Below, one piece after another: positions 1-64,000 of a stretch of 64,000 nt of DNA. The translations under genes were made by a program, and so were the position numbers. Under the pieces are notes generated by a model that saw only the letters and a list, made by a program, of their open reading frames with translations, did not search any database and was not told the DNA's origin. Origin of the DNA: Verrucomicrobiota bacterium (GTDB lineage Bacteria > Verrucomicrobiota > Verrucomicrobiia > Opitutales > Opitutaceae); NCBI GenBank assembly GCA_016222805.1, contig JACRQG010000033.1, positions 1-64,000 on the forward strand, read 5' to 3'. Within the stretch, counting starts at the first letter, position 1. Each line of letters begins with the position of its first letter.

Positions 1-202
1 AACTTGCCAGAGTGCATCCCGCCACACGGCGGATCGCGGAATCGCCGTCAAATCGTGAGCACCCCTTCAGTCACGTAGCGCCACTCAAAATAAATCACTT
101 AGGAGACTCGCACACCACTCTGATTGGACAGCATTGGGGGCCGCCCCGCCCGCACACCGCGAACTGCTCCTCTTTCCTGCCCACACAACGAACCCGCAAG
201 TC

Positions 203-1921
203 CTACCTTGGATTGCGGCCGCCCGCCGCGTCGGGATCCACCCGGTTCAGCTCCACCGGCTCGCGCTGCCAGAGCTTGAGGTAGTCGTTCTCGTAGTCGT
301 ACCGCAGTTCGACATCCGTGATCGTCGCGCCCGCCCCCGGCGCGGCCAGCTGCACGTCCACGACATTGTCTCCGGCGAGCATCACGGTCGGATCCGAGAC
401 GACCCAGTGCGCGTAATACTCGGCCGCGTCAGGCGGACGCGGTGCCGTTTTCAGGATCGCCCGCACCGCCACCTCTCCGGCGGCCCTCAGGCGCCGCTCA
501 TTGAACTCGACCGCCGCGACGGCACCGCCCGGCGCGCCCCTCCAGCCGACGCGCACCTCGCAGGACTTGAGCGGAAACGGCACCAACTCGGTTCGCTCCG
601 CCACGGGCAGGCGCAGGCGCAGCCGGCCGTCGGCTCCGGCCTTCGCTGGCAGCTGCTTGCCGTACGCGTAAGAACCCGGGCCGTCGTTGTAGTAACTCTT
701 GGTCACGGCGAAGACCTTCGACTGTCCCAGCAGGTTCTCCGGCCGCGCGACGTCGCGCAGGGTGCGATAGGTCAGGTCGTCGTGGGGCCGCGACGAGCCA
801 AACGCATTGTAGAAGTTGAAGAGGTAGAGACCCTCCACCCCCAACTCGCGGTAAACGGCCGTCGCACCCCGGATTTCCTCCAGCGTCGCTTCGCGCGTGA
901 GCTTCACCCCTTCATACCGCTTTACTCCTCCCGCCGGGAAGGGCAGCCGCCAACTCGTCCGCGGGTAGAGCGACGGGTACACCGCCACGTGGTGGCGTCG
1001 CCCGAGCGCGACCAAATCGGCCATCGGCATGTCCCAGGCGAGGGTCATGATCTGCGCCGGCGAAACGAGATCGACCAAGCCCTCCGCCATCCAGCGTTCA
1101 ACCTCGAGCCCGGCGGTGGCACAGTCCGCCAGCGATGGCGGCACCCGCACAAACAGGTACATCCGCCGCCCCGTCTCCCGCGCCAGGGTCCCCAGCCGCT
1201 GCCGCACGTGGCGCACCAGCTCCGTCAGCAGCGGCGCCCCCGCCGCGGCCTTGCCTTTCGGAAAGAAGACCTGGAAGCGGTTGAAATCCAGTTCGAAGCC
1301 GTCGACGAGATCACGGTTGCGTTCCAGGACCTCACTGACCGTGTCGAGCCGGAGCTGGCGCACCGCCGCGTGCGAGAAGTCGAGCAGGTTGCCGTACGCC
1401 GGCTGCCACGGCAGCGGCGACTCCTTGATCGTATACTGCTCCCGGTGGGCGAACCAGAACTCACTCGTCATCGAATGCTCGTCCGGCTTCACCATGAAGT
1501 GCGCGTCGTTCATCCGGATGCTCGGGATGAAAAAGAGGCCCAGTCGCTTGGCCGCCTCGCCGGCCGTGCGCACGGCATCGGCTCCCTGCGCGAGGCACAC
1601 GCGGGCGTTCTCCATGCGCTTCGCCATCAACGAGCCCGGGGTCTCGTCCGGCGCCTTGCGCCAGCCCACGCGGCTGGCCACGCGGGTGTTGTAGTAGAGC
1701 AGATCCCCTCCCATGCCGACACAGTAGGCGAGCGTGCGGACCGGCGTATCGGCGAGCGCGCCGATGTTGGCCCGCAACAAGGCTTCGGACTTCGCCCGAT
1801 CCGGCAGCACGAACGCCAGATCCGCATCATCATTGAACACCACGCCAAAGTCCGGACGCGGCCGGGCGGAGGCCGCCGCTCCGGCAACACCTCCCGCCGC
1901 CAGGATCCACACGATGAGCAT
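203..1921 (-). CDS. Secreted family-10-like glycosidase (TIM-barrel) protein
   Basis: About 572 residues. The N-terminus (MLIVWILAAGGVAGAAA) is a signal peptide, so the product is exported. Residues about 25-400 look like a (beta/alpha)8 barrel of the family 10-like glycosylhydrolase type, with the acidic strand-end motif GFELDFNR at about 208-215. The last 150 residues look like a beta-sandwich. The frame stays open to 2173, where an ATG overlaps the previous stop (TAATG) behind GGAGGAAG. I prefer 1921 because the intervening 250 bases contain a palindromic repeat and encode no plausible protein. It is the last gene of the Asp-box/TonB receptor operon and probably acts on the same glycan. 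Substrate unknown. Confidence 0.72.
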   Translation of the reverse strand: MLIVWILAAGGVAGAAASARPRPDFGVVFNDDADLAFVLPDRAKSEALLRANIGALADTPVRTLAYCVGMGGDLLYYNTRVASRVGWRKAPDETPGSLMAKRMENARVCLAQGADAVRTAGEAAKRLGLFFIPSIRMNDAHFMVKPDEHSMTSEFWFAHREQYTIKESPLPWQPAYGNLLDFSHAAVRQLRLDTVSEVLERNRDLVDGFELDFNRFQVFFPKGKAAAGAPLLTELVRHVRQRLGTLARETGRRMYLFVRVPPSLADCATAGLEVERWMAEGLVDLVSPAQIMTLAWDMPMADLVALGRRHHVAVYPSLYPRTSWRLPFPAGGVKRYEGVKLTREATLEEIRGATAVYRELGVEGLYLFNFYNAFGSSRPHDDLTYRTLRDVARPENLLGQSKVFAVTKSYYNDGPGSYAYGKQLPAKAGADGRLRLRLPVAERTELVPFPLKSCEVRVGWRGAPGGAVAAVEFNERRLRAAGEVAVRAILKTAPRPPDAAEYYAHWVVSDPTVMLAGDNVVDVQLAAPGAGATITDVELRYDYENDYLKLWQREPVELNRVDPDAAGGRNPR

Positions 1922-1995
1922 CGCTAACCCGGCCCGACCCCAGCGGATGGCCCCGCCTTCGCCCCACCGCGCCCAAACACCCTCCGCCCTGTGGG

Positions 1996-2066
1996 CGCGA
2001 CGACCTCGTCGCGCGGGCGAGGGTGACCACGATGCGCCTTCGCGGGGTGAGGTCACCCCGCCTACA
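1996..2066. repeat. Two-hairpin intergenic palindrome
   Basis: Two perfect or near-perfect inverted repeats lie here: CGCGACGA..TCGTCGCG at 1997-2014 and GCGGGGTGAGGTCACCCCGC at 2043-2062. They have the same two-arm layout, with a GTAG-type end on the minus strand, as the repeats at 20978 and 22665. The element sits between two genes of the operon, so it would form RNA hairpins in the transcript. Confidence 0.5.
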
Positions 2067-2172
2067 CGGTCAGTCTCCTCTTCTGCCAAGGAAACTCCGG
2101 GCATACGGCTCGGCCCGCCGGTTCTGGTTTCAGGTTCCCGCACGTCGCCGCCGGCTGTTCGTTCGATCCTCA

Positions 2173-3921
2173 TTACTTCCTCCGCATTTCCACGCTGGCC
2201 AGGCTCACACCCGCTCCCTTCGCCTCGGCCCGGAATTCCACGCGCAGGTAGTTCACTCCGTGCCGGGCAGGTCGCCGGGCCGAAACCTCGGCCACCGTCC
2301 GGCCATCGACCGCGATGCGGATCTTCCCCGCCCGATCCAGCGCCGTCCAGTCCAGGACGATGGCATGCGGGCCCGTGCCGGTCTTCGGCCCAAGATCGTT
2401 CCACGCCACGGTCGCCACGGCATGCTCTGCCGCCCGCTCGTCATCCACTCGCGTGAAGTGATCGTTCAGGCAGAGCTGCAGGCCGGACACACCTTCTGAG
2501 GCTTCCAACCGCAGGCGAACTTCCCCGTCGGTCGCCGCGGGAAAGTTCCAGGAGGCTCCCTGACGCCCCGCGGAACTGGCGGGCAACTCCAGTCGCCGGC
2601 CGCCCTCACGGCCGGATCCGACGCGAATACCCTCCGCGCCATACTGCGTCCACGCCACCAGCCCATGGGAAAGATCGTCCTGCACCGCGGTTTCCTCCAG
2701 CCACGCCGGGTCAAAGAGGAAGAGGGCCCGCTTGCCCTCGCCCTGCCCACTCACGACGACGACGCGCCCGGAGTCGGTTTCCACCGCCGAAGGATAGGCG
2801 GTGCCCCGGTCCCCGCGCGCCACCGCCACCGTTTCCTGCCAGACTTCCCGAAATCCCCGCCAGGTCCGGCCCTCGTCGCCGCTGATGGCGGCATGGAGCA
2901 CCTCCCGACCTCCCATGGCATAGCTGCGGGGATCGGACCAGTTCTGGCACGCGTTGGTGAAGAGCACGATTCTCCCGTCCCGAAGCCGCAGCAGCCCTGC
3001 CGGTGAATCCGAGGAGATGAACTCCGTGCGCGACAGTGGCGCCCAGCGGTGTCCGTCGGAGGAAGAGGATTCCCACAGGCGACCGCCGCGATCGCGCACG
3101 AGCATCCAGACGCGATCGCGCAGTTCCAGGAGCACCGGCTCAATCGCCCCGTAGCGCGTCGCATTCGGGCCAGCCAGCGCGAGCGAGAGCGTGTCCGGCG
3201 ACAATCGCCAGGTCTGGCCCGCGTCGTCCGAGTGATACACGAAGGTGTCGTTCCAACCATGATCGGGACCGCTGGCCGGCGGTTTTTCCCGCTCCGGAAT
3301 GGCCCGCGCCACCGCGAGCACCAGCCGGCCGGTGCGGAGTTGGGTGAAACCCCGAATCGAGCCCACATAGCCCGGCACGATGCGCCGGGGCTCCGACCAG
3401 CGCGCGGCGGCGCGCACCCGGGACGCATGGTACACCTCGTAGAGCCGCCCGCGATATCCGCCCGGCCCTTCTCCGTAGAGGTGGACCACCGCGTGCAAAC
3501 CTCCATCGGCAGCCTCCAGCACCTGGACCGCGTAATACGCCTTGCCCGGGAGCGCAAAGGCGACCTCCGGCTCCGGCCACGTCAATCCACCATCGAGCGA
3601 TCGCCGAACCTCCACCGCATCGCTGGCCGGCTTGGCGATGCCATAGAGTTCCAGCGTGCCATCGCTCCGCCGCACCAGGCACATCTCGTTGGTCGGCGCC
3701 GGCCGCACCACCACGGGAGCCCGCACGGCGGCCATCGCGTCCGGTTTGGGTCGCAGCTGGATCCCGAACGGATTCGAAAACGGCTCGGCCGCGGCCACTG
3801 GCACCGCTCCCACCCAACACGCCAGCACGAGCCCGAGAGCCCGGCCAACCGACCGGAAGCGATATTTGTCCGTTGCCCGCCTGGGCGATGACACCCTCGC
3901 CTTCAACGGGAAAGGGCTCAT
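2173..3921 (-). CDS. Asp-box (sialidase-fold) secreted protein with C-terminal LamG-like domain
   Basis: 582 residues. A long signal peptide ends near residue 45 (VAAAEPF). The propeller carries Asp-boxes SLDGGLTW (about 108-115), SDDAGQTW and SGDEGRTW plus a degenerate one (SSDGHRW), the signature of the six-bladed sialidase fold. The C-terminal 150 residues form a lectin/LamG-like sandwich, with WNFP and LCLNDHF motifs shared with the protein at 11062. I see no FRIP-type arginine motif before the first Asp-box, so true sialidase (GH33) activity is doubtful. The start at 3921 overlaps the preceding stop by ATGA, so translation is probably coupled. The frame extends upstream, but that part lies inside the neighbouring gene. 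Confidence 0.8.
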   Translation of the reverse strand: MSPFPLKARVSSPRRATDKYRFRSVGRALGLVLACWVGAVPVAAAEPFSNPFGIQLRPKPDAMAAVRAPVVVRPAPTNEMCLVRRSDGTLELYGIAKPASDAVEVRRSLDGGLTWPEPEVAFALPGKAYYAVQVLEAADGGLHAVVHLYGEGPGGYRGRLYEVYHASRVRAAARWSEPRRIVPGYVGSIRGFTQLRTGRLVLAVARAIPEREKPPASGPDHGWNDTFVYHSDDAGQTWRLSPDTLSLALAGPNATRYGAIEPVLLELRDRVWMLVRDRGGRLWESSSSDGHRWAPLSRTEFISSDSPAGLLRLRDGRIVLFTNACQNWSDPRSYAMGGREVLHAAISGDEGRTWRGFREVWQETVAVARGDRGTAYPSAVETDSGRVVVVSGQGEGKRALFLFDPAWLEETAVQDDLSHGLVAWTQYGAEGIRVGSGREGGRRLELPASSAGRQGASWNFPAATDGEVRLRLEASEGVSGLQLCLNDHFTRVDDERAAEHAVATVAWNDLGPKTGTGPHAIVLDWTALDRAGKIRIAVDGRTVAEVSARRPARHGVNYLRVEFRAEAKGAGVSLASVEMRRK

Positions 3922-5135
3922 CGTCGCTCCCCGGCAAACCACGCCAGCGGCACGCTCTTGAATTTGAGCGAGAGGAGCTTCCCTCCGACGGGAAAGTGAT
4001 AGTACGTCAACAGCGCCCGTCCGGCGTGAAACGTCACGCTCGTGTACGCGTAGGTGCTGGCCGGATCCTCCTCCAGGTTTCGTCGCGGCCCCCAGGTCTT
4101 TCCTTCGTCCCGGGAAAGCATCGCAGCGAGCGGCGTGCGGGGGCCGCCATGATTTGCCCCCAGCACCGTCTTCTCCGGGTCGCCCCAGGCGACGTGGGGA
4201 TTCCACACCAACAGCCAGTCGCCCGTCCCGGGCACCACCGCCAAGGTAGCCGGGGATTCCGGCGACTCGATCCCCCACGATTCAGCCGCCGACCAGGTTT
4301 CCCCGCCGTCCTCCGAAAGCGACTGCCAGATGTAGCCGGTCTGGGTGCGGATAATCTGCAGCACGCGGCCGTCGCGCCGCTCGACGAGGCCGGGCTCCAT
4401 CGCTCCCCGCTTCGGGGCCGACACGGACGTTGGGCTGCGCCGCCAGGTGCGACCGTCGTCATCCGACAGGTACACCGAAGTGCGGAAATCGTCGTTCTTC
4501 GTCCACACCCGCGCGGTGCTGGCGACCGGCGCGAGCAGTCTCCCCGAGCGCAGTTGGATCACGCGCGCGTTGTTCATCACGTGGTAGCCGGGATCGGCGG
4601 TGACGAGCACCGGGGCACCCCACGTCTGCGCCTCGTCGGTCGACCGCCGGACGTAGACCTTCAGATCCGTCAGCGAGTTCTTCTGCAGGTAGAAGAACAG
4701 CACGTCGCCAGTCCGCGAACGCAGGAGGGAGACCGACATGACGTTGGCGCGGCCCGAGTTCTCCTGCAGGGTGGTCGGTGCTTCCCAGGTCCGACCGCCG
4801 TCCCGCGAACGCGCCGCCGAAATGCGCGCCGGCGCATCGTCGCGGGAACCGCCGTAAAACTCCGACCAGGCGGCCAGCAGGCTGCCATCGCGGCATACGA
4901 GCACGTCGGCCTCGGTGTGACGCGGGTTTTCCGTCGTGGCGCGCGCGAGGAACGACTCGATGATCTCCTCCGCCGCGGACGCCGACAGGCAGCACCCGAG
5001 GAGACCCACGCGCGCCAGGGAAAGCACGCGCGCACCGATCCGCGCGTACCGGCGGCCTTTCCTCCGACGGAGCGGCAGAGGGCCGAAGCCGCCGGATCCC
5101 CGGACGCGAGAGGCTGGCATGGAGGCCCCTGTCAT
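3918..5135 (-). CDS. Asp-box (sialidase-fold) exo-glycosidase-like secreted protein
   Basis: 405 residues from the ATG two bases after the receptor stop. A second ATG at 5120 (MPASRV) is equally possible. A basic N-region and the hydrophobic stretch LARVGLLGCCLSASAA form a signal peptide. Five Asp-boxes are visible: SRDGGRTW, STDEAQTW, SDDDGRTW, SEDGGETW and SRDEGKTW. That fits a single-domain sialidase-fold enzyme of ordinary length. No FRIP arginine motif is evident, so the sugar removed cannot be named. It lies between the TonB receptor and another Asp-box gene, which suggests joint action on one glycan at the cell surface or in the periplasm. Confidence 0.82.
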   Translation of the reverse strand: MTGASMPASRVRGSGGFGPLPLRRRKGRRYARIGARVLSLARVGLLGCCLSASAAEEIIESFLARATTENPRHTEADVLVCRDGSLLAAWSEFYGGSRDDAPARISAARSRDGGRTWEAPTTLQENSGRANVMSVSLLRSRTGDVLFFYLQKNSLTDLKVYVRRSTDEAQTWGAPVLVTADPGYHVMNNARVIQLRSGRLLAPVASTARVWTKNDDFRTSVYLSDDDGRTWRRSPTSVSAPKRGAMEPGLVERRDGRVLQIIRTQTGYIWQSLSEDGGETWSAAESWGIESPESPATLAVVPGTGDWLLVWNPHVAWGDPEKTVLGANHGGPRTPLAAMLSRDEGKTWGPRRNLEEDPASTYAYTSVTFHAGRALLTYYHFPVGGKLLSLKFKSVPLAWFAGERR

Positions 5136-5137
5136 CG

Positions 5138-8100
5138 TCAGAACTGGGTCCGAAGACCGACCGTCACCATCGTGCCGAAGTTCTGGTACGACTGCGGCCG
5201 CGTCCAGTTGGGCGTGCCGGGCCCCGCGCGCTCCGTGCGCTTGTTAGCGCCGTTGAAGTTGCGCGCGCCGCCGTAGGCGGTGAAGCGCTTGGCGAAGCGG
5301 TACTCGAACGACCAGTCCTGCGTGATCTGCGGCGCCACGTAGGAACGCGTGCCGGCCGGCACCGTGGCGCTCGCCGCGACCGCCGCGCCCGGGACCTTGT
5401 AGGCGTAGGCCACGTTGTAGCGGAGCGAGAACGATCGACGGCTGTAGCTTAGGCCCCAGTTGATGTTCTTGTGCGCGAAGTTCGTGAAGTCCTCCGCATT
5501 CGGCCCGCTCAGTTTCGCGATCGTGGCGTTGGCAAAGGTCGAGAACCCCTTTGCCCACGCCGGCAGGAAGTTCAGGTTCTGGCGCCAGCTGACCTCGTAG
5601 CCCTCGACCGTGGCATCGCCGCCGTTGGTCTTGGTGATGATCTCGTAGTCGAGGTAGTCGTCGTTCAAGCCATAGGTCTCGAGCTGCTCCAGGGTCGCGG
5701 GGCCGCGCACCTGCAGGAAGAAGTTCTTGATGTCCTTCCGGAACAGGCTGAGCGATACCACGGCGCCCCGGATGCCATAACCCTCGAACGATAGGTCGAA
5801 GTTGTCCGCCGACCACGGTTGCAGCCCGGAATTCACCACCGTCGCCGTGCGCACGGCCGCGGTGGGATCCGACACCGTGATGCTCGGCACGACCTCGCTG
5901 AGCGCCGGCCGCCCCAGCGTCTTCGCATAGGCCGCGCGCATCACCAGGTTCTCCGTGACGTAGAACGTGCCGTTGAGACTGGGATAATAGTCGGAGTAGG
6001 CGCGCTCCGCCGTCGCCCCGCGTTCCGTATAGCGGAGCTTCGCCGTGGTAAGGGCGTCGGTGGAGACGAGGATCGGGCGCCCGGTCGCATCGCGCAGCAG
6101 GTTGCCGTTGGCGTCCTGGCGGTAGGTCGCGCGGATGTCATCCTTGGGACCGGCCCCTTCATCCTCGGTCTTCTCAAAGCGCACTCCGCCGACCAGCCAG
6201 AGGCGGTTGTCGAGGAACTTGATGTCGCCGCGCACGTAGGCGGCGGAGATCGTCTCCTGGAAGAACCGCGAGTTGGCGACGCCCGACTGGTAGGCGGAGG
6301 CTTCGTTGACCGTGAACCACTCGGGGTGGGCCTGGAACAGGTCGTAGTATTTCACCGGGCTGATCCACTTCACCTTCAGGGTGTCGTTGAAGAATGACTG
6401 CCGCGACAGCGACTCGTTGGTGAGATCGTAGCTTCCGGCAAGGCGGCTGACCCCGGTGGGCGGCGCAAAGGTCCAGGTCTGCAGGATCGAGGTGCGGTCC
6501 TTGCGCTGGCGGTTGAGGTTGAAACCGGTCTTGAGGACCACCGGGTTGCTCCAGGCGAAGACCCGCGAGATGTTGGCCGACAGGCTCTTCATGTCGGTGC
6601 GAATATCCTCGGGCTGGCTGGTTGGATTGCCGAGGGTCAGCTGCGCGTTGTCGTAGGGATCGACCGGCGCCCCGGCGCGGTTCAGCACCGTCAGGCGCGG
6701 GGCATAGCGATCGTAGATGCCGTCAAAGCCCTCGCCGCGCACCACCAGCGAGCCGAGCGAGGCGGTCCCGATGGTCCGAAAGAAACCGTGCTCGAGGTCC
6801 TTGCGTTCATCCCAGCTGCGCGAGAAGTTGGCGTTGACGTCCCACTTGTAGAGAGAGCCCTCATGGAGGTACCGGAGGACCGCGGCGGAGGTGCCCCGCG
6901 TGCGGTCGCCGTAGGTCATGGTCTGCCGCACCGTGTCGTTGCCCGCCGCCGCCCCCTGCGTGAAGGTCGGGCCGCCGGTGTTGCCCGTGCCCCACGCGGT
7001 GGCGAAGACGTTCTGCCGCGTCGGCGTGTTGATCTGCACGTGCTCAACGTTCAGCCGCAGGGCGTTTTCGCGATTGATGCGCCAGTCGAAGGTGGTCGAC
7101 GCGAGCTGCCGCTCCGTCGTCTGCAGCACGTTCTGGATCGTCGAGGTCGTCAGCACCCCGCGGATCAGGTCCCACGTGGGTGAATCGTAATCCATGTCGT
7201 AGACCCGGAGCATGCTGCTGAGGTTGATCGTGAAGGCGACGGCCTTGTTGACCGGGTGGGAGTAATTGAGGTCAAAGCCCGGCTGGATCGCGCGTTCGTT
7301 GGAATGGGGATCGCTGCCCACGCGGGTGTTGAAACCCGGGGGATCGAGCCGGTGGTCCGAGTTGTAGGCCGCGTAGGTGTTGATCCGCAGCTGGCGGCGC
7401 GGGTTGGCAAAACCGCTCTTGCCGACGATGTTCACGGTGCCGCCCACGGCGTTGGCGGGACGATCGGGTGTCGGCACCTTGGTGATCTCGATCCGGTCGA
7501 CGCTGCCGGAGGAGCTGGCGGCGAGGTCGAAGTTGCGATCGATGGACGGCGAGGACACCTCCGCACCGTCGATCATGAAGATCACCCCGCCCGCCGGCAT
7601 GCCGCGGATCGAGGCCGAGCCCGCGGTCTGCGGGGCCCCGACAATCGAGATGCCAGGGGTGTACTTGAGGTACTCGCCGATATTGCCGTCGCCGAGATCC
7701 CCGATCTCGTCGAGCACCACCACATTCTTGATGTTCGGAGCATACTTCTGTTCGTTGATCGCGGCCGCCGCGGCGCTGAGGGCGGTGGCCTCCACCACAA
7801 AGTCCTCCATCCGCAACACCCCGGGTTGCGTGGCCGAGGTCTGGTTCCGGGGCAACGTAAGCTCGAAGTCGCGGCGCGTCGTCTCGCCCGCCGGCACCCG
7901 CACGGTGGAATTCTGCGCCTCGAGGCCCGTGAACGTCACCCGCAGCCGCACGTCGCCGGCGGCGACGCCGCCCAGCCGGTATTCGCCGTTTTCGTTGGTG
8001 AACGTCTCCAGCGTTGTCCCCTCGATGCTGACCCGGGCGTTGTTGAGGTAGATGCCGTTCGAGGCATTCAGCACCCGGCCCTCGATGGTCCCCATCGCAC

Positions 8101-8278
8101 CCTGCGCCCGGGAGAAGATCGGCCCCAGCACCAGGCCCAACGCAAGGAGGCCCCAGCCGGCAGTCCCTCGCAGGAATCTGCCTGGAAACAGGGTTCGCGC
8201 CGGTCGCCCTGGGTGCGTCGAAAGCTCCGAGATTGCGCCCTGGGTCAACGGGGAGGCTGGTGTAGTCACGGTTTTCAT
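5138..8278 (-). CDS. TonB-dependent receptor (outer-membrane glycan/metabolite importer)
   Basis: 1046 residues. An extended signal region ends near FSRAQG. A carboxypeptidase-regulatory-like beta-sandwich follows (GTIEGRVLNASNGIYLNNARVSIEGT). The plug comes next (VVVLDEIGDLGDGNIGEYLKYTPGISI, then VDRIEITKVPTPDRPANAVGGTVN), then the long 22-strand barrel, ending in an aromatic residue (GLRTQF). The barrel opens with the usual AYNSD/FDLNYSHP strands. The ATG at 8278 overlaps the upstream stop by ATGA. Its neighbours are three Asp-box proteins and a glycosidase, so it probably imports the oligosaccharides they release. No dedicated SusD partner was found, as is usual for this family in Opitutaceae. 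Confidence 0.9.
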   Translation of the reverse strand: MKTVTTPASPLTQGAISELSTHPGRPARTLFPGRFLRGTAGWGLLALGLVLGPIFSRAQGAMGTIEGRVLNASNGIYLNNARVSIEGTTLETFTNENGEYRLGGVAAGDVRLRVTFTGLEAQNSTVRVPAGETTRRDFELTLPRNQTSATQPGVLRMEDFVVEATALSAAAAAINEQKYAPNIKNVVVLDEIGDLGDGNIGEYLKYTPGISIVGAPQTAGSASIRGMPAGGVIFMIDGAEVSSPSIDRNFDLAASSSGSVDRIEITKVPTPDRPANAVGGTVNIVGKSGFANPRRQLRINTYAAYNSDHRLDPPGFNTRVGSDPHSNERAIQPGFDLNYSHPVNKAVAFTINLSSMLRVYDMDYDSPTWDLIRGVLTTSTIQNVLQTTERQLASTTFDWRINRENALRLNVEHVQINTPTRQNVFATAWGTGNTGGPTFTQGAAAGNDTVRQTMTYGDRTRGTSAAVLRYLHEGSLYKWDVNANFSRSWDERKDLEHGFFRTIGTASLGSLVVRGEGFDGIYDRYAPRLTVLNRAGAPVDPYDNAQLTLGNPTSQPEDIRTDMKSLSANISRVFAWSNPVVLKTGFNLNRQRKDRTSILQTWTFAPPTGVSRLAGSYDLTNESLSRQSFFNDTLKVKWISPVKYYDLFQAHPEWFTVNEASAYQSGVANSRFFQETISAAYVRGDIKFLDNRLWLVGGVRFEKTEDEGAGPKDDIRATYRQDANGNLLRDATGRPILVSTDALTTAKLRYTERGATAERAYSDYYPSLNGTFYVTENLVMRAAYAKTLGRPALSEVVPSITVSDPTAAVRTATVVNSGLQPWSADNFDLSFEGYGIRGAVVSLSLFRKDIKNFFLQVRGPATLEQLETYGLNDDYLDYEIITKTNGGDATVEGYEVSWRQNLNFLPAWAKGFSTFANATIAKLSGPNAEDFTNFAHKNINWGLSYSRRSFSLRYNVAYAYKVPGAAVAASATVPAGTRSYVAPQITQDWSFEYRFAKRFTAYGGARNFNGANKRTERAGPGTPNWTRPQSYQNFGTMVTVGLRTQF

Positions 8279-10017
8279 GGTGAAGGAAGAAGCTGGCGCA
8301 CCAACGGCGCGACGACGGGCAGGATGCGGCCGGCGAGATCCGCGTGCCCGGTTCCGTTGGGGTGGCAACCGTCGGTGGTTCGCCCCTGCAACGACTGCCC
8401 CTGCTCCTGGGCCTCGGTCCAGGCGGCGAAATGATCCACGAGAGGAACGCCGGTCTCACGGGCGACGTTGCGACAGCGTCCGGCATAGCGGGCGAGCCGT
8501 TCGTTGGGGTCTTCGCCCAGGCCGTTCCGGCGGTTCTCCTCGCCGAAGCGGGGCGGAGTCATCAACACCGGCACGATGCCCGCCGCCCGCAGGCGCCCCA
8601 CGATTTCCCGGAGATTTGCCTCGTAGCTCTCCTCACCGAGGCGCGACGCAGTCTGGCCTTCGTCGACCCAGCCGTCGTTCGTTCCATACATCACCAGCAC
8701 GAGGTGCGGGCGCTGGGCCAGCACGTCGCGATCCAGTCTCCGCAAAGCCTGGTCGGTCCGCTCCCCGCCGATCCCGAGGTTGTGCACGAGCACCTTCGCG
8801 CCGGCCTCACGCAGCGCCGCCTGCACTCGCGCACTGAACGTCTCCGTCGGCAGCACCCCCGGGCGGGCCCCGCGGGTGATCGAATCGCCCAACGCCAGCA
8901 CGCGCACGGCCGGGCCGTCCAGGGGATTCCCGACTGGCCCCAGGAAGTCGGCCTCGTTCAACGCCGCGCACAACCGCCCCTGCATCGTGGAAATCCACAG
9001 CCGCCCCGGCTCGGCCTCGAACACATAGGGGTACGCAATCCAGTAGGCTGATTCCCGCTGCCCCGCCGGGGTGGGCTGCACCGCGAAGACCTGCGGCGCC
9101 GTCCAGGTGACGCCGTCGTTCTCCGAGAAGGCGATCGACAGCTGTTCCCGGCGCCCAAGCCGTTTCACCGGGTCGCGAAAGCGGTTCCACACCAGCGCGA
9201 CGCGGCCACTCGCCAGCCGCACCAGGGTTCCCGGGGAATCGCTCGCCTCGATCGGCGCCGGTTGCGGCACGCTCCATTTCACCCCGTCGCGCGAGTTCGT
9301 CTCGTAAAAACACCCGTGCGGCACGCGCAGCAGGAGGCGCACGACCCCGTCGGCCCGTTCCAGGACGGTGCCCTCGAGTCCGCCGCCATGCGTGGTCGCC
9401 CGCAGCCCGCTCACGGGATCCCGGTAGTTTCCCGCCTCACCGAGATCGATCACGTCGCCCGCGTGCCAGTTCTGGCCGAGGTCGTCGGAGTGGTAGACGA
9501 TCGTCACGTGGCGGCCCGGATTCGCCATCGCCTTCTGGGCCACCAGCAGAACCCGGCCGTTACGGAGGCGCAGGAACTGCCGCACGGCACCGCACCATCC
9601 GTCCTGGAGCAGCACCGGCGCCTCCCAGGTCAGGCCATCATCCGAACTCCGCAGCAGGTACACCGGAATCCGGCACCCCTCCTGCGGCCCGCCCTTCTCG
9701 TCGTCCCAGAGAAACCGCTTTTCCCGCAGGTTGAGGAAGGCGAACAGCACCACTCCCTCCCGGGTGCGTAGCAGGGCCCGCTCGCCGCTAGGCTCGAAGC
9801 GCAGCGAGTCGAAGATCGCCCGGGGCGTCCACGTCCGGCCTTCATTCCGGGAAACCAACGCCCCCCGGGAGTCCATGGTCAGGATCGAGCCGTCGCCCAG
9901 CCGCACAAAGGGCCCCTGCTGCATGAACGGCAACGGGGCGGCCTTGTCGTGCAGGATCACTTCCGCCCAGGTCGACAGGGTCGGGAGCAACGCGAGCACC
10001 AGGAGGCGGAGGAACAT
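8275..10017 (-). CDS. Fusion of Asp-box (sialidase-fold) domain and SGNH/GDSL esterase
   Basis: 580 residues. The signal peptide is MFLRLLVLALLPTLSTWAEV. Residues about 20-365 carry Asp-boxes SRNEGRTW, SSDDGLTW, SDDLGQNW and SENDGVTW. Residues about 370-580 are an SGNH hydrolase: GDSIT with the nucleophile Ser (near 378), GGE (block II), GTND (block III) and DGCHPNGTGH with the Asp/His pair (near 550). An esterase fused to a sialidase-fold domain suggests removal of acyl groups together with a terminal sugar, as sialate O-acetylesterases do, but the substrate is inferred. The frame is open upstream to 10230, and MREMVAYL at 10119 behind a G-rich tract is an alternative start. Confidence 0.82.
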   Translation of the reverse strand: MFLRLLVLALLPTLSTWAEVILHDKAAPLPFMQQGPFVRLGDGSILTMDSRGALVSRNEGRTWTPRAIFDSLRFEPSGERALLRTREGVVLFAFLNLREKRFLWDDEKGGPQEGCRIPVYLLRSSDDGLTWEAPVLLQDGWCGAVRQFLRLRNGRVLLVAQKAMANPGRHVTIVYHSDDLGQNWHAGDVIDLGEAGNYRDPVSGLRATTHGGGLEGTVLERADGVVRLLLRVPHGCFYETNSRDGVKWSVPQPAPIEASDSPGTLVRLASGRVALVWNRFRDPVKRLGRREQLSIAFSENDGVTWTAPQVFAVQPTPAGQRESAYWIAYPYVFEAEPGRLWISTMQGRLCAALNEADFLGPVGNPLDGPAVRVLALGDSITRGARPGVLPTETFSARVQAALREAGAKVLVHNLGIGGERTDQALRRLDRDVLAQRPHLVLVMYGTNDGWVDEGQTASRLGEESYEANLREIVGRLRAAGIVPVLMTPPRFGEENRRNGLGEDPNERLARYAGRCRNVARETGVPLVDHFAAWTEAQEQGQSLQGRTTDGCHPNGTGHADLAGRILPVVAPLVRQLLPSP

Positions 10018-10244
10018 GGGGAGCGGGACACGCCACGCGGCGCAACCCCAGCACAGCCATGCCCACCCCCGTCGCAACCGCAAGCCACTGGTCACAAGAT
10101 ATGCCACCATTTCCCGCATTGAGCCCCCCTGCCGATTGCGCCTCAGTGACCGCCACGCGCCCGTGCCGCGCGCCGCTCCTCTGTCCGGCTTCCGCTGCCG
10201 CAACCGCCCGCTCCGCCCTTCTTTCTTCAACCCGCTTCCTCTGC

Positions 10245-11024
10245 ATGCGCCCGTCGCTCATCCGCTCCCGCCTCCGCCAGGACCAGGCCGCCCGCATCGT
10301 GTGCCTCTACTACCCGACCGCGATGCTGCCGGCCCACGCCGCCCAGGCCGGGTTCGACGCCATCTGGCTCGACACCGAGCACAGCACGTGGGACCGGCGG
10401 GAACTCCAGCGTCTCATCGCCCACCACCATCTCGCCAACATCGACTGCATTGTCCGCACCGGCAGCCGAAACGCTCCCGAGCTCTATCACCTGCTCGAGG
10501 ACGGGGCCACCGGCCTGATGATCCCGCACGTCAACTCCGCCGAGGATGCCGCCGCCCTCGCCCGCGCCGTGAAGTTCCCTCCGCTGGGCCAGCGCGGCCT
10601 GGATGGAGCCGGCCTCGACAACAACTTCTACCTCGCCGGGACCGCCGGCTACCCTGCCGCCGCCAACGCCGAGACCTTCCTGATCGTCCAAATCGAAACC
10701 CCGGAGGCGGTCGCAGCCGCCGACGCCATCGCCGCCGTCCCGGGCGTGGACGGTCTCTTCATCGGACCTGGCGACCTCTCGCTCCGCCTCGGTTGCCCCC
10801 TGGACTGGGCGAACCCGAAGATGATCGCGGCCGAAGCCGCCGTCGCCGCCGCCGCCGCGCGCCACGGCAAAGCCTGGGGTCGTCCTTCCGGATCGGCCGA
10901 GGACATCGCCGCGCTGGCCAAGAAGGGCGCGCGCCTCATCGCCCACGGAAGTGATTTCGGTGCGGTGATGAAGATGATGCCGGCGTTTGCCGAGACCCTG
11001 CGCCAGGGCCTGGGCGGAACCTGA
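10245..11024 (+). CDS. HpcH/HpaI-family aldolase
   Basis: 259 residues, the normal length for class II pyruvate aldolases of the HpaI/YfaU group. The catalytic residues of that family line up: Arg71 (VRTGS), Glu151 of QIET (metal) and Asp177 of GPGDLS (metal). GQRG near 116 matches the phosphate/carboxylate loop. It should cleave a 2-keto-3-deoxy acid sugar to pyruvate and an aldehyde. The family includes 2-keto-3-deoxy-L-rhamnonate and related aldolases. It is cytoplasmic (no signal) and divergent from the Asp-box operon. Translation could begin further upstream, but MRPSLIRSRLRQ fits family alignments. The exact substrate is not decided by sequence. Confidence 0.85.
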   Translation: MRPSLIRSRLRQDQAARIVCLYYPTAMLPAHAAQAGFDAIWLDTEHSTWDRRELQRLIAHHHLANIDCIVRTGSRNAPELYHLLEDGATGLMIPHVNSAEDAAALARAVKFPPLGQRGLDGAGLDNNFYLAGTAGYPAAANAETFLIVQIETPEAVAAADAIAAVPGVDGLFIGPGDLSLRLGCPLDWANPKMIAAEAAVAAAAARHGKAWGRPSGSAEDIAALAKKGARLIAHGSDFGAVMKMMPAFAETLRQGLGGT

Positions 11025-11061
11025 TCCGGGCGGGATCGCGCCGCTCACGTTCGCACCCCCC

Positions 11062-12945
11062 ATGCCCGGGCTTCCCCTCCGGCACCGCGGCGACCCGGCC
11101 CCCGGGACCGGGAGCGGTCGGCTGGTTCGACTCGTGCGTGCGTGGAGCTGCCGCCTGGCCCTGACTGTCTCGGCCCTGCCCTGCGGCCTGGCCGCGGCCG
11201 AACCAGCGCCGCCTCGCATGCTGCTGCAGGGTTCCGGAGAATCCCTGGCCTTCCTGCGTCTGCCGGGCGGCAGCTTCGCCTTCTACAATCGCCTGCGCCC
11301 GGAAGCCACCCCGTTCACGCTGCGCGATCGCGCGGGAGTCCCCGTATCACTCCTGCCCTCGTTGCCGGCCGACCTCGCGGGCAGTCCGGTGATTCGCGAG
11401 AGCCGCGCACTGGAAAACACGCAGGTGATCCTGACTCCAGACCGCCGCCTGATCAGCATCCAGGTCCGCGGAGAGTCGCTCGACCCGGCCACCGTGAAGC
11501 TGGTGGGCCTGCCCCGTTACCTCGATCTCTGGATGACCTCGGCGACTCCCGCGCTCGCGGCCCCTTCCCGCCGCATCTGGCGCGGGTACAACGGATCCCA
11601 GATGGAGTACCAGCAACTGCCCGACGGCCGCCTCCTCGTGCCCTTCGGCAGCATGCAGCCCCATGCGCGGGCCGCTCCGCCGACCGGACGGCATGCGACA
11701 GTTGTCCTGTACTCCGACGACGCCGGCCAGACCTGGCAGGAAAGTCCCGCCCGGCTGATCTCCCCCTGTTATGACGGCTTTAATGGCAGCAATGAAGGCG
11801 CCTGCGAGCCGTCGCTCGAAGCCCTCGCGGACGGCCGCCTCTGGATGCTGCTCCGCACGCAGGCCGGGTTCCTCTACGAGACCTTCTCCGTCGATCGCGG
11901 ACAGACGTGGACCGCGGCCACGGCCAGCCGCTTCAGCACGTCGACGGGGCCTTCCAACCTGCTCCGCCTGCCCAACGGCTGGCTCCTGCTCGCTTGGAAC
12001 AATTGCGAACTGCCCCTCCGCCACGCGGGCCAGGGTGTCTACGGCGGTCGCGACGCTCTCCACGTGGCGGTCACCGCCGACGAAGGGCGCACCTGGCGGG
12101 GGTTCCGGGAGGTTTATCTCGATCATCGTCGCAACGACAATCCGGCCCGCTCCGGCGATCGCGGCACGGCGTATCCCCTCGGAGCGTACACCAAGGAGGG
12201 CTCGATCGTGATCCTCGCCGGCCAGGGCCAGGGCGGACGGAATCCCATCCTGATCGATCCCGACTGGATCGTCGCCCGGACCGCGCGGACGGATTTCTCC
12301 GACGGCCTCGAGCAGTGGAGCGTCTACAAACACCACGGCCCCGCCAAAGGCTGGTGGCGGGCCCGCGCCGTCGGCGGCCTGCTCGTCCCCGACCCGTCGC
12401 AGCCCGCCGCCCGGTGCCTGCAGCTGCGCAGGGTCGACGACCTTCCCGCCGACGTCGGCGTGTGGAACTTCCCCAACGCGTGGAAGGGATCGCTGACGGC
12501 GCGGGTGCGTCTTCCCCGCGGGACCGCCGGCGGCCTCGTCTGCCTGAACGACCGATTCTTCGATCCATCCGAGTCGCTCGGCCAGGACTTGGCCCAGTTT
12601 CGCCTGCCAATCAACGCCGACGGGCGGGTCGGCACGGTCACGCTGGCCCCGGAGCAGTGGCACGAGCTGACCCTCACCTGGGATCTCACGGCCGGCACCT
12701 GCGCCCTGGCGGTCGATGGTCAGCCGGCCGGCTCCGTCCCCCTGGGCTACGAGACCCTCAATGGCCTCAGCTACGTGCGCTTCGCGTCGACGGCCACCGC
12801 ACGGGATCCCGCCGGGCTGCTCGTCGGCGCCGTGCGCGTCGAGGCGACCGATCCCTTCGCCCCGGCCCGCACCGCGGCCGAGCTGCGCGCCCACGAGCAA
12901 CGCTACGTCGCGCGCGTCGTGCCACGCTGGCGGCCCCCCCCCTGA
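11062..12945 (+). CDS. Asp-box (sialidase-fold) secreted protein with C-terminal LamG-like domain
   Basis: 627 residues. A basic N-region and a hydrophobic stretch ([17 protein letters not shown]) form a signal peptide. Asp-boxes: [17 protein letters not shown] and TADEGRTW. The C-terminal part (after about 420) repeats the WNFPN / VCLNDRFF / VDGQPAGSV features of the protein at 2173-3921, so the two are paralogues with the same two-domain plan. It follows the aldolase by 37 bases on the same strand and probably shares its transcript. No FRIP-like arginine motif is seen, so GH33 activity is not established. Confidence 0.82.
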
Positions 12946-13082
12946 GGCACCTCCGGCCCGGTTCTCTTCGTTGCCTCGCTCAAGAGGATCGCGAACCGGG
13001 AGACGATCCGAGAGGCACCAGTTGGCGCGCAGCCGCCTTGCGCCCGGTCGAGGGGTCGGCTCCAATCGAATCGCTTTCCGCC

Positions 13083-13961
13083 ATGAAATTCCCCGCTCTC
13101 GCTGGCGTTGCCCTCGCCGCCCTGTTTGTCGCCCCGGCCCTCGCCGCCGATGCTCCGTACCTCCTGAAAAGCAACCTGCCGTACGCAAGCCCCGCCCTCG
13201 AGCGCCAGGTGCTCGACATCTACACGCCTCCCGGCGCGAAAAACCTGCCGGTGGTCTTCTGGATCCACGGCGGCGGCTGGCAGGCCGGCGACAAGACCAG
13301 CGTGCAGCAGAAGCCGCAGGCCTTCGTTGAGCGCGGCTTCGTCTTTGTCTCCACCAATTACCGCCTCCTCCCGCAGGTCGAGATGGGCGAGATCTTCCGC
13401 GACGTCGCCCAATCCCTGGCCTGGGTGCACCGGAACATCGCCGCCCATGGCGGCGACCCGCGGCGGATCTTCGTCATGGGCCATTCCGCCGGCGCGCAGC
13501 TCGCCGCCCTCCTCTGCACCGACGACCGCCTTCTGCGCGCCCATGGCGTGCCGTTCGCAGTGCTGAAGGGCTGCGTCCCGGTCGACGGGGACACCTTCGA
13601 TCTTCCCGCCATCATCACCACGGCCGAGACCCGCCGGCGCGCCCACGGCCAGCCCGAGCCGAAATCCACCCACCGCGTCAAGTTCGGCACGGAAGCACAG
13701 CACCGCGACTACTCCGCCGTCACCCATGTCGCCCCGAACAAGGGGATCCCGCCGTTCCTGATTCTCCACATCAACGCCAACCCCGACACCACCGCCCAGG
13801 CACAGCGCCTCGCCGCAGTCCTCAAGGCAGCCAAGATCCCGGTCAAGGTCGTGGGCGATCGGGAGGCCAATCACAGCTCGCTCAACGCCAACCTCGGCCT
13901 GCCCGGCGATGCGTGCACGAAAGAGCTCTTCGCGTTCGTCGACGCAGCGTTGAAGCCCTGA
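13083..13961 (+). CDS. Secreted alpha/beta-hydrolase (carboxylesterase/lipase-like)
   Basis: 292 residues. The signal peptide is [23 protein letters not shown]. The oxyanion-hole motif HGGGW is at 62-66 and the nucleophile elbow GHSAGA has Ser135. The C-terminal REANHSSLN supplies the probable catalytic His. The fold is that of the BD-FAE / hormone-sensitive-lipase-like esterases common in polysaccharide loci of Verrucomicrobiota and Planctomycetota. It may deacylate the glycan attacked by the upstream enzymes. It stands 137 bases after the Asp-box gene and may be separately transcribed. Confidence 0.82.
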
Positions 13962-14022
13962 ACGAATTCGGCCGGTGAGCCGCCCGGCGGGTTCCCGGTG
14001 GGTGCGCCCGCGGGCGAACAAT

Positions 14023-15204
14023 TCAGGGGTCCCGCACTCCCGTCGCAGCCTTGGTGGGAATCGCGTCGTCCGCCGAGGCTGGCGGTGTGCCCGGCGCGAC
14101 AACCTCGCCGACTGGCAGGGCAGTGTAAGGCCACGCGGCCAACGCGGGTGCCCGACGCGAACCGTGCACCTCGTGACCAGCCCCCGGGCCAGGCGCCGGA
14201 TCAAACTCGCGCTTTACTCCCTCCCCCACCGCGAGGTGGAAGATCCGCACGTTTTCCACTCCCGACTCCAGGCGAAACACCCGCGCAGTGCGGTACACGG
14301 TGCAGTTCCGGGCGGTCACCCAGGCGCTCGCCCGATCCCCGCCCGATCCGCGACACCGGAAGGCAATGTCGTTTTCCACGAAAACACAGGAGTCGATCAC
14401 CGCCTGCACCTTCTCCTTCAGGTTGAGCGCCGCCCCGTTGCCGATCGCCCCGTGCCCCCACCCTAGCATCAAGGTGTGGCGAATCGTGATCCGGGCGCGC
14501 GGGCCGGCCGGCGCCACCTTGCTGTCAAACGCGTTTTCCCCGGGTCGTTCGCCGCGCCGGTAATCCGCACAGTCGCGGTCCAGCGGCCCCGTCCAGAGAA
14601 AACAGTGCTCGACCAGCACGTTGTCCCACGCCCAGGGCTCCACCTTCCGGCCGGGATCAAACTGCAGGGCATCTCCGCTCACATGGGAAATCTCCGTATT
14701 GCGCACGGTGAGGTTGAGCGGACGCCCGGTGATGCCGTGAGCGTCGAGGTTCTTCTCCGCCCGATAGGTGCCGTGGAGCAGGTGATGAATGTGGCAGTTT
14801 TCGATCCGCACATTGCGGCCGTACACCTCCACGCCGTCCCGCCGACCGTGCCGGATGGTGCAGTGGCGCAGCACGACGTCGTCCGCCGTGATTCGCACGA
14901 GATCGTGCTCTCCCCATTCGCCATCAACAAGGATGTTCTCGTACACCCCGGGTCGATCGATCACGAGGCGGGAAACGCGCTTCGCGTCCGGCCGCGCGCC
15001 GACCGGGCCCGCCAGCCCCGCAAGCACGGCCGCGGCGGCCTCGGTCAGGAACACAAAGGGCAGCGCGACGGCCAGGGCCGCCGCCAGCCGACCGGAACAC
15101 CATGCGATCGGCCGGGAGACCTCCGCCGTCCCGGGCGAGGCAGAAACGCCCCGACCACCGCTTCGAGTCAGGACCCCGACAAAGGCCCGCAGCCGACTCT
15201 TCAA
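14023..15204 (-). CDS. Right-handed parallel beta-helix protein, putative polysaccharide-active
   Basis: 393 residues from a TTG start. AGGAG sits 8 bases before the TTG, and TTGA overlaps the stop of the upstream gene, so coupling supports this start over an ATG inside the neighbour. A hydrophobic segment (about 40-70) is probably a signal or anchor. The body has repeated short strands typical of pectate-lyase-like helices (VRITADDVVLRHCTIRHG, NVRIENCHIHH, LTVRNTEISHVSGDALQF, ITIRHTLMLGWGHGAIGNG). Catalytic residues cannot be assigned. It could be a lyase, epimerase or glycan-binding protein. Confidence 0.72.
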   Translation of the reverse strand: MKSRLRAFVGVLTRSGGRGVSASPGTAEVSRPIAWCSGRLAAALAVALPFVFLTEAAAAVLAGLAGPVGARPDAKRVSRLVIDRPGVYENILVDGEWGEHDLVRITADDVVLRHCTIRHGRRDGVEVYGRNVRIENCHIHHLLHGTYRAEKNLDAHGITGRPLNLTVRNTEISHVSGDALQFDPGRKVEPWAWDNVLVEHCFLWTGPLDRDCADYRRGERPGENAFDSKVAPAGPRARITIRHTLMLGWGHGAIGNGAALNLKEKVQAVIDSCVFVENDIAFRCRGSGGDRASAWVTARNCTVYRTARVFRLESGVENVRIFHLAVGEGVKREFDPAPGPGAGHEVHGSRRAPALAAWPYTALPVGEVVAPGTPPASADDAIPTKAATGVRDP

Positions 15205-15767
15205 GTTGCCCGCTCCTTGGCGTCCGGATCCGACGCCTTCACGTAGCGGTCCAACGTCGCTCCGGGCGGCGCCCAGTCCGGCCGCCGCCGCACGTCCCTT
15301 TCGCCGGCGACCGAACCCGGCGCCGCGTGTTCTCCGCGCTCCCCGGCCGGCCGCAGCTCCCACCAACATTGGCCACCGTGGTTGTGCTCATGGTCGATGG
15401 TGAACCCCGCCTCGCGCATCAGGGGTCCGACCCAACCCATGCAATGGTCGCAATAGTCACGGTACTGCTCGAGGCCGTTGCGCAACAAGAACCCCTTGGA
15501 GGGACACTGGTGCATGTCGATCCGGAACACCCCCGGTTGATCGGTGATGGCAAAGCCAAGGTCCGGTGACTCCTCCGTCAGCGTGTGCCCCCAGTATTTT
15601 CCCATCCCGGCAAAGCCCTCGCCCTGGATCAGCTCCCGCGCGTGCCGCTGGCTGTCGCGGTAGATGGCCTGCTCCCAGTACTCGCGCACCAGGGCGTGAC
15701 CGCCCTGCCGCTCCAGCCACGCAAAGGTCCACTCGTAGTGTCCGCAGAAATCGTAACAGCCAATCAT
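15201..15767 (-). CDS. Small Cys/His protein, paralogue of 15814-16341; function unknown
   Basis: 188 residues with no signal peptide. The core (about 20-130) has KYWGHTLTEES, a beta segment, then QCPSKG, YCDHC and GGQCWWEL. The order CP - CxxC - C is also present in the adjacent gene, so the two are diverged paralogues. The pattern is reminiscent of the L-2-amino-thiazoline-4-carboxylate hydrolase-like family, whose active site uses Cys, but this is a tentative resemblance. After residue 135 the sequence becomes low-complexity and polar. It is translationally coupled to the beta-helix gene through TTGA. Confidence 0.68.
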   Translation of the reverse strand: MIGCYDFCGHYEWTFAWLERQGGHALVREYWEQAIYRDSQRHARELIQGEGFAGMGKYWGHTLTEESPDLGFAITDQPGVFRIDMHQCPSKGFLLRNGLEQYRDYCDHCMGWVGPLMREAGFTIDHEHNHGGQCWWELRPAGERGEHAAPGSVAGERDVRRRPDWAPPGATLDRYVKASDPDAKERAT

Positions 15768-15813
15768 GGGAAGAGGGGGTGCTTTCCTGGGTCCGACTTG
15801 CCGTGCCCGGCTC

Positions 15814-16341
15814 TCATGCCGGCACGGTCGTGATCGCCGCCGGGTCCTGCGGCGGCAGCGCGGCCTCTGGCTCCGCGTAGGTGTGGCAGCATGCTCCGTT
15901 GCCCCCCGCGAGCCGCATGATCATCCCCGCTGCTTCGGCCCGTGCCCGGCCAAGGTGATAACAGTGCTGGCAGAACTCCGGGACGATTTCCCGGCCGCCG
16001 GCCCGCAGGTGACGGATCGCCGGGCAGACTCGCACCCGCACCTCCACCCGATCGGGCTGCTCCACCACCTCCACGTCGGACCCCGGTTCCGCCGCAAAAA
16101 AGGTCCGCCAGTACGAAGCGACCGCCGGCAGCCGGCCTTCCCGCCACCGACGATTGGCCGGCGCATGATACGCGCGGCCCATCTCCTCGAGGTAACGCAC
16201 CCAGCCCTCGCGGCCCAGGCGCGTGAGCAGGAAGCGAAAGGTCGCATTGATCGCGAAATAGAAGTCCGCCGAACCGACCGGCTTGGTGTCGGTGTAGGGC
16301 AGCGGGGACGGTGCGGTTGGGCGGTTGTCTTCGGAGGGCAC
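15814..16341 (-). CDS. Small Cys/His protein, paralogue of 15201-15767; function unknown
   Basis: About 175 residues from a GTG at 16341. The ATG at 16428 would give 204 residues but would overlap the start of the divergent regulator and read through the lower-GC promoter gap, so I prefer the shorter form. Motifs: SYWRTFF, VEQPDRVEVRVRVCPAIRH, EFCQHC and NGACCHTY, matching position for position the CP, CxxC and Cys/His elements of the next gene. The conserved Cys may be catalytic or bind metal. It is first in a three-gene minus-strand operon ending with the beta-helix protein. The divergent GntR/LacI-type regulator is the obvious candidate controller. Confidence 0.66.
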   Translation of the reverse strand: MPSEDNRPTAPSPLPYTDTKPVGSADFYFAINATFRFLLTRLGREGWVRYLEEMGRAYHAPANRRWREGRLPAVASYWRTFFAAEPGSDVEVVEQPDRVEVRVRVCPAIRHLRAGGREIVPEFCQHCYHLGRARAEAAGMIMRLAGGNGACCHTYAEPEAALPPQDPAAITTVPA

Positions 16342-16388
16342 GGTGCGTTCGTGGGGAGGCCCGCAGGCACCGACAATCAGAGTTGTTC

Positions 16389-16398
16389 TTCCGCGGAA
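16389..16398. promoter_or_regulatory. Candidate operator palindrome TTCCGCGGAA
   Basis: A perfect 10-bp palindrome (TTCCGCGGAA) sits in the short divergent gap between the Cys/His operon and the GntR/LacI hybrid regulator, in a locally lower-GC stretch. Its place fits an autoregulatory operator. No second copy was noticed, so this is weak evidence. Confidence 0.3.
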
Positions 16399-16426
16399 AA
16401 CGAGTCCCTTCTCGTGGTCACATTTC

Positions 16427-17527
16427 ATGAACAGTTCGCCCGGTGTCCTCGAGTTGCCCCGCCGGATGACGCTGGCCACCCAGGCCGCGGAATCACTCCG
16501 CCGGGCCATCGCCGGGCACCTGTGGCGCGACTTCCTGCCGAGCGAGCGGCGCCTCTGTGATCTCCTGCAGGTCAGTCGCCCGACGGTGCGCGCGGCCTTG
16601 CGCCAGCTGGCTTCCGAAGGGCGCATCGCCATCACCCAGGGCCGGCGGATCCGCCTCGTCACCCACCCGGCACCGGCGCGCCTGCCGCGCAGCCGCGTCG
16701 TGGCCCTGGTGTCCCACCAGCCGCTCAGTCAGCTCGCCCATACCTCCTTCCAGGGCATCAGCGAGATGCGGACCCAACTCGCCCGCCAGGGATTCCGCAT
16801 CGATGAGTTTGTGTGCAGCGGCCGCACGGCCGCGACCCAGATTCGCCGGCTCGAAACCTACCTGCGCCAGAATCGCGTCCTCGGTTGCGTGCTGTCCTCG
16901 GTCAGCCGCGAGGTGCAGCAGTGGCTGGCCGCCCAGAAAGTCCCCGTCCTGGTGCTCGGCTCCTGCCACGCCAGTGTCGAACTGCCCTCACTCGACGTGG
17001 ATTACCGCGCCGTCTGCCGCCACGCGGCGGGCATCTTTCGGCGCCATGGGCACCGCCAGCTCGCCTTCCTGGTGCCGGATCTCGGCATCGCGGGCGATTT
17101 GGTGAGCGAAGCGGGGTTCCAGGAAGGCGCCAGTGCGCCACCCGGCGGAGGCGAAGTCCGGGCAACGCTCGTCCGCCACAACGGCACGCCGGCCGACCTC
17201 CTGGCGCGTCTGGGGGCGCTATTCCGCTCCCCCAGCCCGCCAACCGCACTGCTGGTCGCGCGGCCGGTGCACACCATCGGCGTGCTCGCGCACCTGCTGC
17301 GGCAGGGTTTCCGGGTGCCGGAAAACCTTTCCCTCATCGCCCGCGATCACGACCCGCTCTACCAGGACTACGTGGCGCACTACGCCTTCGCGGATGGGAC
17401 CCTGTCCCATCGACTGTCGCGCCTCGTGCTCCAGATGGCACACCGCGGACATCTCTCGAATGCTCCTGAGCTGATCTTTCCCCGGTACGTCGCGCGCGAC
17501 ACCGTGCGGGCCCCGGTCGTCCGGTAG
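16427..17527 (+). CDS. GntR-type HTH / LacI-type sensor hybrid transcriptional regulator
   Basis: 366 residues. The N-terminus is a GntR winged helix (residues about 12-75: LRRAIAGHLWRDFLPSERRLCDLLQVSRPTVRAALRQLASEGRIAI). Residues about 90-360 form a periplasmic-binding-protein-like sensor of the LacI/GalR class (SRVVALVSHQ, VLGCVLSS, VPVLVLGS, DYRAV, HGHRQLAFLVPD). Such hybrids sense sugars or sugar derivatives. A second in-frame ATG at 16466 would still keep the HTH. It is divergent from the operon ending at 14023 and upstream of the Gfo/Idh/MocA operon. Either may be its target. Confidence 0.82.
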   Translation: MNSSPGVLELPRRMTLATQAAESLRRAIAGHLWRDFLPSERRLCDLLQVSRPTVRAALRQLASEGRIAITQGRRIRLVTHPAPARLPRSRVVALVSHQPLSQLAHTSFQGISEMRTQLARQGFRIDEFVCSGRTAATQIRRLETYLRQNRVLGCVLSSVSREVQQWLAAQKVPVLVLGSCHASVELPSLDVDYRAVCRHAAGIFRRHGHRQLAFLVPDLGIAGDLVSEAGFQEGASAPPGGGEVRATLVRHNGTPADLLARLGALFRSPSPPTALLVARPVHTIGVLAHLLRQGFRVPENLSLIARDHDPLYQDYVAHYAFADGTLSHRLSRLVLQMAHRGHLSNAPELIFPRYVARDTVRAPVVR

Positions 17528-17931
17528 CTGCCGTCAAAGACGAAGTTCGGCAGAAGGCAGCCGGCCGCGTCGAGGCCGGCCTCGGCACGTCCACCGAAGG
17601 GACCGACCGGACTTAGAGGCTCCGGCGACACCCGCAGCGCCGCGAAACAACCCGCAAGGGATCGGTGACGGCCCACCGCTCCTCGGGACCGCCTGCCGAA
17701 AGGCCCATGGAAACAGCCTCTCGATGGATCGCAACCGGAGGCTTCGCCGGCTGGAGGGGTTGACGCCACCGGGCGGCGGAGGCCAGACTCCCCGCGCTCC
17801 GGTCCTGCCGGAGTCCGTGCCATGTCTCCGCGCTGCTGCCCTCTCACCCCGACCCTTCCGCCTCGCCAGGGTCAACGAGGGCAGTACCCCACCACCGGGA
17901 CGTCGCTGGTCGCGCTTTCACCCGGCCTCCC
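17528..17931. other. 404-base gap with palindromic repeat, no gene seen
   Basis: No frame here has coding character. A hairpin CTGCCG..CGGCAG (17528-17554) follows the regulator stop and could be a weak terminator. A copy of the GCAGCCGGCC..GAGGCCGG repeat arm lies at 17557-17579. The remainder probably holds the leader of the Gfo/Idh/MocA operon. Confidence 0.5.
17557..17579. repeat. Single arm of the GTAGCCGGCC/GAGGCCGG palindromic repeat
   Basis: An imperfect inverted repeat beginning GCAGCCGGCC and ending GAGGCCGG. It matches the first arm of the 71-bp elements at 20978 and 22665 at nearly all positions. The second arm (GGGGTCGGCGCCCC) is not preserved here, so this looks like a decayed or partial copy. 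Confidence 0.5.
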
Positions 17932-19257
17932 ATGCCAACGTCCAACCTGCCCCGCCGCCCCCTGCCTGCCTCCCGCCGCGATTTCCTGAAGCTCTCCGCC
18001 GGTTTCACCACCGGTGCCCTGGCCGGGGTCGCCCTGCCGCGCTCGGTCTTCGCCGCCGGGAGCGACCGCATCCGCGTCGGCTTGATCGGTTGCGGCAACC
18101 GGGGCACCGCCGCCGCCATCGACGCCCTCGACGCCGACCCCGGCGTACACCTCGTGGCGATGGCCGATCTCTTTGCCGACCGGCTCGCCGCCTCCCTGAC
18201 GAAGATCAAGGCCCGCGCTCCGGAACGCGTGCTCGTCGACGCGGACCACTCCTTCACCGGCTTCGACGGCTGGCGGCACGTGATGGCGGCCAGCGACGTC
18301 GTGCTCATCGCCTGCGCCTCGCGCTTTCACCCGCGGTACCTGCGCGCCGCCGTGGATGCCGGCAAACACGTCTTCGTCGAGAAGCCGCACGGAATCGACC
18401 CGGCCGGCATTCGCGCCACGCAGGAGGCCGCCGATCTCGCCCGCACCAAGGGCCTCAGCGTCGTCTCCGGCCTGCACAACCGCTTCGACCAAGGCGTCCG
18501 CGAAACCGTCCAGCGGATCCACGACGGCCAGATCGGCGACGTCGTCGCGATGGAGGTGAACTTCCTGCGCGCCCCCTACGTGCTCGTCGAACGCCAGCCG
18601 GGCTGGAGTGAAATCGAGTTCCAGTACCGCAACTGGTATCACTTCTCGTGGCTCTCGGGCGACGACGTGACCCAGTCGCTGGTGCACAACCTCGATAAGG
18701 CCTGCTGGGTGATGAAGGAGGAGCCGCCGCTGAAAGCGCACGGTCTCGGGGGCCGCTCGGCGTCGTTCGGCCCCGTGTACGGCGACATGTTCGATCATCA
18801 TTCCGTCGTCTACGAATACGCCAACGGCACCCGGCTCTACGCCTTTTGCCGCACGCAGAAGGAATGCTACGGCGGCATCTCGGATCACATCATCGGCACC
18901 AAGGGCCGCGCCTCCCTCCTCAATTACATGATCCGGGGCGAGAAAAACTGGGATCTCCCGGCAAAGCCACCCCACCCGTACAAACAGGAGCAGCGCGAGT
19001 TCTTCGCCGGCATCCGCGCGGGCAAGCCGCTCAACTCCGGAGCCTACATGGCCAACAGCACCATGGTGGCCGTGCTCGGCCAGATCGTCTGCTACACCGG
19101 GCGCCAGCTGGGCTGGAAGAAGGCCATCGCCTCGGACTTTGCCTTCCCGCCGCCCGGAGATGTGGACTTCACCACGCCACCTCCCATCGTGCCCGGCCCC
19201 GACGGTCAGTATCCCATCGCCATTCCCGGCAAGACGAAGCTGATCGCCGGCACATGA
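17932..19257 (+). CDS. Tat-exported Gfo/Idh/MocA-family oxidoreductase
   Basis: 441 residues. The twin-arginine signal SRRDFLKLSAG is at 14-24, with cleavage near FAAGSD. The Rossmann dinucleotide loop GLIGCGNRG is at 50-58, and the family EKPHG motif, with its catalytic-site Lys, is at 150-154. Export through Tat means folding with NAD(P) in the cytoplasm, as in Gfo of Zymomonas. It probably oxidises or epimerises a sugar derivative in the periplasm. The stop overlaps the next gene's ATG (ATGA), making a tight three-gene operon with the ThuA-like and isomerase genes. That grouping is known from 3-keto-sugar pathways (ThuA/ThuB), but the substrate is not deducible. Confidence 0.9.
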   Translation: MPTSNLPRRPLPASRRDFLKLSAGFTTGALAGVALPRSVFAAGSDRIRVGLIGCGNRGTAAAIDALDADPGVHLVAMADLFADRLAASLTKIKARAPERVLVDADHSFTGFDGWRHVMAASDVVLIACASRFHPRYLRAAVDAGKHVFVEKPHGIDPAGIRATQEAADLARTKGLSVVSGLHNRFDQGVRETVQRIHDGQIGDVVAMEVNFLRAPYVLVERQPGWSEIEFQYRNWYHFSWLSGDDVTQSLVHNLDKACWVMKEEPPLKAHGLGGRSASFGPVYGDMFDHHSVVYEYANGTRLYAFCRTQKECYGGISDHIIGTKGRASLLNYMIRGEKNWDLPAKPPHPYKQEQREFFAGIRAGKPLNSGAYMANSTMVAVLGQIVCYTGRQLGWKKAIASDFAFPPPGDVDFTTPPPIVPGPDGQYPIAIPGKTKLIAGT

Positions 19258-20048
19258 AAGCGCCCGGCCTCGCGCTGTCGCTCTGGGCTCTCGCCGTCGT
19301 CGCGCGGGCTGCCGACGCGGCCTCGGCCGCCTATCCCTACCCCGGGCCGCCCGCCCCGGAACCGAAGCCGCTGCAGGTCCTCCTGCTGACCGGCTGTGAC
19401 TACCCGGGCCACCTCTGGCGCCAGACGACACCGGTGCTGGCGGCCGCGTTGCGGGCCGATCCGCGCGCCGACGTGCGCGTGGTCGAGGACGCCCATTTCG
19501 CCGACTCGTCCGCCCTCTCCCGCTACCACGTCATCGTGCTGCACTACATGAACTGGCGCACGCCGGCCCCGGGCGAGGCCGCCCGGGCCAACCTGCACCG
19601 CTTCGTTACGAATGGCGGCGGCCTGGTGCTGGTGCACTTTGCCTGCGGCGCCTGGCTCGACTGGCCGGAGTTCGTGCAGCTCGCCGGCCGCGTCTGGGAT
19701 CCGCGCCGGCGCGGTCACGACCCGCGCGGGCCGTTCCGCGTCGAAATCACGGATCCCAACCACCCGATCACGCGCGGGCTCACGGCGTTCGACACCGACG
19801 ACGAACTCTACACCTGCCTCGCCGGCTCCCCGCCGATCACCGTGCTCGCGCAGGCCACCTCCAAGGTCGATCGCCAGGCCCATCCCATGGCGTTCGTCCT
19901 CGAGGTCGGCCGGGGCCGCGTCTTCCACTCGCCGCTCGGCCACGACGTCAAGGCTTTCGGTCCGGCCACCCTGGAACTTTTCCGTCGCGGCGTGGCCTGG
20001 GCCGCCGGTCTGCCGCCAGTGGCACCTGCTCCTTCCTCCTCCCCATGA
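19254..20048 (+). CDS. ThuA-like domain protein (type 1 glutamine-amidotransferase-like)
   Basis: 264 residues. A signal peptide (MKAPGLALSLWALAVVARAADA) is followed by a ThuA fold at about 40-255: VLLLTGCDYPGHLWRQTTPVL, YHVIVLHYMNWRTP, GGGLVLVHFACGAW, ITDPNHPITRGL, and GRGRVFHSPLGHD near the C-terminus. The class I amidotransferase nucleophile is replaced (the strand-turn reads VHFACGAW). ThuA proteins are linked to disaccharide or 3-keto-glucoside metabolism. The start is set by the ATGA overlap with the oxidoreductase, and the stop overlaps the next ATG in the same way. Confidence 0.88.
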   Translation: MKAPGLALSLWALAVVARAADAASAAYPYPGPPAPEPKPLQVLLLTGCDYPGHLWRQTTPVLAAALRADPRADVRVVEDAHFADSSALSRYHVIVLHYMNWRTPAPGEAARANLHRFVTNGGGLVLVHFACGAWLDWPEFVQLAGRVWDPRRRGHDPRGPFRVEITDPNHPITRGLTAFDTDDELYTCLAGSPPITVLAQATSKVDRQAHPMAFVLEVGRGRVFHSPLGHDVKAFGPATLELFRRGVAWAAGLPPVAPAPSSSP

Positions 20049-20917
20049 AAATCGGCTTCCATACCGACGCGTTCAATTCGAGCTACAAGAGCTTCGAAGG
20101 CTGCCTGCAGTGGGCGCAGCAAAACGGCGTGCACTTCATCGAGTGCGGCCTGATCGACGGAGTCAGCTGGATCCACGGCCTCGGCTACCAGCCGCACGTC
20201 GCCCTCTACGAGGACCCCGTGCTGCTGCGCCGAAAGATGGATCGCTACGGGGTGCGCTTCTCGCAGGTCGACGCCGCGTTTCCCCTCTCCGGCAAGGACG
20301 GACCGATCCGCGGCGTGCCCTACGTGCTGAAGTCGATCGCCTGGGCCGCACAGATCGGCTGCCCCAACGTCGACACGACCGACGGTCTCCACGCCCCGGA
20401 GGGCCTGAGCGACTCCGCCGCCCTCGACCTGATGAAGGGCGAATACGAACAGATCATCGAGGTCGCCGAGGCGCACCGCATCGTCGTCAACGTCGAGCCG
20501 CACGGGTATTTCACCACCAAGCCCGACATGATGGCGCGGATGCTCGCCTTCTGCGACAGCCCGTACCTGCGCATGAACATGGACACGGGCAACACTTTCA
20601 TCGCCGGTCAGGATCCGGTCGAGTTCCTGCGCCGCTTCCTCGGCAAGGTGAGCCATGTGCACGTGAAGGATGTCTCCGAATCGCTCGCCGCCGCCACGCG
20701 CGGCGCCCAGACCGGCATCGCCGTGAGCCAGTGCTCACTCGGCGAAGGCGTGAACGCCGACAACATCCGCCGCTGCCTGCAAGTCCTGCACGCGAACGGC
20801 TACACGGGCGTCCTCAGCATCGAGTGCGAGGGTCAGGGCGGCCCGATGATCGAGAAGTCCCTCGCCTGGCTGCGCCGCACGCTCGGTGAACTAGGCATCC
20901 CCGAGGAGAGGGCCTAG
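20045..20917 (+). CDS. Sugar phosphate isomerase/epimerase (xylose-isomerase-like TIM barrel)
   Basis: 290 residues with no signal peptide. It is an AP-endonuclease-2-type TIM barrel: IGFHTDAFNSS at the N-terminus, HFIECGLIDG, VVNVEPHGYF (metal Glu/His), LRMNMDTGNTF (Asp), VSHVHVKDV (His/Asp) and LSIECEGQGG (Glu) form the metal-ligand series of the family. It likely interconverts or dehydrates a keto-sugar. As the cytoplasmic partner in the three-gene operon, it may process the product of the exported oxidoreductase. Confidence 0.88.
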   Translation: MKIGFHTDAFNSSYKSFEGCLQWAQQNGVHFIECGLIDGVSWIHGLGYQPHVALYEDPVLLRRKMDRYGVRFSQVDAAFPLSGKDGPIRGVPYVLKSIAWAAQIGCPNVDTTDGLHAPEGLSDSAALDLMKGEYEQIIEVAEAHRIVVNVEPHGYFTTKPDMMARMLAFCDSPYLRMNMDTGNTFIAGQDPVEFLRRFLGKVSHVHVKDVSESLAAATRGAQTGIAVSQCSLGEGVNADNIRRCLQVLHANGYTGVLSIECEGQGGPMIEKSLAWLRRTLGELGIPEERA

Positions 20918-20977
20918 CCGGCCCGGCAGGTCTGTAACCACGTTTGAGCCAAAGGTGAAAGCGTAGCCGGACAGGAG

Positions 20978-21048
20978 GTAGCCGGCCTCGCTGAGGCCGG
21001 TTTCGACAGTTCGATCGACGCTGCCGGCCGGGGTCGGCGCCCCCGGCC
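20978..21048. repeat. 71-bp two-hairpin intergenic repeat, copy A
   Basis: Arm one is GTAGCCGGCC..GAGGCCGG (20978-21000). After a variable spacer, arm two is GCCGGCCGGGGTCGGCGCCC and onward to 21048. The same 71-base layout recurs at 22665-22735. It lies between two convergent genes, so it could also fold at the ends of both transcripts. Confidence 0.7.
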
Positions 21049-21161
21049 ACAGCCGAACCGTCGTGAAAAGGTACGTAGTGAACCGACAATTACACACTCT
21101 CCCGGGGTGGCTTCCGCCTCCGTGGCAGAGGCCGATCCGCGGAACTTGGCTTCAAGCAAAA

Positions 21162-22535
21162 CTACTTCGCCGCTTTCTTCTTCGCCGCCTGCTTGCCCGC
21201 CTTTCCACGGGCGCCGTCGCCGTTCCAGCGGTTGTCGATCCAACGCGGTGGTTCGTTCTGCGCGTTCCACGCGTCCCAGCGTGCCTGAAGGGCCCGGACG
21301 CGTGCCGGTTCCGCCGCCGCCCGGTCGTTTTTCTCCGCCGGATCCTCGCGCAGGTTGAACAACAGGGGCGCACTTTCCACGTGCGGCTTCACCAGCTTCC
21401 AGTCCCCTTCGCGCACGGCATATTGCACGCCGAAGCGCCAGTAGAGGGCGTCGTGCGGCGCCGCCTTGGTCGCGCCGGTGAGACCGGGCAGGAGGTTGAC
21501 CCCATCGAGCTTCCATTCCGGAGCGACTGCGGCTCCCGCAGCCGCGAGTGCGGTCGCCAGCAGGTCGACCTGGATCACGGGATGCTCGAACACCTGCCCG
21601 GCAGGAATCCGGCCTTTCCACGAGGCGATGAACGGCACGCGGATACCGCCTTCCCAGAGGGTCCACTTTGTGCCGCGCAGGATGCCATTACTGGTGGGTC
21701 CGCCCGGGCCGCCGTTGTCGCCGAAGAAAAACACGAGCGTATTCTCCTCCAGCCCCCGCTCCCGCAGGCGTGTCAACACACGCCCCACGATGTCGTCCAT
21801 CTGGGCGAGATCCGCCGCATACTTCCGCCGGGCCGCCGGCTGCACTGCCGCCATCCGCCCCAGCCAGGGCTCCGGTCCGACCATCGGGCCGTGCACGGCG
21901 GTAAAAGGCAGGTAGAGGAAGAAGGGAGCGCGCTGGTGCCGGTCGATGAAGCCCAGCGCTTCCGCGCAAAACTGCTCCATGTGGTTGGCGGGACGCGGCA
22001 CTTCGGCCGTGCCCCGGTAAACCGGTGGACCCTCCGGGGGCTGCGCCGCCAATCCGTAGGGCAAGATGCCGTAGAACTCATCGAAGCCCCGCTCCGTCGG
22101 CCGGTAGCCGGGCTCCGCGCCGAGGTGCCACTTTCCGAAGAGGGCGGTGGTATAACCCAACGCCTTCATCCGCTGCGCAAACGTCACCTGCGCCGAATCC
22201 AGGGCCCGCGGACCGCGATCGGTCGGAGCCGGCCGGCCCTCGGCGTTGGCATCGAATCCGAACCGCTGCTGGTAGCGTCCGGACATCAACCCTGCCCGGG
22301 TCGGGCTGCACACGCAGCCTGAAGTGTAGGCGTTGGTCAGCCGGGCGCCTCCGCGGGCCAGCGCATCGAGGTGCGGCGTGGGGATGTCCTTGCCGCCATA
22401 CGATCCCAGATCGGCATAACCGAGGTCGTCAGCCACCAGGAGGACGACATTGGGAGGACGCACGCTCGCGGCGGAGGCGCCGATGACGCTCGCCAGGAGG
22501 AGCAGTGCTGCGGGGACGAGTTTCGCTGGGTTCAT
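21162..22535 (-). CDS. Secreted sulfatase (arylsulfatase family S1)
   Basis: 457 residues. The signal peptide is MNPAKLVPAALLLLASVIGASAAS. Metal ligands are in VLLVADDLGY (Asp36, Asp37) and FGDNGG. The formylglycine motif is C76SPTR within SGCVCSPTRAGLMSGRY, so maturation needs a sulfatase-modifying enzyme. The C-terminus is a lysine/alanine-rich tail (KAGKQAAKKKAAK), which is unusual and may bind anionic polymers. It probably desulfates a sugar or glycan in the periplasm. The frame continues upstream to 22799, but that part is a palindromic repeat. A SUMF1-domain protein is encoded 1.3 kb away. Confidence 0.9.
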   Translation of the reverse strand: MNPAKLVPAALLLLASVIGASAASVRPPNVVLLVADDLGYADLGSYGGKDIPTPHLDALARGGARLTNAYTSGCVCSPTRAGLMSGRYQQRFGFDANAEGRPAPTDRGPRALDSAQVTFAQRMKALGYTTALFGKWHLGAEPGYRPTERGFDEFYGILPYGLAAQPPEGPPVYRGTAEVPRPANHMEQFCAEALGFIDRHQRAPFFLYLPFTAVHGPMVGPEPWLGRMAAVQPAARRKYAADLAQMDDIVGRVLTRLRERGLEENTLVFFFGDNGGPGGPTSNGILRGTKWTLWEGGIRVPFIASWKGRIPAGQVFEHPVIQVDLLATALAAAGAAVAPEWKLDGVNLLPGLTGATKAAPHDALYWRFGVQYAVREGDWKLVKPHVESAPLLFNLREDPAEKNDRAAAEPARVRALQARWDAWNAQNEPPRWIDNRWNGDGARGKAGKQAAKKKAAK

Positions 22536-22664
22536 GGAGAGTCCGGGAGAAATGGGAATGACACGTCGCGCGAAGGCAGCGCCTTCAACTTCCTCAATCA
22601 CGAATCGACTCGGAGGATCCCCACGCGGCTCGGAACCGCATCCAACGGACGAGACCTTGCCGAT

Positions 22665-22735
22665 GTAACCGGCCGCGCTGAGGCCGGCCCAGACCGGGAG
22701 TTCGAACGTGCCGACCGGGGTCGGCGCCCCCGGCT
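22665..22735. repeat. 71-bp two-hairpin intergenic repeat, copy B
   Basis: Same length and order as copy A: GTAACCGGCC..GAGGCCGG at 22665-22687, then CCGACCGGGGTCGGCGCCCC to 22735. The spacer differs while both stems are kept, which points to selection on structure or to an element that moves as a unit. Confidence 0.7.
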
Positions 22736-22795
22736 CCACCAGGATCGACGCGAGTCGTTTCGAAACGGATCGACGACAACACAGAGGAGCGGCCT

Positions 22796-22832
22796 GCATC
22801 CGTGTTCATCGGTGTCGATCCGTGGTTCCCTG
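22796..22832. repeat. Short dispersed repeat, ATCCGTGTTCATCGGTGTC type
   Basis: GCATCCGTGTTCATCGGTG followed by TCGATCCGTGGTTCCCTGG. I recall near-identical intergenic strings from many Verrucomicrobiota and Planctomycetota genomes. Only one copy was noticed in this window. Confidence 0.4.
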
Positions 22833-22875
22833 GTTGGGACGCCTCGACCGCTTCACGGCGAGTTTCCGGATTCGC

Positions 22876-23523
22876 CTATCCCAGCGCCTCCAGCGCCGCC
22901 TGGTACGTCTTCGCGGCGACCGCGGTGCCGTCCGCCGAGCACTTCAAATCCCGCAGGAGGCCGTCCTTCAGCCCGTAGATCCAGCCGTGCACCGCGAGTT
23001 CCTGGCCGCGGGCCCAGGCATCGCGCACGATGGTGGTCCGGCAGACATTCGCCACCTGCTCGATCACATTGAGCTCACACAGCCGGTCACAGCGCTCGGG
23101 ACCCTCGGCGCGCACACATTCGAGACGACGGTGGTGCTTCTCGCGGACATCCTGCACGTGCTGGAGCCAGTTGTCGGCGAGGCCGATCCGGTCGCGGTTC
23201 AGCGCCGCATTCACGCCGCTGCACCCATAGTGTCCGCAGACGATGATGTGCCGCACCTTCAGCACCTCGACGGCAAACTGCATCACGGAGAGGCAGTTCA
23301 GGTCCGTGTGCACGACCACGTTGGCGATGTTGCGGTGCACGAACAGTTCGCCCGGGAGGAGCCCGACGATCTCGTTGGCCGGCACCCGGCTGTCGGCACA
23401 GCCGATCCAGAGGTATGCCGGGCTCTGCTGCCGCGACAACTTCAGGAAGAAGTCCGGGTGCTCCCGCCGAAGGGCCGCGGACCAGGCAGCGTTGCTGGCA
23501 AAGAGACTTTCGATGTTGGCCAT
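22876..23523 (-). CDS. can: Beta-class carbonic anhydrase
   Basis: 215 residues. CADSR gives Cys42, Asp44 and Arg46, and CGHYGCSG gives His98 and Cys101: the zinc site and Asp/Arg dyad of beta-carbonic anhydrases, at the same residue numbers as in E. coli Can. It catalyses reversible CO2 hydration in the cytoplasm. The start MANIESLF is the family start, and an upstream in-frame start adds 17 unsupported residues. It seems to be a single-gene unit with repeat-bearing gaps on both sides. Confidence 0.95.
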   Translation of the reverse strand: MANIESLFASNAAWSAALRREHPDFFLKLSRQQSPAYLWIGCADSRVPANEIVGLLPGELFVHRNIANVVVHTDLNCLSVMQFAVEVLKVRHIIVCGHYGCSGVNAALNRDRIGLADNWLQHVQDVREKHHRRLECVRAEGPERCDRLCELNVIEQVANVCRTTIVRDAWARGQELAVHGWIYGLKDGLLRDLKCSADGTAVAAKTYQAALEALG

Positions 23524-23878
23524 GCGGTTGCGCGAATTGGTCCGGGAGTGTTGGCAGCTTTGCCTCCACGTCAACCGACCCGCGCGGCCAGCGGATTCCC
23601 GACAGAGTCAGGTCTTGGGTTTTCGGGGTTGCGATCGGGCCCCTGAACCGCACCCCAAACCCCAATGCCTGACCCTGCCTCGCACCTTCCCGCCTTTGCG
23701 TCTTTGCGTGAGCCCTCCCAATCCAGTCGCACGCCAAGCCGCAAAGGCCGCGAAGGCGGACGGATTTCCGTCTTCACAAGAACCCCCACCGGGCCAGGCT
23801 TCGGGGCCTGGGGTTTCGAGCGTGCCCCCTGCGCCCCACCCCAGGCCCCAACGGCTGAACCTGTCGTGCACCCCTTCC
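23524..23878. other. 355-base gap with inverted CTTTGCG repeats, no gene seen
   Basis: CGCCTTTGCGTCTTTGCGTGAG (23691-23712) faces AAGCCGCAAAGGCCGCGAAGGCGGA (23736-23760) as an inverted pair. There are also two similar strings, CCCCAAACCCCAATGCCTGA near 23653 and CCCCAGGCCCCAACGGCTGA near 23842. No coding frame is credible before the GTG at 23879. Confidence 0.5.
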
Positions 23879-24772
23879 GTGATTCCTAGATGCGCCCTCG
23901 TACCGTGGATAATCCTCGCGCTCTGGCTCGTTGAAGCAAGCGGGGGTGAAGCCGGCTCGACGCCGCCGCGAGCGGCGGTCACCGCGCCGGGCGGTTCCCT
24001 CCTCGGAACGAGGGCCGGCGACGCGCGCGAGGTCGCCGGGCTGAAGCTCCGCTGGTGCCCCTCCGGCCGGTTTCGCATGGGGAGCCCGACGGGCGAATCG
24101 GGGCGCCGCAGTGATGAGGGCCCCGTCGACGTGACGCTGACGCGGGGCTTCTGGATCGGACAATACGAAGTGACGCAGGCGCAGTGGCGACGGGTGATGG
24201 GGTCGATTTCGCGCGAGTTCGACGCGGGGCACGGCGACCACCTGCCGGTGTATTGGGTCAGCTTCGTGGAAGCGGAGGAATTCTGCCGGCGCCTGACCGA
24301 AGCGGCGGCTCCGGAACTGCCTTCCGGCTGGGAATTCCGGCTGCCGACAGAGGCGCAATGGGAATACGCATGTCGGGCCGGCACCACGAGCGCGTTTGCC
24401 TTTGGCGACTCCCTCACCAAGGCCGAGGCGAACTTCGGGCGCCCGTTCCGCGGCGCGCCGCCGGGCTTTCCCGACGGATCCGCCACGCCAGTGGGCACCT
24501 ATCCGCCGAATGCCTGGGGCATCCATGACCTGCACGGCAACCAATGGGAGTGGTGCCGCGACTACTTCCATGGGTCGATCCTCGGCGGCGTCGATCCGGA
24601 TCGACGCGACCAGCCGGGAAGCCCGAATCGGGATGGTTCGTATTCGCGGGTGCGACGGGGCGGCGCGTGGCCCGAGGAGGCGCGGTTCTGCCGGTCGGCC
24701 GCCCGGCTGCCCTTCGAACCGGAACGCCGTTCCAACCACATCGGCTTTCGCGTCGTCCTGGTGCAACGCTGA
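23879..24772 (+). CDS. SUMF1/FGE-sulfatase-domain secreted protein
   Basis: 297 residues from a GTG. A signal peptide covers about residues 6-24 (ALVPWIILALWLVEASGGEA). Residues about 55-297 form a SUMF1 fold: FRMGSP..E.GRRSDEGP, FWIGQYEVTQAQWRRVMG, WEFRLPTEAQWEYACRAGT, WGIHDLHGNQWEWCRDYF, RVRRGGAWPEEARFCRSAAR, IGFRVVL. In the C-terminal region where formylglycine-generating enzymes carry two active Cys, only one Cys is present (ARFCRSAAR). The protein may therefore not mature the nearby sulfatase and could belong to the non-catalytic SUMF1 group. An ATG start with a signal peptide was not found. Confidence 0.75.
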   Translation: MIPRCALVPWIILALWLVEASGGEAGSTPPRAAVTAPGGSLLGTRAGDAREVAGLKLRWCPSGRFRMGSPTGESGRRSDEGPVDVTLTRGFWIGQYEVTQAQWRRVMGSISREFDAGHGDHLPVYWVSFVEAEEFCRRLTEAAAPELPSGWEFRLPTEAQWEYACRAGTTSAFAFGDSLTKAEANFGRPFRGAPPGFPDGSATPVGTYPPNAWGIHDLHGNQWEWCRDYFHGSILGGVDPDRRDQPGSPNRDGSYSRVRRGGAWPEEARFCRSAARLPFEPERRSNHIGFRVVLVQR

Positions 24773-25004
24773 CCCGGCGACGCGGCCCGTCCCTCCTTTC
24801 ACACTGGCCGCGGCCGACGACGGGTGGCGACGCGTGCGATCGACTTTCGGCGCCGTCCGTCTTTGTCGAGCCATGGCGGCAACCCTCTGCGTCCATTCTT
24901 CCAACATCTGCCCGACTTTCGTGAACTGACCCGCCAGCCGTCTAGTCCGCCATCGCTCGCAGAGCGTCAACTGAAGCTCGGCAGCGCAGCGGAGGAGCGA
25001 AGGT

Positions 25005-25089
25005 TGGTGCCCGGGGTGGGGGTCGAACCCACAAGACTTTCGTCGGTAGATTTTGAGTCTACTGCGTCTGCCAATTCCGCCACCCGGGC
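25005..25089 (-). tRNA. tRNA-Leu (anticodon CAA)
   Basis: Read on the minus strand, the gene starts GCCCGGGTGGCGGAA and ends CCGGGCACCA with an encoded CCA. The acceptor stem GCCCGGG/CCCGGGC is perfect. The anticodon stem GTAGA/TCTAC encloses loop CTCAAAA, so the anticodon is CAA (UUG codon). The long variable arm and the TTCGACCCC T-loop fit a class II leucine tRNA. Confidence 0.95.
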
Positions 25090-25243
25090 GAACGGATGGG
25101 AGCGAAAAGCTAGGCAGGGCCCTCCCGGTGTCCACGCCAAATTCCCGCGGGCAATTTTGAACGTCCCCGGCCCGGGCGCGTCTGTCGTCCCGTTGGTTAC
25201 CCGTTCTTTTTAGGTAGTTCACAGTTTGCAGTTAAGTCGGCAA

Positions 25244-25281
25244 GGGCGCCGGGGTTCATCTCCCGGCGCCCTTTCTGTTTT
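25244..25281 (+). terminator. Strong intrinsic terminator without an upstream plus-strand gene
   Basis: A perfect 10-bp stem GGGCGCCGGG (25244-25253) / CCCGGCGCCC (25262-25271) with an 8-base loop, followed by TTTCTGTTTT. The T-tract is only on the plus strand. The nearest upstream plus-strand gene ends at 24772 and the tRNA runs the other way, so it may end a small RNA starting after about 25090, or act as an attenuator ahead of rsmE. Confidence 0.75.
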
Positions 25282-25330
25282 CCCCTCGACCCCCTCGCCG
25301 CAGGCGGGAAAGTCGCCTCGCGCCACGACC

Positions 25331-26086
25331 ATGCCCGACTTCCGCGCCTACTGTTCTCCCGCCACCGCCGAACCGGCCGAACTCACCCTTTCTCCCGAGG
25401 AATCGCACCACCTGGTCGCGGTCAACCGCGCCCGGGTGGGCGACACGGTCGTCGCTTTCGATGGCCGGGGCACGGAGTGGATCTGCACCCTCGCGACCGA
25501 CCGCAAATCCGCGGCGGTCCTCCAGGTCCGATTCAAGCAGAAGCTCCCGCCCCTGCCCTACGAAATCACCCTTGGGCAGGCGCTGCCGAAGGGACCCGCG
25601 ATGGACGCCATCGTGCGCAAGGCGACGGAGATCGGCGCCGCCCGGATCGTGCCGCTCGAAAGTGAGCGCACCCAGGTTCACTTCGAAGGCGAGCGCTCGG
25701 ATCGCAAGGTCGAGAAGTGGCACACCGCCGCCCTCGAGGCCGCCAAACAATGCGGCAACCCCTTCCTCCCCGAAGTCACCCCCGTGCAGTCCGCCACCTC
25801 CTTCATCGAGGCCGCCCGGGGCTATGATCTAAAGCTGATCGCCAGCCTCCACCCCGGCGCGCAGTCACTGAAGACTGTCCTCGCCGCCCACCGCTCCACC
25901 CAGGGCCGGTCTCCCCGCCGCGTGCTCTGGCTCGTCGGCCCCGAGGGCGATTTCACCCCGGCGGAAATGAGCCTCGCCGGCACCCACGGCTTTGCCCCCA
26001 TTACCCTCGGCCCGCTTGTCTTGCGCTGCGAGACGGCCGCGATCTACGCGCTCAGCATCCTTAGCTACGAATTGCAGGCCGGTTGA
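25331..26086 (+). CDS. rsmE: 16S rRNA (uracil1498-N3)-methyltransferase RsmE
   Basis: 251 residues, the normal family length. An N-terminal PUA-like barrel (HHLVAVNRARVGDTVVAFDGRG) precedes a SPOUT/alpha-beta-knot domain: QALPKGPAMDAIVRKATEIGAARIVPLESERT, then the SAM-binding WLVGPEGDFTPAEM and LGPLVLRCETAAIYALSIL. It methylates U1498 of 16S rRNA in the assembled 30S subunit. The next gene starts 77 bases downstream on the same strand. Confidence 0.95.
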   Translation: MPDFRAYCSPATAEPAELTLSPEESHHLVAVNRARVGDTVVAFDGRGTEWICTLATDRKSAAVLQVRFKQKLPPLPYEITLGQALPKGPAMDAIVRKATEIGAARIVPLESERTQVHFEGERSDRKVEKWHTAALEAAKQCGNPFLPEVTPVQSATSFIEAARGYDLKLIASLHPGAQSLKTVLAAHRSTQGRSPRRVLWLVGPEGDFTPAEMSLAGTHGFAPITLGPLVLRCETAAIYALSILSYELQAG

Positions 26087-26162
26087 ACCCGCTGGTCCCG
26101 GCGCGCCGGGCATTCGTCGACTTGGGCTTGGCATCCTGCGGACGCCTTCCGAAGGTCTCGCC

Positions 26163-28259
26163 ATGCGCCTCGCCCCGCCGCCCGTCCTGCTCTCCGCCCT
26201 GTTGCTCATGACGACCGCCCTGCCCGCCGCCCAACCCCCGCCCGATCCGGCCGACCCCCATGGCTGGCTGGAAGAGGTGGCGGGAGAGAAGTCCCTCGCC
26301 TGGGCCCGGGAGCGCAACGCCGTCACGCAGAAGGAACTCGAGGCGTCGCCGCACTTTCAGGCCATCCGCGAGCGCCTGCTCGCCATCCTCGATTCCACCG
26401 AACGCATCCCCTACGTCAGCAAACGCGGCCCGCACTACTACAACTTCTGGCGCGACGCGCAGCATCCCCGCGGCCTGTGGCGGCGGACTTCCCTGGAGGA
26501 ATTCCGTAAACCATCACCGGCCTGGGAGACGGTGCTCGATCTCGACGCCCTCGGCGCCGCCGAAAAGGAGAACTGGGTGTGGAAGGGATCACAGTGGCTC
26601 GAGCCCGACCTGGACCGCTGCCTGATTAACCTCTCCCGCGGCGGGGCCGACGCCGTGGTCGTCCGCGAGTTTGATCCGATCGCCAAGGCCTTCGTCGCCG
26701 GGGGATTCACGCTGCCGGAGGCCAAGAGCGGCGTTTCCTGGCGGAACCGCGACACCCTGTATGTCGGCACCGACTTCGGCCCGGGCTCGTTGACTGATTC
26801 CGGCTACCCACGGGTGGTGCGGGAATGGAAACGCGGCACCCCGCTGGCCGGGGCTCCGGTCGTGTTCGAGGGCGCATCCACGGACGTCAGCGCCTCGGCG
26901 TTTACCGTAATCGAACCCGGCTTCCGCCGCGAGTTCGCCCGCCGCGCCGTCACCTTCTTCACCGCGGAGCACTTCCTCCGGCAGGGCGACACATTCACCA
27001 AGCTCGACCTGCCCGCCGACGCCCGCCAGGGCACCTGGCGCGAGTACCTCACCGTCACCCTGCGCTCGGAGTGGCGGGTCGGCGGACGCGTGTTTCCGGC
27101 CGGGGCGCTCCTCGCGCTGCCGTGGGAGCGCTTCCTCAAGGGCGACCGCGACTTCGCCGTGCTGTTCGAGCCCGGCCCCCGCAAGTCCCTCGCCGCCTCC
27201 AGCGCCACGCGGCACCACCTGATTGTGAACGAGCTCGAGAACGTGCGGAACCGCCTCTACGTGCTCACGCCGGGGCCCGACGGTCGCTGGAGCCGCCAAC
27301 CCCTGCCCGCGCCGGAGTTCGGCAGCCTGTCCGCTTCTGCCGTGGACGACGACAGCGACGACTTCTGGCTCAACGTCGACGACTTCCTCACTCCTCCGAG
27401 CCTCTACCTCGGAAACGTCGGTCGGCCCGGCCGCGAACTCCTCAAGCAACTACCGGCGTACTTCGCGGCCGATGGGATGGAAGTGACCCAGCACGAGGCG
27501 ACGTCGCGCGACGGCACGCGGATACCCTACTTTCAGGTTTCGCGCCGCGGCCTCCCGGCCAATGGCACGAACCCCACCCTCCTTTACGGCTACGGTGGCT
27601 TCCAGCTTTCGCAGACCCCCGGCTACCGCGCGGCGGTCGGCAGCGCCTGGCTCGAACGCGGCGGCGTCTTCGTGCTCGCCAACCTGCGCGGCGGCGGGGA
27701 ATTCGGGCCCGCCTGGCACCAGGCCGCCCTCAAGGCCAACCGCCAGCGTGCCTACGACGACTTCATCGCCGTGGCGGAGGACTTAATCCGCCGGCGGGTG
27801 ACCTCGCCGCGCCACCTCGGGATCCAAGGCGGCAGCAACGGTGGCCTGCTCGTGGGTGCCGTCTTCACCCAGCGCCCGGATCTGTTCAACGCCGTGGTCT
27901 GCCAGGTGCCGCTCCTCGACATGCAACGCTACCACCGGCTCCTTGCCGGGGCCTCATGGATGGGCGAGTACGGCAATCCCGATGTACCTGCCGAGTGGGA
28001 CTTCATCCGCCGCTACTCGCCGTACCACAACGTGCGGCCCGACGGGAAGTACCCGCGTGTCCTCTTCACCACCTCCACGCGCGACGACCGCGTGCATCCC
28101 GGCCATGCGCGCAAGATGGTGGCCCGGATGCTGGAGCAGAAGCACGACGTCCTGTACTACGAGAACATCGAGGGCGGCCACGGCGGCGCGGCCAACAACG
28201 CCCAGTCCGCGTACATGAGCGCGCTGGCCTACACGTTTCTGCTGCAGCAATTGCGGTAA
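26163..28259 (+). CDS. Prolyl oligopeptidase family serine peptidase (S9A)
   Basis: 698 residues, the usual size. The signal peptide is MRLAPPPVLLSALLLMTTALPAAQ, so the enzyme is periplasmic. An N-terminal beta-propeller (about 50-420) guards the alpha/beta-hydrolase domain. The nucleophile is in GIQGGSNGGLLVG, Asp in TSTRDDRVHPGHA and His in GGHGG near the C-terminus. GYGGFQLSQTP and NLRGGGEFGPAWH are S9A signatures. It cleaves short peptides after proline. The frame is open further upstream within rsmE, but the signal peptide fixes the start. Confidence 0.93.
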   Translation: MRLAPPPVLLSALLLMTTALPAAQPPPDPADPHGWLEEVAGEKSLAWARERNAVTQKELEASPHFQAIRERLLAILDSTERIPYVSKRGPHYYNFWRDAQHPRGLWRRTSLEEFRKPSPAWETVLDLDALGAAEKENWVWKGSQWLEPDLDRCLINLSRGGADAVVVREFDPIAKAFVAGGFTLPEAKSGVSWRNRDTLYVGTDFGPGSLTDSGYPRVVREWKRGTPLAGAPVVFEGASTDVSASAFTVIEPGFRREFARRAVTFFTAEHFLRQGDTFTKLDLPADARQGTWREYLTVTLRSEWRVGGRVFPAGALLALPWERFLKGDRDFAVLFEPGPRKSLAASSATRHHLIVNELENVRNRLYVLTPGPDGRWSRQPLPAPEFGSLSASAVDDDSDDFWLNVDDFLTPPSLYLGNVGRPGRELLKQLPAYFAADGMEVTQHEATSRDGTRIPYFQVSRRGLPANGTNPTLLYGYGGFQLSQTPGYRAAVGSAWLERGGVFVLANLRGGGEFGPAWHQAALKANRQRAYDDFIAVAEDLIRRRVTSPRHLGIQGGSNGGLLVGAVFTQRPDLFNAVVCQVPLLDMQRYHRLLAGASWMGEYGNPDVPAEWDFIRRYSPYHNVRPDGKYPRVLFTTSTRDDRVHPGHARKMVARMLEQKHDVLYYENIEGGHGGAANNAQSAYMSALAYTFLLQQLR

Positions 28260-28289
28260 CCGGACGCCATCGCCCCACCGGCGGTGGCA

Positions 28290-28354
28290 TTGCCGGGGCC
28301 ATCGCCCCCGGCGACAGTCCGAATTCGACCTGTAGCCGGCCGCGGCGAGGCCGG
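28290..28354. repeat. Two-hairpin repeat, arms in reversed order
   Basis: GCCGGGGCCATCGCCCCCGGC at about 28290-28311 is followed by GTAGCCGGCC..GAGGCCGG at 28332-28354. Both arms resemble those of the 71-bp element, but the order on the plus strand is swapped. The element lies between convergent genes. Confidence 0.5.
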
Positions 28355-28389
28355 CCGATTGGAATCGAACGAGCGAGCGCGCCCGTTTC

Positions 28390-29427
28390 CTACCAGACCA
28401 GCAGGCCGCCGGCAAACGTCAGGCCGGCGCCGACGCTGCAGAAGATGATGCGATCCCCGTCGGAAAAGATGCCCTCCTCCGCTGCCCAGCCGAGGGCCAT
28501 CGAGACGCTGGCCGCGCTGGTGTTGCCGTACTTGGAGATCGTGACGACGAACTTGTCGTAGGGAATTCCCACGCGCTTGCTCACCGCGGTGAGGATCCGG
28601 GCGTTGGCCTGATGGGGCACGACCCAGGCGATATCCTCGGGCTTGAGGTTCTCGCGCGCGAGGGTCTGCTCGATCTGCTCCGCGAAACCGATCACCGCGT
28701 GCTTGAACACCGAGGTGCCGTTCATCTGTAGGTAAAAGTGCTCCATGCTGCAATCGGCGCCACAGGGGAACGGCATCCGGGCCCCGCCACCCGGTCGCTG
28801 GATGGACTCGAACTGGTCGGCATCGCCGCTGAGCGCCATCCGGTGCAGCCGATGGCCGCCTTCCCCCCGCGTCAGGATGGCCGCGCCCGCTCCATCGCCG
28901 AACAGAAAGGCCGTTTCGTGATCCTGCGGGTTGGTGATCCGCGACAACAGCTCGGCGGTGACCACGATCAGGTTCTTCGCGGTGCCGGCGAGGATGAGCG
29001 AACGCCCCACCTCAAGGGCGTAGAGCCAGCCGGAACAGGCGGCGTTCAGATCAAACGCCAGGGCCCGGGGGATCCCGAGCCGCCGGGCCAACGCGCTGGC
29101 CATCGAGGGCACGGGCTGATCCGGGATGATGGTCGCCAGAATGATGCCGTCGATTTGCGTGACGGCCATTCCCGCTTGGGCCAGCGCATGCCGCACCGCC
29201 TCCGCCGCGAGGTCCGTGGCCGATTCGTCCTCGGCCGCGTGCCGCCGCTCCTTGATCCCGGTGAGCCGCACCATCTCGTCCTCGGTGCGATGCGGAAAGG
29301 CCTTCAGGATCTCACTGTTCGGGCGGACCGTGGCCGGGGCCGCGTGCCCCACGCCTGCGATGCATACCGTCTCGGAATGTGTGCTCAATCGGGTTCCGAT
29401 GAAAGGGGCGTCCGGACGGACGTCCAC
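28390..29427 (-). CDS. fabH: Beta-ketoacyl-ACP synthase III (FabH family)
   Basis: 345 residues from a GTG directly abutting the stop of the lipoyl-domain gene. A TTG at residue 14 (before STHSETVCIAG) would start nearer the fold. The catalytic triad is plain: Cys131 in NAACSGW, His in VPHQANARI and Asn in KYGNTSAASV. KASIII starts fatty-acid (or other acyl) chains from acyl-CoA and malonyl-ACP in the cytoplasm. No acpP, fabD or plsX is adjacent. Coupling to a lipoyl/subunit-binding protein hints at use of branched or keto-acid-derived acyl-CoA starters. Confidence 0.92.
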   Translation of the reverse strand: MDVRPDAPFIGTRLSTHSETVCIAGVGHAAPATVRPNSEILKAFPHRTEDEMVRLTGIKERRHAAEDESATDLAAEAVRHALAQAGMAVTQIDGIILATIIPDQPVPSMASALARRLGIPRALAFDLNAACSGWLYALEVGRSLILAGTAKNLIVVTAELLSRITNPQDHETAFLFGDGAGAAILTRGEGGHRLHRMALSGDADQFESIQRPGGGARMPFPCGADCSMEHFYLQMNGTSVFKHAVIGFAEQIEQTLARENLKPEDIAWVVPHQANARILTAVSKRVGIPYDKFVVTISKYGNTSAASVSMALGWAAEEGIFSDGDRIIFCSVGAGLTFAGGLLVW

Positions 29428-29895
29428 TCAAGATTTCCGCGCCGCCAGGTAGCGGGCTACGTCGTCGCCGGAAACCCGTCCGCCGGGACCGGTCGCTTCG
29501 ATGCCGGTAAGGGTCGTGTGATCCAGGCCGGCTTCCTGCGCCAGCTTGATCGCCCGGGGCGTCCAGACGAGCGCCACCGCCGGTTTGGTGGCCGCGGCCG
29601 CAGGCGTCGCGGCCGGCCCCTTGGCCGCCAGGTGGCGGAGGGATTCGTCCGCAGTTTCGATCTGCAGGAACGGCGCGCCCGAGGGCTTCACTTCGCCGGC
29701 GGCCGCAAGCACGGCCCGCACCGTACCGTCGCAGGGCGATTCGAAGTCGAAAACGGACTTGTCGCTCTCCAGTTCGGCCAGCTTCTGGCCCTTCCGGACC
29801 TGCTCGCCGGCCTGTACCTTGAGCGCGATGACCGTGAGTTCGTTCACGGTCGCGCCCATGGCGGGCATCGTCACGTCGATGAGGAAGTTTTCCAT
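29428..29895 (-). CDS. Stand-alone lipoyl domain plus peripheral-subunit-binding domain protein
   Basis: 155 residues. Residues 3-78 are a biotinyl/lipoyl domain with the lipoylation motif ELESDKSVFDFESP (Lys46). An Ala/Pro linker follows. Residues about 105-150 are an E3-binding domain (TPRAIKLAQEAGL..ATGPGGRVSGDDVARYLA). The acyltransferase core that makes an E2 is absent, and there is no room for it: the stop directly abuts fabH. It looks like the N-terminal half of an E2. It could carry acyl groups for a 2-oxoacid dehydrogenase encoded elsewhere. A genuine truncation is possible, but both domains are intact. Confidence 0.85.
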   Translation of the reverse strand: MENFLIDVTMPAMGATVNELTVIALKVQAGEQVRKGQKLAELESDKSVFDFESPCDGTVRAVLAAAGEVKPSGAPFLQIETADESLRHLAAKGPAATPAAAATKPAVALVWTPRAIKLAQEAGLDHTTLTGIEATGPGGRVSGDDVARYLAARKS

Positions 29896-29967
29896 CCAGA
29901 GGTTTTGTTGCCGCGAGTGTGGAAGGCGCGGCGACGCGGTCAAGCGGCGGGACGGAGACCGCGGCGC

Positions 29968-31032
29968 CTACGGCGGGCCGAGGATGACCGGCCGCAGCAC
30001 CGGTGCCAGCCGCCGTGCCATCAGCTCATTGCCCTCGTCGTTGGGATGCTGGGGATCGCGCAACAGCGCCTGATCGCCGGCGCCGAACAGTTCGAGTCCT
30101 TCGATCACGTGGGTGGCGGCATCCCCGGCCCGCCGGCGATCGTTGGCCGCCTGCCGCATCATGTCGCGCAGGCGGATCGACTTCGCCAGGTACTTCGCAT
30201 CCTTCGGTTCGAAGCTGGAATAGATCGGCGTCACGCAGAAGATGGGACGGCCGGGATGCGCGACGCGGACCGCCGCCAGCATCGCAACATAGGCGTCGCC
30301 TGACTGATCCCCGTAGGACTTCCCGAGGTCGAAGAGGTAGCCGCAACCTTCCAGCTGGTTGACCAGGGCCACGACAACGGGCTCGGCCTTCCCGGCACCG
30401 CCGAAGCCGAGGTTGACGAAGTCCAGGTTGAGCCGCCGGGCCACCGCAGCCGGGTAGGTCGTGCCCGGATGATGGGAACCCGTCCCCTGCAGCACCGAGG
30501 AGCCGTAGCAGATCAACGGGGCAGTCTGGGCAAAAGGCGGCGGCGGCCCGAGCTGCGCCTCCGGATCAAAGCCCACGGCCAGCACGCGCGTCTCCTGGTT
30601 GTTGGGCAGGTAGATCGTAAGGTTCTTTCGCGCCCGATCCCGACCCTCGAAAAACACGAGTTCCGCGGACGCGGTCGTCTGCACCCGGACGGAGCCGGCC
30701 AGGACGTCGTCCACATAGGCATCGATGAAGCAGGGCTTGGCCGGCACCGTCGCCGCCTGCACGCGGAGGGCGAGCCGCGTGGTCGTCGCGGCAACCCGGA
30801 TGCGGCCGCCGTCGGGGGCGATCGCCCGGTTCCACACGCCGTTGGGCACGCGCCCCTTGGCCGACTTGGGCAAGCGCCAGAGCTCAGGCGAGTTTTCCTT
30901 GAACCAAGGCAGCCCGCGCACCTCGAGCTGCGGATCCGGAAACGGCACCCACCGCCACTCGGCCGCCGGGGCGGAGCAAAGGGTCGCCACGGTGGCGACG
31001 CTCCAGGAGAGCAGCAGGGTGAGCCGCTTCAT
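29968..31032 (-). CDS. Secreted two-domain SGNH/GDSL hydrolase
   Basis: 354 residues. The signal peptide is MKRLTLLLSWSVATVATLCSAPAAE. Residues about 25-165 are a jelly-roll-like SGNH-associated N domain. Residues about 170-350 are an SGNH domain, with YGSSVLQG (nucleophile Ser), GFGGAGKAE (block II Gly) and DPQHPNDEG (Asp/His). It is probably a carbohydrate esterase or lipase of the periplasm. It starts 10 bases after kdsA, so it is likely co-transcribed with it, though the link to KDO synthesis is unclear. Confidence 0.85.
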   Translation of the reverse strand: MKRLTLLLSWSVATVATLCSAPAAEWRWVPFPDPQLEVRGLPWFKENSPELWRLPKSAKGRVPNGVWNRAIAPDGGRIRVAATTTRLALRVQAATVPAKPCFIDAYVDDVLAGSVRVQTTASAELVFFEGRDRARKNLTIYLPNNQETRVLAVGFDPEAQLGPPPPFAQTAPLICYGSSVLQGTGSHHPGTTYPAAVARRLNLDFVNLGFGGAGKAEPVVVALVNQLEGCGYLFDLGKSYGDQSGDAYVAMLAAVRVAHPGRPIFCVTPIYSSFEPKDAKYLAKSIRLRDMMRQAANDRRRAGDAATHVIEGLELFGAGDQALLRDPQHPNDEGNELMARRLAPVLRPVILGPP

Positions 31033-31042
31033 TGCTTGCGCT

Positions 31043-31840
31043 TCATCCTCCTCGTACCGCCCGCCAGATGGCGAGGCATTGCGCGACCAGCGCCGGCAGT
31101 TCGGCCAGCGGAATCATGTTCGGCCCATCGCTGATGGCGCGTTCCGGTTCGGGATGGGTCTCGACAAACAGGCCGTCGGCGCCCGCCGCCAGCGCCGCGC
31201 GCGCGAGCGGCGGCACAAACTCCCGCTGCCCGCTGCTCTTGCCGCCCCCCGCGCCCGGCAGCTGCACCGCGTGGGTGGCGTCGAAGATCACCGGATGCCC
31301 GTGCTGCGCCAGCAGGGGAAAGGAGCGCATGTCCACCACGAGGTTCTGGTAGCCGAAGGTCGTGCCCCGTTCGGTCTGCCAGATTTCGCGCGCGCCGCCG
31401 TCGCGCAGCTTGCCGACCACGTGCACCATCTCGGCGGGCGAGAGAAACTGCCCCTTCTTGACATTGACCACCCGGCCCGTCGCCGCCGCCGCGAGCAGCA
31501 GATCGGTCTGCCGGCAGAGGAAGGCCGGGATCTGCACGACCTCGCACACCTCCGCGACCCGCGGCACCTGCACGCTTTCATGCACATCGGTCAGCACCGG
31601 GAAACCGTACTCGCGCCGGATGAGATCGAGCAGCGCCAGCCCTGCCTCCAGGCCGGTGCCCCGAGGGCCGGCGAGGGAGGTGCGGTTGGCCTTGTCGAAG
31701 GACCCCTTGAAGACGACGTTCAGCTCCGGGTGCGCCTGGCGCACGCGCCCCAGCACCCCGGCCACGGCGCGGCACACCGCCTCGTTTTCCAGGGAACAGG
31801 GGCCGGCGATGAGGAGCAGGCGCTGGGCGTCGAACAACAT
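31043..31840 (-). CDS. kdsA: 3-deoxy-8-phosphooctulonate synthase (KDO-8-P synthase)
   Basis: 265 residues. Hallmarks: [89 protein letters not shown] and [19 protein letters not shown]. It condenses phosphoenolpyruvate with arabinose-5-phosphate, giving KDO-8-P for lipid A/LPS, consistent with a Gram-negative envelope. It follows pyrG by 23 bases on the same strand, a pairing seen in many Gram-negative bacteria. Confidence 0.96.
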
Positions 31841-31863
31841 GGAAAGCTCCGGAAGGACCCCGC

Positions 31864-34292
<2,429 letters not shown>

Positions 34293-34359
34293 CCCCTGCC
34301 GCTGCACCCACTGGCAGCCGACTCCAGATCACCGGTCCCCGACCATTGCTGACGGCCCT

Positions 34360-34402
34360 CTGATTACTGACCACTGATCACTGAATACTGATTACTGATC
34401 AC
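34360..34402. repeat. Tandem CTGATTACTGA-type short repeat
   Basis: Five imperfect units of the kind TGATTACTGA / CCACTGATCA / CTGAATACTG run head to tail, AT-richer than the surroundings. Translated strings of this type (ISNQYSVISGQ) recur in intergenic DNA of many bacteria. It lies directly ahead of the PfkB kinase leader. Confidence 0.6.
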
Positions 34403-34436
34403 CTCTCCCTTCCCCTTCACCTTCCCTCCCTTCCGC

Positions 34437-35438
34437 ATGTCCGACTTCGAACTCATCGGCGTAGGCTCCCCCATCATGGATTTGCTGGCCACCGTGCCGG
34501 ACGACTTCCTCCGCCGCCATGTCGCCGGGGAAAAAGGCGGCATGGTCCTGGTCGACCAGGCGGAAATGGAGCGCATCGTGGGCCTGCTCGGCTCCACGCC
34601 CGCGCATTCCACCGGCGGATCGGCCGCCAACGCCACTTTCAACGCCGCGCGCCTCGGGCTCCGGGCCACCTTCCTCGGCAAGCTCGGCAACGATGAACTC
34701 GCCCGCCTCTACCGGCGCACCTTCGAGGCCGCCGGAGTCGACGGCAGCCGTTTCAAGCACGGCGCCCAGGCCAACGCCCGCTGCCTCGCGCTGGTCACGC
34801 CCGATGCCCAGCGCACGATGCGCACCTGCCTCGGGGCCGCCATGACCCTGGCGCCGGAGGAGATTTCCGCCGCCGACTTCCGCGGGTGTCGGCACGCCCA
34901 CATCGAAGGCTACCTGGTCTTCAACCAGGCGCTCGCCGACGCCGTCCTCGCCTCCGCCCGCGCCGCCGGCTGCACCACCAGTCTCGATCTTTCCTCCTTC
35001 GAGGTCGTGCATGCGTCCCGTGATTGGCTGTTCAGCCAGTTCCACCGCGGTCTCGATATCGTGTTCGCCAACGAGGACGAGATCCGGGCGCTTTTCCAGG
35101 ACCAGACGACATCGTACGAGGCGCTTACGCGCCGGCTCGCCGGCTACGGTGTCCTCGCCGCCGTCAAGGTCGGCAAGGACGGCGCGTGGATCGCCTCCGG
35201 CGACCAGATCCACCGGGTCGAGCCCGTGACGGTCAGCCGGGTGGTCGACACGAACGGAGCCGGCGATTCCTGGGCCGCGGGTTTCCTCTTTGCCCATCTC
35301 CGCGGCTGGTCGCTACCCCGCTGCGGTCAGCTCGCCTCCCTGATGGGAGCCGAAACCGTCAGCCACCTCGGCCCGATCATCCCGGACTCGCACTGGCCGG
35401 CTGTGGAGCGAAGGGCCCTGGCGCTCGCGCCGGGCTGA
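34437..35438 (+). CDS. PfkB-family kinase (adenosine-kinase-like)
   Basis: 333 residues. The substrate-side motif GGSAANATFNAARLG and the C-terminal DTNGAGDSWAAGF (anion hole and catalytic Asp) define the PfkB/ribokinase fold. IGVGSPIMDLLATV at the N-terminus and FLGKLGNDELARLYRR are closest to bacterial adenosine kinases, but the nearby uronate locus leaves 2-keto-3-deoxygluconate or another sugar possible. The leader (34403-34436) is almost pure pyrimidine and has no Shine-Dalgarno. Confidence 0.86.
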   Translation: MSDFELIGVGSPIMDLLATVPDDFLRRHVAGEKGGMVLVDQAEMERIVGLLGSTPAHSTGGSAANATFNAARLGLRATFLGKLGNDELARLYRRTFEAAGVDGSRFKHGAQANARCLALVTPDAQRTMRTCLGAAMTLAPEEISAADFRGCRHAHIEGYLVFNQALADAVLASARAAGCTTSLDLSSFEVVHASRDWLFSQFHRGLDIVFANEDEIRALFQDQTTSYEALTRRLAGYGVLAAVKVGKDGAWIASGDQIHRVEPVTVSRVVDTNGAGDSWAAGFLFAHLRGWSLPRCGQLASLMGAETVSHLGPIIPDSHWPAVERRALALAPG

Positions 35439-35488
35439 GGCGCCGCGGCGCCGGAACTCGACCGCCTCCGGGCGCGATGGCCGGAGGC

Positions 35489-36562
35489 TCAGGCCCGTAC
35501 CGGGCCCGTCGATTCCCGCACCACTAGTGCGGGCGCGATGGTCCGCACGATCGGTTTTGCCGTGGGCGCAGCCCCCAATTGGCCGAGCAGGATCTCCGCC
35601 GCGGTCGCCACCGTGTCCTCGATGCTCTGGTCCACCGTGGTCAGGGCCGGTGAGGTCATCCCGCAGATTTCCTGGTTGTTGAAGCCAGTGACCGACACGT
35701 CGCGCGGAACCCGCAGCCCCGCCTCCTGGAAGCCGCGGAGCGCGCCAATCGCGATCTCGTCGTTGTAGCCGAGAAAAGCCGTCGGCCGCTCCGCGAGGCC
35801 GACCAGGCTGCCCGCCAGCAGCCGGCCGTACTCAAAGTCGTTGCTCCGCTCGTGCAGATGATCGACCGAGACGATGCACGCCGCGGGATCCAGGCCGCGG
35901 GCCCGCAGCGCCGCCTGGATGCCGGTCTGCCGGTCGATCCGGCTCGGAGGTCCCTTGGTGATGCCGAGGCTGCCAAAGCTCCGGTGACCGAGATCCAGCA
36001 GATGGTTCACGACCAGTTCCATGCCCGCCGCCCGGTCGAGGGCGACGGTGTTGGCCCCCTTCAGCCCGAACTGGTCGATCACCAGGTGCGGCGTGCCCTG
36101 CCGCGTGAGTTCGGTCAGGCGCGCCTCGATCTCATCGCGCAGGAAATGCCCGATGAACACGACCGCCTCCACCCGCAGCGATTGGAAATGCCGCACGACG
36201 TCGCGCCCGACCCCGGGAGTGTACACCTCGATCAGCGACGCGATGCCGCGCGAGCGGAGCAGGCGCTGGAGGGCGGCGAGTTTTCGCACCGCCGGCGGGG
36301 TGGCGAGATCCTCCATGCAGATCCCGATCATCGCCGTGCGCTTGCCCTTCAGGTGCACGGCGTGGGCATTCGGCGTGAAGCCCGTCTCCGCGAGCGCCCG
36401 CTGCACCCGTTCAATCGTTTTCGGCCGCAGGCCGGGCTGCTGGTTGAGCACCCGCGACACCGTCGTGCGCGCCAGCCCGATATGGCGGGCAAACTCGGCC
36501 GTCGAGCGGAGGACCACGGGTCGGGAGGATTTCTTCGCGGCAGCCACGGTGTCGGCCCGCAC
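35489..36562 (-). CDS. LacI-family transcriptional regulator
   Basis: 357 residues from a GTG. The helix-turn-helix is near residues 20-65 (STAEFARHIGLARTTVSRVLNQQPGLRPKTIERVQRAL), with the TVSRVLN recognition helix and a hinge NAHAVHLKGKRT. Residues about 75-345 form the sugar-sensing domain (GICMEDL, VVFIGHF, DRAAGMELVVNHLLDLGHRSFG, AFLGYNDEIAIGALRGF, VSVTGFNNQE, TTVDQS). It is divergent from a TonB receptor. The palindromes at 36656 and 39950 are the likely binding sites, so it probably controls the uronate locus up to 44945. Confidence 0.92.
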   Translation of the reverse strand: MRADTVAAAKKSSRPVVLRSTAEFARHIGLARTTVSRVLNQQPGLRPKTIERVQRALAETGFTPNAHAVHLKGKRTAMIGICMEDLATPPAVRKLAALQRLLRSRGIASLIEVYTPGVGRDVVRHFQSLRVEAVVFIGHFLRDEIEARLTELTRQGTPHLVIDQFGLKGANTVALDRAAGMELVVNHLLDLGHRSFGSLGITKGPPSRIDRQTGIQAALRARGLDPAACIVSVDHLHERSNDFEYGRLLAGSLVGLAERPTAFLGYNDEIAIGALRGFQEAGLRVPRDVSVTGFNNQEICGMTSPALTTVDQSIEDTVATAAEILLGQLGAAPTAKPIVRTIAPALVVRESTGPVRA

Positions 36563-36655
36563 GATGCTGCCGCGACTTCGGGGCTGTCAACGCCGGGTCC
36601 CGGGGCCGGACCGTCCGGCGAAGATCGTCGGCCGGGACCGGGGATTCCCCTTGCG

Positions 36656-36671
36656 GCGGACACGTGTCCGC
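36656..36671. promoter_or_regulatory. Candidate LacI-family operator GCGGACACGTGTCCGC
   Basis: A perfect 16-bp palindrome with central CG, as in LacI/GalR operators, in the gap between the divergent LacI gene and the first receptor. The core GGACACGTGTCC recurs at 39950 ahead of the second receptor, again preceded by CTTGCG. Confidence 0.75.
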
Positions 36672-36736
36672 GAGAATCTGCAGGCTCCCCCGGCGTTTTC
36701 GGGAGCCGTGCCCACTGCACCCGACCCAAAACCGCC

Positions 36737-39700
36737 ATGCACCCCCGCCCTCCACTGAATCGCCTTCTCCGCGCCTGCCGCCTGTTCGCCGCCGGCGCGT
36801 TCGTGTCCCTCGTCGCCTCCGCCCAAACACCCGCCACCGGCGCCATCTCCGGCGTCGTGGTCGACACCGCCGGCAAGTTCCTCCAGGGAGCGGAGGTCCA
36901 GCTCGCCGGCACCACCCTCAAGGCGGTCACCGAACGCGACGGCACGTTTCGGCTGACCGAGGTCCCCGCGGGGTCGCAGAGCCTCGCCCTCACCTACCCG
37001 GGCATGAACCCCCATACCGAGGCGGTGCGCGTCGACGCCGGCGCGACGGCGACCGTGCGCGTGACCCTTCGCTCGGACGCCATCGTCCTCGAGGCGTTCA
37101 CCGTCTCGTCCCCCAAGGAGGGCATGGCCCAGGCGGTCGCGCTCCAGAAGATCTCCTTCCAGGCCAAGCTCGTCGCCGCGGCCGATCAGTTTGGCCCGGT
37201 CAGCGAGGGCAACATCGGCGAGTACCTCAAGTTTCTTCCCGGCGTCAGCATCGACTACAACGTCAACGACGCCCGCGGCATCAGCCTCCGCGGCATGAGC
37301 ACCGCCTTCACCATCGCCTCGGTCGACGGCACGACGATGGCCGGCGGCTCCTCCACCGACGACACGCGGCGGTTCGAGTTCGAGCAGATCGCGATGAACA
37401 ACGTTGAGACCACCGAGCTCTACAAGACGCTCACACCGGACATCCCGGCCAACGCCACCGCCGGCTTCGTGAACTTCGTCACGCGGAGCGCGTTCGATCA
37501 CCAGGACGTCCAGCGCATCAGCTACGACCTCGCGTTTTCCGCCCCGAGCAGCGAGCTCTCCCTCCGGCGGCAGGGCGGGGTCTGGGGCCACGGCCGCGAA
37601 TACACCGTCCGGCCGAACCTCGACGTCAACTTCGCCCGGAAACTGGGCGAGCGCGTGGGCATCAACGTGAACTACCGCTTCTCCGAAAAGTACGACGACT
37701 CGCCGCGCACCGAGTTCACCTGGAACACCGGGACCGCCGCCCCCAACGTCTTCGCCGCCCCGCGCCTGCAGCAGTACAACATCCGCTCCGAACAGAAACT
37801 CACCCATCGCGAGGCCTTCGCGTCGAAGCTCGACTACCGCCTGAGCGACCGCACGCGCCTGATGGTGACCGGCCAGTGGAACTGGTACGACCTGAACTTC
37901 ACCCAGCGCGGGCCGCAGCTCAACCTCGGCACCGCCTCCACCGGCGCCAACGGCACCTACACGTCGGGCACCGGCGCCCAGATCCAGAACAACGTGCTCT
38001 ACCGCGAAAAGTACGGCACGACCTGGCATTTCAACGGCACCGCGACGCACGAGTTTGCCAACAAGTCCAAGCTCGCGGTCACGCCGTATTGGTCGCGCGC
38101 CAACAGCCAGTACCGCGACACCAACAAGGGGTTCATCTCCTCGACCTCGATCCTCGCCCCCGGCGCCACCACCTACAGCGCCTTCACCCTCGCCAACGTC
38201 ACCACGCTCGGGACCCTCCCGACCATCACCCTCACCCAGGGCGCCACCGCCGTCCCGCTCGATTTCATCCGCAACCTCGCGAACTACACGCTGAGCAACA
38301 CCACCGGCACCAACTTCCAGTCGCGACCCTGGACCGCGATCGACACCAAGCAGGGCGCCGGCGGCGACTACGCGTTCGAAGTACCCGGCTGCCCGCGTCC
38401 CCTCACCCTGCGCACCGGCTTCGGGCTCGACGACACCCACCGCTACATCGACCGGCCGGATATCCGTGGCAACATCCCCGCCACCACCGGGGCCACGCTC
38501 GCCGCCCTCGCCGACCCGGGCTACACCAAGGACGTCGGCCTCGGCTTCGGCCCGTACCAGGCGATCGATCCCTTCAAGGTCTGGGAGACCTTCCGCACCG
38601 CGCCCACGATCTTGAACGCCCACGACCGGCGCGAAATCGACGAGAAGAACCGCGCCGTCTACCTTCGCGGCGACCTCAAGCTGCTGCCCGAGGTCCTCGT
38701 CGTCACCGGCGTGCGCTGGGAGAAACGCACCATCGACGCGGTCTCCCGCACCGGCGCCCCCGCCCGCGCCCGCCTCGCCACCGCCAACCTCGCCTACGAT
38801 TCCTACTATCCCTCCCTGTCGGTGAAGTTCACCCCCCGCCGCCAGTGGGTCTTCCGCGGCGGCTTCAGCCGCTCCGTCGGCCATCCGGACTACGCCGAAA
38901 TTCTCCCGTCCCTGACCGCCCCCTCGACACCGACGAGCACGGACGGGCTGATCAGCCTGCCGGCCGCCGGCCTGAAGCCGTATTTCACGCGCAACTACGA
39001 TCTCGCGGTCGACTTCTACCCGGCCAACTCGGGCATGATCACCGCCAGCGTGTTCCGCAAGGACGTGTCGGACTTCATCGTCTCCCGGGCGATGACGCTC
39101 GCCGAGCGCGATGCCTACATCACGGCCCAGGGCCTGCTTCCGGCCGACTTCGGGGTCACCGCCGGCACGGTGCGCCAGAACGGCGCCAAGTCCCGGCTGC
39201 AGGGCTTCGAAATCAGCGCCCAGCAGAACCTGAAGTTCCTGCCCAAGCCTTTCGACACGCTGAACATCCAGGGGAACTTCAGCATCGTCGACGTCGACAC
39301 CTCCGACGCCGATCCCTTCCTCGCGCTCGACACCCTGTACTCGCAACTCCGCGCCGTCTCGCCGAAGACCTTCAACTGCGTCATCGGCTACCGCTACCGC
39401 AACTTCTCCACCACCCTGACCAACAACTGGGTCGCGGAGAGCCTCTACGGCGGATTCGTCAACACCAACTACTTCATCGGCTCCGCCAACACCGCCAACC
39501 CGGCGGCGGACACGCGGCTGACGCTCAACAAGGACGAGAAGCTCACCACCGACATCAAGGTCGAGTACGCCTTCCACAAACACTTCGCCGCGTATTTCCT
39601 GGTGCGGAACATCTTCAACACGCCGCGCAAGGAGTTCCTGCGCGGTTACCTGACGCAGAACCAGTCCGTCACCCTACCGTATCGGTACTTCGAATTCGGC

Positions 39701-39739
39701 GAACCGCACCTCACCGTCGGCGTCCGCGGCCGGTTCTGA
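36737..39739 (+). CDS. TonB-dependent receptor (uronate locus, first)
   Basis: 1000 residues. A signal peptide precedes ASAQTPATG. The carboxypeptidase-like domain (GAISGVVVDTAGKFLQGAEVQLAGTTL) is at about 33-120. The plug (VSEGNIGEYLKFLPGVSIDYNVNDARGISLRGM, then NNVETTELYKTLTPDIPANATAGFVNFVTR) leads into the beta-barrel, ending in a C-terminal Phe (VGVRGRF). Divergent from the LacI gene with the shared palindrome between them, it is probably induced by a uronate. It should import oligosaccharides across the outer membrane with TonB energy. Confidence 0.92.
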   Translation: MHPRPPLNRLLRACRLFAAGAFVSLVASAQTPATGAISGVVVDTAGKFLQGAEVQLAGTTLKAVTERDGTFRLTEVPAGSQSLALTYPGMNPHTEAVRVDAGATATVRVTLRSDAIVLEAFTVSSPKEGMAQAVALQKISFQAKLVAAADQFGPVSEGNIGEYLKFLPGVSIDYNVNDARGISLRGMSTAFTIASVDGTTMAGGSSTDDTRRFEFEQIAMNNVETTELYKTLTPDIPANATAGFVNFVTRSAFDHQDVQRISYDLAFSAPSSELSLRRQGGVWGHGREYTVRPNLDVNFARKLGERVGINVNYRFSEKYDDSPRTEFTWNTGTAAPNVFAAPRLQQYNIRSEQKLTHREAFASKLDYRLSDRTRLMVTGQWNWYDLNFTQRGPQLNLGTASTGANGTYTSGTGAQIQNNVLYREKYGTTWHFNGTATHEFANKSKLAVTPYWSRANSQYRDTNKGFISSTSILAPGATTYSAFTLANVTTLGTLPTITLTQGATAVPLDFIRNLANYTLSNTTGTNFQSRPWTAIDTKQGAGGDYAFEVPGCPRPLTLRTGFGLDDTHRYIDRPDIRGNIPATTGATLAALADPGYTKDVGLGFGPYQAIDPFKVWETFRTAPTILNAHDRREIDEKNRAVYLRGDLKLLPEVLVVTGVRWEKRTIDAVSRTGAPARARLATANLAYDSYYPSLSVKFTPRRQWVFRGGFSRSVGHPDYAEILPSLTAPSTPTSTDGLISLPAAGLKPYFTRNYDLAVDFYPANSGMITASVFRKDVSDFIVSRAMTLAERDAYITAQGLLPADFGVTAGTVRQNGAKSRLQGFEISAQQNLKFLPKPFDTLNIQGNFSIVDVDTSDADPFLALDTLYSQLRAVSPKTFNCVIGYRYRNFSTTLTNNWVAESLYGGFVNTNYFIGSANTANPAADTRLTLNKDEKLTTDIKVEYAFHKHFAAYFLVRNIFNTPRKEFLRGYLTQNQSVTLPYRYFEFGEPHLTVGVRGRF

Positions 39740-39949
39740 TCCTCCGGGCCGACCGCCGGCGACCCAACGCCGATTCCGGTCAAGGGTAGCCCGCATGGGC
39801 GTGCCGCCCGCCGGCGGCCGGCCAACGGCCACACCGTCCTCCCGCAACCGCGCCGGGCCCGAAACTGCGCCCCCGCGGGTGGCATCGCCGCGCGCCGCCA
39901 GACCGTCCGGCATTTTCCCCCGCCGGCCGGTGCAGTTCGCACTTGCGAC

Positions 39950-39961
39950 GGACACGTGTCC
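39950..39961. promoter_or_regulatory. Second copy of the LacI-type operator, GGACACGTGTCC
   Basis: A perfect 12-bp palindrome 66 bases before the second receptor. Upstream context CTTGCGAC matches CTTGCGGC of the copy at 36656, giving 19 of 20 shared bases across CTTGCGRCGGACACGTGTCC. Its position suggests that the second receptor has its own regulated promoter. Confidence 0.75.
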
Positions 39962-40027
39962 TTTCCTTGCTCGGGGGCTTTGCCTCGGTCCGGCCCCCCC
40001 GCCGGCCCGCACCCACCTCCCCCACCC

Positions 40028-43000
40028 ATGCCCACCGTCGTCTCGCTGCGGCGATCCTGCTTCGCCGTCCTGCTCGCCGTTCTCCCTGCCCTCGCTCCGG
40101 TCTTCGGCCAGACAAGTCCCACCGGTTCCATCACCGGCCGCGTCCTCAACGTCGGCACGGGAAAATACCTCAACAACGCCCGCATCACCGTCGAGGGCAC
40201 GAACCTCGAGGAGCTGACCAATGAATTCGGCGAATTCCGGCTCACCGGAGTTCCCGCCGGCCCCGCGCGAGTGCGGGCCACCTACACCGGCCTCGACGCC
40301 AAGGTCACCTCCGTCAACGTGACCGCCGGCGGCACGACCACCGCCGACTTCAACCTCACCAGCGCCGCGCGCTACGGGCAGGACGAGACGGTCCGCCTCG
40401 ACACGTTCACCGTCGCCGCCCAGCGCGAGTTCGAGGGTGCCGCCCTCGCCACCAACGAGCAGCGCTACGCCCCCAACGTGAAGGTCGTGATGGCCGCCGA
40501 TTCCTTCGGCGATGTCACCGAGGGTAACGTCGGCGAGTTCCTCAAGTATCTTCCGGGCATCACCGTCGACTACGTCGCCGCCGATGTGCGCACCGTGTCC
40601 GTGCGCGGCTTCGCCGACACCTTCACCAACGTCTCGATCGACGGCATGCGGACCACCAGCTCCGTGTCCGGAAACTCCAACCGCGTCTTCGAGTTCGAGC
40701 AGGTCTCGATCAACAACGCCTCGCGCGTCGAGGTCACCAAGGTGCCCACGCCGGAAAACCCCGCCGACTCGCTCGGTGGCAGCGTGAACATGGTCAGCAA
40801 AAACGCCTTCGAGCGGAAGGGCGCCCAGCTCAACTACCGGGTCTCCCTCAACTTCAACAGCGAGGACACGCAGGTCTTCAAGAAGACGCCGGGGCCGGGG
40901 AACAAGCCGACCTACAAGGTGCTCCCGGGATTCGATTTCGACTACACCCTTCCGGTCACGCCGAACTTCGGCCTCGTCATCACCGGCCTGAACTCGAACC
41001 AGTTCAACGAACAGCACCGCTGGCAGCCAACCTGGAACTATGCGCAGGCCGGGGCCACCGCCGCCAATCCCTACCTCCAGCAGTGGCAGATCCAGGACGG
41101 CCCGAAGAACACCTTCCGCACTTCCGTCAGCGTCAAGGCCGACTGGCGCATCACCCCGCGCCAGGTACTGTCCCTCGGCGTCCAGGATAACTACTACGAC
41201 GCCTTCTTCGGCAACCGGAACCTCAACTTCAACGTCGGCACCAACCAGGTGCCCACGCCCGCCACCGGCACGCCGCTCCAGTGGGGCCAGACCTTCGTCC
41301 AGTCCGCGACCGGCCGCGCCTCGGTCACCCAGGGCAGCTCCTTCCGCGCCAAGCTCGGCGACACCAAGGCCGTCAACCTGAAGTACACCTTCCGCGGCGA
41401 CCTCTGGGACACCGACGCCGGCCTCCACGGCGCCAAGTCCAAGACCTGGTACCGCGAACTCGCCCGCGGGCACTTCTCCAACGTCGGCACCCAGCTGCAG
41501 GGCGTCTCGGTGGTCCGCGCCGACAACATCAGCTTCCCCAGCCTGACCTGGGTGGCCCGCGACGTCGCCGGCAACGCGATTGATCCGTACAACCTCGCCA
41601 ACTACCGGCTCAACACGCTTCAGAACAGCCCGGTCGACGGCAAGGCGGTGATGAAGGGCGGCTTCGTCAACACCAAGCGCAACCTCGACCTCGCCGGGCT
41701 GCCCCTGCATCTCAAGGCCGGCGTCTCCGCCCGCCAGGAACTGCGCGACAACCGCCGTTATACCGAGCAGTGGAACTTCCTCGGCGCCGACGGCGTGGCC
41801 AACACCGCCGACGACAGCGCCGGCCCCTTCCTCGACACCTCCTACATCGGCCAGGATCCGCTCTTCGGCTCACCCCCGATCCAGTGGATGAACCCCTACA
41901 AGCTCGCCGACCTCTACAAGTCGAACCCGGCCTATTTCCGCGGCACCACCAGCACGATCACCGTCGACGGCGCCAGCGTCACCACCGAGCCCGGCTACCC
42001 CGCGGAGCTCGCCCGTATCACCAACTCCCAGCGGATCCAGGAACGCATCACCGCCGCCTTCGTGCAGGTCGACGGCAAGGCCCTCGACAACCGCCTCCAC
42101 TTCGTCACCGGCGTCCGCTTCGAAAAGACCGAGGACGACGGCGAGGGCGCGCTCGTCGACCCCGACGCCGCCTTCCAGCGCACCGCCGCCGGCGCCTTCG
42201 TCCGCGACACCGCCGGCCGCCGCGTGCTCCGCCCCGAAGCCGGCGCCGCCGGCTCCCTCGCGATGCTGCGGCTCACCAACCGCGAGCGCGCCTACCGCGG
42301 CTCCCGCGAATACGACGGCTACTACCCGAGCTTCCACGCGAACTACAACGTCACTGACCGCATCACGGCGCGCTTCGCCTATGCCCGGACACTCGGCCGG
42401 CCTGACTACGTCGACATCATCCCCACCGCCACGATCGACGACAACGAGGCCGCGGACCTCAACCCGGCACTCTCGCCCGGGACCATCACGCTCTCGAACA
42501 CCGCCCTCAAGCCCTGGACCGCCGACAACTACGACCTCTCGCTCGAGTATTACTTCGCCAAGGGCGGCATGGCGTCGGTCGGGGTCTTCCAGAAGAACCT
42601 GGCCAACTTCTGGGGCAACCTGAACACCCCGCTCACCGCCGAACTCGCGAACCAGCTCGGCATCGAGCAGGCCTACATCGGCTGGACGGTCGTGACCAAG
42701 GTCAACGTCGGCAGCGCCAAGATCTCCGGCGCGGAATTCAACTTCAACCGTCAGCTCGATTTTCTGCCGTCGTGGGGCCGTTACTTCGCCATCACCGCCA
42801 ACGGCACCGCCCTTCACCTCCAGGGTGCCAACAGTGCCGACTTCAACCGCTTCATCTCCAAGACCGGCAACTTCAGCCTGAGCTGGAACCGCAAGCCCGT
42901 CAGCGCCCGCGTGAACTTCAACTATCGCGGCCGCCAGCGGAACTTGGCCCAGACCGGCGCCCAGTACGGCGCGACCGCCGGCTTCTACGAGTACTACGAC

Positions 43001-43195
43001 TCGCGCTTCAACCTCGACGTGAACTGCGAGTACACTTGGTCCAAACGCGTCCGCCTCTTCGCCAACGCCCGCAACATCCTCAATCAGCCCCAGGTGCTCG
43101 AGCGCTACAGCGCGACCTCCGCCCGCTACGCCACGGGCTACCGTCACGAGGAGTTTGGCGTGCAGTACACGATCGGCATCAAGGGCACGTATTGA
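40028..43195 (+). CDS. TonB-dependent receptor (uronate locus, second)
   Basis: 1055 residues. The signal peptide ends near APVFGQ. The carboxypeptidase-like domain (GSITGRVLNVGTGKYLNNARITVEGT) closely resembles that of the receptor at 5138. The plug (FGDVTEGNVGEFLKYLPGITVDYVAADVRTVSVRGF, SRVEVTKVPTPENPADSLGGSVN) and a full barrel follow. It has its own copy of the candidate operator 66 bases upstream. Having two receptors in one locus suggests uptake of different chain lengths or sugars. It is followed by KduI after 122 bases. Confidence 0.92.
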   Translation: MPTVVSLRRSCFAVLLAVLPALAPVFGQTSPTGSITGRVLNVGTGKYLNNARITVEGTNLEELTNEFGEFRLTGVPAGPARVRATYTGLDAKVTSVNVTAGGTTTADFNLTSAARYGQDETVRLDTFTVAAQREFEGAALATNEQRYAPNVKVVMAADSFGDVTEGNVGEFLKYLPGITVDYVAADVRTVSVRGFADTFTNVSIDGMRTTSSVSGNSNRVFEFEQVSINNASRVEVTKVPTPENPADSLGGSVNMVSKNAFERKGAQLNYRVSLNFNSEDTQVFKKTPGPGNKPTYKVLPGFDFDYTLPVTPNFGLVITGLNSNQFNEQHRWQPTWNYAQAGATAANPYLQQWQIQDGPKNTFRTSVSVKADWRITPRQVLSLGVQDNYYDAFFGNRNLNFNVGTNQVPTPATGTPLQWGQTFVQSATGRASVTQGSSFRAKLGDTKAVNLKYTFRGDLWDTDAGLHGAKSKTWYRELARGHFSNVGTQLQGVSVVRADNISFPSLTWVARDVAGNAIDPYNLANYRLNTLQNSPVDGKAVMKGGFVNTKRNLDLAGLPLHLKAGVSARQELRDNRRYTEQWNFLGADGVANTADDSAGPFLDTSYIGQDPLFGSPPIQWMNPYKLADLYKSNPAYFRGTTSTITVDGASVTTEPGYPAELARITNSQRIQERITAAFVQVDGKALDNRLHFVTGVRFEKTEDDGEGALVDPDAAFQRTAAGAFVRDTAGRRVLRPEAGAAGSLAMLRLTNRERAYRGSREYDGYYPSFHANYNVTDRITARFAYARTLGRPDYVDIIPTATIDDNEAADLNPALSPGTITLSNTALKPWTADNYDLSLEYYFAKGGMASVGVFQKNLANFWGNLNTPLTAELANQLGIEQAYIGWTVVTKVNVGSAKISGAEFNFNRQLDFLPSWGRYFAITANGTALHLQGANSADFNRFISKTGNFSLSWNRKPVSARVNFNYRGRQRNLAQTGAQYGATAGFYEYYDSRFNLDVNCEYTWSKRVRLFANARNILNQPQVLERYSATSARYATGYRHEEFGVQYTIGIKGTY

Positions 43196-43317
43196 CCCGT
43201 TTCCGGGGCCGGCGGCGGCGCTCTTCCCGAGGCGCGCCGCCCCGTCAAGCCCCTCGGATCCCCGGCTCCCGCAAAGGCTGGAGTTGTCCGGAGGCGCGGC
43301 TACCGTGTACCCGCGCC

Positions 43318-44142
43318 ATGCAACTGCACTATTCGCCCGCCCCGGAAGCCACCAACACGCTCTCCACCGAGGAGCTGCGCTCCCGCTTCCTGGTCGGCAA
43401 CCTCTTCCAGCGCGGCGCCGTGACCGCCCACTACACGGATCTGGACCGCATGGTCTTCGGCGCTGCCCTGCCGATCTCCTCCATCTTGTCGCTGCCCGCG
43501 GATCGCGAGCTCGGCACCAGCTACTTCCTCGAGCGGCGCGAGGTCGGCATCGTCAATCTCGGGGCCGAGGGCCTGGTGCGCGCCGGAGCCACCACCTACA
43601 CGCTCGGCCACCTCGACTGCCTTTACATCGGGATCGGGGAACGCGAGGTGCGCTTCATCAACGGCGCCGAGGGGCGGGCCGAGTACTTCTTCGTCAGCAC
43701 GCCCGCGCATACGAAACACCCGACGGCCGTCGTCCGCCACGCGGAGCTGCGGACCGAGCCCACCGGCGACCCGGCCAAGTGCAACCGCCGGCGGATCCAC
43801 AAGCTCATCCATCCCGACGGCGTGAAGAGCTGCCAGCTGGTCCTGGGCTTTACCGAATTCGAGCCGGGCTCGGTCTGGAACACTATGCCGCCCCACACCC
43901 ATTCCCGGCGTTCCGAGCTTTATCTCTACTTCGATCTCGGCCAGGAGGCCGCCTTTCACTTCCTCGGGCTCCCGCACGCGACCCGCCACGTGGTCGTTCG
44001 CGATCGCGAGGCCGTGCTGTCGCCGCCCTGGTCGGTGCACTGCGGCGCCGGCACCGGCGCGTATCGTTTCCTCTGGGCCATGGGTGGCGACAACCAGATC
44101 TTCACCGACATGGACCCCGTGCCACTGGCGGAACTGCAATGA
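43318..44142 (+). CDS. kduI: 5-dehydro-4-deoxy-D-glucuronate isomerase KduI
   Basis: 274 residues, the usual length. The cupin metal motif MPPHTHSRRSELYLYFDLG and the C-terminal WSVHCGAGTGAYRFLWAMGGDNQIFTDMDPV are KduI signatures, with His, His, Glu and the second His as metal ligands. It converts 5-keto-4-deoxyuronate, the keto form of unsaturated uronates released by lyases, to 3-deoxy-D-glycero-2,5-hexodiulosonate. Partners KduD, KdgK and KdgA are not adjacent. ATGA joins it to the lyase gene downstream. Confidence 0.94.
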   Translation: MQLHYSPAPEATNTLSTEELRSRFLVGNLFQRGAVTAHYTDLDRMVFGAALPISSILSLPADRELGTSYFLERREVGIVNLGAEGLVRAGATTYTLGHLDCLYIGIGEREVRFINGAEGRAEYFFVSTPAHTKHPTAVVRHAELRTEPTGDPAKCNRRRIHKLIHPDGVKSCQLVLGFTEFEPGSVWNTMPPHTHSRRSELYLYFDLGQEAAFHFLGLPHATRHVVVRDREAVLSPPWSVHCGAGTGAYRFLWAMGGDNQIFTDMDPVPLAELQ

Positions 44143-44945
44143 GCGCCCGGCTCGCCTTCCTGCTGCTCGCCGGGGTGGCCTGCCTGCCCGGCGCCACCGC
44201 GGCCGAATCGCCGGTGGTGTTCAGCTGCGACTTCGAATCCGACACCTGGTGGCGGGAATGGGGAGTCCGCGACCGGGACCTCCATACCGATACGGTGACG
44301 ACCGATCCCGACCGGAAGTTCACCCCGCATCGAGGGCGGGCTCTGCGCATCCGGGTCGACCGGGGCGGGCACTACGGCGCGAGCCTGGAATTCCATTTCC
44401 GGAAACGTACCGGCGCGGAGCCCGAGGAGATCTACTTCCGCTACTACCTCCGGCTGGCCGACGACTGGAACCCCGAGCGCGGAGGCAAACTCCCCGGCAT
44501 CGGCGGCACGTACGGGCGCGCCGGCTGGGGCGGGCGCAAGGTCGACGGCACCGACGGCTGGTCGGCTCGGGGGCTGTTCGAGGGTCGGAAGAACGGCCAC
44601 ACGCCCATTGGCTTCTACTGCTACCATGCCGACATGCGCACCCAGTATGGTGACAACTGGGTGTGGCGCCGCGAGGGTTTCCCCGGCCTGGAAAACAACC
44701 GCTGGTATTGCATCGAGCAGTACGTGCGGCTCAACACCCCGGGGCAGCGCGACGGCATCCTCCGCGGCTGGGTCGATGGCCGGCTGGTCTTCGAGAAGAC
44801 GGACGTGCGCATGCGGGACGTCCCCGCGCTGAAGATCGAAAACGTCTGGCTGAACCTGTACCACGGCGGCACCTGGACGGCCACCGCCGATCACCACCTC
44901 TACATCGACGACGTGGTGATCAGCCGCACCCCGATCGGTCCGTAG
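44139..44945 (+). CDS. PL14-like secreted polysaccharide lyase
   Basis: 268 residues. The signal peptide is MSARLAFLLLAGVACLPGATAAE. A single beta-jelly-roll domain carries YFRYYLRLADDW, GGKLPGIGG, GWGGRKVDG, WSARGLF and GFYCYHADMRTQYGD, the arrangement of polysaccharide lyase family 14-like alginate or glucuronan lyases. It would cut a uronate polymer to unsaturated ends that feed KduI, which it follows with an ATGA overlap. Alginate is one possible substrate, since KduI normally handles pectin or glucuronate-derived units as well. Confidence 0.72.
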   Translation: MSARLAFLLLAGVACLPGATAAESPVVFSCDFESDTWWREWGVRDRDLHTDTVTTDPDRKFTPHRGRALRIRVDRGGHYGASLEFHFRKRTGAEPEEIYFRYYLRLADDWNPERGGKLPGIGGTYGRAGWGGRKVDGTDGWSARGLFEGRKNGHTPIGFYCYHADMRTQYGDNWVWRREGFPGLENNRWYCIEQYVRLNTPGQRDGILRGWVDGRLVFEKTDVRMRDVPALKIENVWLNLYHGGTWTATADHHLYIDDVVISRTPIGP

Positions 44946-44990
44946 TCTTTCCAGCGAGGTCACCCCAACAGTCACCTGCACCTCGGCGCC

Positions 44991-45016
44991 AAAGTAACCT
45001 ATTGGGTTACACTTTT
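44991..45016. terminator. Bidirectional intrinsic terminator
   Basis: AAAGTAACC at the left pairs with GGTTACACTTT at the right around a short TATTG loop. The A-tract on one side and T-tract on the other let it act on both strands. It lies between the convergent genes ending at 44945 and 45049. Confidence 0.7.
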
Positions 45017-45048
45017 CGGGGGTTCACGGGAGACCGACCGGGCGCGGA

Positions 45049-47190
45049 TTACGGCAGCGGGCGCAGTCCCTCGTGGCGCACGACCCAGGTGCCGTCGCGG
45101 GGAAACCCCGGGGCCTCCCCCGAGGGCGCCCCGTCCCACCCCGCCGCCATCATCGCCACCGTCGCCAGCAGGGCGCCGTTGGCCGGCAGGTAGACCGGCA
45201 GGTCACCCCGCTGCGGGCAGTGGCCGTTGGCCGTGTAGCGGTTGTTGGGACCGTCACTCTTGAGGAGAATGTCGATCGCCTTGCGCGGCTCGCCGAGCCG
45301 GGCGGCCGTCATCGCGATCATCGGGTAGTCCCAACCCCAGATTTTAGTCTCCCAGTCCCAGGAACTGAGCACGGCGTCGAGCGTGCGCGCCATCACCGCG
45401 CGATCGACCCCGTCGCCGGGCAGTTGCCCGAGCGCCATCAGGAATGACGGGTGATCGTGCCGGCTGGCCGGGTTCTCCCAGGTGTCGGGATGGGACTCGA
45501 CGGCGACGTACCGTCCGTCCTTCTGCGGCAGGGCCGCGATCCCGGCGAGGCGCCGATCCCATTCCGCCTCCCGGGGCAGGCCGAGCCGCTCCCGCCACGT
45601 CTGCGCAATCTTCAGGCCGCGCACCCAGTAGCTGAGTTCGTAGGTCGGATTCATCGAGGTCGCGCGGTCGTAGATCTCCTGCGCGATCCAGAGCGGTGGC
45701 CCGAGGTTGAAGCGCCGGGTGGCGGCGTCCCACTCGAGCATCGCCGCCATGCACGTCGCCGTTTCCAGCACCAGCTCGCGGTAGCGCGCGAGGGTGGCCG
45801 GGGTCGGCGCGTTGCGGTAAAGAAGTTCCGCCAGATGAATTGGGTGCGGCTGGTTCCAGACGATGAGCGGGTTGCCGCCCGGGCTTTCCCGCCAGTCCGG
45901 CCCGGTCATCTTCGGCCATCGCGCCCCAGGCAGGCCACGTTCGCTCGCGATCGCCCGCGCCCGTGGCAGGCCACGCACGAAGGCGTCGAGGTTCGTCGCC
46001 AGGTACGACTCGCGGCCCCATAACGCAAAATGCGCGGCGTGCCACCAGACCATCTCGGTGTGATGCTTCTGGTACCAGGAGGAGTGGGTGAGGCCGCTTT
46101 CGGAGGGAGGGAACTCGCCCGCGAACTGGATCGCGGTCAGGTATTGCGACAACACCACCCTCCGCTCGAGCTCCCGCGCCCGCGGATCCGTGCTCCCGGA
46201 GAGGTCGATCACCCCCCCGCTGCCCCAGAAGCGCGCCCAGTGGGCCTGCGCCGCCGCCCGCACCTGGGCAAATCCCGGCGGAGCCGGCACCGCCGCCGTC
46301 CCGAACGCCACGACCACCTCGAGCACCCGGCTGTCGACCGTCCCCAGCCGCCAGGAATGCGGACCCACGCGGTCCACCTGCAGATCGACCGCGGCGGCAA
46401 GCCGCAGATGGTAAATCGCCTCGTCCCGCGTGTGCTTCAGCGCCAGTTCCCGCCGCGCCTGGGCCTGCACTTCCGTCCGATGCGAGTCCGGTTCGGACCA
46501 ATCGAGCCGCGGGTTGTTCTTCACCTTGATGTCGTAACCCCGGGGCAGGTCCAATCGCAGGCCAAGCTGCCCGGCCCGCAAAAGGTCCGATTCGATTCGG
46601 ATTGCCAGCGCGTCGCGCTCTGGGTCGCACACCACCGTCACCGCGACCGGGGCGCCCGCCAGCTGAAAGCGCGACGACAGGAGCCCGGTCCAAAGGTCGA
46701 GTCCCTGGTCGATTTCCGCGAGGTCCGCCGGTTGCAGCGGAGCGCCGCCCGCTCGCGCAAGGTCGAAGGCGAGGCGGGGCAGCGGCATCGCGTGCGGGTT
46801 CTCCCGCAACCACTGCCCCGCCGGGCTGCGCTCGTCAGTCGGGTAGCCCTGCGTCCTTCCATAGGCCGTGAACGGGCGGTTGGCGTCGGAGAGCTGGTAG
46901 CCGCGCGGATTGGGATTCGCGTGCCATGACCAGCGCGCCTGGGTCTCCAGGGGGATGCCGTTCTTCTGGTAATAATCGTAGAAGGTCTGCAGCCCGGTCG
47001 CATCCGCGGTGAAGCAGAACCGACCATTGCCCACGGAGAGCGGCGCCCAGGGATCCATCGCCCGCAGGCGAGGGTTGTGCCGGGAGACCAGGGCCGGCCG
47101 ATCGATGGGACCGGTCGCCGGAGCCCCCCAGGTCACCGGCACCCACGGGGTGGCCACCGCCGCCAGTCCAAGGAAGAGTCGAATTCGCAT
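45049..47190 (-). CDS. Six-hairpin glycosidase-like secreted protein
   Basis: 713 residues. The signal peptide is MRIRLFLGLAAVATPWVPVTWGAP. An N-terminal beta-sandwich (RHNP..DPWAPLSVGNGRFCFTADATGLQTFYD) precedes a long (alpha/alpha)6 region of the GH65/GH95-like clan: SSWYQKHHTEMVWWHAAHFALWGRESYL, IWNQPHP, PPLWIAQEIYDRATSMNPTYELSYW, KIWGWDYPMIAMTAARLG. The Glu in HHTEM and in QEIY are candidate catalytic residues. It probably hydrolyses an oligosaccharide such as a fucoside, alpha-glucoside or mannoside. The family cannot be fixed by eye. Confidence 0.75.
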   Translation of the reverse strand: MRIRLFLGLAAVATPWVPVTWGAPATGPIDRPALVSRHNPRLRAMDPWAPLSVGNGRFCFTADATGLQTFYDYYQKNGIPLETQARWSWHANPNPRGYQLSDANRPFTAYGRTQGYPTDERSPAGQWLRENPHAMPLPRLAFDLARAGGAPLQPADLAEIDQGLDLWTGLLSSRFQLAGAPVAVTVVCDPERDALAIRIESDLLRAGQLGLRLDLPRGYDIKVKNNPRLDWSEPDSHRTEVQAQARRELALKHTRDEAIYHLRLAAAVDLQVDRVGPHSWRLGTVDSRVLEVVVAFGTAAVPAPPGFAQVRAAAQAHWARFWGSGGVIDLSGSTDPRARELERRVVLSQYLTAIQFAGEFPPSESGLTHSSWYQKHHTEMVWWHAAHFALWGRESYLATNLDAFVRGLPRARAIASERGLPGARWPKMTGPDWRESPGGNPLIVWNQPHPIHLAELLYRNAPTPATLARYRELVLETATCMAAMLEWDAATRRFNLGPPLWIAQEIYDRATSMNPTYELSYWVRGLKIAQTWRERLGLPREAEWDRRLAGIAALPQKDGRYVAVESHPDTWENPASRHDHPSFLMALGQLPGDGVDRAVMARTLDAVLSSWDWETKIWGWDYPMIAMTAARLGEPRKAIDILLKSDGPNNRYTANGHCPQRGDLPVYLPANGALLATVAMMAAGWDGAPSGEAPGFPRDGTWVVRHEGLRPLP

Positions 47191-47364
47191 GGCGCCCGCC
47201 AATCTGCCGCCCGGCACGCGATCCGGCAATCACCGGCGCGCAGGACCGTCCGGCGCCAGCGTCGCGTGGCACGGCCCCGAGCTTCCCCGTTGCCTCACCG
47301 CGGTTTTTTCGTAACCAAACGCCCCGCGGCGGGTTTCCCTCCCGTCCAACCACAACTGGCCCAC

Positions 47365-48282
47365 ATGCTTCAACTTCGCTCCGTGACCAAGCGCTACGGT
47401 GCGCTGGTCGCGCTTCACGATGTCTCCCTCGACCTGGCTCCGGGGGAGTTCTTCGGCCTGCTCGGGCCCAACGGCGCCGGCAAGTCCACGACCATGGCGC
47501 TCATCGCCGGCCTCCGTGAGCCCGACTCGGGTACCCTTGCGCTCGACGGCCAGCCCCTCTCCGCCGCGAGTTCCACGGCGCGCCTCGCGCTCGGCCTGGT
47601 GCCGCAGCACATCGCCCTCTATCCCGAGCTATCCGCGGAACAGAATCTGCGCATCTTCGGCGAACTCTACGGCCTCCACGGCCGCGAACTGCGCGCCCGC
47701 ATCGACGACGCGCTCACGGCTGTCCAGCTCCACGAGCGGCGCCGCGAGCCGATCAAGCAGTACTCCGGCGGCATGCAACGCCGCCTCAACCTCGTCGCCG
47801 CCCTGCTCCACCGGCCCAAGCTCCTCCTCTGCGACGAACCCACCGTCGGCGTGGATCCACAGTCCCGCCTCGCCATCTTCGAGTATCTGGAACGCTGCAA
47901 TCGCGAAGGCCTGACGATCATCTACTCCACCCATTACATGGAGGAGGCCACGCGGCTTTGCTCGCGCATCGGCATCATCGATCAGGGACGAATCCTCGCG
48001 CTCGGCTCCCTGGAGGAACTGCTGCAGCGCCTGCCCTTCGAGGAGGAGATTCGCTTCCCGGCCACGCCCGCCACCGACCCGCTGGCCGACCAGATCCGCC
48101 CCCACGGCGAACTCACCACCCTTGACCACCAGCACCGGTTCCGCCCTCGCCCGGACTTCCGGCTCTCCGCCTTCTTCGCCGCCGCCGAGGCCCTGGGCCT
48201 TCCCCCGCGGCTCTTCACCAGCCAGCGCCCGACGCTCGAGGCGGTGTTCCTGCATCTGACCGGGAGAAACCTCCGCGAGTAA
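47365..48282 (+). CDS. ABC transporter ATP-binding protein (ABC-2 exporter)
   Basis: 305 residues. Walker A GPNGAGKST (residue about 37), Q-loop VPQHIALYPEL, signature YSGGMQRRLN, Walker B LLLCDEPTVGVDPQ and H-loop STHY are all intact. The C-terminal 90 residues (from about 215) form the extension found in multidrug/antibiotic exporter subunits of the CcmA type. It hydrolyses ATP for the membrane protein encoded next, 64 bases downstream. It starts 174 bases from the divergent glycosidase gene. Cargo unknown. Confidence 0.93.
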   Translation: MLQLRSVTKRYGALVALHDVSLDLAPGEFFGLLGPNGAGKSTTMALIAGLREPDSGTLALDGQPLSAASSTARLALGLVPQHIALYPELSAEQNLRIFGELYGLHGRELRARIDDALTAVQLHERRREPIKQYSGGMQRRLNLVAALLHRPKLLLCDEPTVGVDPQSRLAIFEYLERCNREGLTIIYSTHYMEEATRLCSRIGIIDQGRILALGSLEELLQRLPFEEEIRFPATPATDPLADQIRPHGELTTLDHQHRFRPRPDFRLSAFFAAAEALGLPPRLFTSQRPTLEAVFLHLTGRNLRE

Positions 48283-48346
48283 GAGAGGATTCCCGACCCT
48301 CCCGCCCGCCCGTCTCCTCCCTTTCACGTTCCCTTTCCCTCCCACC

Positions 48347-49714
48347 ATGCGCCCCCTCCTCGCCCTCCTGCGCAAGGACTTCCTGAACTTCTTCCGCAGC
48401 AAGGCCGCCGTATCGCTGACGTTCCTCACCCCGTTCGCGATGATCTACCTTTTCGGGCAGATCTTCGGGGTGAACCGAAAGGACTCCGGCCCGTCGGGCA
48501 TTCCGCTCGCTGTCGTCAACGCCAGCGGCAATCCCGCCGGCGATCGCCTGATCGCGGCGCTCCGCAACGAACGCTCCTTCCGCGTGGTCACCGAGTACGT
48601 GCTTCCCGACAAGTCCAGGCGCCCCCTGACGGAGGCGGATCTGAAGCCCCTGATGCAGAAGCCCGGGGCGGACTTCCGCTTCGCCGTCGTGTTGCCGGCG
48701 GACCTCGTGAGCGACTCGTCGTTCGGCCTCCATCTCAAGTTCCTCTCCAATCCCCGCAACGAAATCGAAACCCAGACGGTGAACGGGCTGCTGCAGAAGA
48801 CGATCTTCTCCCACGTACCGGAACTGCTGGGACAGTCGCTCCAGGCGCGCGCGAAGAAGTTCCTGGGTGAGGCCCGCCTCGACCAGTTCAACCGCGCCCT
48901 TGCCGGGGTGGTGTCGTCCTCGTTTGGCGGCGACCGGGCGGAAATCGATCGCCAGCTTGCCGCGGGTGACTTCGGAATCGGCGAACTGATGCGCGGACGG
49001 CGGGGGACCGGTGGAGCCGCCGCGGACGGCAAGGCCGAGAGCGGGGGTGATGTTTTTTCGCAGCTCGTCCGCATCGAGACCGAACAGGTCGTCGGCGCCA
49101 AGGTGCGGAGCCCGCAGGCCACCGGCCTGGTGGGCGGCTGGGCGATCCAGTTTCTCCTCTTTGCCCTAAGCGCCTCGGCCACGAGTCTCTTTCGGGAGCG
49201 GGATGCCGGCCTCTTCCAGCGCCTGCTCGCTTCGCCGGTCACCCGGGCGCAGATCCTCTGGAGCAAGTTCCTCTACGGCGTGGCGCTCGGGGTCGTGCAA
49301 CTGCTCGTGCTCTTCGTCGCCGCGGGTTCCCTGCTGGGCATCGAGGTCCTCCCCTACCTTCCGCTGCTGACGCTGGTCTGCCTGTTCGCGGCGGCGGCCT
49401 GTACGTCGTTTGGCATGCTGCTGGCCGCGATCTCCTCATCCCCGGAGGCCGCCAGTGGCCTGGCGACCTTCCTGATCATGTTGATGAGCGGCATCGGCGG
49501 CGCCTGGTTCCCCATCAGCCTGCTGCCGGAGTTCATCCAGCAATTCAGCCGGCTGACGCTTGTCTACTGGTCGATGGAAGGCTTCAGCGGCGTGCTCTGG
49601 GCCCGGCATGGGCTGCTTCAGCTGCTGCCGACCCTGGGCATTCTCGCCGGCATCACCGCAATCGTGATGACCATCGCCGTCTGGCGCTTCAACCGCGGGA
49701 AGATCTTCGGCTGA
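48347..49714 (+). CDS. ABC-2 type transporter permease
   Basis: 455 residues. One N-terminal membrane segment (SLTFLTPFAMIYLFGQIFG) is followed by a large soluble region (about 45-250). A cluster of membrane spans comes next (WAIQFLLFALSASATSLF, VALGVVQLLVLFVAAGSLL, LLTLVCLFAAAACTSFGMLLAAI, LATFLIMLMSGIGGAWFPISLLP, GILAGITAIVMTIAVW), the ABC-2 plan of the YhgE/DrrB type. RERDAGLFQRLLASPVTRAQIL is the coupling-loop signature. It pairs with the ATPase immediately upstream. The leader is pyrimidine-rich with no Shine-Dalgarno. Confidence 0.9.
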   Translation: MRPLLALLRKDFLNFFRSKAAVSLTFLTPFAMIYLFGQIFGVNRKDSGPSGIPLAVVNASGNPAGDRLIAALRNERSFRVVTEYVLPDKSRRPLTEADLKPLMQKPGADFRFAVVLPADLVSDSSFGLHLKFLSNPRNEIETQTVNGLLQKTIFSHVPELLGQSLQARAKKFLGEARLDQFNRALAGVVSSSFGGDRAEIDRQLAAGDFGIGELMRGRRGTGGAAADGKAESGGDVFSQLVRIETEQVVGAKVRSPQATGLVGGWAIQFLLFALSASATSLFRERDAGLFQRLLASPVTRAQILWSKFLYGVALGVVQLLVLFVAAGSLLGIEVLPYLPLLTLVCLFAAAACTSFGMLLAAISSSPEAASGLATFLIMLMSGIGGAWFPISLLPEFIQQFSRLTLVYWSMEGFSGVLWARHGLLQLLPTLGILAGITAIVMTIAVWRFNRGKIFG

Positions 49715-49754
49715 ACCGCCGGTGGGCCCGACCGCGCTTTTCGCCTGACGCAGC

Positions 49755-49775
49755 GGCGCAAACCTGCGCCTTATT
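49755..49775 (+). terminator. Possible weak terminator after the permease
   Basis: GGCGCA and TGCGCC pair around AACC and are followed by TTATT. The stem is only 6 bp and the T-tract is short. It sits 40 bases after the permease stop and just before the GTG of the CPBP gene. Confidence 0.35.
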
Positions 49776-49780
49776 CCGGC

Positions 49781-52066
49781 GTGCCACGTCCCATCAGCGC
49801 GCCGGTCCGGTTCTCGCCTGCCATGGCCTTCGCCCTGGTGTTCGCCACCATTGCCGCCGAGATCGTGGCGGAGTGGCTGGTAGGGCGACTGTACGCCGCG
49901 GTTGCGCTGCGCGGCTGGCTCGTCTGGACCGCGAACGAGGATGCCATCGAGGCGACGCTGGTGATCGGGGCCAAGCTGCTGTCCACCGCGGCGGTCGCCT
50001 GGTGGGCCCTCGGGCTGAACCGGGAATCGTGGGGCGCGCCGGGCCGGCTCGGTTTCTCCCCCCCGTGGCTCGGCGCCGCCTTCGTGCCGCTGGTCGCGGG
50101 CATCACCATCGCGCTGTCGGAAATCGACAACCTCCTCCGGGCGTTCCTGCCGACCTTTCTCTTCGATCGCCTCGATTTCGCCCCGGATCTCGATCGCCTC
50201 GTTTCCGCCTCGTGGCAAGGCCCGGTGCTGGCGGTGGTGATCGCCCCGGTCACGGAGGAACTGATCTTCCGGGGCCTCGTCCTGCGCGGTCTACTCGGCC
50301 GCTGGCGGCCCACCCTGGCGATTCTCACGACGGCCGCGCTGTTCGCCTTCACCCACTTCAACCCCGCCCAGGCCCCGGTGGCCCTGCTCCTTGGCACGGC
50401 GCTCGGCTGGATCTACTACCGCACGCGCTCCCTCGGGCTCTGCATCCTCGGTCATGCGGTCAACAACGGGGCGACGTATGGCGTGGAGTGGTTTCCGTTT
50501 GAGATTACCGGCTTCAACCACGCCCCGGAAATCGAGGGGGCCCTGTTTCATCCGTGGTGGTTCGACGTCCTCGGCCTCCTGCTGGTGGCCGCCGGCCTGT
50601 GGTGGATTCATCGCCGCAGCCCGGCCGCCACTCCCTGGCTCGTGCCTCCGCCCCCTGCTCCGCCCGGCCCGGCCGAGCCTCCTCTCCTGGAACCACCCCT
50701 GCTGGCACCCGCGGAAGTGTCGCCGCGACCTCCCGGGGAATCCACGTTTGACGGTTGCCAGCCGGCGGCCCCGCCGCACATTGACCGCGCCATGTCCGTT
50801 CCGCTCGACCAGCTCGTCACGTCTCTCGCGCAGCGCGCCCGCGCCGCGTCGCTGGTGCTGGCAACCGTGCCGCGCGCGCCGAAGGACGCCGCCCTGGAGA
50901 AACTCGCCGATCTGATCGACGCGGGGCAGTTCGAGTTGCTGCAGGCCAACCAGCGCGATCTCCTCTCTCCTGAAGCCGGGGCCCTTTCCGCGGCCGCCCG
51001 CGATCGCCTGACGCTCACTGAGGCAAGGCTGCGCCAGTTGTCCGCCTCGGTGCGCGAGGTTGCAGCCCTGCCCGATCCCGTCGGCCAGGTGCTCGAAGAA
51101 ACCACCCGCCCGAACGGCCTGCGGATCCGCAAGCTGCGGGTGCCCATCGGGGTGATCGGCATCATCTACGAGGCGCGTCCCAACGTGACCATCGACTGCG
51201 CCGTCCTCTGCCTGAAGAGCGGCAACGCCGCCATCCTCCGCGGGGGCAAGGAGTGCTTCCACACCAACATGGCGCTCGCCGGCCTGGTCCAGAGTGCCCT
51301 GACGTCCGCCGGGCTTCCCGCGGATGCCGTTCAGCTCGTGCCCACCACCGACCGCGCCGCCCTGGCAACGTTGCTCAAGCTCGACACCCTCATCCATTGC
51401 GTCATCCCGCGCGGCGGCGAGAGCCTCATCCGCTACGTCGCGCAGAACAGCACCATTCCCGTCATCAAGCACTACAAGGGCGTGTGCTTTGTCTATGTCG
51501 ACCAGGCCGCGGACCCCGCCATGGCCGAGGCCCTCACCGTCAACGCCAAGGCCCAGCGCCCCAGCGCCTGCAACGCCGCCGAGCAGCTCCTGGTTCACCG
51601 GGCGGTCGCCGACCGGCTGCTGCCGGGGATTGCCCGCGCCTTGGCCGCGAAGAACGTCCAACTCCGCTGTGACGCCTCCAGCGCCGCGATCCTCGCGCGC
51701 GAGGACCTCGCCCACGTGCCCGCCACGCCGGCCGATTTCACGACCGAGTTTCTCGACTACGTGATCGCCGTCCGCGTGGTCGATTCGCTCGAGGACGCCA
51801 TCGCCACCATCAACCGCGACAGCTCGAACCACAGCGACGCCATCGTCACGGCAGACGAGGCGGCGGCCCGCCGCTTTCTCGCCGCGGTCGACAGCGCCGC
51901 GGTCTACTGGAACGCCAGCACGCGGTTCACCGACGGTTTCGAGTTCGGCTACGGCGCCGAGATCGGCATCAGCACCGATCGCCTGCATGCCCGCGGCCCG
52001 ATGGGCCTGCCCGAACTTTGCAGCTACAAGTTCGTCGTCGAAGGCGCGGGACAATTGCGCGGCTGA
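49781..52066 (+). CDS. In-frame fusion: CPBP intramembrane protease and gamma-glutamyl phosphate reductase
   Basis: 761 residues in a single frame from a GTG (ATG at 49823 also possible). Residues about 10-290 are a CPBP/type II CAAX-like membrane protease with [15 protein letters not shown] and HAVNNG motifs and several membrane spans. Residues about 291-335 are a Pro-rich linker ([19 protein letters not shown]). From Met338 (50792) the rest is a complete Pro[22 protein letters not shown], the Cys motif [13 protein letters not shown] and a C-terminal [15 protein letters not shown]. ProA reduces gamma-glutamyl phosphate to the semialdehyde in proline synthesis. No stop separates the modules. 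Confidence 0.7.
50792..52066 (+). other. proA: ProA module with a possible internal start
   Basis: Met338 of the fused frame (ATGTCCGTTCCG) matches the usual ProA start, giving 424 residues against about 417 for the family. The 50 bases before it look like leader DNA rather than an obvious domain. The enzyme could therefore be made from an internal start, with the CPBP part read through into it. No proB is adjacent. Confidence 0.55.
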
Positions 52067-52193
52067 GCTCCCGGCGCGGCCACTCCCCCGCCGCCGTCGG
52101 CCGGGCCCCTCCAGCCTGCAGCGGTCGTTCGCCCTCCTCCTCCCGCACCTTGGGTTGTCCGCCCCTCTCCGTTCCTTCCTCCTCCACGCCGCC

Positions 52194-52826
52194 GTGCCCC
52201 TCCAACCCTGGAAAACACTCTCCTCCCGCGATGTCATCCGCGACCGCTGGCTGCGGGTCCGGGCGGACCGCGTGGAGATTGCCCCGGGCCATGTCCTTGA
52301 TCCCTTCTTCATCCTCGAGGAACCGGAATGGGTGCACACCGTCGCCTTGGGGCCGACGGGGGCGGTGTTGTTGGTGCGCCAATACCGGCATCCGGTCGGG
52401 CGCTTCACGTGGGAATTGCCCGGCGGGATCGCGGATCCGGGGGAGGAACTCCTGGCGGCCGCCCAGCGCGAACTCCGGGAGGAGACCGGCGCCACCGCAC
52501 CCCGGTGGGAACCGGTGGCGGCGGCCCATCCCAATCCGGCGCGCCTCAACAACCGCATCCATGGCTTCCTCGCCACCGGTGCCGTCGTCAGCGGGCCACC
52601 CGAACCCGATGCCGCCGAGGCACTGGAGAGCGCCTGGTTTCCGATCGCCGACGTCTTTGGGTTGATCCGCCGGGGAGAGTTTTCGCAGGCCAACCACATC
52701 GCGCTGTTCTACCTCACGCTCGACCACCTGGGCTGGCTCGCCCCGCGGCCGCCGTCCACCGCGGACGCGGGATTGTCCTCCACCTCCGTTCCGGGCAACG
52801 ATTCCGCCCCAGCCCCCTCTCCATGA
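52194..52826 (+). CDS. NUDIX hydrolase (ADP-ribose pyrophosphatase-like)
   Basis: 210 residues from a GTG. The Nudix box [23 protein letters not shown] at about 80-102 fits Gx5Ex7REUxEExGU. The preceding WELPGG and following [13 protein letters not shown] resemble ADP-sugar diphosphatases. It likely hydrolyses ADP-ribose or a related nucleotide sugar in the cytoplasm. The leader (52070-52193) is pyrimidine-rich. The stop overlaps the ATG of the next gene (ATGA). Confidence 0.88.
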
Positions 52827-53293
52827 CTCCCGAGGTTTTCATGCGTGAAGCGATTCGCGAGGCCGAGACCGGCCTTCGCCAGGGCCGGGGCGGTCCCTTC
52901 GGCTGCGTCATCGTGAGACGCGGGGAGATCATCGCCCGCGGGCAGAATCGCGTGACGTCGACCAACGACCCCACCGCCCACGCGGAAGTGACCGCCATCC
53001 GGGCGGCCTGCGCCGCGCGCGGCACGTTTCAACTCGACGACTGCGAACTCTACACCAGCTGCGAACCCTGCCCGATGTGCCTGGCCGCGATCTACTGGGC
53101 CCGGATTCCGCGGGTGTACTACGGCAACACCCGGACCGATGCCGCAGCCATCGGCTTCGACGACGATTTCATCTACTCGCAGATCCCGCTGCCGCCCGGG
53201 CAGCGCACGCTCGCGATGCAACCGCTGTTGCGCGATGAGGCTCAGGGCGCCTTTCGGGAGTGGCAGGCCAAGGCCGACAAGGTGCGCTACTGA
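52823..53293 (+). CDS. Cytidine/deoxycytidylate-family deaminase, guanine-deaminase-like
   Basis: 156 residues. The zinc site is HAEV (His/Glu) and PCPMC (Cys pair). [19 protein letters not shown] and [13 protein letters not shown] match the guanine deaminase branch (GuaD), with TadA the main alternative. It would hydrolyse guanine to xanthine or act on a related purine. ATGA couples it to the NUDIX gene, so both may belong to nucleotide salvage or clean-up. Confidence 0.88.
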
Positions 53294-53362
53294 CCCACGA
53301 GACCGGTGCCCCGGCAAACTTAATTCTGGCCTTCCGGCAGCTGTCGCGGTCGGCTTGGGACC

Positions 53363-54874
53363 ATGTTGTTTCCCCGCCGCCCCTGCCTCCCCTTCCTTGG
53401 ATGCCTCGCCGGTTTGCTCCTCGTTCCGGCCCCCGCGCCCGCGCAGGACAAACCTGCGGCGGTGGAAAACTCCGTCGTGAAGATCTTCGCGACGTCCCGC
53501 TTTCCCGACCCCTACAAACCCTGGGCCAAGCAGGCCCCGCGGGAAGCCACCGGCACCGGCGTCATCATCGAGGGCAAGCGCATCCTCACCAACGCCCACG
53601 TCGTCCTCTACGCCAGCCAGGTGCAGGTGCAGGCGAACCAGTCGGGCGACAAGATCTCCGCTACCGTCGAGACCATCGCGCAGGGGATCGACCTCGCCGT
53701 GCTCAAGCTCGAAGACGAGAGTTTCTTCGAAAAACGCTCCGCCCTCACGCGCGCGGCCAAACTGCCCGCCGTGAAGGACTCGGTCCACGTTTACGGCTTC
53801 CCCACCGGCGGCACCAACCTGTCGATCACCAAGGGCATCGTCTCGCGGATCGATTTCACGATGTACAATTTCCCGACCTCGGGCCTGCGCATCCAGATCG
53901 ACGCCGCCATCAACCCGGGCAATAGCGGCGGGCCGGCGGTCGCCGACGACAAGATGATCGGCGTCGCGTTCAGCCGACTCGGTGGCGGCGACAACATCGG
54001 CTACATCATTCCCATCGAGGAGGTGGAACTGTTCCTGCAGGACGCCGCCGACGGCAAGTACGACGGCAAACCCGCCATGTTCGACTCGCTGCAGACCTTC
54101 GAAAACCCCGCGCTGCGACCCTTCCTGAAGGTGGGACGCGAGGTCGAGGGCATGATCGTCACCGAAACCGATGTCACCGATGCGTCCTATCCCCTGCAGG
54201 CCTGGGACATCCTCACTCGCATCGGGGACACGCCGATCGACAACGAAGGCATGGTGAGGGTTGGCGACATCCGCGTGCGGTTCCAGTACCTGATCCAGAA
54301 GGTCGCGCGAAATGGGAAGGTACCGCTCACCCTCGTGCGCGCCGGCAAGGAGCAGCAGGTCGAGCTACCGGTCTCGCCGCGGCGCCCGATGGTGATCCCG
54401 GATCTCGACGGCGCCTACCCGTCCTACTTCGTCTACGGGCCGCTCGTGTTCTCGGCCGCTTCCCAGACTTTTCTCGCCGGCCTGAACAACGCCGCCGCCG
54501 GCCTGTCCGCCGCCAAGAGCCCGCTCTCCATCCGCCGCGCCGATCGCCCGGCCTTTGACGGGGAGCAACTCGTCGTCATCTCATCGCCCTTCTTCCCCCA
54601 CAAGCTCTCGAAAGGCTACTCGCAGGCGCAGTCGCGCGTCGTCGAGACCATCAACGGCGTGAAGGTGAAAAACCTCGCGCACCTGGTGGCGCTGCTCCGC
54701 GACGCCAAGGACGAGTTCGTCGTGATTGATTTCGGTGGCCGCCGCTTCGAAACGCTGGTGTTCCCGCGCAAGGAGATGGTCGCCGCCACCGAGGAGATTC
54801 TGAGCGACAACGGGGTTCGCGCCCAGGGTTCACCCGACGCGCTCAAGGTCTGGAACGAAAAGAAATCCGAGTAG
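53363..54874 (+). CDS. Periplasmic trypsin-like serine protease, Deg-family
   Basis: 503 residues. The signal peptide is MLFPRRPCLPFLGCLAGLLLVPAPAPAQ. The triad is His79 (LTNAHVV), Asp110 (GIDLAVLK) and Ser188 (NPGNSGGP). After the protease domain (about 35-240), one or two PDZ-like regions follow (about 250-330 and 400-490: TRIGDTPIDNEG, ETINGVKVKNLAHLVALL), as in plant/bacterial Deg proteases. It probably controls protein quality in the periplasm. It stands on its own, 56 bases ahead of the thymidylate-synthase-like gene. Confidence 0.92.
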   Translation: MLFPRRPCLPFLGCLAGLLLVPAPAPAQDKPAAVENSVVKIFATSRFPDPYKPWAKQAPREATGTGVIIEGKRILTNAHVVLYASQVQVQANQSGDKISATVETIAQGIDLAVLKLEDESFFEKRSALTRAAKLPAVKDSVHVYGFPTGGTNLSITKGIVSRIDFTMYNFPTSGLRIQIDAAINPGNSGGPAVADDKMIGVAFSRLGGGDNIGYIIPIEEVELFLQDAADGKYDGKPAMFDSLQTFENPALRPFLKVGREVEGMIVTETDVTDASYPLQAWDILTRIGDTPIDNEGMVRVGDIRVRFQYLIQKVARNGKVPLTLVRAGKEQQVELPVSPRRPMVIPDLDGAYPSYFVYGPLVFSAASQTFLAGLNNAAAGLSAAKSPLSIRRADRPAFDGEQLVVISSPFFPHKLSKGYSQAQSRVVETINGVKVKNLAHLVALLRDAKDEFVVIDFGGRRFETLVFPRKEMVAATEEILSDNGVRAQGSPDALKVWNEKKSE

Positions 54875-54929
54875 TCCGGCGGGCGGCGCCGGCGGCGCCC
54901 CGGGGTCGACTCCCTCCGCCGGGATCCCC

Positions 54930-55820
54930 ATGAACATCCCCGTCCTCACCGTCCAGGGCCAGTCGCTGGCCGAGACGCATGAACGCGCGCTGCTCGCGCT
55001 CTACCAACACGGCGCGCGCCTCAGCACCCAGTACGACAAGCCGGGCGATCCCCCGAGCCTCGACTGCACGATGAACGCCACCGTGCTCGACCCGCTCGCC
55101 GAGCCCATGATCCACAAGGCCTTTCCCGGCGGCATCGAGGATCTCCGGGAATACGTGATGGAGTTGCAGGGGGCGAAGGATCACTGGGTCAAGAACATGA
55201 ACGACCCAGCCGACACGCGCTGGGAATACACCTATCACGGGCGGCTGGCCGGCTACGGCGTCTGGCGGGAGAAGGCCGCGGGCGGCGAATCCCGCGAAAC
55301 CGGCCCGTTCAAGGTCGCGCAGATCGATCGCGTGATCGAGAAGCTCGCCCGTCAGCCGTACACCCGGCAGGCGCAGATGATCACCTGGATGCCGAACCTC
55401 GACCTCGACTGCTACGATCCGCCCTGCTTGCAGTCGCTGTGGTATCGGATCCTGGAGTCGCCGGACGGCCGATGGTGGCTCAACTGCAACGTGCGTTTCC
55501 GCAGCAACGACGCGTGGGGCGCGAGCTTCATGAACATGTTCGGCTTCGTCATGTTCAACCGCGACGTCATCGCCGCCGGTGTCGCCGCCCGGGCCGGGCG
55601 CGAGGTGCGCCTCGGCCGCATGAACTGGCAGGCCGATTCCTATCACATCTACGGCAAGGATCTCGCGGGCGCCCGTCAGCGCCTGTTCGACCGCTTGGCC
55701 ACTACGCGCTTCGAGGACCGAGTCTACGCCTTTTCCGACGAGACGATTCGCGAACTCTACGACGAAGCGGAGGCCGCGGTGCGGGCCAAGATCGCCGACT
55801 ACGACCGCAGCCACGGGTAG
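54930..55820 (+). CDS. Thymidylate-synthase-like protein (archaeal-type)
   Basis: 296 residues. The TS catalytic Cys is in DPPCLQSLWYRI (Cys166), followed by RFRSNDAWGASFMNMFGF (Arg-Ser, Asp and Asn residues of the substrate site) and DSYHIYGKD (the His of the TS motif). Layout and the PPCLQ motif are nearer to archaeal-type TS and the dCMP/dUMP hydroxymethylase relatives than to bacterial ThyA. It could make dTMP or modify pyrimidines. No folA or dCTP deaminase is adjacent. Confidence 0.75.
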   Translation: MNIPVLTVQGQSLAETHERALLALYQHGARLSTQYDKPGDPPSLDCTMNATVLDPLAEPMIHKAFPGGIEDLREYVMELQGAKDHWVKNMNDPADTRWEYTYHGRLAGYGVWREKAAGGESRETGPFKVAQIDRVIEKLARQPYTRQAQMITWMPNLDLDCYDPPCLQSLWYRILESPDGRWWLNCNVRFRSNDAWGASFMNMFGFVMFNRDVIAAGVAARAGREVRLGRMNWQADSYHIYGKDLAGARQRLFDRLATTRFEDRVYAFSDETIRELYDEAEAAVRAKIADYDRSHG

Positions 55821-55919
55821 CCTCCCGACCGCGAACCGGAGCGGGCGGGGCCGCCGGACGACGTCCTTTCGCGACACCGCACTTGCCAAGCCCCGCCTCC
55901 CGGGCAACCTTCCGCCCCT

Positions 55920-56573
55920 ATGCATTTCGACAACCTCCAGCCCGGTCTTTCGGCTCCCGTTCCGCGTGCGGATGACGATGACGACGACGAGCCTTGCGAG
56001 GAGGGCTGCGGCCAGAAGCAGCCCGCGCCGGTAGCCCAGCTCATCCAGCGCCGGTTCCTCGAACAGCGGAAGATCTTCCTGTGGGGCGCGGTCACCGACG
56101 ACACGGCCAAGGACATCACCGAGAAACTGCTGTACCTGGAAGCCACCGCCCCGGGGAAGGACATCACGTTCTACATCAACACCCCGGGAGGTTCGATCAC
56201 CGCGGGCATGGCGGTGTACGACACGATTCAGCTGATTTCCTCGCCGGTCACGGTGGTGGTCACGGGCATGGCCGCCTCGATGGGATCGATCCTGCTCAGC
56301 GCCGCCCCCAAGGGCCGCCGACTCCTCTATCCGCATTCGCGCGTGTTGATCCACCAGCCGCTGATCTCGGGTCGCATGATCGGCCCGGCGAGCGACATCA
56401 ACATTCAGGCCAAGGAAATGGAGAAGCTCCGGGCGGAGCTGAACCAGATCCTTGCCAACGCCTCCGGCCAGCCGATCGAGCGCATCAATCGCGACACCGA
56501 CCGCGACTTTTACCTCAACGCCCGGGAGGCCATCGAGTACGGCCTGGCCGACGCGATCGTCGAGAAGGTCTAA
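55920..56573 (+). CDS. clpP: ClpP-type ATP-dependent protease proteolytic subunit
   Basis: 217 residues. Catalytic Ser120 (GMAASMGS), His145 (HSRVLIHQP) and Asp in RDTDRDFYLN give the ClpP triad. Residues 1-45 are unusual: an acid run DDDDDDEP followed by CEEGC and a polar stretch ahead of the normal core start (LIQRRFLEQRKIFLWG). Such an N-terminus may influence chaperone docking or be processed. No clpX or tig is adjacent, so this may be an extra ClpP paralogue. Confidence 0.92.
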   Translation: MHFDNLQPGLSAPVPRADDDDDDEPCEEGCGQKQPAPVAQLIQRRFLEQRKIFLWGAVTDDTAKDITEKLLYLEATAPGKDITFYINTPGGSITAGMAVYDTIQLISSPVTVVVTGMAASMGSILLSAAPKGRRLLYPHSRVLIHQPLISGRMIGPASDINIQAKEMEKLRAELNQILANASGQPIERINRDTDRDFYLNAREAIEYGLADAIVEKV

Positions 56574-56710
56574 CCCGGAGCCTCCCGACGCGGCTTGAGG
56601 CCGCGACAAGCTCGGCAGCTGCGCTGGAACGGAGCGAAAGCGGGTCCGTTCGTGCCCCCGCGTGCGAGCGAGTCGAGGCCGTGGATTTGGGCGGCCGCAC
56701 CGAGCCACTG

Positions 56711-58468
56711 TTATTTCACCGGCGGGGGACTGGTCAGCGACGCCAGGTCCTTCTCCCAGGCCCGAGCCTGGGCCGCGTCGCCCGCCAGGGAAGCGGTTCG
56801 CAAGGCCTCGGGAAGCCAGGCGAGTCGCAGGGCGACCGGCAGGGTCGTGGTTCCCAGCAGCGTACGCCAGACGCCGACCGCACGATTGGGTCGGCCCGCG
56901 GTTTCCAGCAGGAGCGCCGCCTCGCGGGCCAGCGCCCATTCGTTGGCGTCGAAGGACGAAAGCAGAGGGACGAAGCCCAGGGTGTTGCCCGCCGCCTCCC
57001 GCTCGCCGGCATCGAGCCCCCGCCGTGCCAAGGCCACCGCCAGCGCCAGGCTGGGCACCTCCCGCTGGGTTGCCGCTCCCAAGGCCGCGGCCTCTTCGCG
57101 CCGACCCGCGGCATCGAGCAATCGCATCTGTCGCAAGGCTGCGTACGGTGTGAGCCGAGGCGGGAGGTCCGCGCGGCGCGCCAGCTGTTGCTCAAGCGAA
57201 ACGGCGAAAGGGCGGTACAACGGATCGCCAATGAGGATGGCCTGCCAGCTCAACGCCGGCAGCGCTTCGTAGGCCGCTTCGGCCAGGGTGGCACCCCGCG
57301 CCAGCGCCCGCAACAGGAGGTGCGGCGCGTGCGTGAACGCGAGGTAGGGTTCGTGGACGTTGCCCACGGTCGCCGTCACGCCCCGCGCCACCAACGGTCC
57401 GACCCAGCCGGACCCGGGCTGCCGCAGCGTGCTGGCGGAGTAGCTGTGGATGTGCAGCGCGATCGCCCCTGGCGCGAAGCGAAAGCCCGGCAGGAGGAAG
57501 GGACCGTCGGCGGCCCCCGCGTACCAGCCAAAGTAGAGCGCCGGCGCATCGATGCGGCCCGTCGCCGGCAGCGTGTGGTTCTCCCGGTCCACGGTCAGAT
57601 CGAAACCGAGGTCATTGAGCTGCCGTGCCGTGGCTTCGAGCCAGCCGTCGCCCAGCGCGTCCCGATTGGCGAGATCGACATATGCCCGGCCGATCAACCC
57701 GGTGCGCTCCGCGCCCACGGCGCGGTCCACGAGGGTGTTGGCCTCCTCCGCAGTCAGGCCATCGAGCCGCGCCACGCGCACGACCTGCGCCAATTCTGGC
57801 GCCGACGGGCGTGGATTCTGGTGGAGCGGATTGGGCACGAAGGCGTTGATGGGGTAGTTCGGAAGCGCCAGGAGGCTCAGCTCCGAGTCGACCGCCCCGG
57901 CGTTGGTGCGAAACTCGCCGCGGGCCGTGAACGGCCGTACTTCCGCGTACAAGGCGGGATCGTGCTCGATCTTCAACGGCACCCCCCGGCAGACCACCAG
58001 CGCAGCGATGCGATGCCGGTGCGGTGCGTACTTGCGGCGGCCCACCGGATCCGTCGCCTCCATGGGAATCGCCTCGATCCACCCGGCTGGCACGAGGTGA
58101 TCGAGGAGCGGCTGCCAGATCGTCGCGACGAACTCCCGCCAGGGGATCGCTTCGGTCACCGGCATCGGCAGCGCCAGCACGTTTTCCGCCGGCACCCCGC
58201 GCACCTCGGCATAGTGGTGCGCGATGCGTCCCGAATCCGGATCGTTCCGGTTTGCGAGGATCAGCACGCGCGCCCCCGGCGGCTCTTCCGCGGCCCGGCT
58301 GCCGGCGGCGGCCAACCCTCCCACGGCCACCATCCCCCAGCGGCACCACCGGAGGAGGGAGGCCATCCGGGCTGGACAGGCTCGAGCCAACAGGAGCCGC
58401 AGGTTCATGGCGGGGAGGAGACTCGCAGCGAAGACCAGCACAGGCGTTCCGGCAAGCCGCCGCGCCAT
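56711..58468 (-). CDS. TIGR03790-family secreted protein
   Basis: 585 residues from an ATG with AGGAA six bases before it. An ATG at 58408 (MNLRLLLARACPARMAS) is the alternative. Two hydrophobic stretches form a long signal. The core motif RVLILANRNDPDSGRIAHHYAEVRGVPAENVLALP and the string ALVVCRGVPLKI are typical of TIGR03790, a family of unknown function frequent in Verrucomicrobiota. The C-terminal third is an Ala/Leu-rich region of alpha-helical repeats. It follows the amidase gene by about 10 bases, so it is probably co-transcribed. Confidence 0.8.
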   Translation of the reverse strand: MARRLAGTPVLVFAASLLPAMNLRLLLARACPARMASLLRWCRWGMVAVGGLAAAGSRAAEEPPGARVLILANRNDPDSGRIAHHYAEVRGVPAENVLALPMPVTEAIPWREFVATIWQPLLDHLVPAGWIEAIPMEATDPVGRRKYAPHRHRIAALVVCRGVPLKIEHDPALYAEVRPFTARGEFRTNAGAVDSELSLLALPNYPINAFVPNPLHQNPRPSAPELAQVVRVARLDGLTAEEANTLVDRAVGAERTGLIGRAYVDLANRDALGDGWLEATARQLNDLGFDLTVDRENHTLPATGRIDAPALYFGWYAGAADGPFLLPGFRFAPGAIALHIHSYSASTLRQPGSGWVGPLVARGVTATVGNVHEPYLAFTHAPHLLLRALARGATLAEAAYEALPALSWQAILIGDPLYRPFAVSLEQQLARRADLPPRLTPYAALRQMRLLDAAGRREEAAALGAATQREVPSLALAVALARRGLDAGEREAAGNTLGFVPLLSSFDANEWALAREAALLLETAGRPNRAVGVWRTLLGTTTLPVALRLAWLPEALRTASLAGDAAQARAWEKDLASLTSPPPVK

Positions 58469-58478
58469 CGGTTCCTGG

Positions 58479-59612
58479 TCATTTTCCGCCGGCGGTGCGC
58501 GCAGGCGTGGGCAGCACCGGCAACCGCAATCCATCGAGCGTGGCAGCGTAGTCGCGGATGCCGGCGGCGATGGCACCGGCGATTTGGTGCCGGTAGGCCG
58601 GGGTCGCGATCTTCCGCGCCTCCGTCTCGCTGGTGAGGAACCCGCACTCGATCAGCATCCCGGGGCAGGAGAGCGGACGCAGCACCGCCAGGTGCATCAG
58701 TTTCTTCCCGCGATCCGGCGTCCTGAGGTCACCGATGAACCGCCGGTGCAGGGCGTGCGCCAGCACGACATTCCAATGGTCGAACCGGTTCCCGGGCGAC
58801 GCGTAGTCCTCGGTGTCGTCCTTCTCCAGCAGGCCCCACGCGTTGGTCGAACGCTGCGTGCGCGGCGCAAACGTATAAACCTCCACGCCGGAGGTCTTGG
58901 TGTCGTTCGCCAGCGCGTTGAAGTGGATGCTCACGAACATATCCGCCCGTACCACGCTCGCCATCGCCGCGCGCTGCGGCAGGGCCACGAAACTGTCGTC
59001 CTCCCGCGTGAGCACGACGCGATGGCCCGCTTTCTCGAGCAGGGCGCGCACCCGCCGGGCCACGTCGAGCGTGAAGGTCTTTTCGTTGATCCCGAGCTTC
59101 GTGTTGATCTTCCCCGGGTCGGTCCCTCCATGGCCCGGATCGATCAGCACGACGCGGGTCGCCGGCCGCGCCGCGAGTCCATGGCCCGGGCGCAGCATCG
59201 GGGTGAGACACCGCTCGAAATCCACCCGGCTGACATGGAGCTGGCCGCCGACCGCAACGACGGGGTCACCGAGGAAGACCCGCGTGCCATTGATCGTGAT
59301 ATCCCGGGTATCGGTCTCGAGGTCCGCGCGCACGCCCCCGCCGGTGAGGGCCACGCGACGGCCGGAGTCCTGCGCGACGAGCTTCAGCCCCAGGGCCCGT
59401 GCGGCGTCCGCCACCGCGACGTGCTCCACCCGGCCAATCTTCCGAATCGCCGGTGCCGCGGCGGCGGGTGATTCACCGGAAGCTCCGACGGGCCCGGCGC
59501 CGCCGGGGCGCGTGGGAGTGGAACGCGCAGGCGCCTCCGCCGCGATCACCAGAGCTCCGGAGAGCGCCAGGCTCCATCCGGCAAGAAGGCCAAAACGCGC
59601 CGCCGTCCGCAT
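58479..59612 (-). CDS. N-acetylmuramoyl-L-alanine amidase
   Basis: 377 residues. A signal peptide (MRTAARFGLLAGWSLALSGALVIAAEAP) and a Pro/Ala linker are followed by a copper-amine-oxidase-like N domain (about 60-145: VTLTG-like strands, DITINGTRVFL). The Amidase_3 catalytic domain has IDPGHGGTDPG (zinc His), NEKTF (Glu), SIHFNA (zinc His) and LIECGFLT (catalytic Glu). It cuts the amide between MurNAc and the peptide stem during wall remodelling. It starts 13 bases after the infC stop, so it shares that transcript. Confidence 0.92.
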   Translation of the reverse strand: MRTAARFGLLAGWSLALSGALVIAAEAPARSTPTRPGGAGPVGASGESPAAAAPAIRKIGRVEHVAVADAARALGLKLVAQDSGRRVALTGGGVRADLETDTRDITINGTRVFLGDPVVAVGGQLHVSRVDFERCLTPMLRPGHGLAARPATRVVLIDPGHGGTDPGKINTKLGINEKTFTLDVARRVRALLEKAGHRVVLTREDDSFVALPQRAAMASVVRADMFVSIHFNALANDTKTSGVEVYTFAPRTQRSTNAWGLLEKDDTEDYASPGNRFDHWNVVLAHALHRRFIGDLRTPDRGKKLMHLAVLRPLSCPGMLIECGFLTSETEARKIATPAYRHQIAGAIAAGIRDYAATLDGLRLPVLPTPARTAGGK

Positions 59613-59625
59613 GGCGGCTGCCGTC

Positions 59626-60309
59626 TTACGCCGGCGGCGCGGCCGGAGGCGGGGTGGGCCGGCGGTTCTCGCCCGCGGCCGGAGGCGCCTCTTCGACCTC
59701 CTCCTCATCAGGCAGCAGGAACTTCGGCTTGCGCTTGTTGGCCGGCAGCGGCGTGAGCATCACGTGAATGTTGCGGCCGATCAGCTTGGGATCGGCGTCG
59801 GGATGGGCCATGCCGGCGAGATCGGCGACGGCTCGTTTCATCACCTCGAAGCCCAGTTCGGTGTGTGCCATTTCGCGGCCGCGGAACTTCAGGCGCATCT
59901 TCACCTTGTTGCCGTGGTCGAGAAACTCCTCCGCGTGGCGGAGCTTGGTTTCGTAGTCGTGCTGCTCGATCCGGGCGGTGAATTCGATCTCCTTGATCTT
60001 GCTCGCGGTGGATTTCGCGTTCGAGTGCTTCTTCTGCTCCTCGTAGACATACTTGCCGAAGTCCATGATCCGGCAAACGGGAGGAGTGGCGTTGGGCGCG
60101 ACCTCCACGAGATCGAGACCGTTTTCCAGCGCCAGATTGATGGCCTTGGTCGTATCGATGATCCCCAGCTGCTTGCCTTCGGGGGAGATCAGCCGGACCT
60201 GCGGGACCTTGATGCGGTGATTGCGGCGAATCGCCGCGAAGGGGTCGACATTGCGACGCTGAAACGAACCAGGGCGGCCGCCCGAGGCGGAGGGAAACGA
60301 ATTGGCCAT
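59626..60309 (-). CDS. infC: Translation initiation factor IF-3
   Basis: 227 residues. IF-3 N domain (RRNHRIKVPQVRLISPEGKQLGIIDTTKAINLALENGLDLVEVAP), linker (YEEQKKHSNAK) and C domain (KEIEFTARIEQHDYETKLRHAEEFLDHGNKVKMRLKFRGREMAHTELG) are all present. There are extra N- and C-terminal tails, the latter Pro/Glu-rich. It starts with ATG preceded by TTG, not the AUU of many infC genes, so the usual autoregulatory start seems absent. rpmI and rplT are not downstream. Confidence 0.96.
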   Translation of the reverse strand: MANSFPSASGGRPGSFQRRNVDPFAAIRRNHRIKVPQVRLISPEGKQLGIIDTTKAINLALENGLDLVEVAPNATPPVCRIMDFGKYVYEEQKKHSNAKSTASKIKEIEFTARIEQHDYETKLRHAEEFLDHGNKVKMRLKFRGREMAHTELGFEVMKRAVADLAGMAHPDADPKLIGRNIHVMLTPLPANKRKPKFLLPDEEEVEEAPPAAGENRRPTPPPAAPPA

Positions 60310-60405
60310 CAATAAGGTTTTTGCTGGTGGTTGGTCGGCGAGCTTCTTGCGCGGAGCGGGCCCGGGAGCAAGGGTTATTTCTCCAGGTTTCTGCGCTGCA
60401 AAAAC

Positions 60406-60831
60406 CTAAACGCTGAAACTTTCGCCGCAGGAGCAACTCGCCTTCGCGTTGGGGTTGGAGAACTTGAATCCACCGGACACCATGGCCGCGGAATAATCGA
60501 GGTGGGTCCCCTTCAGGTAGAGGGCACTCTTGCTGTCGACGACCACCGTCACCCCGGCGCTGCGCACCAGAAGATCGCCCCGCCGCGGTTCCGGCACGAA
60601 CTTCATCTTGTAGCTCAATCCGTTGCAGCCCCCGCCCGTGATGGCGATCCGGAGATAGTCTCCCTGCTGCTCCCGCGCGATCAGGCTCCGCACCTTCGTT
60701 CCGGCTGCCGGGGTCAGGAGGACGAGCTGCTCGCTGCCCCATCGCACCCCGGGGGGCAGAGGTGGGACACCCGCCGGCTCGGCCACAGGCGCAGCCGGGG
60801 CAGCGGAGTCGGACGCGGAGGAGGAATCCAT
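60406..60831 (-). CDS. IscA/ErpA-like iron-sulfur cluster carrier protein
   Basis: 141 residues. The A-type carrier Cys are in GGCNGLSY and in ASCSCGESF near the C-terminus. The fold LTPAAGTKVRSLIAR..GDYLRIAITGGGC..YKMKF..VVVDSKSALYLKGTHLDYS is typical. Residues 1-45 are an Ala/Ser/Pro-rich tail of unknown role. It delivers Fe-S clusters to apo-proteins in the cytoplasm. A hairpin-like AGGTTT/AAACCT pair lies just after the stop (60385-60405). Confidence 0.9.
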   Translation of the reverse strand: MDSSSASDSAAPAAPVAEPAGVPPLPPGVRWGSEQLVLLTPAAGTKVRSLIAREQQGDYLRIAITGGGCNGLSYKMKFVPEPRRGDLLVRSAGVTVVVDSKSALYLKGTHLDYSAAMVSGGFKFSNPNAKASCSCGESFSV

Positions 60832-61271
60832 GGCGGCCACCAAATCCGCCACGCCAACCGGCGCAACAGCGGAATCCACTTTCCGCCAGAGAAGACAATT
60901 GGTCGCGGCGCAGTGCTTTGCCTATTCCACTACGCCGCGACCTGGTTGGAAACAGGGCGCAGTACGAGACCACCCCTGGCAAGAAATCGGTCGTAAACTC
61001 CTCCAACGATTGCCGCCCTGCCTGTCGACCGCCGCGTGACCAGTGGGGCTGCAGGAGTGACGAATGGCAGGGTCATCGGAAGGGGGATGGAAAAAGCCCA
61101 AGGAGTGGGGCGGCGAAGCCAACCAGGGAATGGTTACCGCTTCGTTACCTTGCCGGTCGCGCCTGGCGGCGTTTCCGGTCGATTCAGGTCGTCCGGGCCG
61201 GGTGGAAGGCGCGGTTCCCCAACCTCGGCTGATCCGCGGTCGTCCCGGCCTCCCGTCTTGCCTGAACCCCG
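60832..61271. other. 440-base gap, no gene seen
   Basis: The gap separates the iron-sulfur carrier gene from the end of the LytTR gene. No frame has coding character. Two GTTACC half-sites spaced 11 bases apart (GGTTACCGCTTCGTTACC, 61132-61149) could be a tandem binding site in the promoter region of the carrier gene. Confidence 0.45.
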
Positions 61272-62045
61272 TCAGGGACGATCCGCCGTGGTCTCGAATC
61301 GCAACGGCCGGCCGCTTTCCGCCGGCAGGAACTCCCGCAGTTCCGTCCATTCGCGGCGGCTCGCCCGCACCGGGGCGCGCAGCCCGCGCAGGTGCAGCAG
61401 CGGGGCGTCGCCTCGGTCCTCCTCGATGCGCTGGAGATGATCGAGGTTCACGATGACCTGGCGGTGTGCGCGGGCGAAGGGAGGCAGCGGCAGCTGGTCC
61501 TCCCAGGACTTCAAGGTCTGTCGCACCAGGAACCGCTCCCCGGCGCGAAGGCTGAGCTCCGAGTAGTTCTCGCACGACTGGATGGCCACGATTTCCCCCA
61601 CCGGAAGAAAGCGGGCGCCGGAGTCGGTGCGCACGTAGACGGTGTCGTCGCGTCGCAGCCGTGTTCCCTCCCGCAGCGGCACCCCGGTTTCCTCTCTCCG
61701 CCGGTTGAGCCGCGCGAGGCTCGCCGCCAGGCGCTCGGGCTTGATCGGCTTGAGGAGGTAGTCGAGGGCGTTCACTTCAAAGGCCCGGATCGCGTATTCG
61801 TCGTGCGCCGTGACGAAAATCACCGCCGCGCCTTCGCGCACATGCGGCACCAGGTCGAGACCGCTGCCGCCGCGCAACTGGATGTCGAGAAACACTAGCG
61901 CATACTCCCCGCGGGCGAGGAGCTCCCGCGCCGCCTGGACCGTGCCGGCCTCGCCGGTGACGCGCACATGCCCGTGGGGTGCGAGCAGCGTGCGCAGGAC
62001 ATTGCGAGCCGGGGGTTCGTCGTCGATCAGCAGACACGGAATCAT
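61272..62045 (-). CDS. LytTR-family response regulator
   Basis: 257 residues. The receiver domain (1-120) has LIDDEPPAR, the phosphoacceptor Asp54 in FLDIQL, Thr in FVTAHDE and Lys in LLKPIK. The LytTR DNA-binding domain (about 140-250) has VRTDSGARFLPVGEIVAIQSCENYSELSL and RAHRQVIVNLDHLQ. LytTR proteins bind paired 9-bp direct repeats upstream of targets. It follows the sensor kinase by 30 bases, in one operon. Confidence 0.94.
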   Translation of the reverse strand: MIPCLLIDDEPPARNVLRTLLAPHGHVRVTGEAGTVQAARELLARGEYALVFLDIQLRGGSGLDLVPHVREGAAVIFVTAHDEYAIRAFEVNALDYLLKPIKPERLAASLARLNRRREETGVPLREGTRLRRDDTVYVRTDSGARFLPVGEIVAIQSCENYSELSLRAGERFLVRQTLKSWEDQLPLPPFARAHRQVIVNLDHLQRIEEDRGDAPLLHLRGLRAPVRASRREWTELREFLPAESGRPLRFETTADRP

Positions 62046-62075
62046 GGAAAGGAGAGGAAGGCAGGAGGAAACGGC

Positions 62076-64000
62076 CTATCCGCACACGGCGTGGGCATGG
62101 ACAGGCGCCCGGCGGCGGTCAAGATGCAGAACCAGGGTGACCACCACCCAGCCGTCGCGCGTGTCGATTGCGACCTCGTGCGCATCTGGATGATACCGCA
62201 GCAACCGCTGGCGCAGGTTGGATAGGCCGATTCCCGAGGTCGCCGGCACCGGGCCGCTGCGGTCGACCCAGCTTCCGGTGTTGGCCACCGTCAACCAAAG
62301 CGTCTGTCGCTCAAGACGGGCGGCCACCCGCACCCGCAGTTCACCCGGGCTCGTGGCGCCGCCATACTTCATCGCGTTCTCCACCAGCGGCAGGAGCAGG
62401 AACGGTGGCAGCGCGGAGCGCCGCGCCTCCTCCCCCGCCTCGAGGGTGATGTGCAGGCTTTCCCCCCAGCGCGCCTTTTCGATCTCAAAGTAGATCGAGA
62501 GCTTGTCGAACTCCGCCCCGACGGTGGTTTGCTCCTCCTGGCGGCGATCCAGCGCGATCCGGCAGAAATCCGCCAATCGCAGCACCATGCTGGCCGCGGC
62601 GGGCGGCGCCGTCAGCACCAGGCTGTAGATGGAGTTCAGGGCGTTGTAGAGGAAGTGCGGATTGAGCTGGTAGCGCAGCACCTCGAGCCGGGCCTCCTCC
62701 TCCGCGAGACGCGCCGCCGCCTTTTCGTCGAGTTCCAGACGATGCAGCCGGGCGAGTTCCGCGTTGCTCCGCTGCAGTTCCTCCGTCCGCAGCGCAACCT
62801 GCTGTTCCAGCCACTCGGCGCGACGCCGGAGGGCGCGCGTCCGCAGCCGCACTCCGCCGACCAGCGCGAGCAAGGCCGCCGCTCCGTACGCCGACCATGC
62901 CATCCGCGTCTGCCACCAGGGTGCCCGGATCACCAGTGGCAGGCTCACCTCCGGGCTGACGCGACCCGCCTGATCCGCGGCTTGCAGCCGGAACAAGTAC
63001 CGGCCGGCCGGCAGGCGGGTGATGTCGCGCCAAGGCTCTCCCGACCAGGCCTGCCAGTCGCGGTCCAGGCCTTCGATCCACGAGCGGAACTGGACGCAGG
63101 ATCGGCCGCGATGGTCCACGGCAAAACTCGCGGCGGCGAATTCCACGCGCACCGACTCTTCCTCCTCCTCCAGGTGCAACGGGGCCTCCGCCCGGCCGGC
63201 CCGCTGCCGCCACAAGATCCGCCCGTGCGCCGACCTTACCTGCCGCAACTGCGCGTGCAACGGCACCTCCTCCGCGGGTCGCCAACGCAGGTCGATCGAC
63301 ACCAGGAGATCCTTGCCGGCCACCCACAACGTGTCGCGGTCTTCGAGCAGGTGCACAACCGAAAGATCGCGGATCATCGGCGCGACGAGTTCGGTCGCCT
63401 GCCAGTGGTCCGTTCCCGCGGGAGTCACCCGCAGCAGCCGCCGGTCGGGAGGCGCGAGCCGCAGCCAGACGCTGCCATCCGGGTTGGCGCCGACGGCTTC
63501 CACACCCCGCGACGTCGAAGCCGGGATTCCCTCAATCCTCGTCTCGGGCTCGAAGCGATCGTTCGTCGGCTCGTGCCGCAGGATCCAGGCGGGGCTTGCC
63601 GCCACGACAGCCCCCCCCAAATCGAAGAAGGTCGTTCTCCCGGCGCGTCCGAACGGTGCCACTCCCTCCGCCGGTCCCCAGATCCGCACCGGGGCCTCCA
63701 GCGAAGGGCCTTTCCGGAAATCCGCCCGCCACAACCGGCCGTCGATTGTGGCACCCCAGATCCAGCCATCCCCTCGATCGTGGATGCTGCTGACCCCCGC
63801 CGGCACCCGGGAGAGCCGCCCGACCGGCTTCCACCCCTCGCCGTCATCCCGGAACCACCAGACACCATCCGCGCTGCCGCCCAGCAGCGATCCTGGCACG
63901 GCCCGGAGTCCGGTCACGCTGGTGAACGCCTGCGTGCTCCAAAACTTCGCCTGCCGGGCACCCTCCGCCAGTTCCACGAGCCCGGCCGCCGCCGCAAAGA
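62076..64000 (-). CDS. LytS-type sensor histidine kinase with Y_Y_Y domain, 5' part outside window
   Basis: The frame stays open to the right edge (an in-frame GTG lies at 63977, but readable protein continues beyond), so the start is missing. At least 640 residues are seen. A propeller-like sensor region with VWWFRDDG/GDGWIWGATIDGRLW repeats is followed by a Y_Y_Y domain (SCVQFRSWIEGLDRDWQAW..ITRLPAGRYLFRLQAAD) and one membrane span (MAWSAYGAAALLALVGGV). Then come the His kinase motif RYQLNPHFLYNALNSIY (phospho-His), PPFLLLPLVENAMKYG and TSGIGLSNLRQRL. It probably senses a periplasmic sugar and signals to the adjacent LytTR regulator. Confidence 0.9.
   Translation of the reverse strand, partial: FAAAAGLVELAEGARQAKFWSTQAFTSVTGLRAVPGSLLGGSADGVWWFRDDGEGWKPVGRLSRVPAGVSSIHDRGDGWIWGATIDGRLWRADFRKGPSLEAPVRIWGPAEGVAPFGRAGRTTFFDLGGAVVAASPAWILRHEPTNDRFEPETRIEGIPASTSRGVEAVGANPDGSVWLRLAPPDRRLLRVTPAGTDHWQATELVAPMIRDLSVVHLLEDRDTLWVAGKDLLVSIDLRWRPAEEVPLHAQLRQVRSAHGRILWRQRAGRAEAPLHLEEEEESVRVEFAAASFAVDHRGRSCVQFRSWIEGLDRDWQAWSGEPWRDITRLPAGRYLFRLQAADQAGRVSPEVSLPLVIRAPWWQTRMAWSAYGAAALLALVGGVRLRTRALRRRAEWLEQQVALRTEELQRSNAELARLHRLELDEKAAARLAEEEARLEVLRYQLNPHFLYNALNSIYSLVLTAPPAAASMVLRLADFCRIALDRRQEEQTTVGAEFDKLSIYFEIEKARWGESLHITLEAGEEARRSALPPFLLLPLVENAMKYGGATSPGELRVRVAARLERQTLWLTVANTGSWVDRSGPVPATSGIGLSNLRQRLLRYHPDAHEVAIDTRDGWVVVTLVLHLDRRRAPVHAHAVCG

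Follow-up and report, generated by a model that had tools for sequence, protein, structure and literature searches.

YhcH (DUF386, PF04074), the zinc 'openase' of the Escherichia coli sialic acid operon, is described as providing NanA with substrate in the open-chain form, and NanM as a periplasmic protein (PMC8141875). Among other described systems, Bet3/TRAPP paralogs of low similarity are reported to act as homo- or heterodimers (PMC2253512), and DmpR is reported to hold zinc by Cys151, Glu172, Cys177, and Cys185 (PMC7264223). We analyzed a window of 64,000 nt from a Verrucomicrobiota bacterium of the family Opitutaceae, in which two neighbouring genes, A and B, encode small Cys/His proteins (Table 1). 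Among the top matches listed by a full-text search of the open-licence literature, none dealt with these proteins. Tentatively, we read A/B as a heteromeric metal protein with a Bet3/V4R/H-NOX-like fold that may serve pyruvate aldolases during the degradation of 2-keto-3-deoxy (ulosonic) sugar acids, a reading in which we infer the heterodimer, the bound metal, and the reaction alike.

Table 1 Features of the A/B locus and the surrounding window.
Feature	Position	Strand	Remarks
BNR_2 protein	2173..4278	-	PF13088 E 2.1e-23
BNR_2 sialidase-like protein	3918..5135	-	PF13088 E 7.8e-38
TonB-dependent receptor	5138..8368	-	Plug domain E 3.4e-11
BNR_2 protein with GDSL esterase domain	8275..10230	-	PF13088 and PF13472
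HpcH/HpaI class II pyruvate aldolase	10245..11024	+	PF03328 E 1.3e-28; nearest aldolase to A/B in the window
BNR_2 protein	10987..12945	+	PF13088 E 5.1e-20
Beta-helix protein ORF	14023..15369	-	PF13229 Beta_helix E 6.6e-8
Gene B	15201..15767	-	ORF, 188 aa; Cys/His subunit; Cys set retained throughout the clades examined
Gene A	15814..16341	-	ORF, 175 aa from GTG 16341; small Cys/His subunit (CP, CQHC, GAC)
Divergent promoter region	16342..16426	.	holds palindrome TTCCGCGGAA
GntR/LacI-type hybrid regulator	16427..17527	+	divergent from A; PF00392 and PF13377 above cut-off

The earlier note on this DNA had grouped A, B, the beta-helix gene, and the facing regulator into one unit, and all four genes lie where it had placed them. 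After a check of the reading frames, GTG 16341 is the most likely start of gene A, whose residues are numbered here from 15814–16344, one codon longer than that ORF. The beta-helix gene probably starts near 15150, and the regulator most likely at ATG 16427 rather than at the TTG 16325 that opens its ORF. A and B share 24% identity over 136 columns (BLASTP, E 1e-6 as a single comparison), and their profiles align over 147 columns (hhalign, 98.9%, E 2e-17), which at the level of sequence identifies them as the true paralogs that the note had taken them to be. The Cys/His series it had pointed out is present in both as CP - CxHC - GxC, with residues invariant in the first alignments of B (32/32) and A (33/33).

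Pairing of A and B is near-obligate. Among the 80 named loci, chosen as the best of 142 confirmed relatives, A adjoins B in 76, and the genes overlap in 73 of these 76 pairs (59 by 4 nt, 13 by 7 nt, and 1 by 1 nt). The unpaired loci comprise one at a contig edge where the sequence begins inside A (L108), one that retains only a remnant of A (L113), and two with no A within 900 nt upstream of B (L144 and L170). The pairing is kept also in distant relatives, and A/B very probably constitutes one two-subunit unit. Matches at E ≤ 0.001 occur in 39 of 200 family genomes for A and in 39 of 200 for B, both counts including the genome of the window itself and a small number of matches that are weak or partial. 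B has matches in 56 of 387 phylum genomes and was not found in a plasmid collection by tblastn. All counts in relatives rest on tblastn, HMM, or Pfam places, because simple ORF choices there were sometimes wrong.

The order of genes in this window fits the operon that had been proposed to end in the beta-helix gene, and its A–B part is co-conserved elsewhere. In contrast, tblastn found the beta-helix gene in 0 of 100 other loci examined, with one weak match (E 2.5e-4) in 149 other family genomes; this gene is not conserved with A/B. The hybrid nature claimed for the regulator is real, since its GntR (PF00392, E 7.1e-11) and Peripla_BP_3 (PF13377, E 3.6e-11) domains both match, and its homologs lie ≤5 kb from B in only 10 of the 80 named loci (best 80 of 142), eight of them divergent just upstream. 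What stands of the earlier unit is the paralogous pair, while the beta-helix protein and the regulator drop out as defining members. A separate pathway of A, B, and the beta-helix protein under this regulator, suggested by gene order in this window only, is highly improbable in view of the missing beta-helix co-conservation. The palindrome of the divergent promoter region has a similar counterpart in only one (L097) of eight other loci compared, so the evidence for a conserved operator is weak and we do not claim one. A scan for sigma-70-like promoters found none.

Besides A and B, the recurrent set often includes a pyruvate aldolase of the DHDPS-like or HpaI type, together with a NanM-like Kelch protein and a transporter. 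In a second set of 20 loci from other families, a DHDPS/NAL-like gene lies ≤2 kb from B in 13 by tblastn and also in 13 by Pfam places (14 in the union), where ~0.08 would be expected from 81 matches in ~86 Mb. HpaI lies ≤5 kb from B in 9 of 26 family genomes (0.24 expected), and DHDPS or HpaI lies within this distance in 43 of the 80 named loci (best 80 of 142). The DHDPS/NAL enzyme of L074 matches PF00701 at E 1e-34, and the Schiff-base Lys and the Tyr of class I catalysis are present in 25 of 26 linked DHDPS rows, the exception being a fragment; among these rows, L150 of the 80 and L223 of the 20 are the same locus, and L218 and L224 look like another subgroup. A NanM-like Kelch gene, its family assigned on examples, stands at 34 of the 80 named loci (best 80 of 142). 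The genomic linkage of A/B to aldolases is well supported, and A/B probably serves an aldolase pathway; the role in an undescribed pathway that the earlier note had suspected is upheld as likely. A rough screen for signal peptides by hydrophobicity scored the DHDPS enzyme as high as the Kelch proteins and did not discriminate, for which reason the cell location of A/B is one that we infer.

Aldolases might instead be mere frequent neighbours in catabolic clusters, with A/B acting in another sugar pathway. The neighbour sets do differ greatly (SDR, Gfo/Idh, amidohydrolase, FGGY kinase), and an aldolase went undetected at 37 of the 80 named loci (best 80 of 142), including 24 of the 49 whose flanks span the full 5 kb; with one query for DHDPS and two for HpaI, the search may have missed divergent aldolases. 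Two observations make this alternative improbable: the linkage is far above chance, and the order DHDPS-A-B recurs even where A is only ~20% identical to the window protein.

YhcH resembles A/B in its small size and in the many loci where its gene accompanies that of a NAL-type aldolase, and metal chemistry, for A/B only proposed, would be a further likeness. Unlike YhcH, A/B comprises two genes and has a putative function, and DUF386 is absent from the Pfam families matched at E ≤ 1 by the window proteins and by 68 B and 66 A proteins. Within the 26 family genomes, a DUF386 gene lies ≤2.5 kb from six HpaI genes (0.17 expected) and ≤5 kb from A/B at 0 of 26 loci, as if aldolases had one partner type or the other. 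Simple replacement of DUF386 by A/B is argued against by a locus in another family, where A and B share one string with DUF386 and two DHDPS genes. Of 46 genomes that have A/B, 41 also carry DUF386 at some position. By analogy, A/B might be a ring-opener for its aldolase, as YhcH is for NanA in E. coli, which is a possible if doubtful parallel.

B retains Cys106, Cys109, and Cys134 in all 68 rows and Cys88 in all but one, while most Cys are lost in distant A subunits; an invariant Glu is present in each of the two subunits. The earlier note had pointed to L-2-amino-thiazoline-4-carboxylate (ATC) hydrolase, and PF14196 does recur weakly in both families at E ≤ 1 (16/68 B proteins, best E among relatives 0.0031; 22/66 A proteins, best E 3.3e-5, estimated at ~25 bits). 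However, the window proteins score 18.8 bits (B) and 13.1 bits (A), every match lies below the gathering score of 28.1, and the A/B pair reaches no curated family cut-off. The same Pfam scan listed 19 families for the 68 B proteins and 22 for the 66 A proteins; in it SnoaL_2 matches A more often than PF14196 (29/66, best E 3.1e-4), and AVR-Pik_HID matches B slightly better (5/68, best E 0.0019). Both were set aside as family identities because neither recurs in both paralogs. Across 115 phylum genomes PF14196 has matches in two, neither an A/B locus. NCBIfam gave no meaningful match for A, B, or one B ortholog, and searches of PDB sequences with A and B, as single sequences and as profiles, gave nothing convincing (best E 0.098).

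The spacing of a Cys, a Cys-x2-(Cys/Asp), and a late Cys is similar in A and ATC hydrolase, where the Cys, Cys-x2-Asp, Cys set is invariant in 4/4 aligned members. In the profile comparison that had been suggested, C107, C125, C128, and C152 of A align with C172, C188, D191, and C215, Cys to Cys but for D191, at a probability of 9.4%; B reaches 0.1% and is unaligned at the Cys set, with the ATC hydrolase profile built from four sequences only. These matches are what favours A/B as an ATC-hydrolase-like, metal-dependent hydrolase of a ring C–N, C–S, or C–O bond, acting on a modified sugar acid upstream of the aldolase step. The scores are set against it, as is the fact that no neighbour gene suggests an N- or S-ring substrate, and we regard it as unlikely. 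Moreover, the two annotated ATC hydrolase members inspected are single genes, in contrast to the A/B pair, and a shared substrate is unsupported.

Predicted models of A (pLDDT 93.7) and B (pLDDT 91.1) both resemble the Bet3/V4R phenol-sensor/H-NOX fold group; the structure prediction that had been proposed thus suggests one group for the two proteins, at modest scores that fall short of deciding it. Foldseek E values are 3.2e-3 for A (Z 8.2, rmsd 3.6 over 133 aa) and 4e-2 for B (Z 7.1, rmsd 3.9 over 132 aa); Z scores in this range may, according to the tool, reflect a mere common arrangement, and designed proteins at Foldseek ranks 2 to 4 for A (E 4.5e-3 to 4.8e-3) are nearly level with Bet3. 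Bet3/TRAPP subunits are the top fold matches; unlike A/B they are trafficking proteins of eukaryotes and some archaea, and the comparison with them covered the fold. The V4R sensor domains of PoxR, MopR, and DmpR also resemble A (Z 6.4) and B (Z 5.7), whereas A/B stand alone without further domains, and V4R (PF02830) is absent from the families matched at E ≤ 1 by the 68 B and 66 A proteins. V4R domains are often ligand-binding sensors. A/B could similarly be a V4R-style sensor or allosteric partner that controls the aldolase, the transporter, or the regulator, a role that the closest solved folds, all non-enzymatic (Bet3, the PoxR/MopR/DmpR sensor domains, and H-NOX), would suit. The absence of an output domain from A and B and the scarcity of the hybrid regulator near B argue against it, and such a role seems unlikely.

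In the reading we favour, a metal protein for the aldolase step, A and B would be two subunits of one protein, probably binding zinc or another metal at a site borne by B and completed or supported by A. This site would most likely open the ring of a cyclic keto acid, giving the aldolase the open-chain form. In this window, the BNR proteins would release the sugar acid outside the cell, the TonB-dependent receptor, the probable outer-membrane importer of the locus, would take it up, and the HpaI aldolase would then cut it, with the GntR/LacI regulator mediating induction. Solved relatives of this aldolase include 2-keto-3-deoxy sugar acid aldolases, and the best solved relatives of the sialidase-like BNR protein are sialidases (E 4e-13 over 64 residues). 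BNR genes are abundant in the own genome (50 matches), so this sialidase-like setting is weak evidence. The aldolase gene of the window lies outside the coordinates of the earlier note's unit. A broader and rather doubtful version would make A/B a heterodimeric metal 'openase', Bet3/V4R-like and unrelated to YhcH or NanM, that feeds pyruvate aldolases of class I or class II with ulosonic acids in the open-chain form, algal Kdn or Kdo being examples.

In several families of the phylum, A and B remain neighbours even where one partner has fallen to ~20% identity, and the linkage of the pair to aldolases offers a concrete, cheap test. If ring-opening is true, enzymes that feed aldolases evolved on more than one occasion, and a route for ulosonic acids, algal or other, would have gone unrecognised in the environments where these bacteria live. 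A/B would then represent a second, independently evolved answer to a recently recognised metabolic problem, phylum-wide in the Verrucomicrobia, and a bacterial branch of the fold group to which Bet3 and the zinc-binding phenol sensors belong would gain a function.

The open reading frames of the window place four genes where the earlier note had put them, namely the Cys/His proteins A and B, a beta-helix protein and a regulator, and reading frames set the start codons of A and the regulator at 16341 and 16427. Pfam domains identify the long gene as a beta-helix protein and the regulator as a true GntR/LacI hybrid, while A and B are paralogs, 24% identical and matching strongly in a profile comparison (E 2e-17). 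The observation is confirmed, and the unit proposed from it is redrawn. Searches at relatives' loci (tblastn) and of family genomes leave the beta-helix gene outside the conserved unit, and the regulator is no defining member, as its homologs lie near B in only 10 of 80 named loci (divergent and just upstream in 8). A pyruvate aldolase recurs near A/B more often than either.

Coordinates of the genes and regions discussed
Feature	Sequence	Position	Strand
A (175 aa)	window	15814-16341	minus
B (188 aa)	window	15201-15767	minus
Beta-helix gene	window	14023-15369	minus
GntR/LacI regulator	window	16427-17527	plus
HpaI	window	10245-11024	
733-aa ORF	window	203-2404	
Gfo/Idh oxidoreductase, ThuA-like and xylose-isomerase-like TIM-barrel genes	window	17932-20917	
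~511 aa protein	L066	11053-12588	
759-aa fusion	L143	2928-5207	
Reduced A, intact B	L113	1-2516	
DUF386, two DHDPS genes, A, B, later BNR match	L229	1326-10725	

At E<=0.001, A and B each match in 39 of 200 family (Opitutaceae) genomes, counts in which the window's own 7.9-Mb genome and a small number of weak or partial matches are included; of 387 genomes sampled across the phylum, 56 carry B or a distant relative. The named loci, the best 80 of 142 confirmed relatives of B, are nearly all labelled Opitutaceae, Opitutae or other Verrucomicrobiota, the exceptions being one Candidatus Anammoximicrobium, which we take to be a planctomycete, and one Actinomycetota, whose bin may be mislabelled. 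A adjoins and precedes B in 76 of these loci, overlapping it by 4 nt in 59 pairs, 7 nt in 13 and 1 nt in one, with small gaps in the remaining three; such overlaps would usually mean coupled translation. The window pair is exceptional, its coordinates leaving 46 nt between the genes. Four loci lack a full pair: L108 lies at a contig edge and starts inside A; in L113 just the two ends of A survive, flanked by a DHDPS gene on one side and an intact B on the other; and L144 and L170 have no A within 900 nt upstream of B. The MAG containing L113 has both genes intact on a different contig, L102.

For 20 loci outside the family but inside the phylum (two belong to the same taxonomic order), tblastn located a DHDPS/NAL-like pyruvate aldolase gene no more than 2 kb from B in 13, on the same strand and upstream in 12 of these. 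Pfam likewise gives 13 (union 14), and chance would give about 0.08, from 81 DHDPS matches in ~86 Mb (20 genomes). A second pyruvate aldolase, HpaI, is located no further than 5 kb from B in 9 of 26 family genomes versus 0.24 expected. Within the same distance in the 80 named loci, DHDPS occurs in 14, HpaI in 30 and at least one of the two in 43; 34 of the 80 have a NanM-like Kelch gene there and 34 an SSS or MFS transporter. The first 34 loci include 12 with DHDPS, 11 with HpaI and 22 with either, and therefore only one with both. Catalytic Lys and Tyr are retained in 25 of 26 linked DHDPS rows, the odd row being a fragment, and the single enzyme tested, from L074, gives hits to N-acetylneuraminate lyase and DHDPS models that stay below the equivalog cut-off. 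Counting against the link, neither aldolase was found in 24 of 49 full-flank loci. A and B make up a paired family, so far unnamed, with a link to sugar-acid aldolases and a role that we infer. The pair probably serves an aldolase pathway, and our overall best explanation of the pair is tentative; both assessments are held down because half of the full-flank loci are without an aldolase.

Two other neighbours recur within 5 kb of B. The ~511 aa protein of L066, for which neither Pfam nor NCBIfam gives a hit at E 1e-5, is matched in 12 of the 80 named loci, and the L143 fusion of an Amidohydro_2 domain with a class III aminotransferase in 5 of 80. By Pfam scan the window holds, besides HpaI, four BNR_2 proteins, of which one carries a GDSL domain, together with a TonB receptor and an esterase, and sialidases are the nearest relatives of one BNR protein among solved structures. 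Since the genome has 50 BNR matches, this sialidase-like setting says little taken alone. Pfam gives no hit at E 1e-6 for the 733-aa ORF adjoining the BNR genes, and the genes following the regulator are probably a separate sugar cluster.

The pair is also retained at depth. Distant relatives keep the A-B order with A only ~20% identical to that of the window, and A is present in 17 of 18 distant loci (L185-L202), the exception, L201, being a stretch of 1997 bases. In B, Cys106, Cys109, Cys134, His108, Pro89, Glu66 and Tyr105 are invariant in 68 rows, and Cys88 varies in one. All four Cys of A are retained in 49 of 49 near-clade rows, and among 17 distant rows Cys107 is kept in 14, Cys125 in 8, Cys152 in 8 and Cys128 in none. 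Because the Cys set is almost constant in B and mostly lost in distant A, residue conservation makes B the likely metal-site subunit.

AlphaFold models (pLDDT 91.1 for B, 93.7 for A) share one group of structural neighbours at modest scores, comprising Bet3/TRAPP, BcsD, the PoxR/MopR/DmpR phenol sensors and H-NOX; designed proteins take ranks 2 to 4 with the A model. The fold link is strengthened by the likeness of a methanogen domain to HNOB, V4R and ATC hydrolase domains, with a three-Cys cluster common to the methanogen domain, V4R and ATC hydrolase, as described in PMC5847659. In DmpR, zinc is bound by three Cys and one Glu (PMC7264223). Given this fold group and the published V4R likeness, the earlier note's lead to ATC hydrolase (PF14196) pointed to the right neighbourhood; membership does not stand, as neither A nor B reaches the Pfam cut-off. 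Further weak Pfam families match too, such as SnoaL_2 in 29 of 66 A proteins.

PMC8141875 describes how the E. coli zinc protein YhcH (family DUF386) opens cyclic sialic acid for cleavage by NanA, with NanM opening the ring in the periplasm only, and its authors anticipate that more such cases exist. A/B fits the position that YhcH holds, beside aldolases and often with a NanM-like gene. By this analogy, A/B would open the ring of a sugar acid ahead of the linked aldolase, which is our leading guess and not a result. DUF386 is common, occurring somewhere in 41 of 46 A/B-bearing genomes, and lies within 5 kb of none of the A/B loci in 26 family genomes. In those genomes, DUF386 genes lie no more than 2.5 kb from six HpaI genes (0.17 expected), and a protein of the YhcH type may act for class II aldolases as well. 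These six neighbourhoods (G007, G073, G105, G115, G162 and G183) stand away from A/B. L229 comes from a genome outside the family; here DUF386, two DHDPS genes, A and B form one string, and a BNR match follows later. Ring opening by A/B stays a guess because this string puts the pair in a sialic-acid-like setting yet speaks against simple replacement of DUF386. Algal Kdn and Kdo would be plausible candidates for the natural substrates (PMC6200933).
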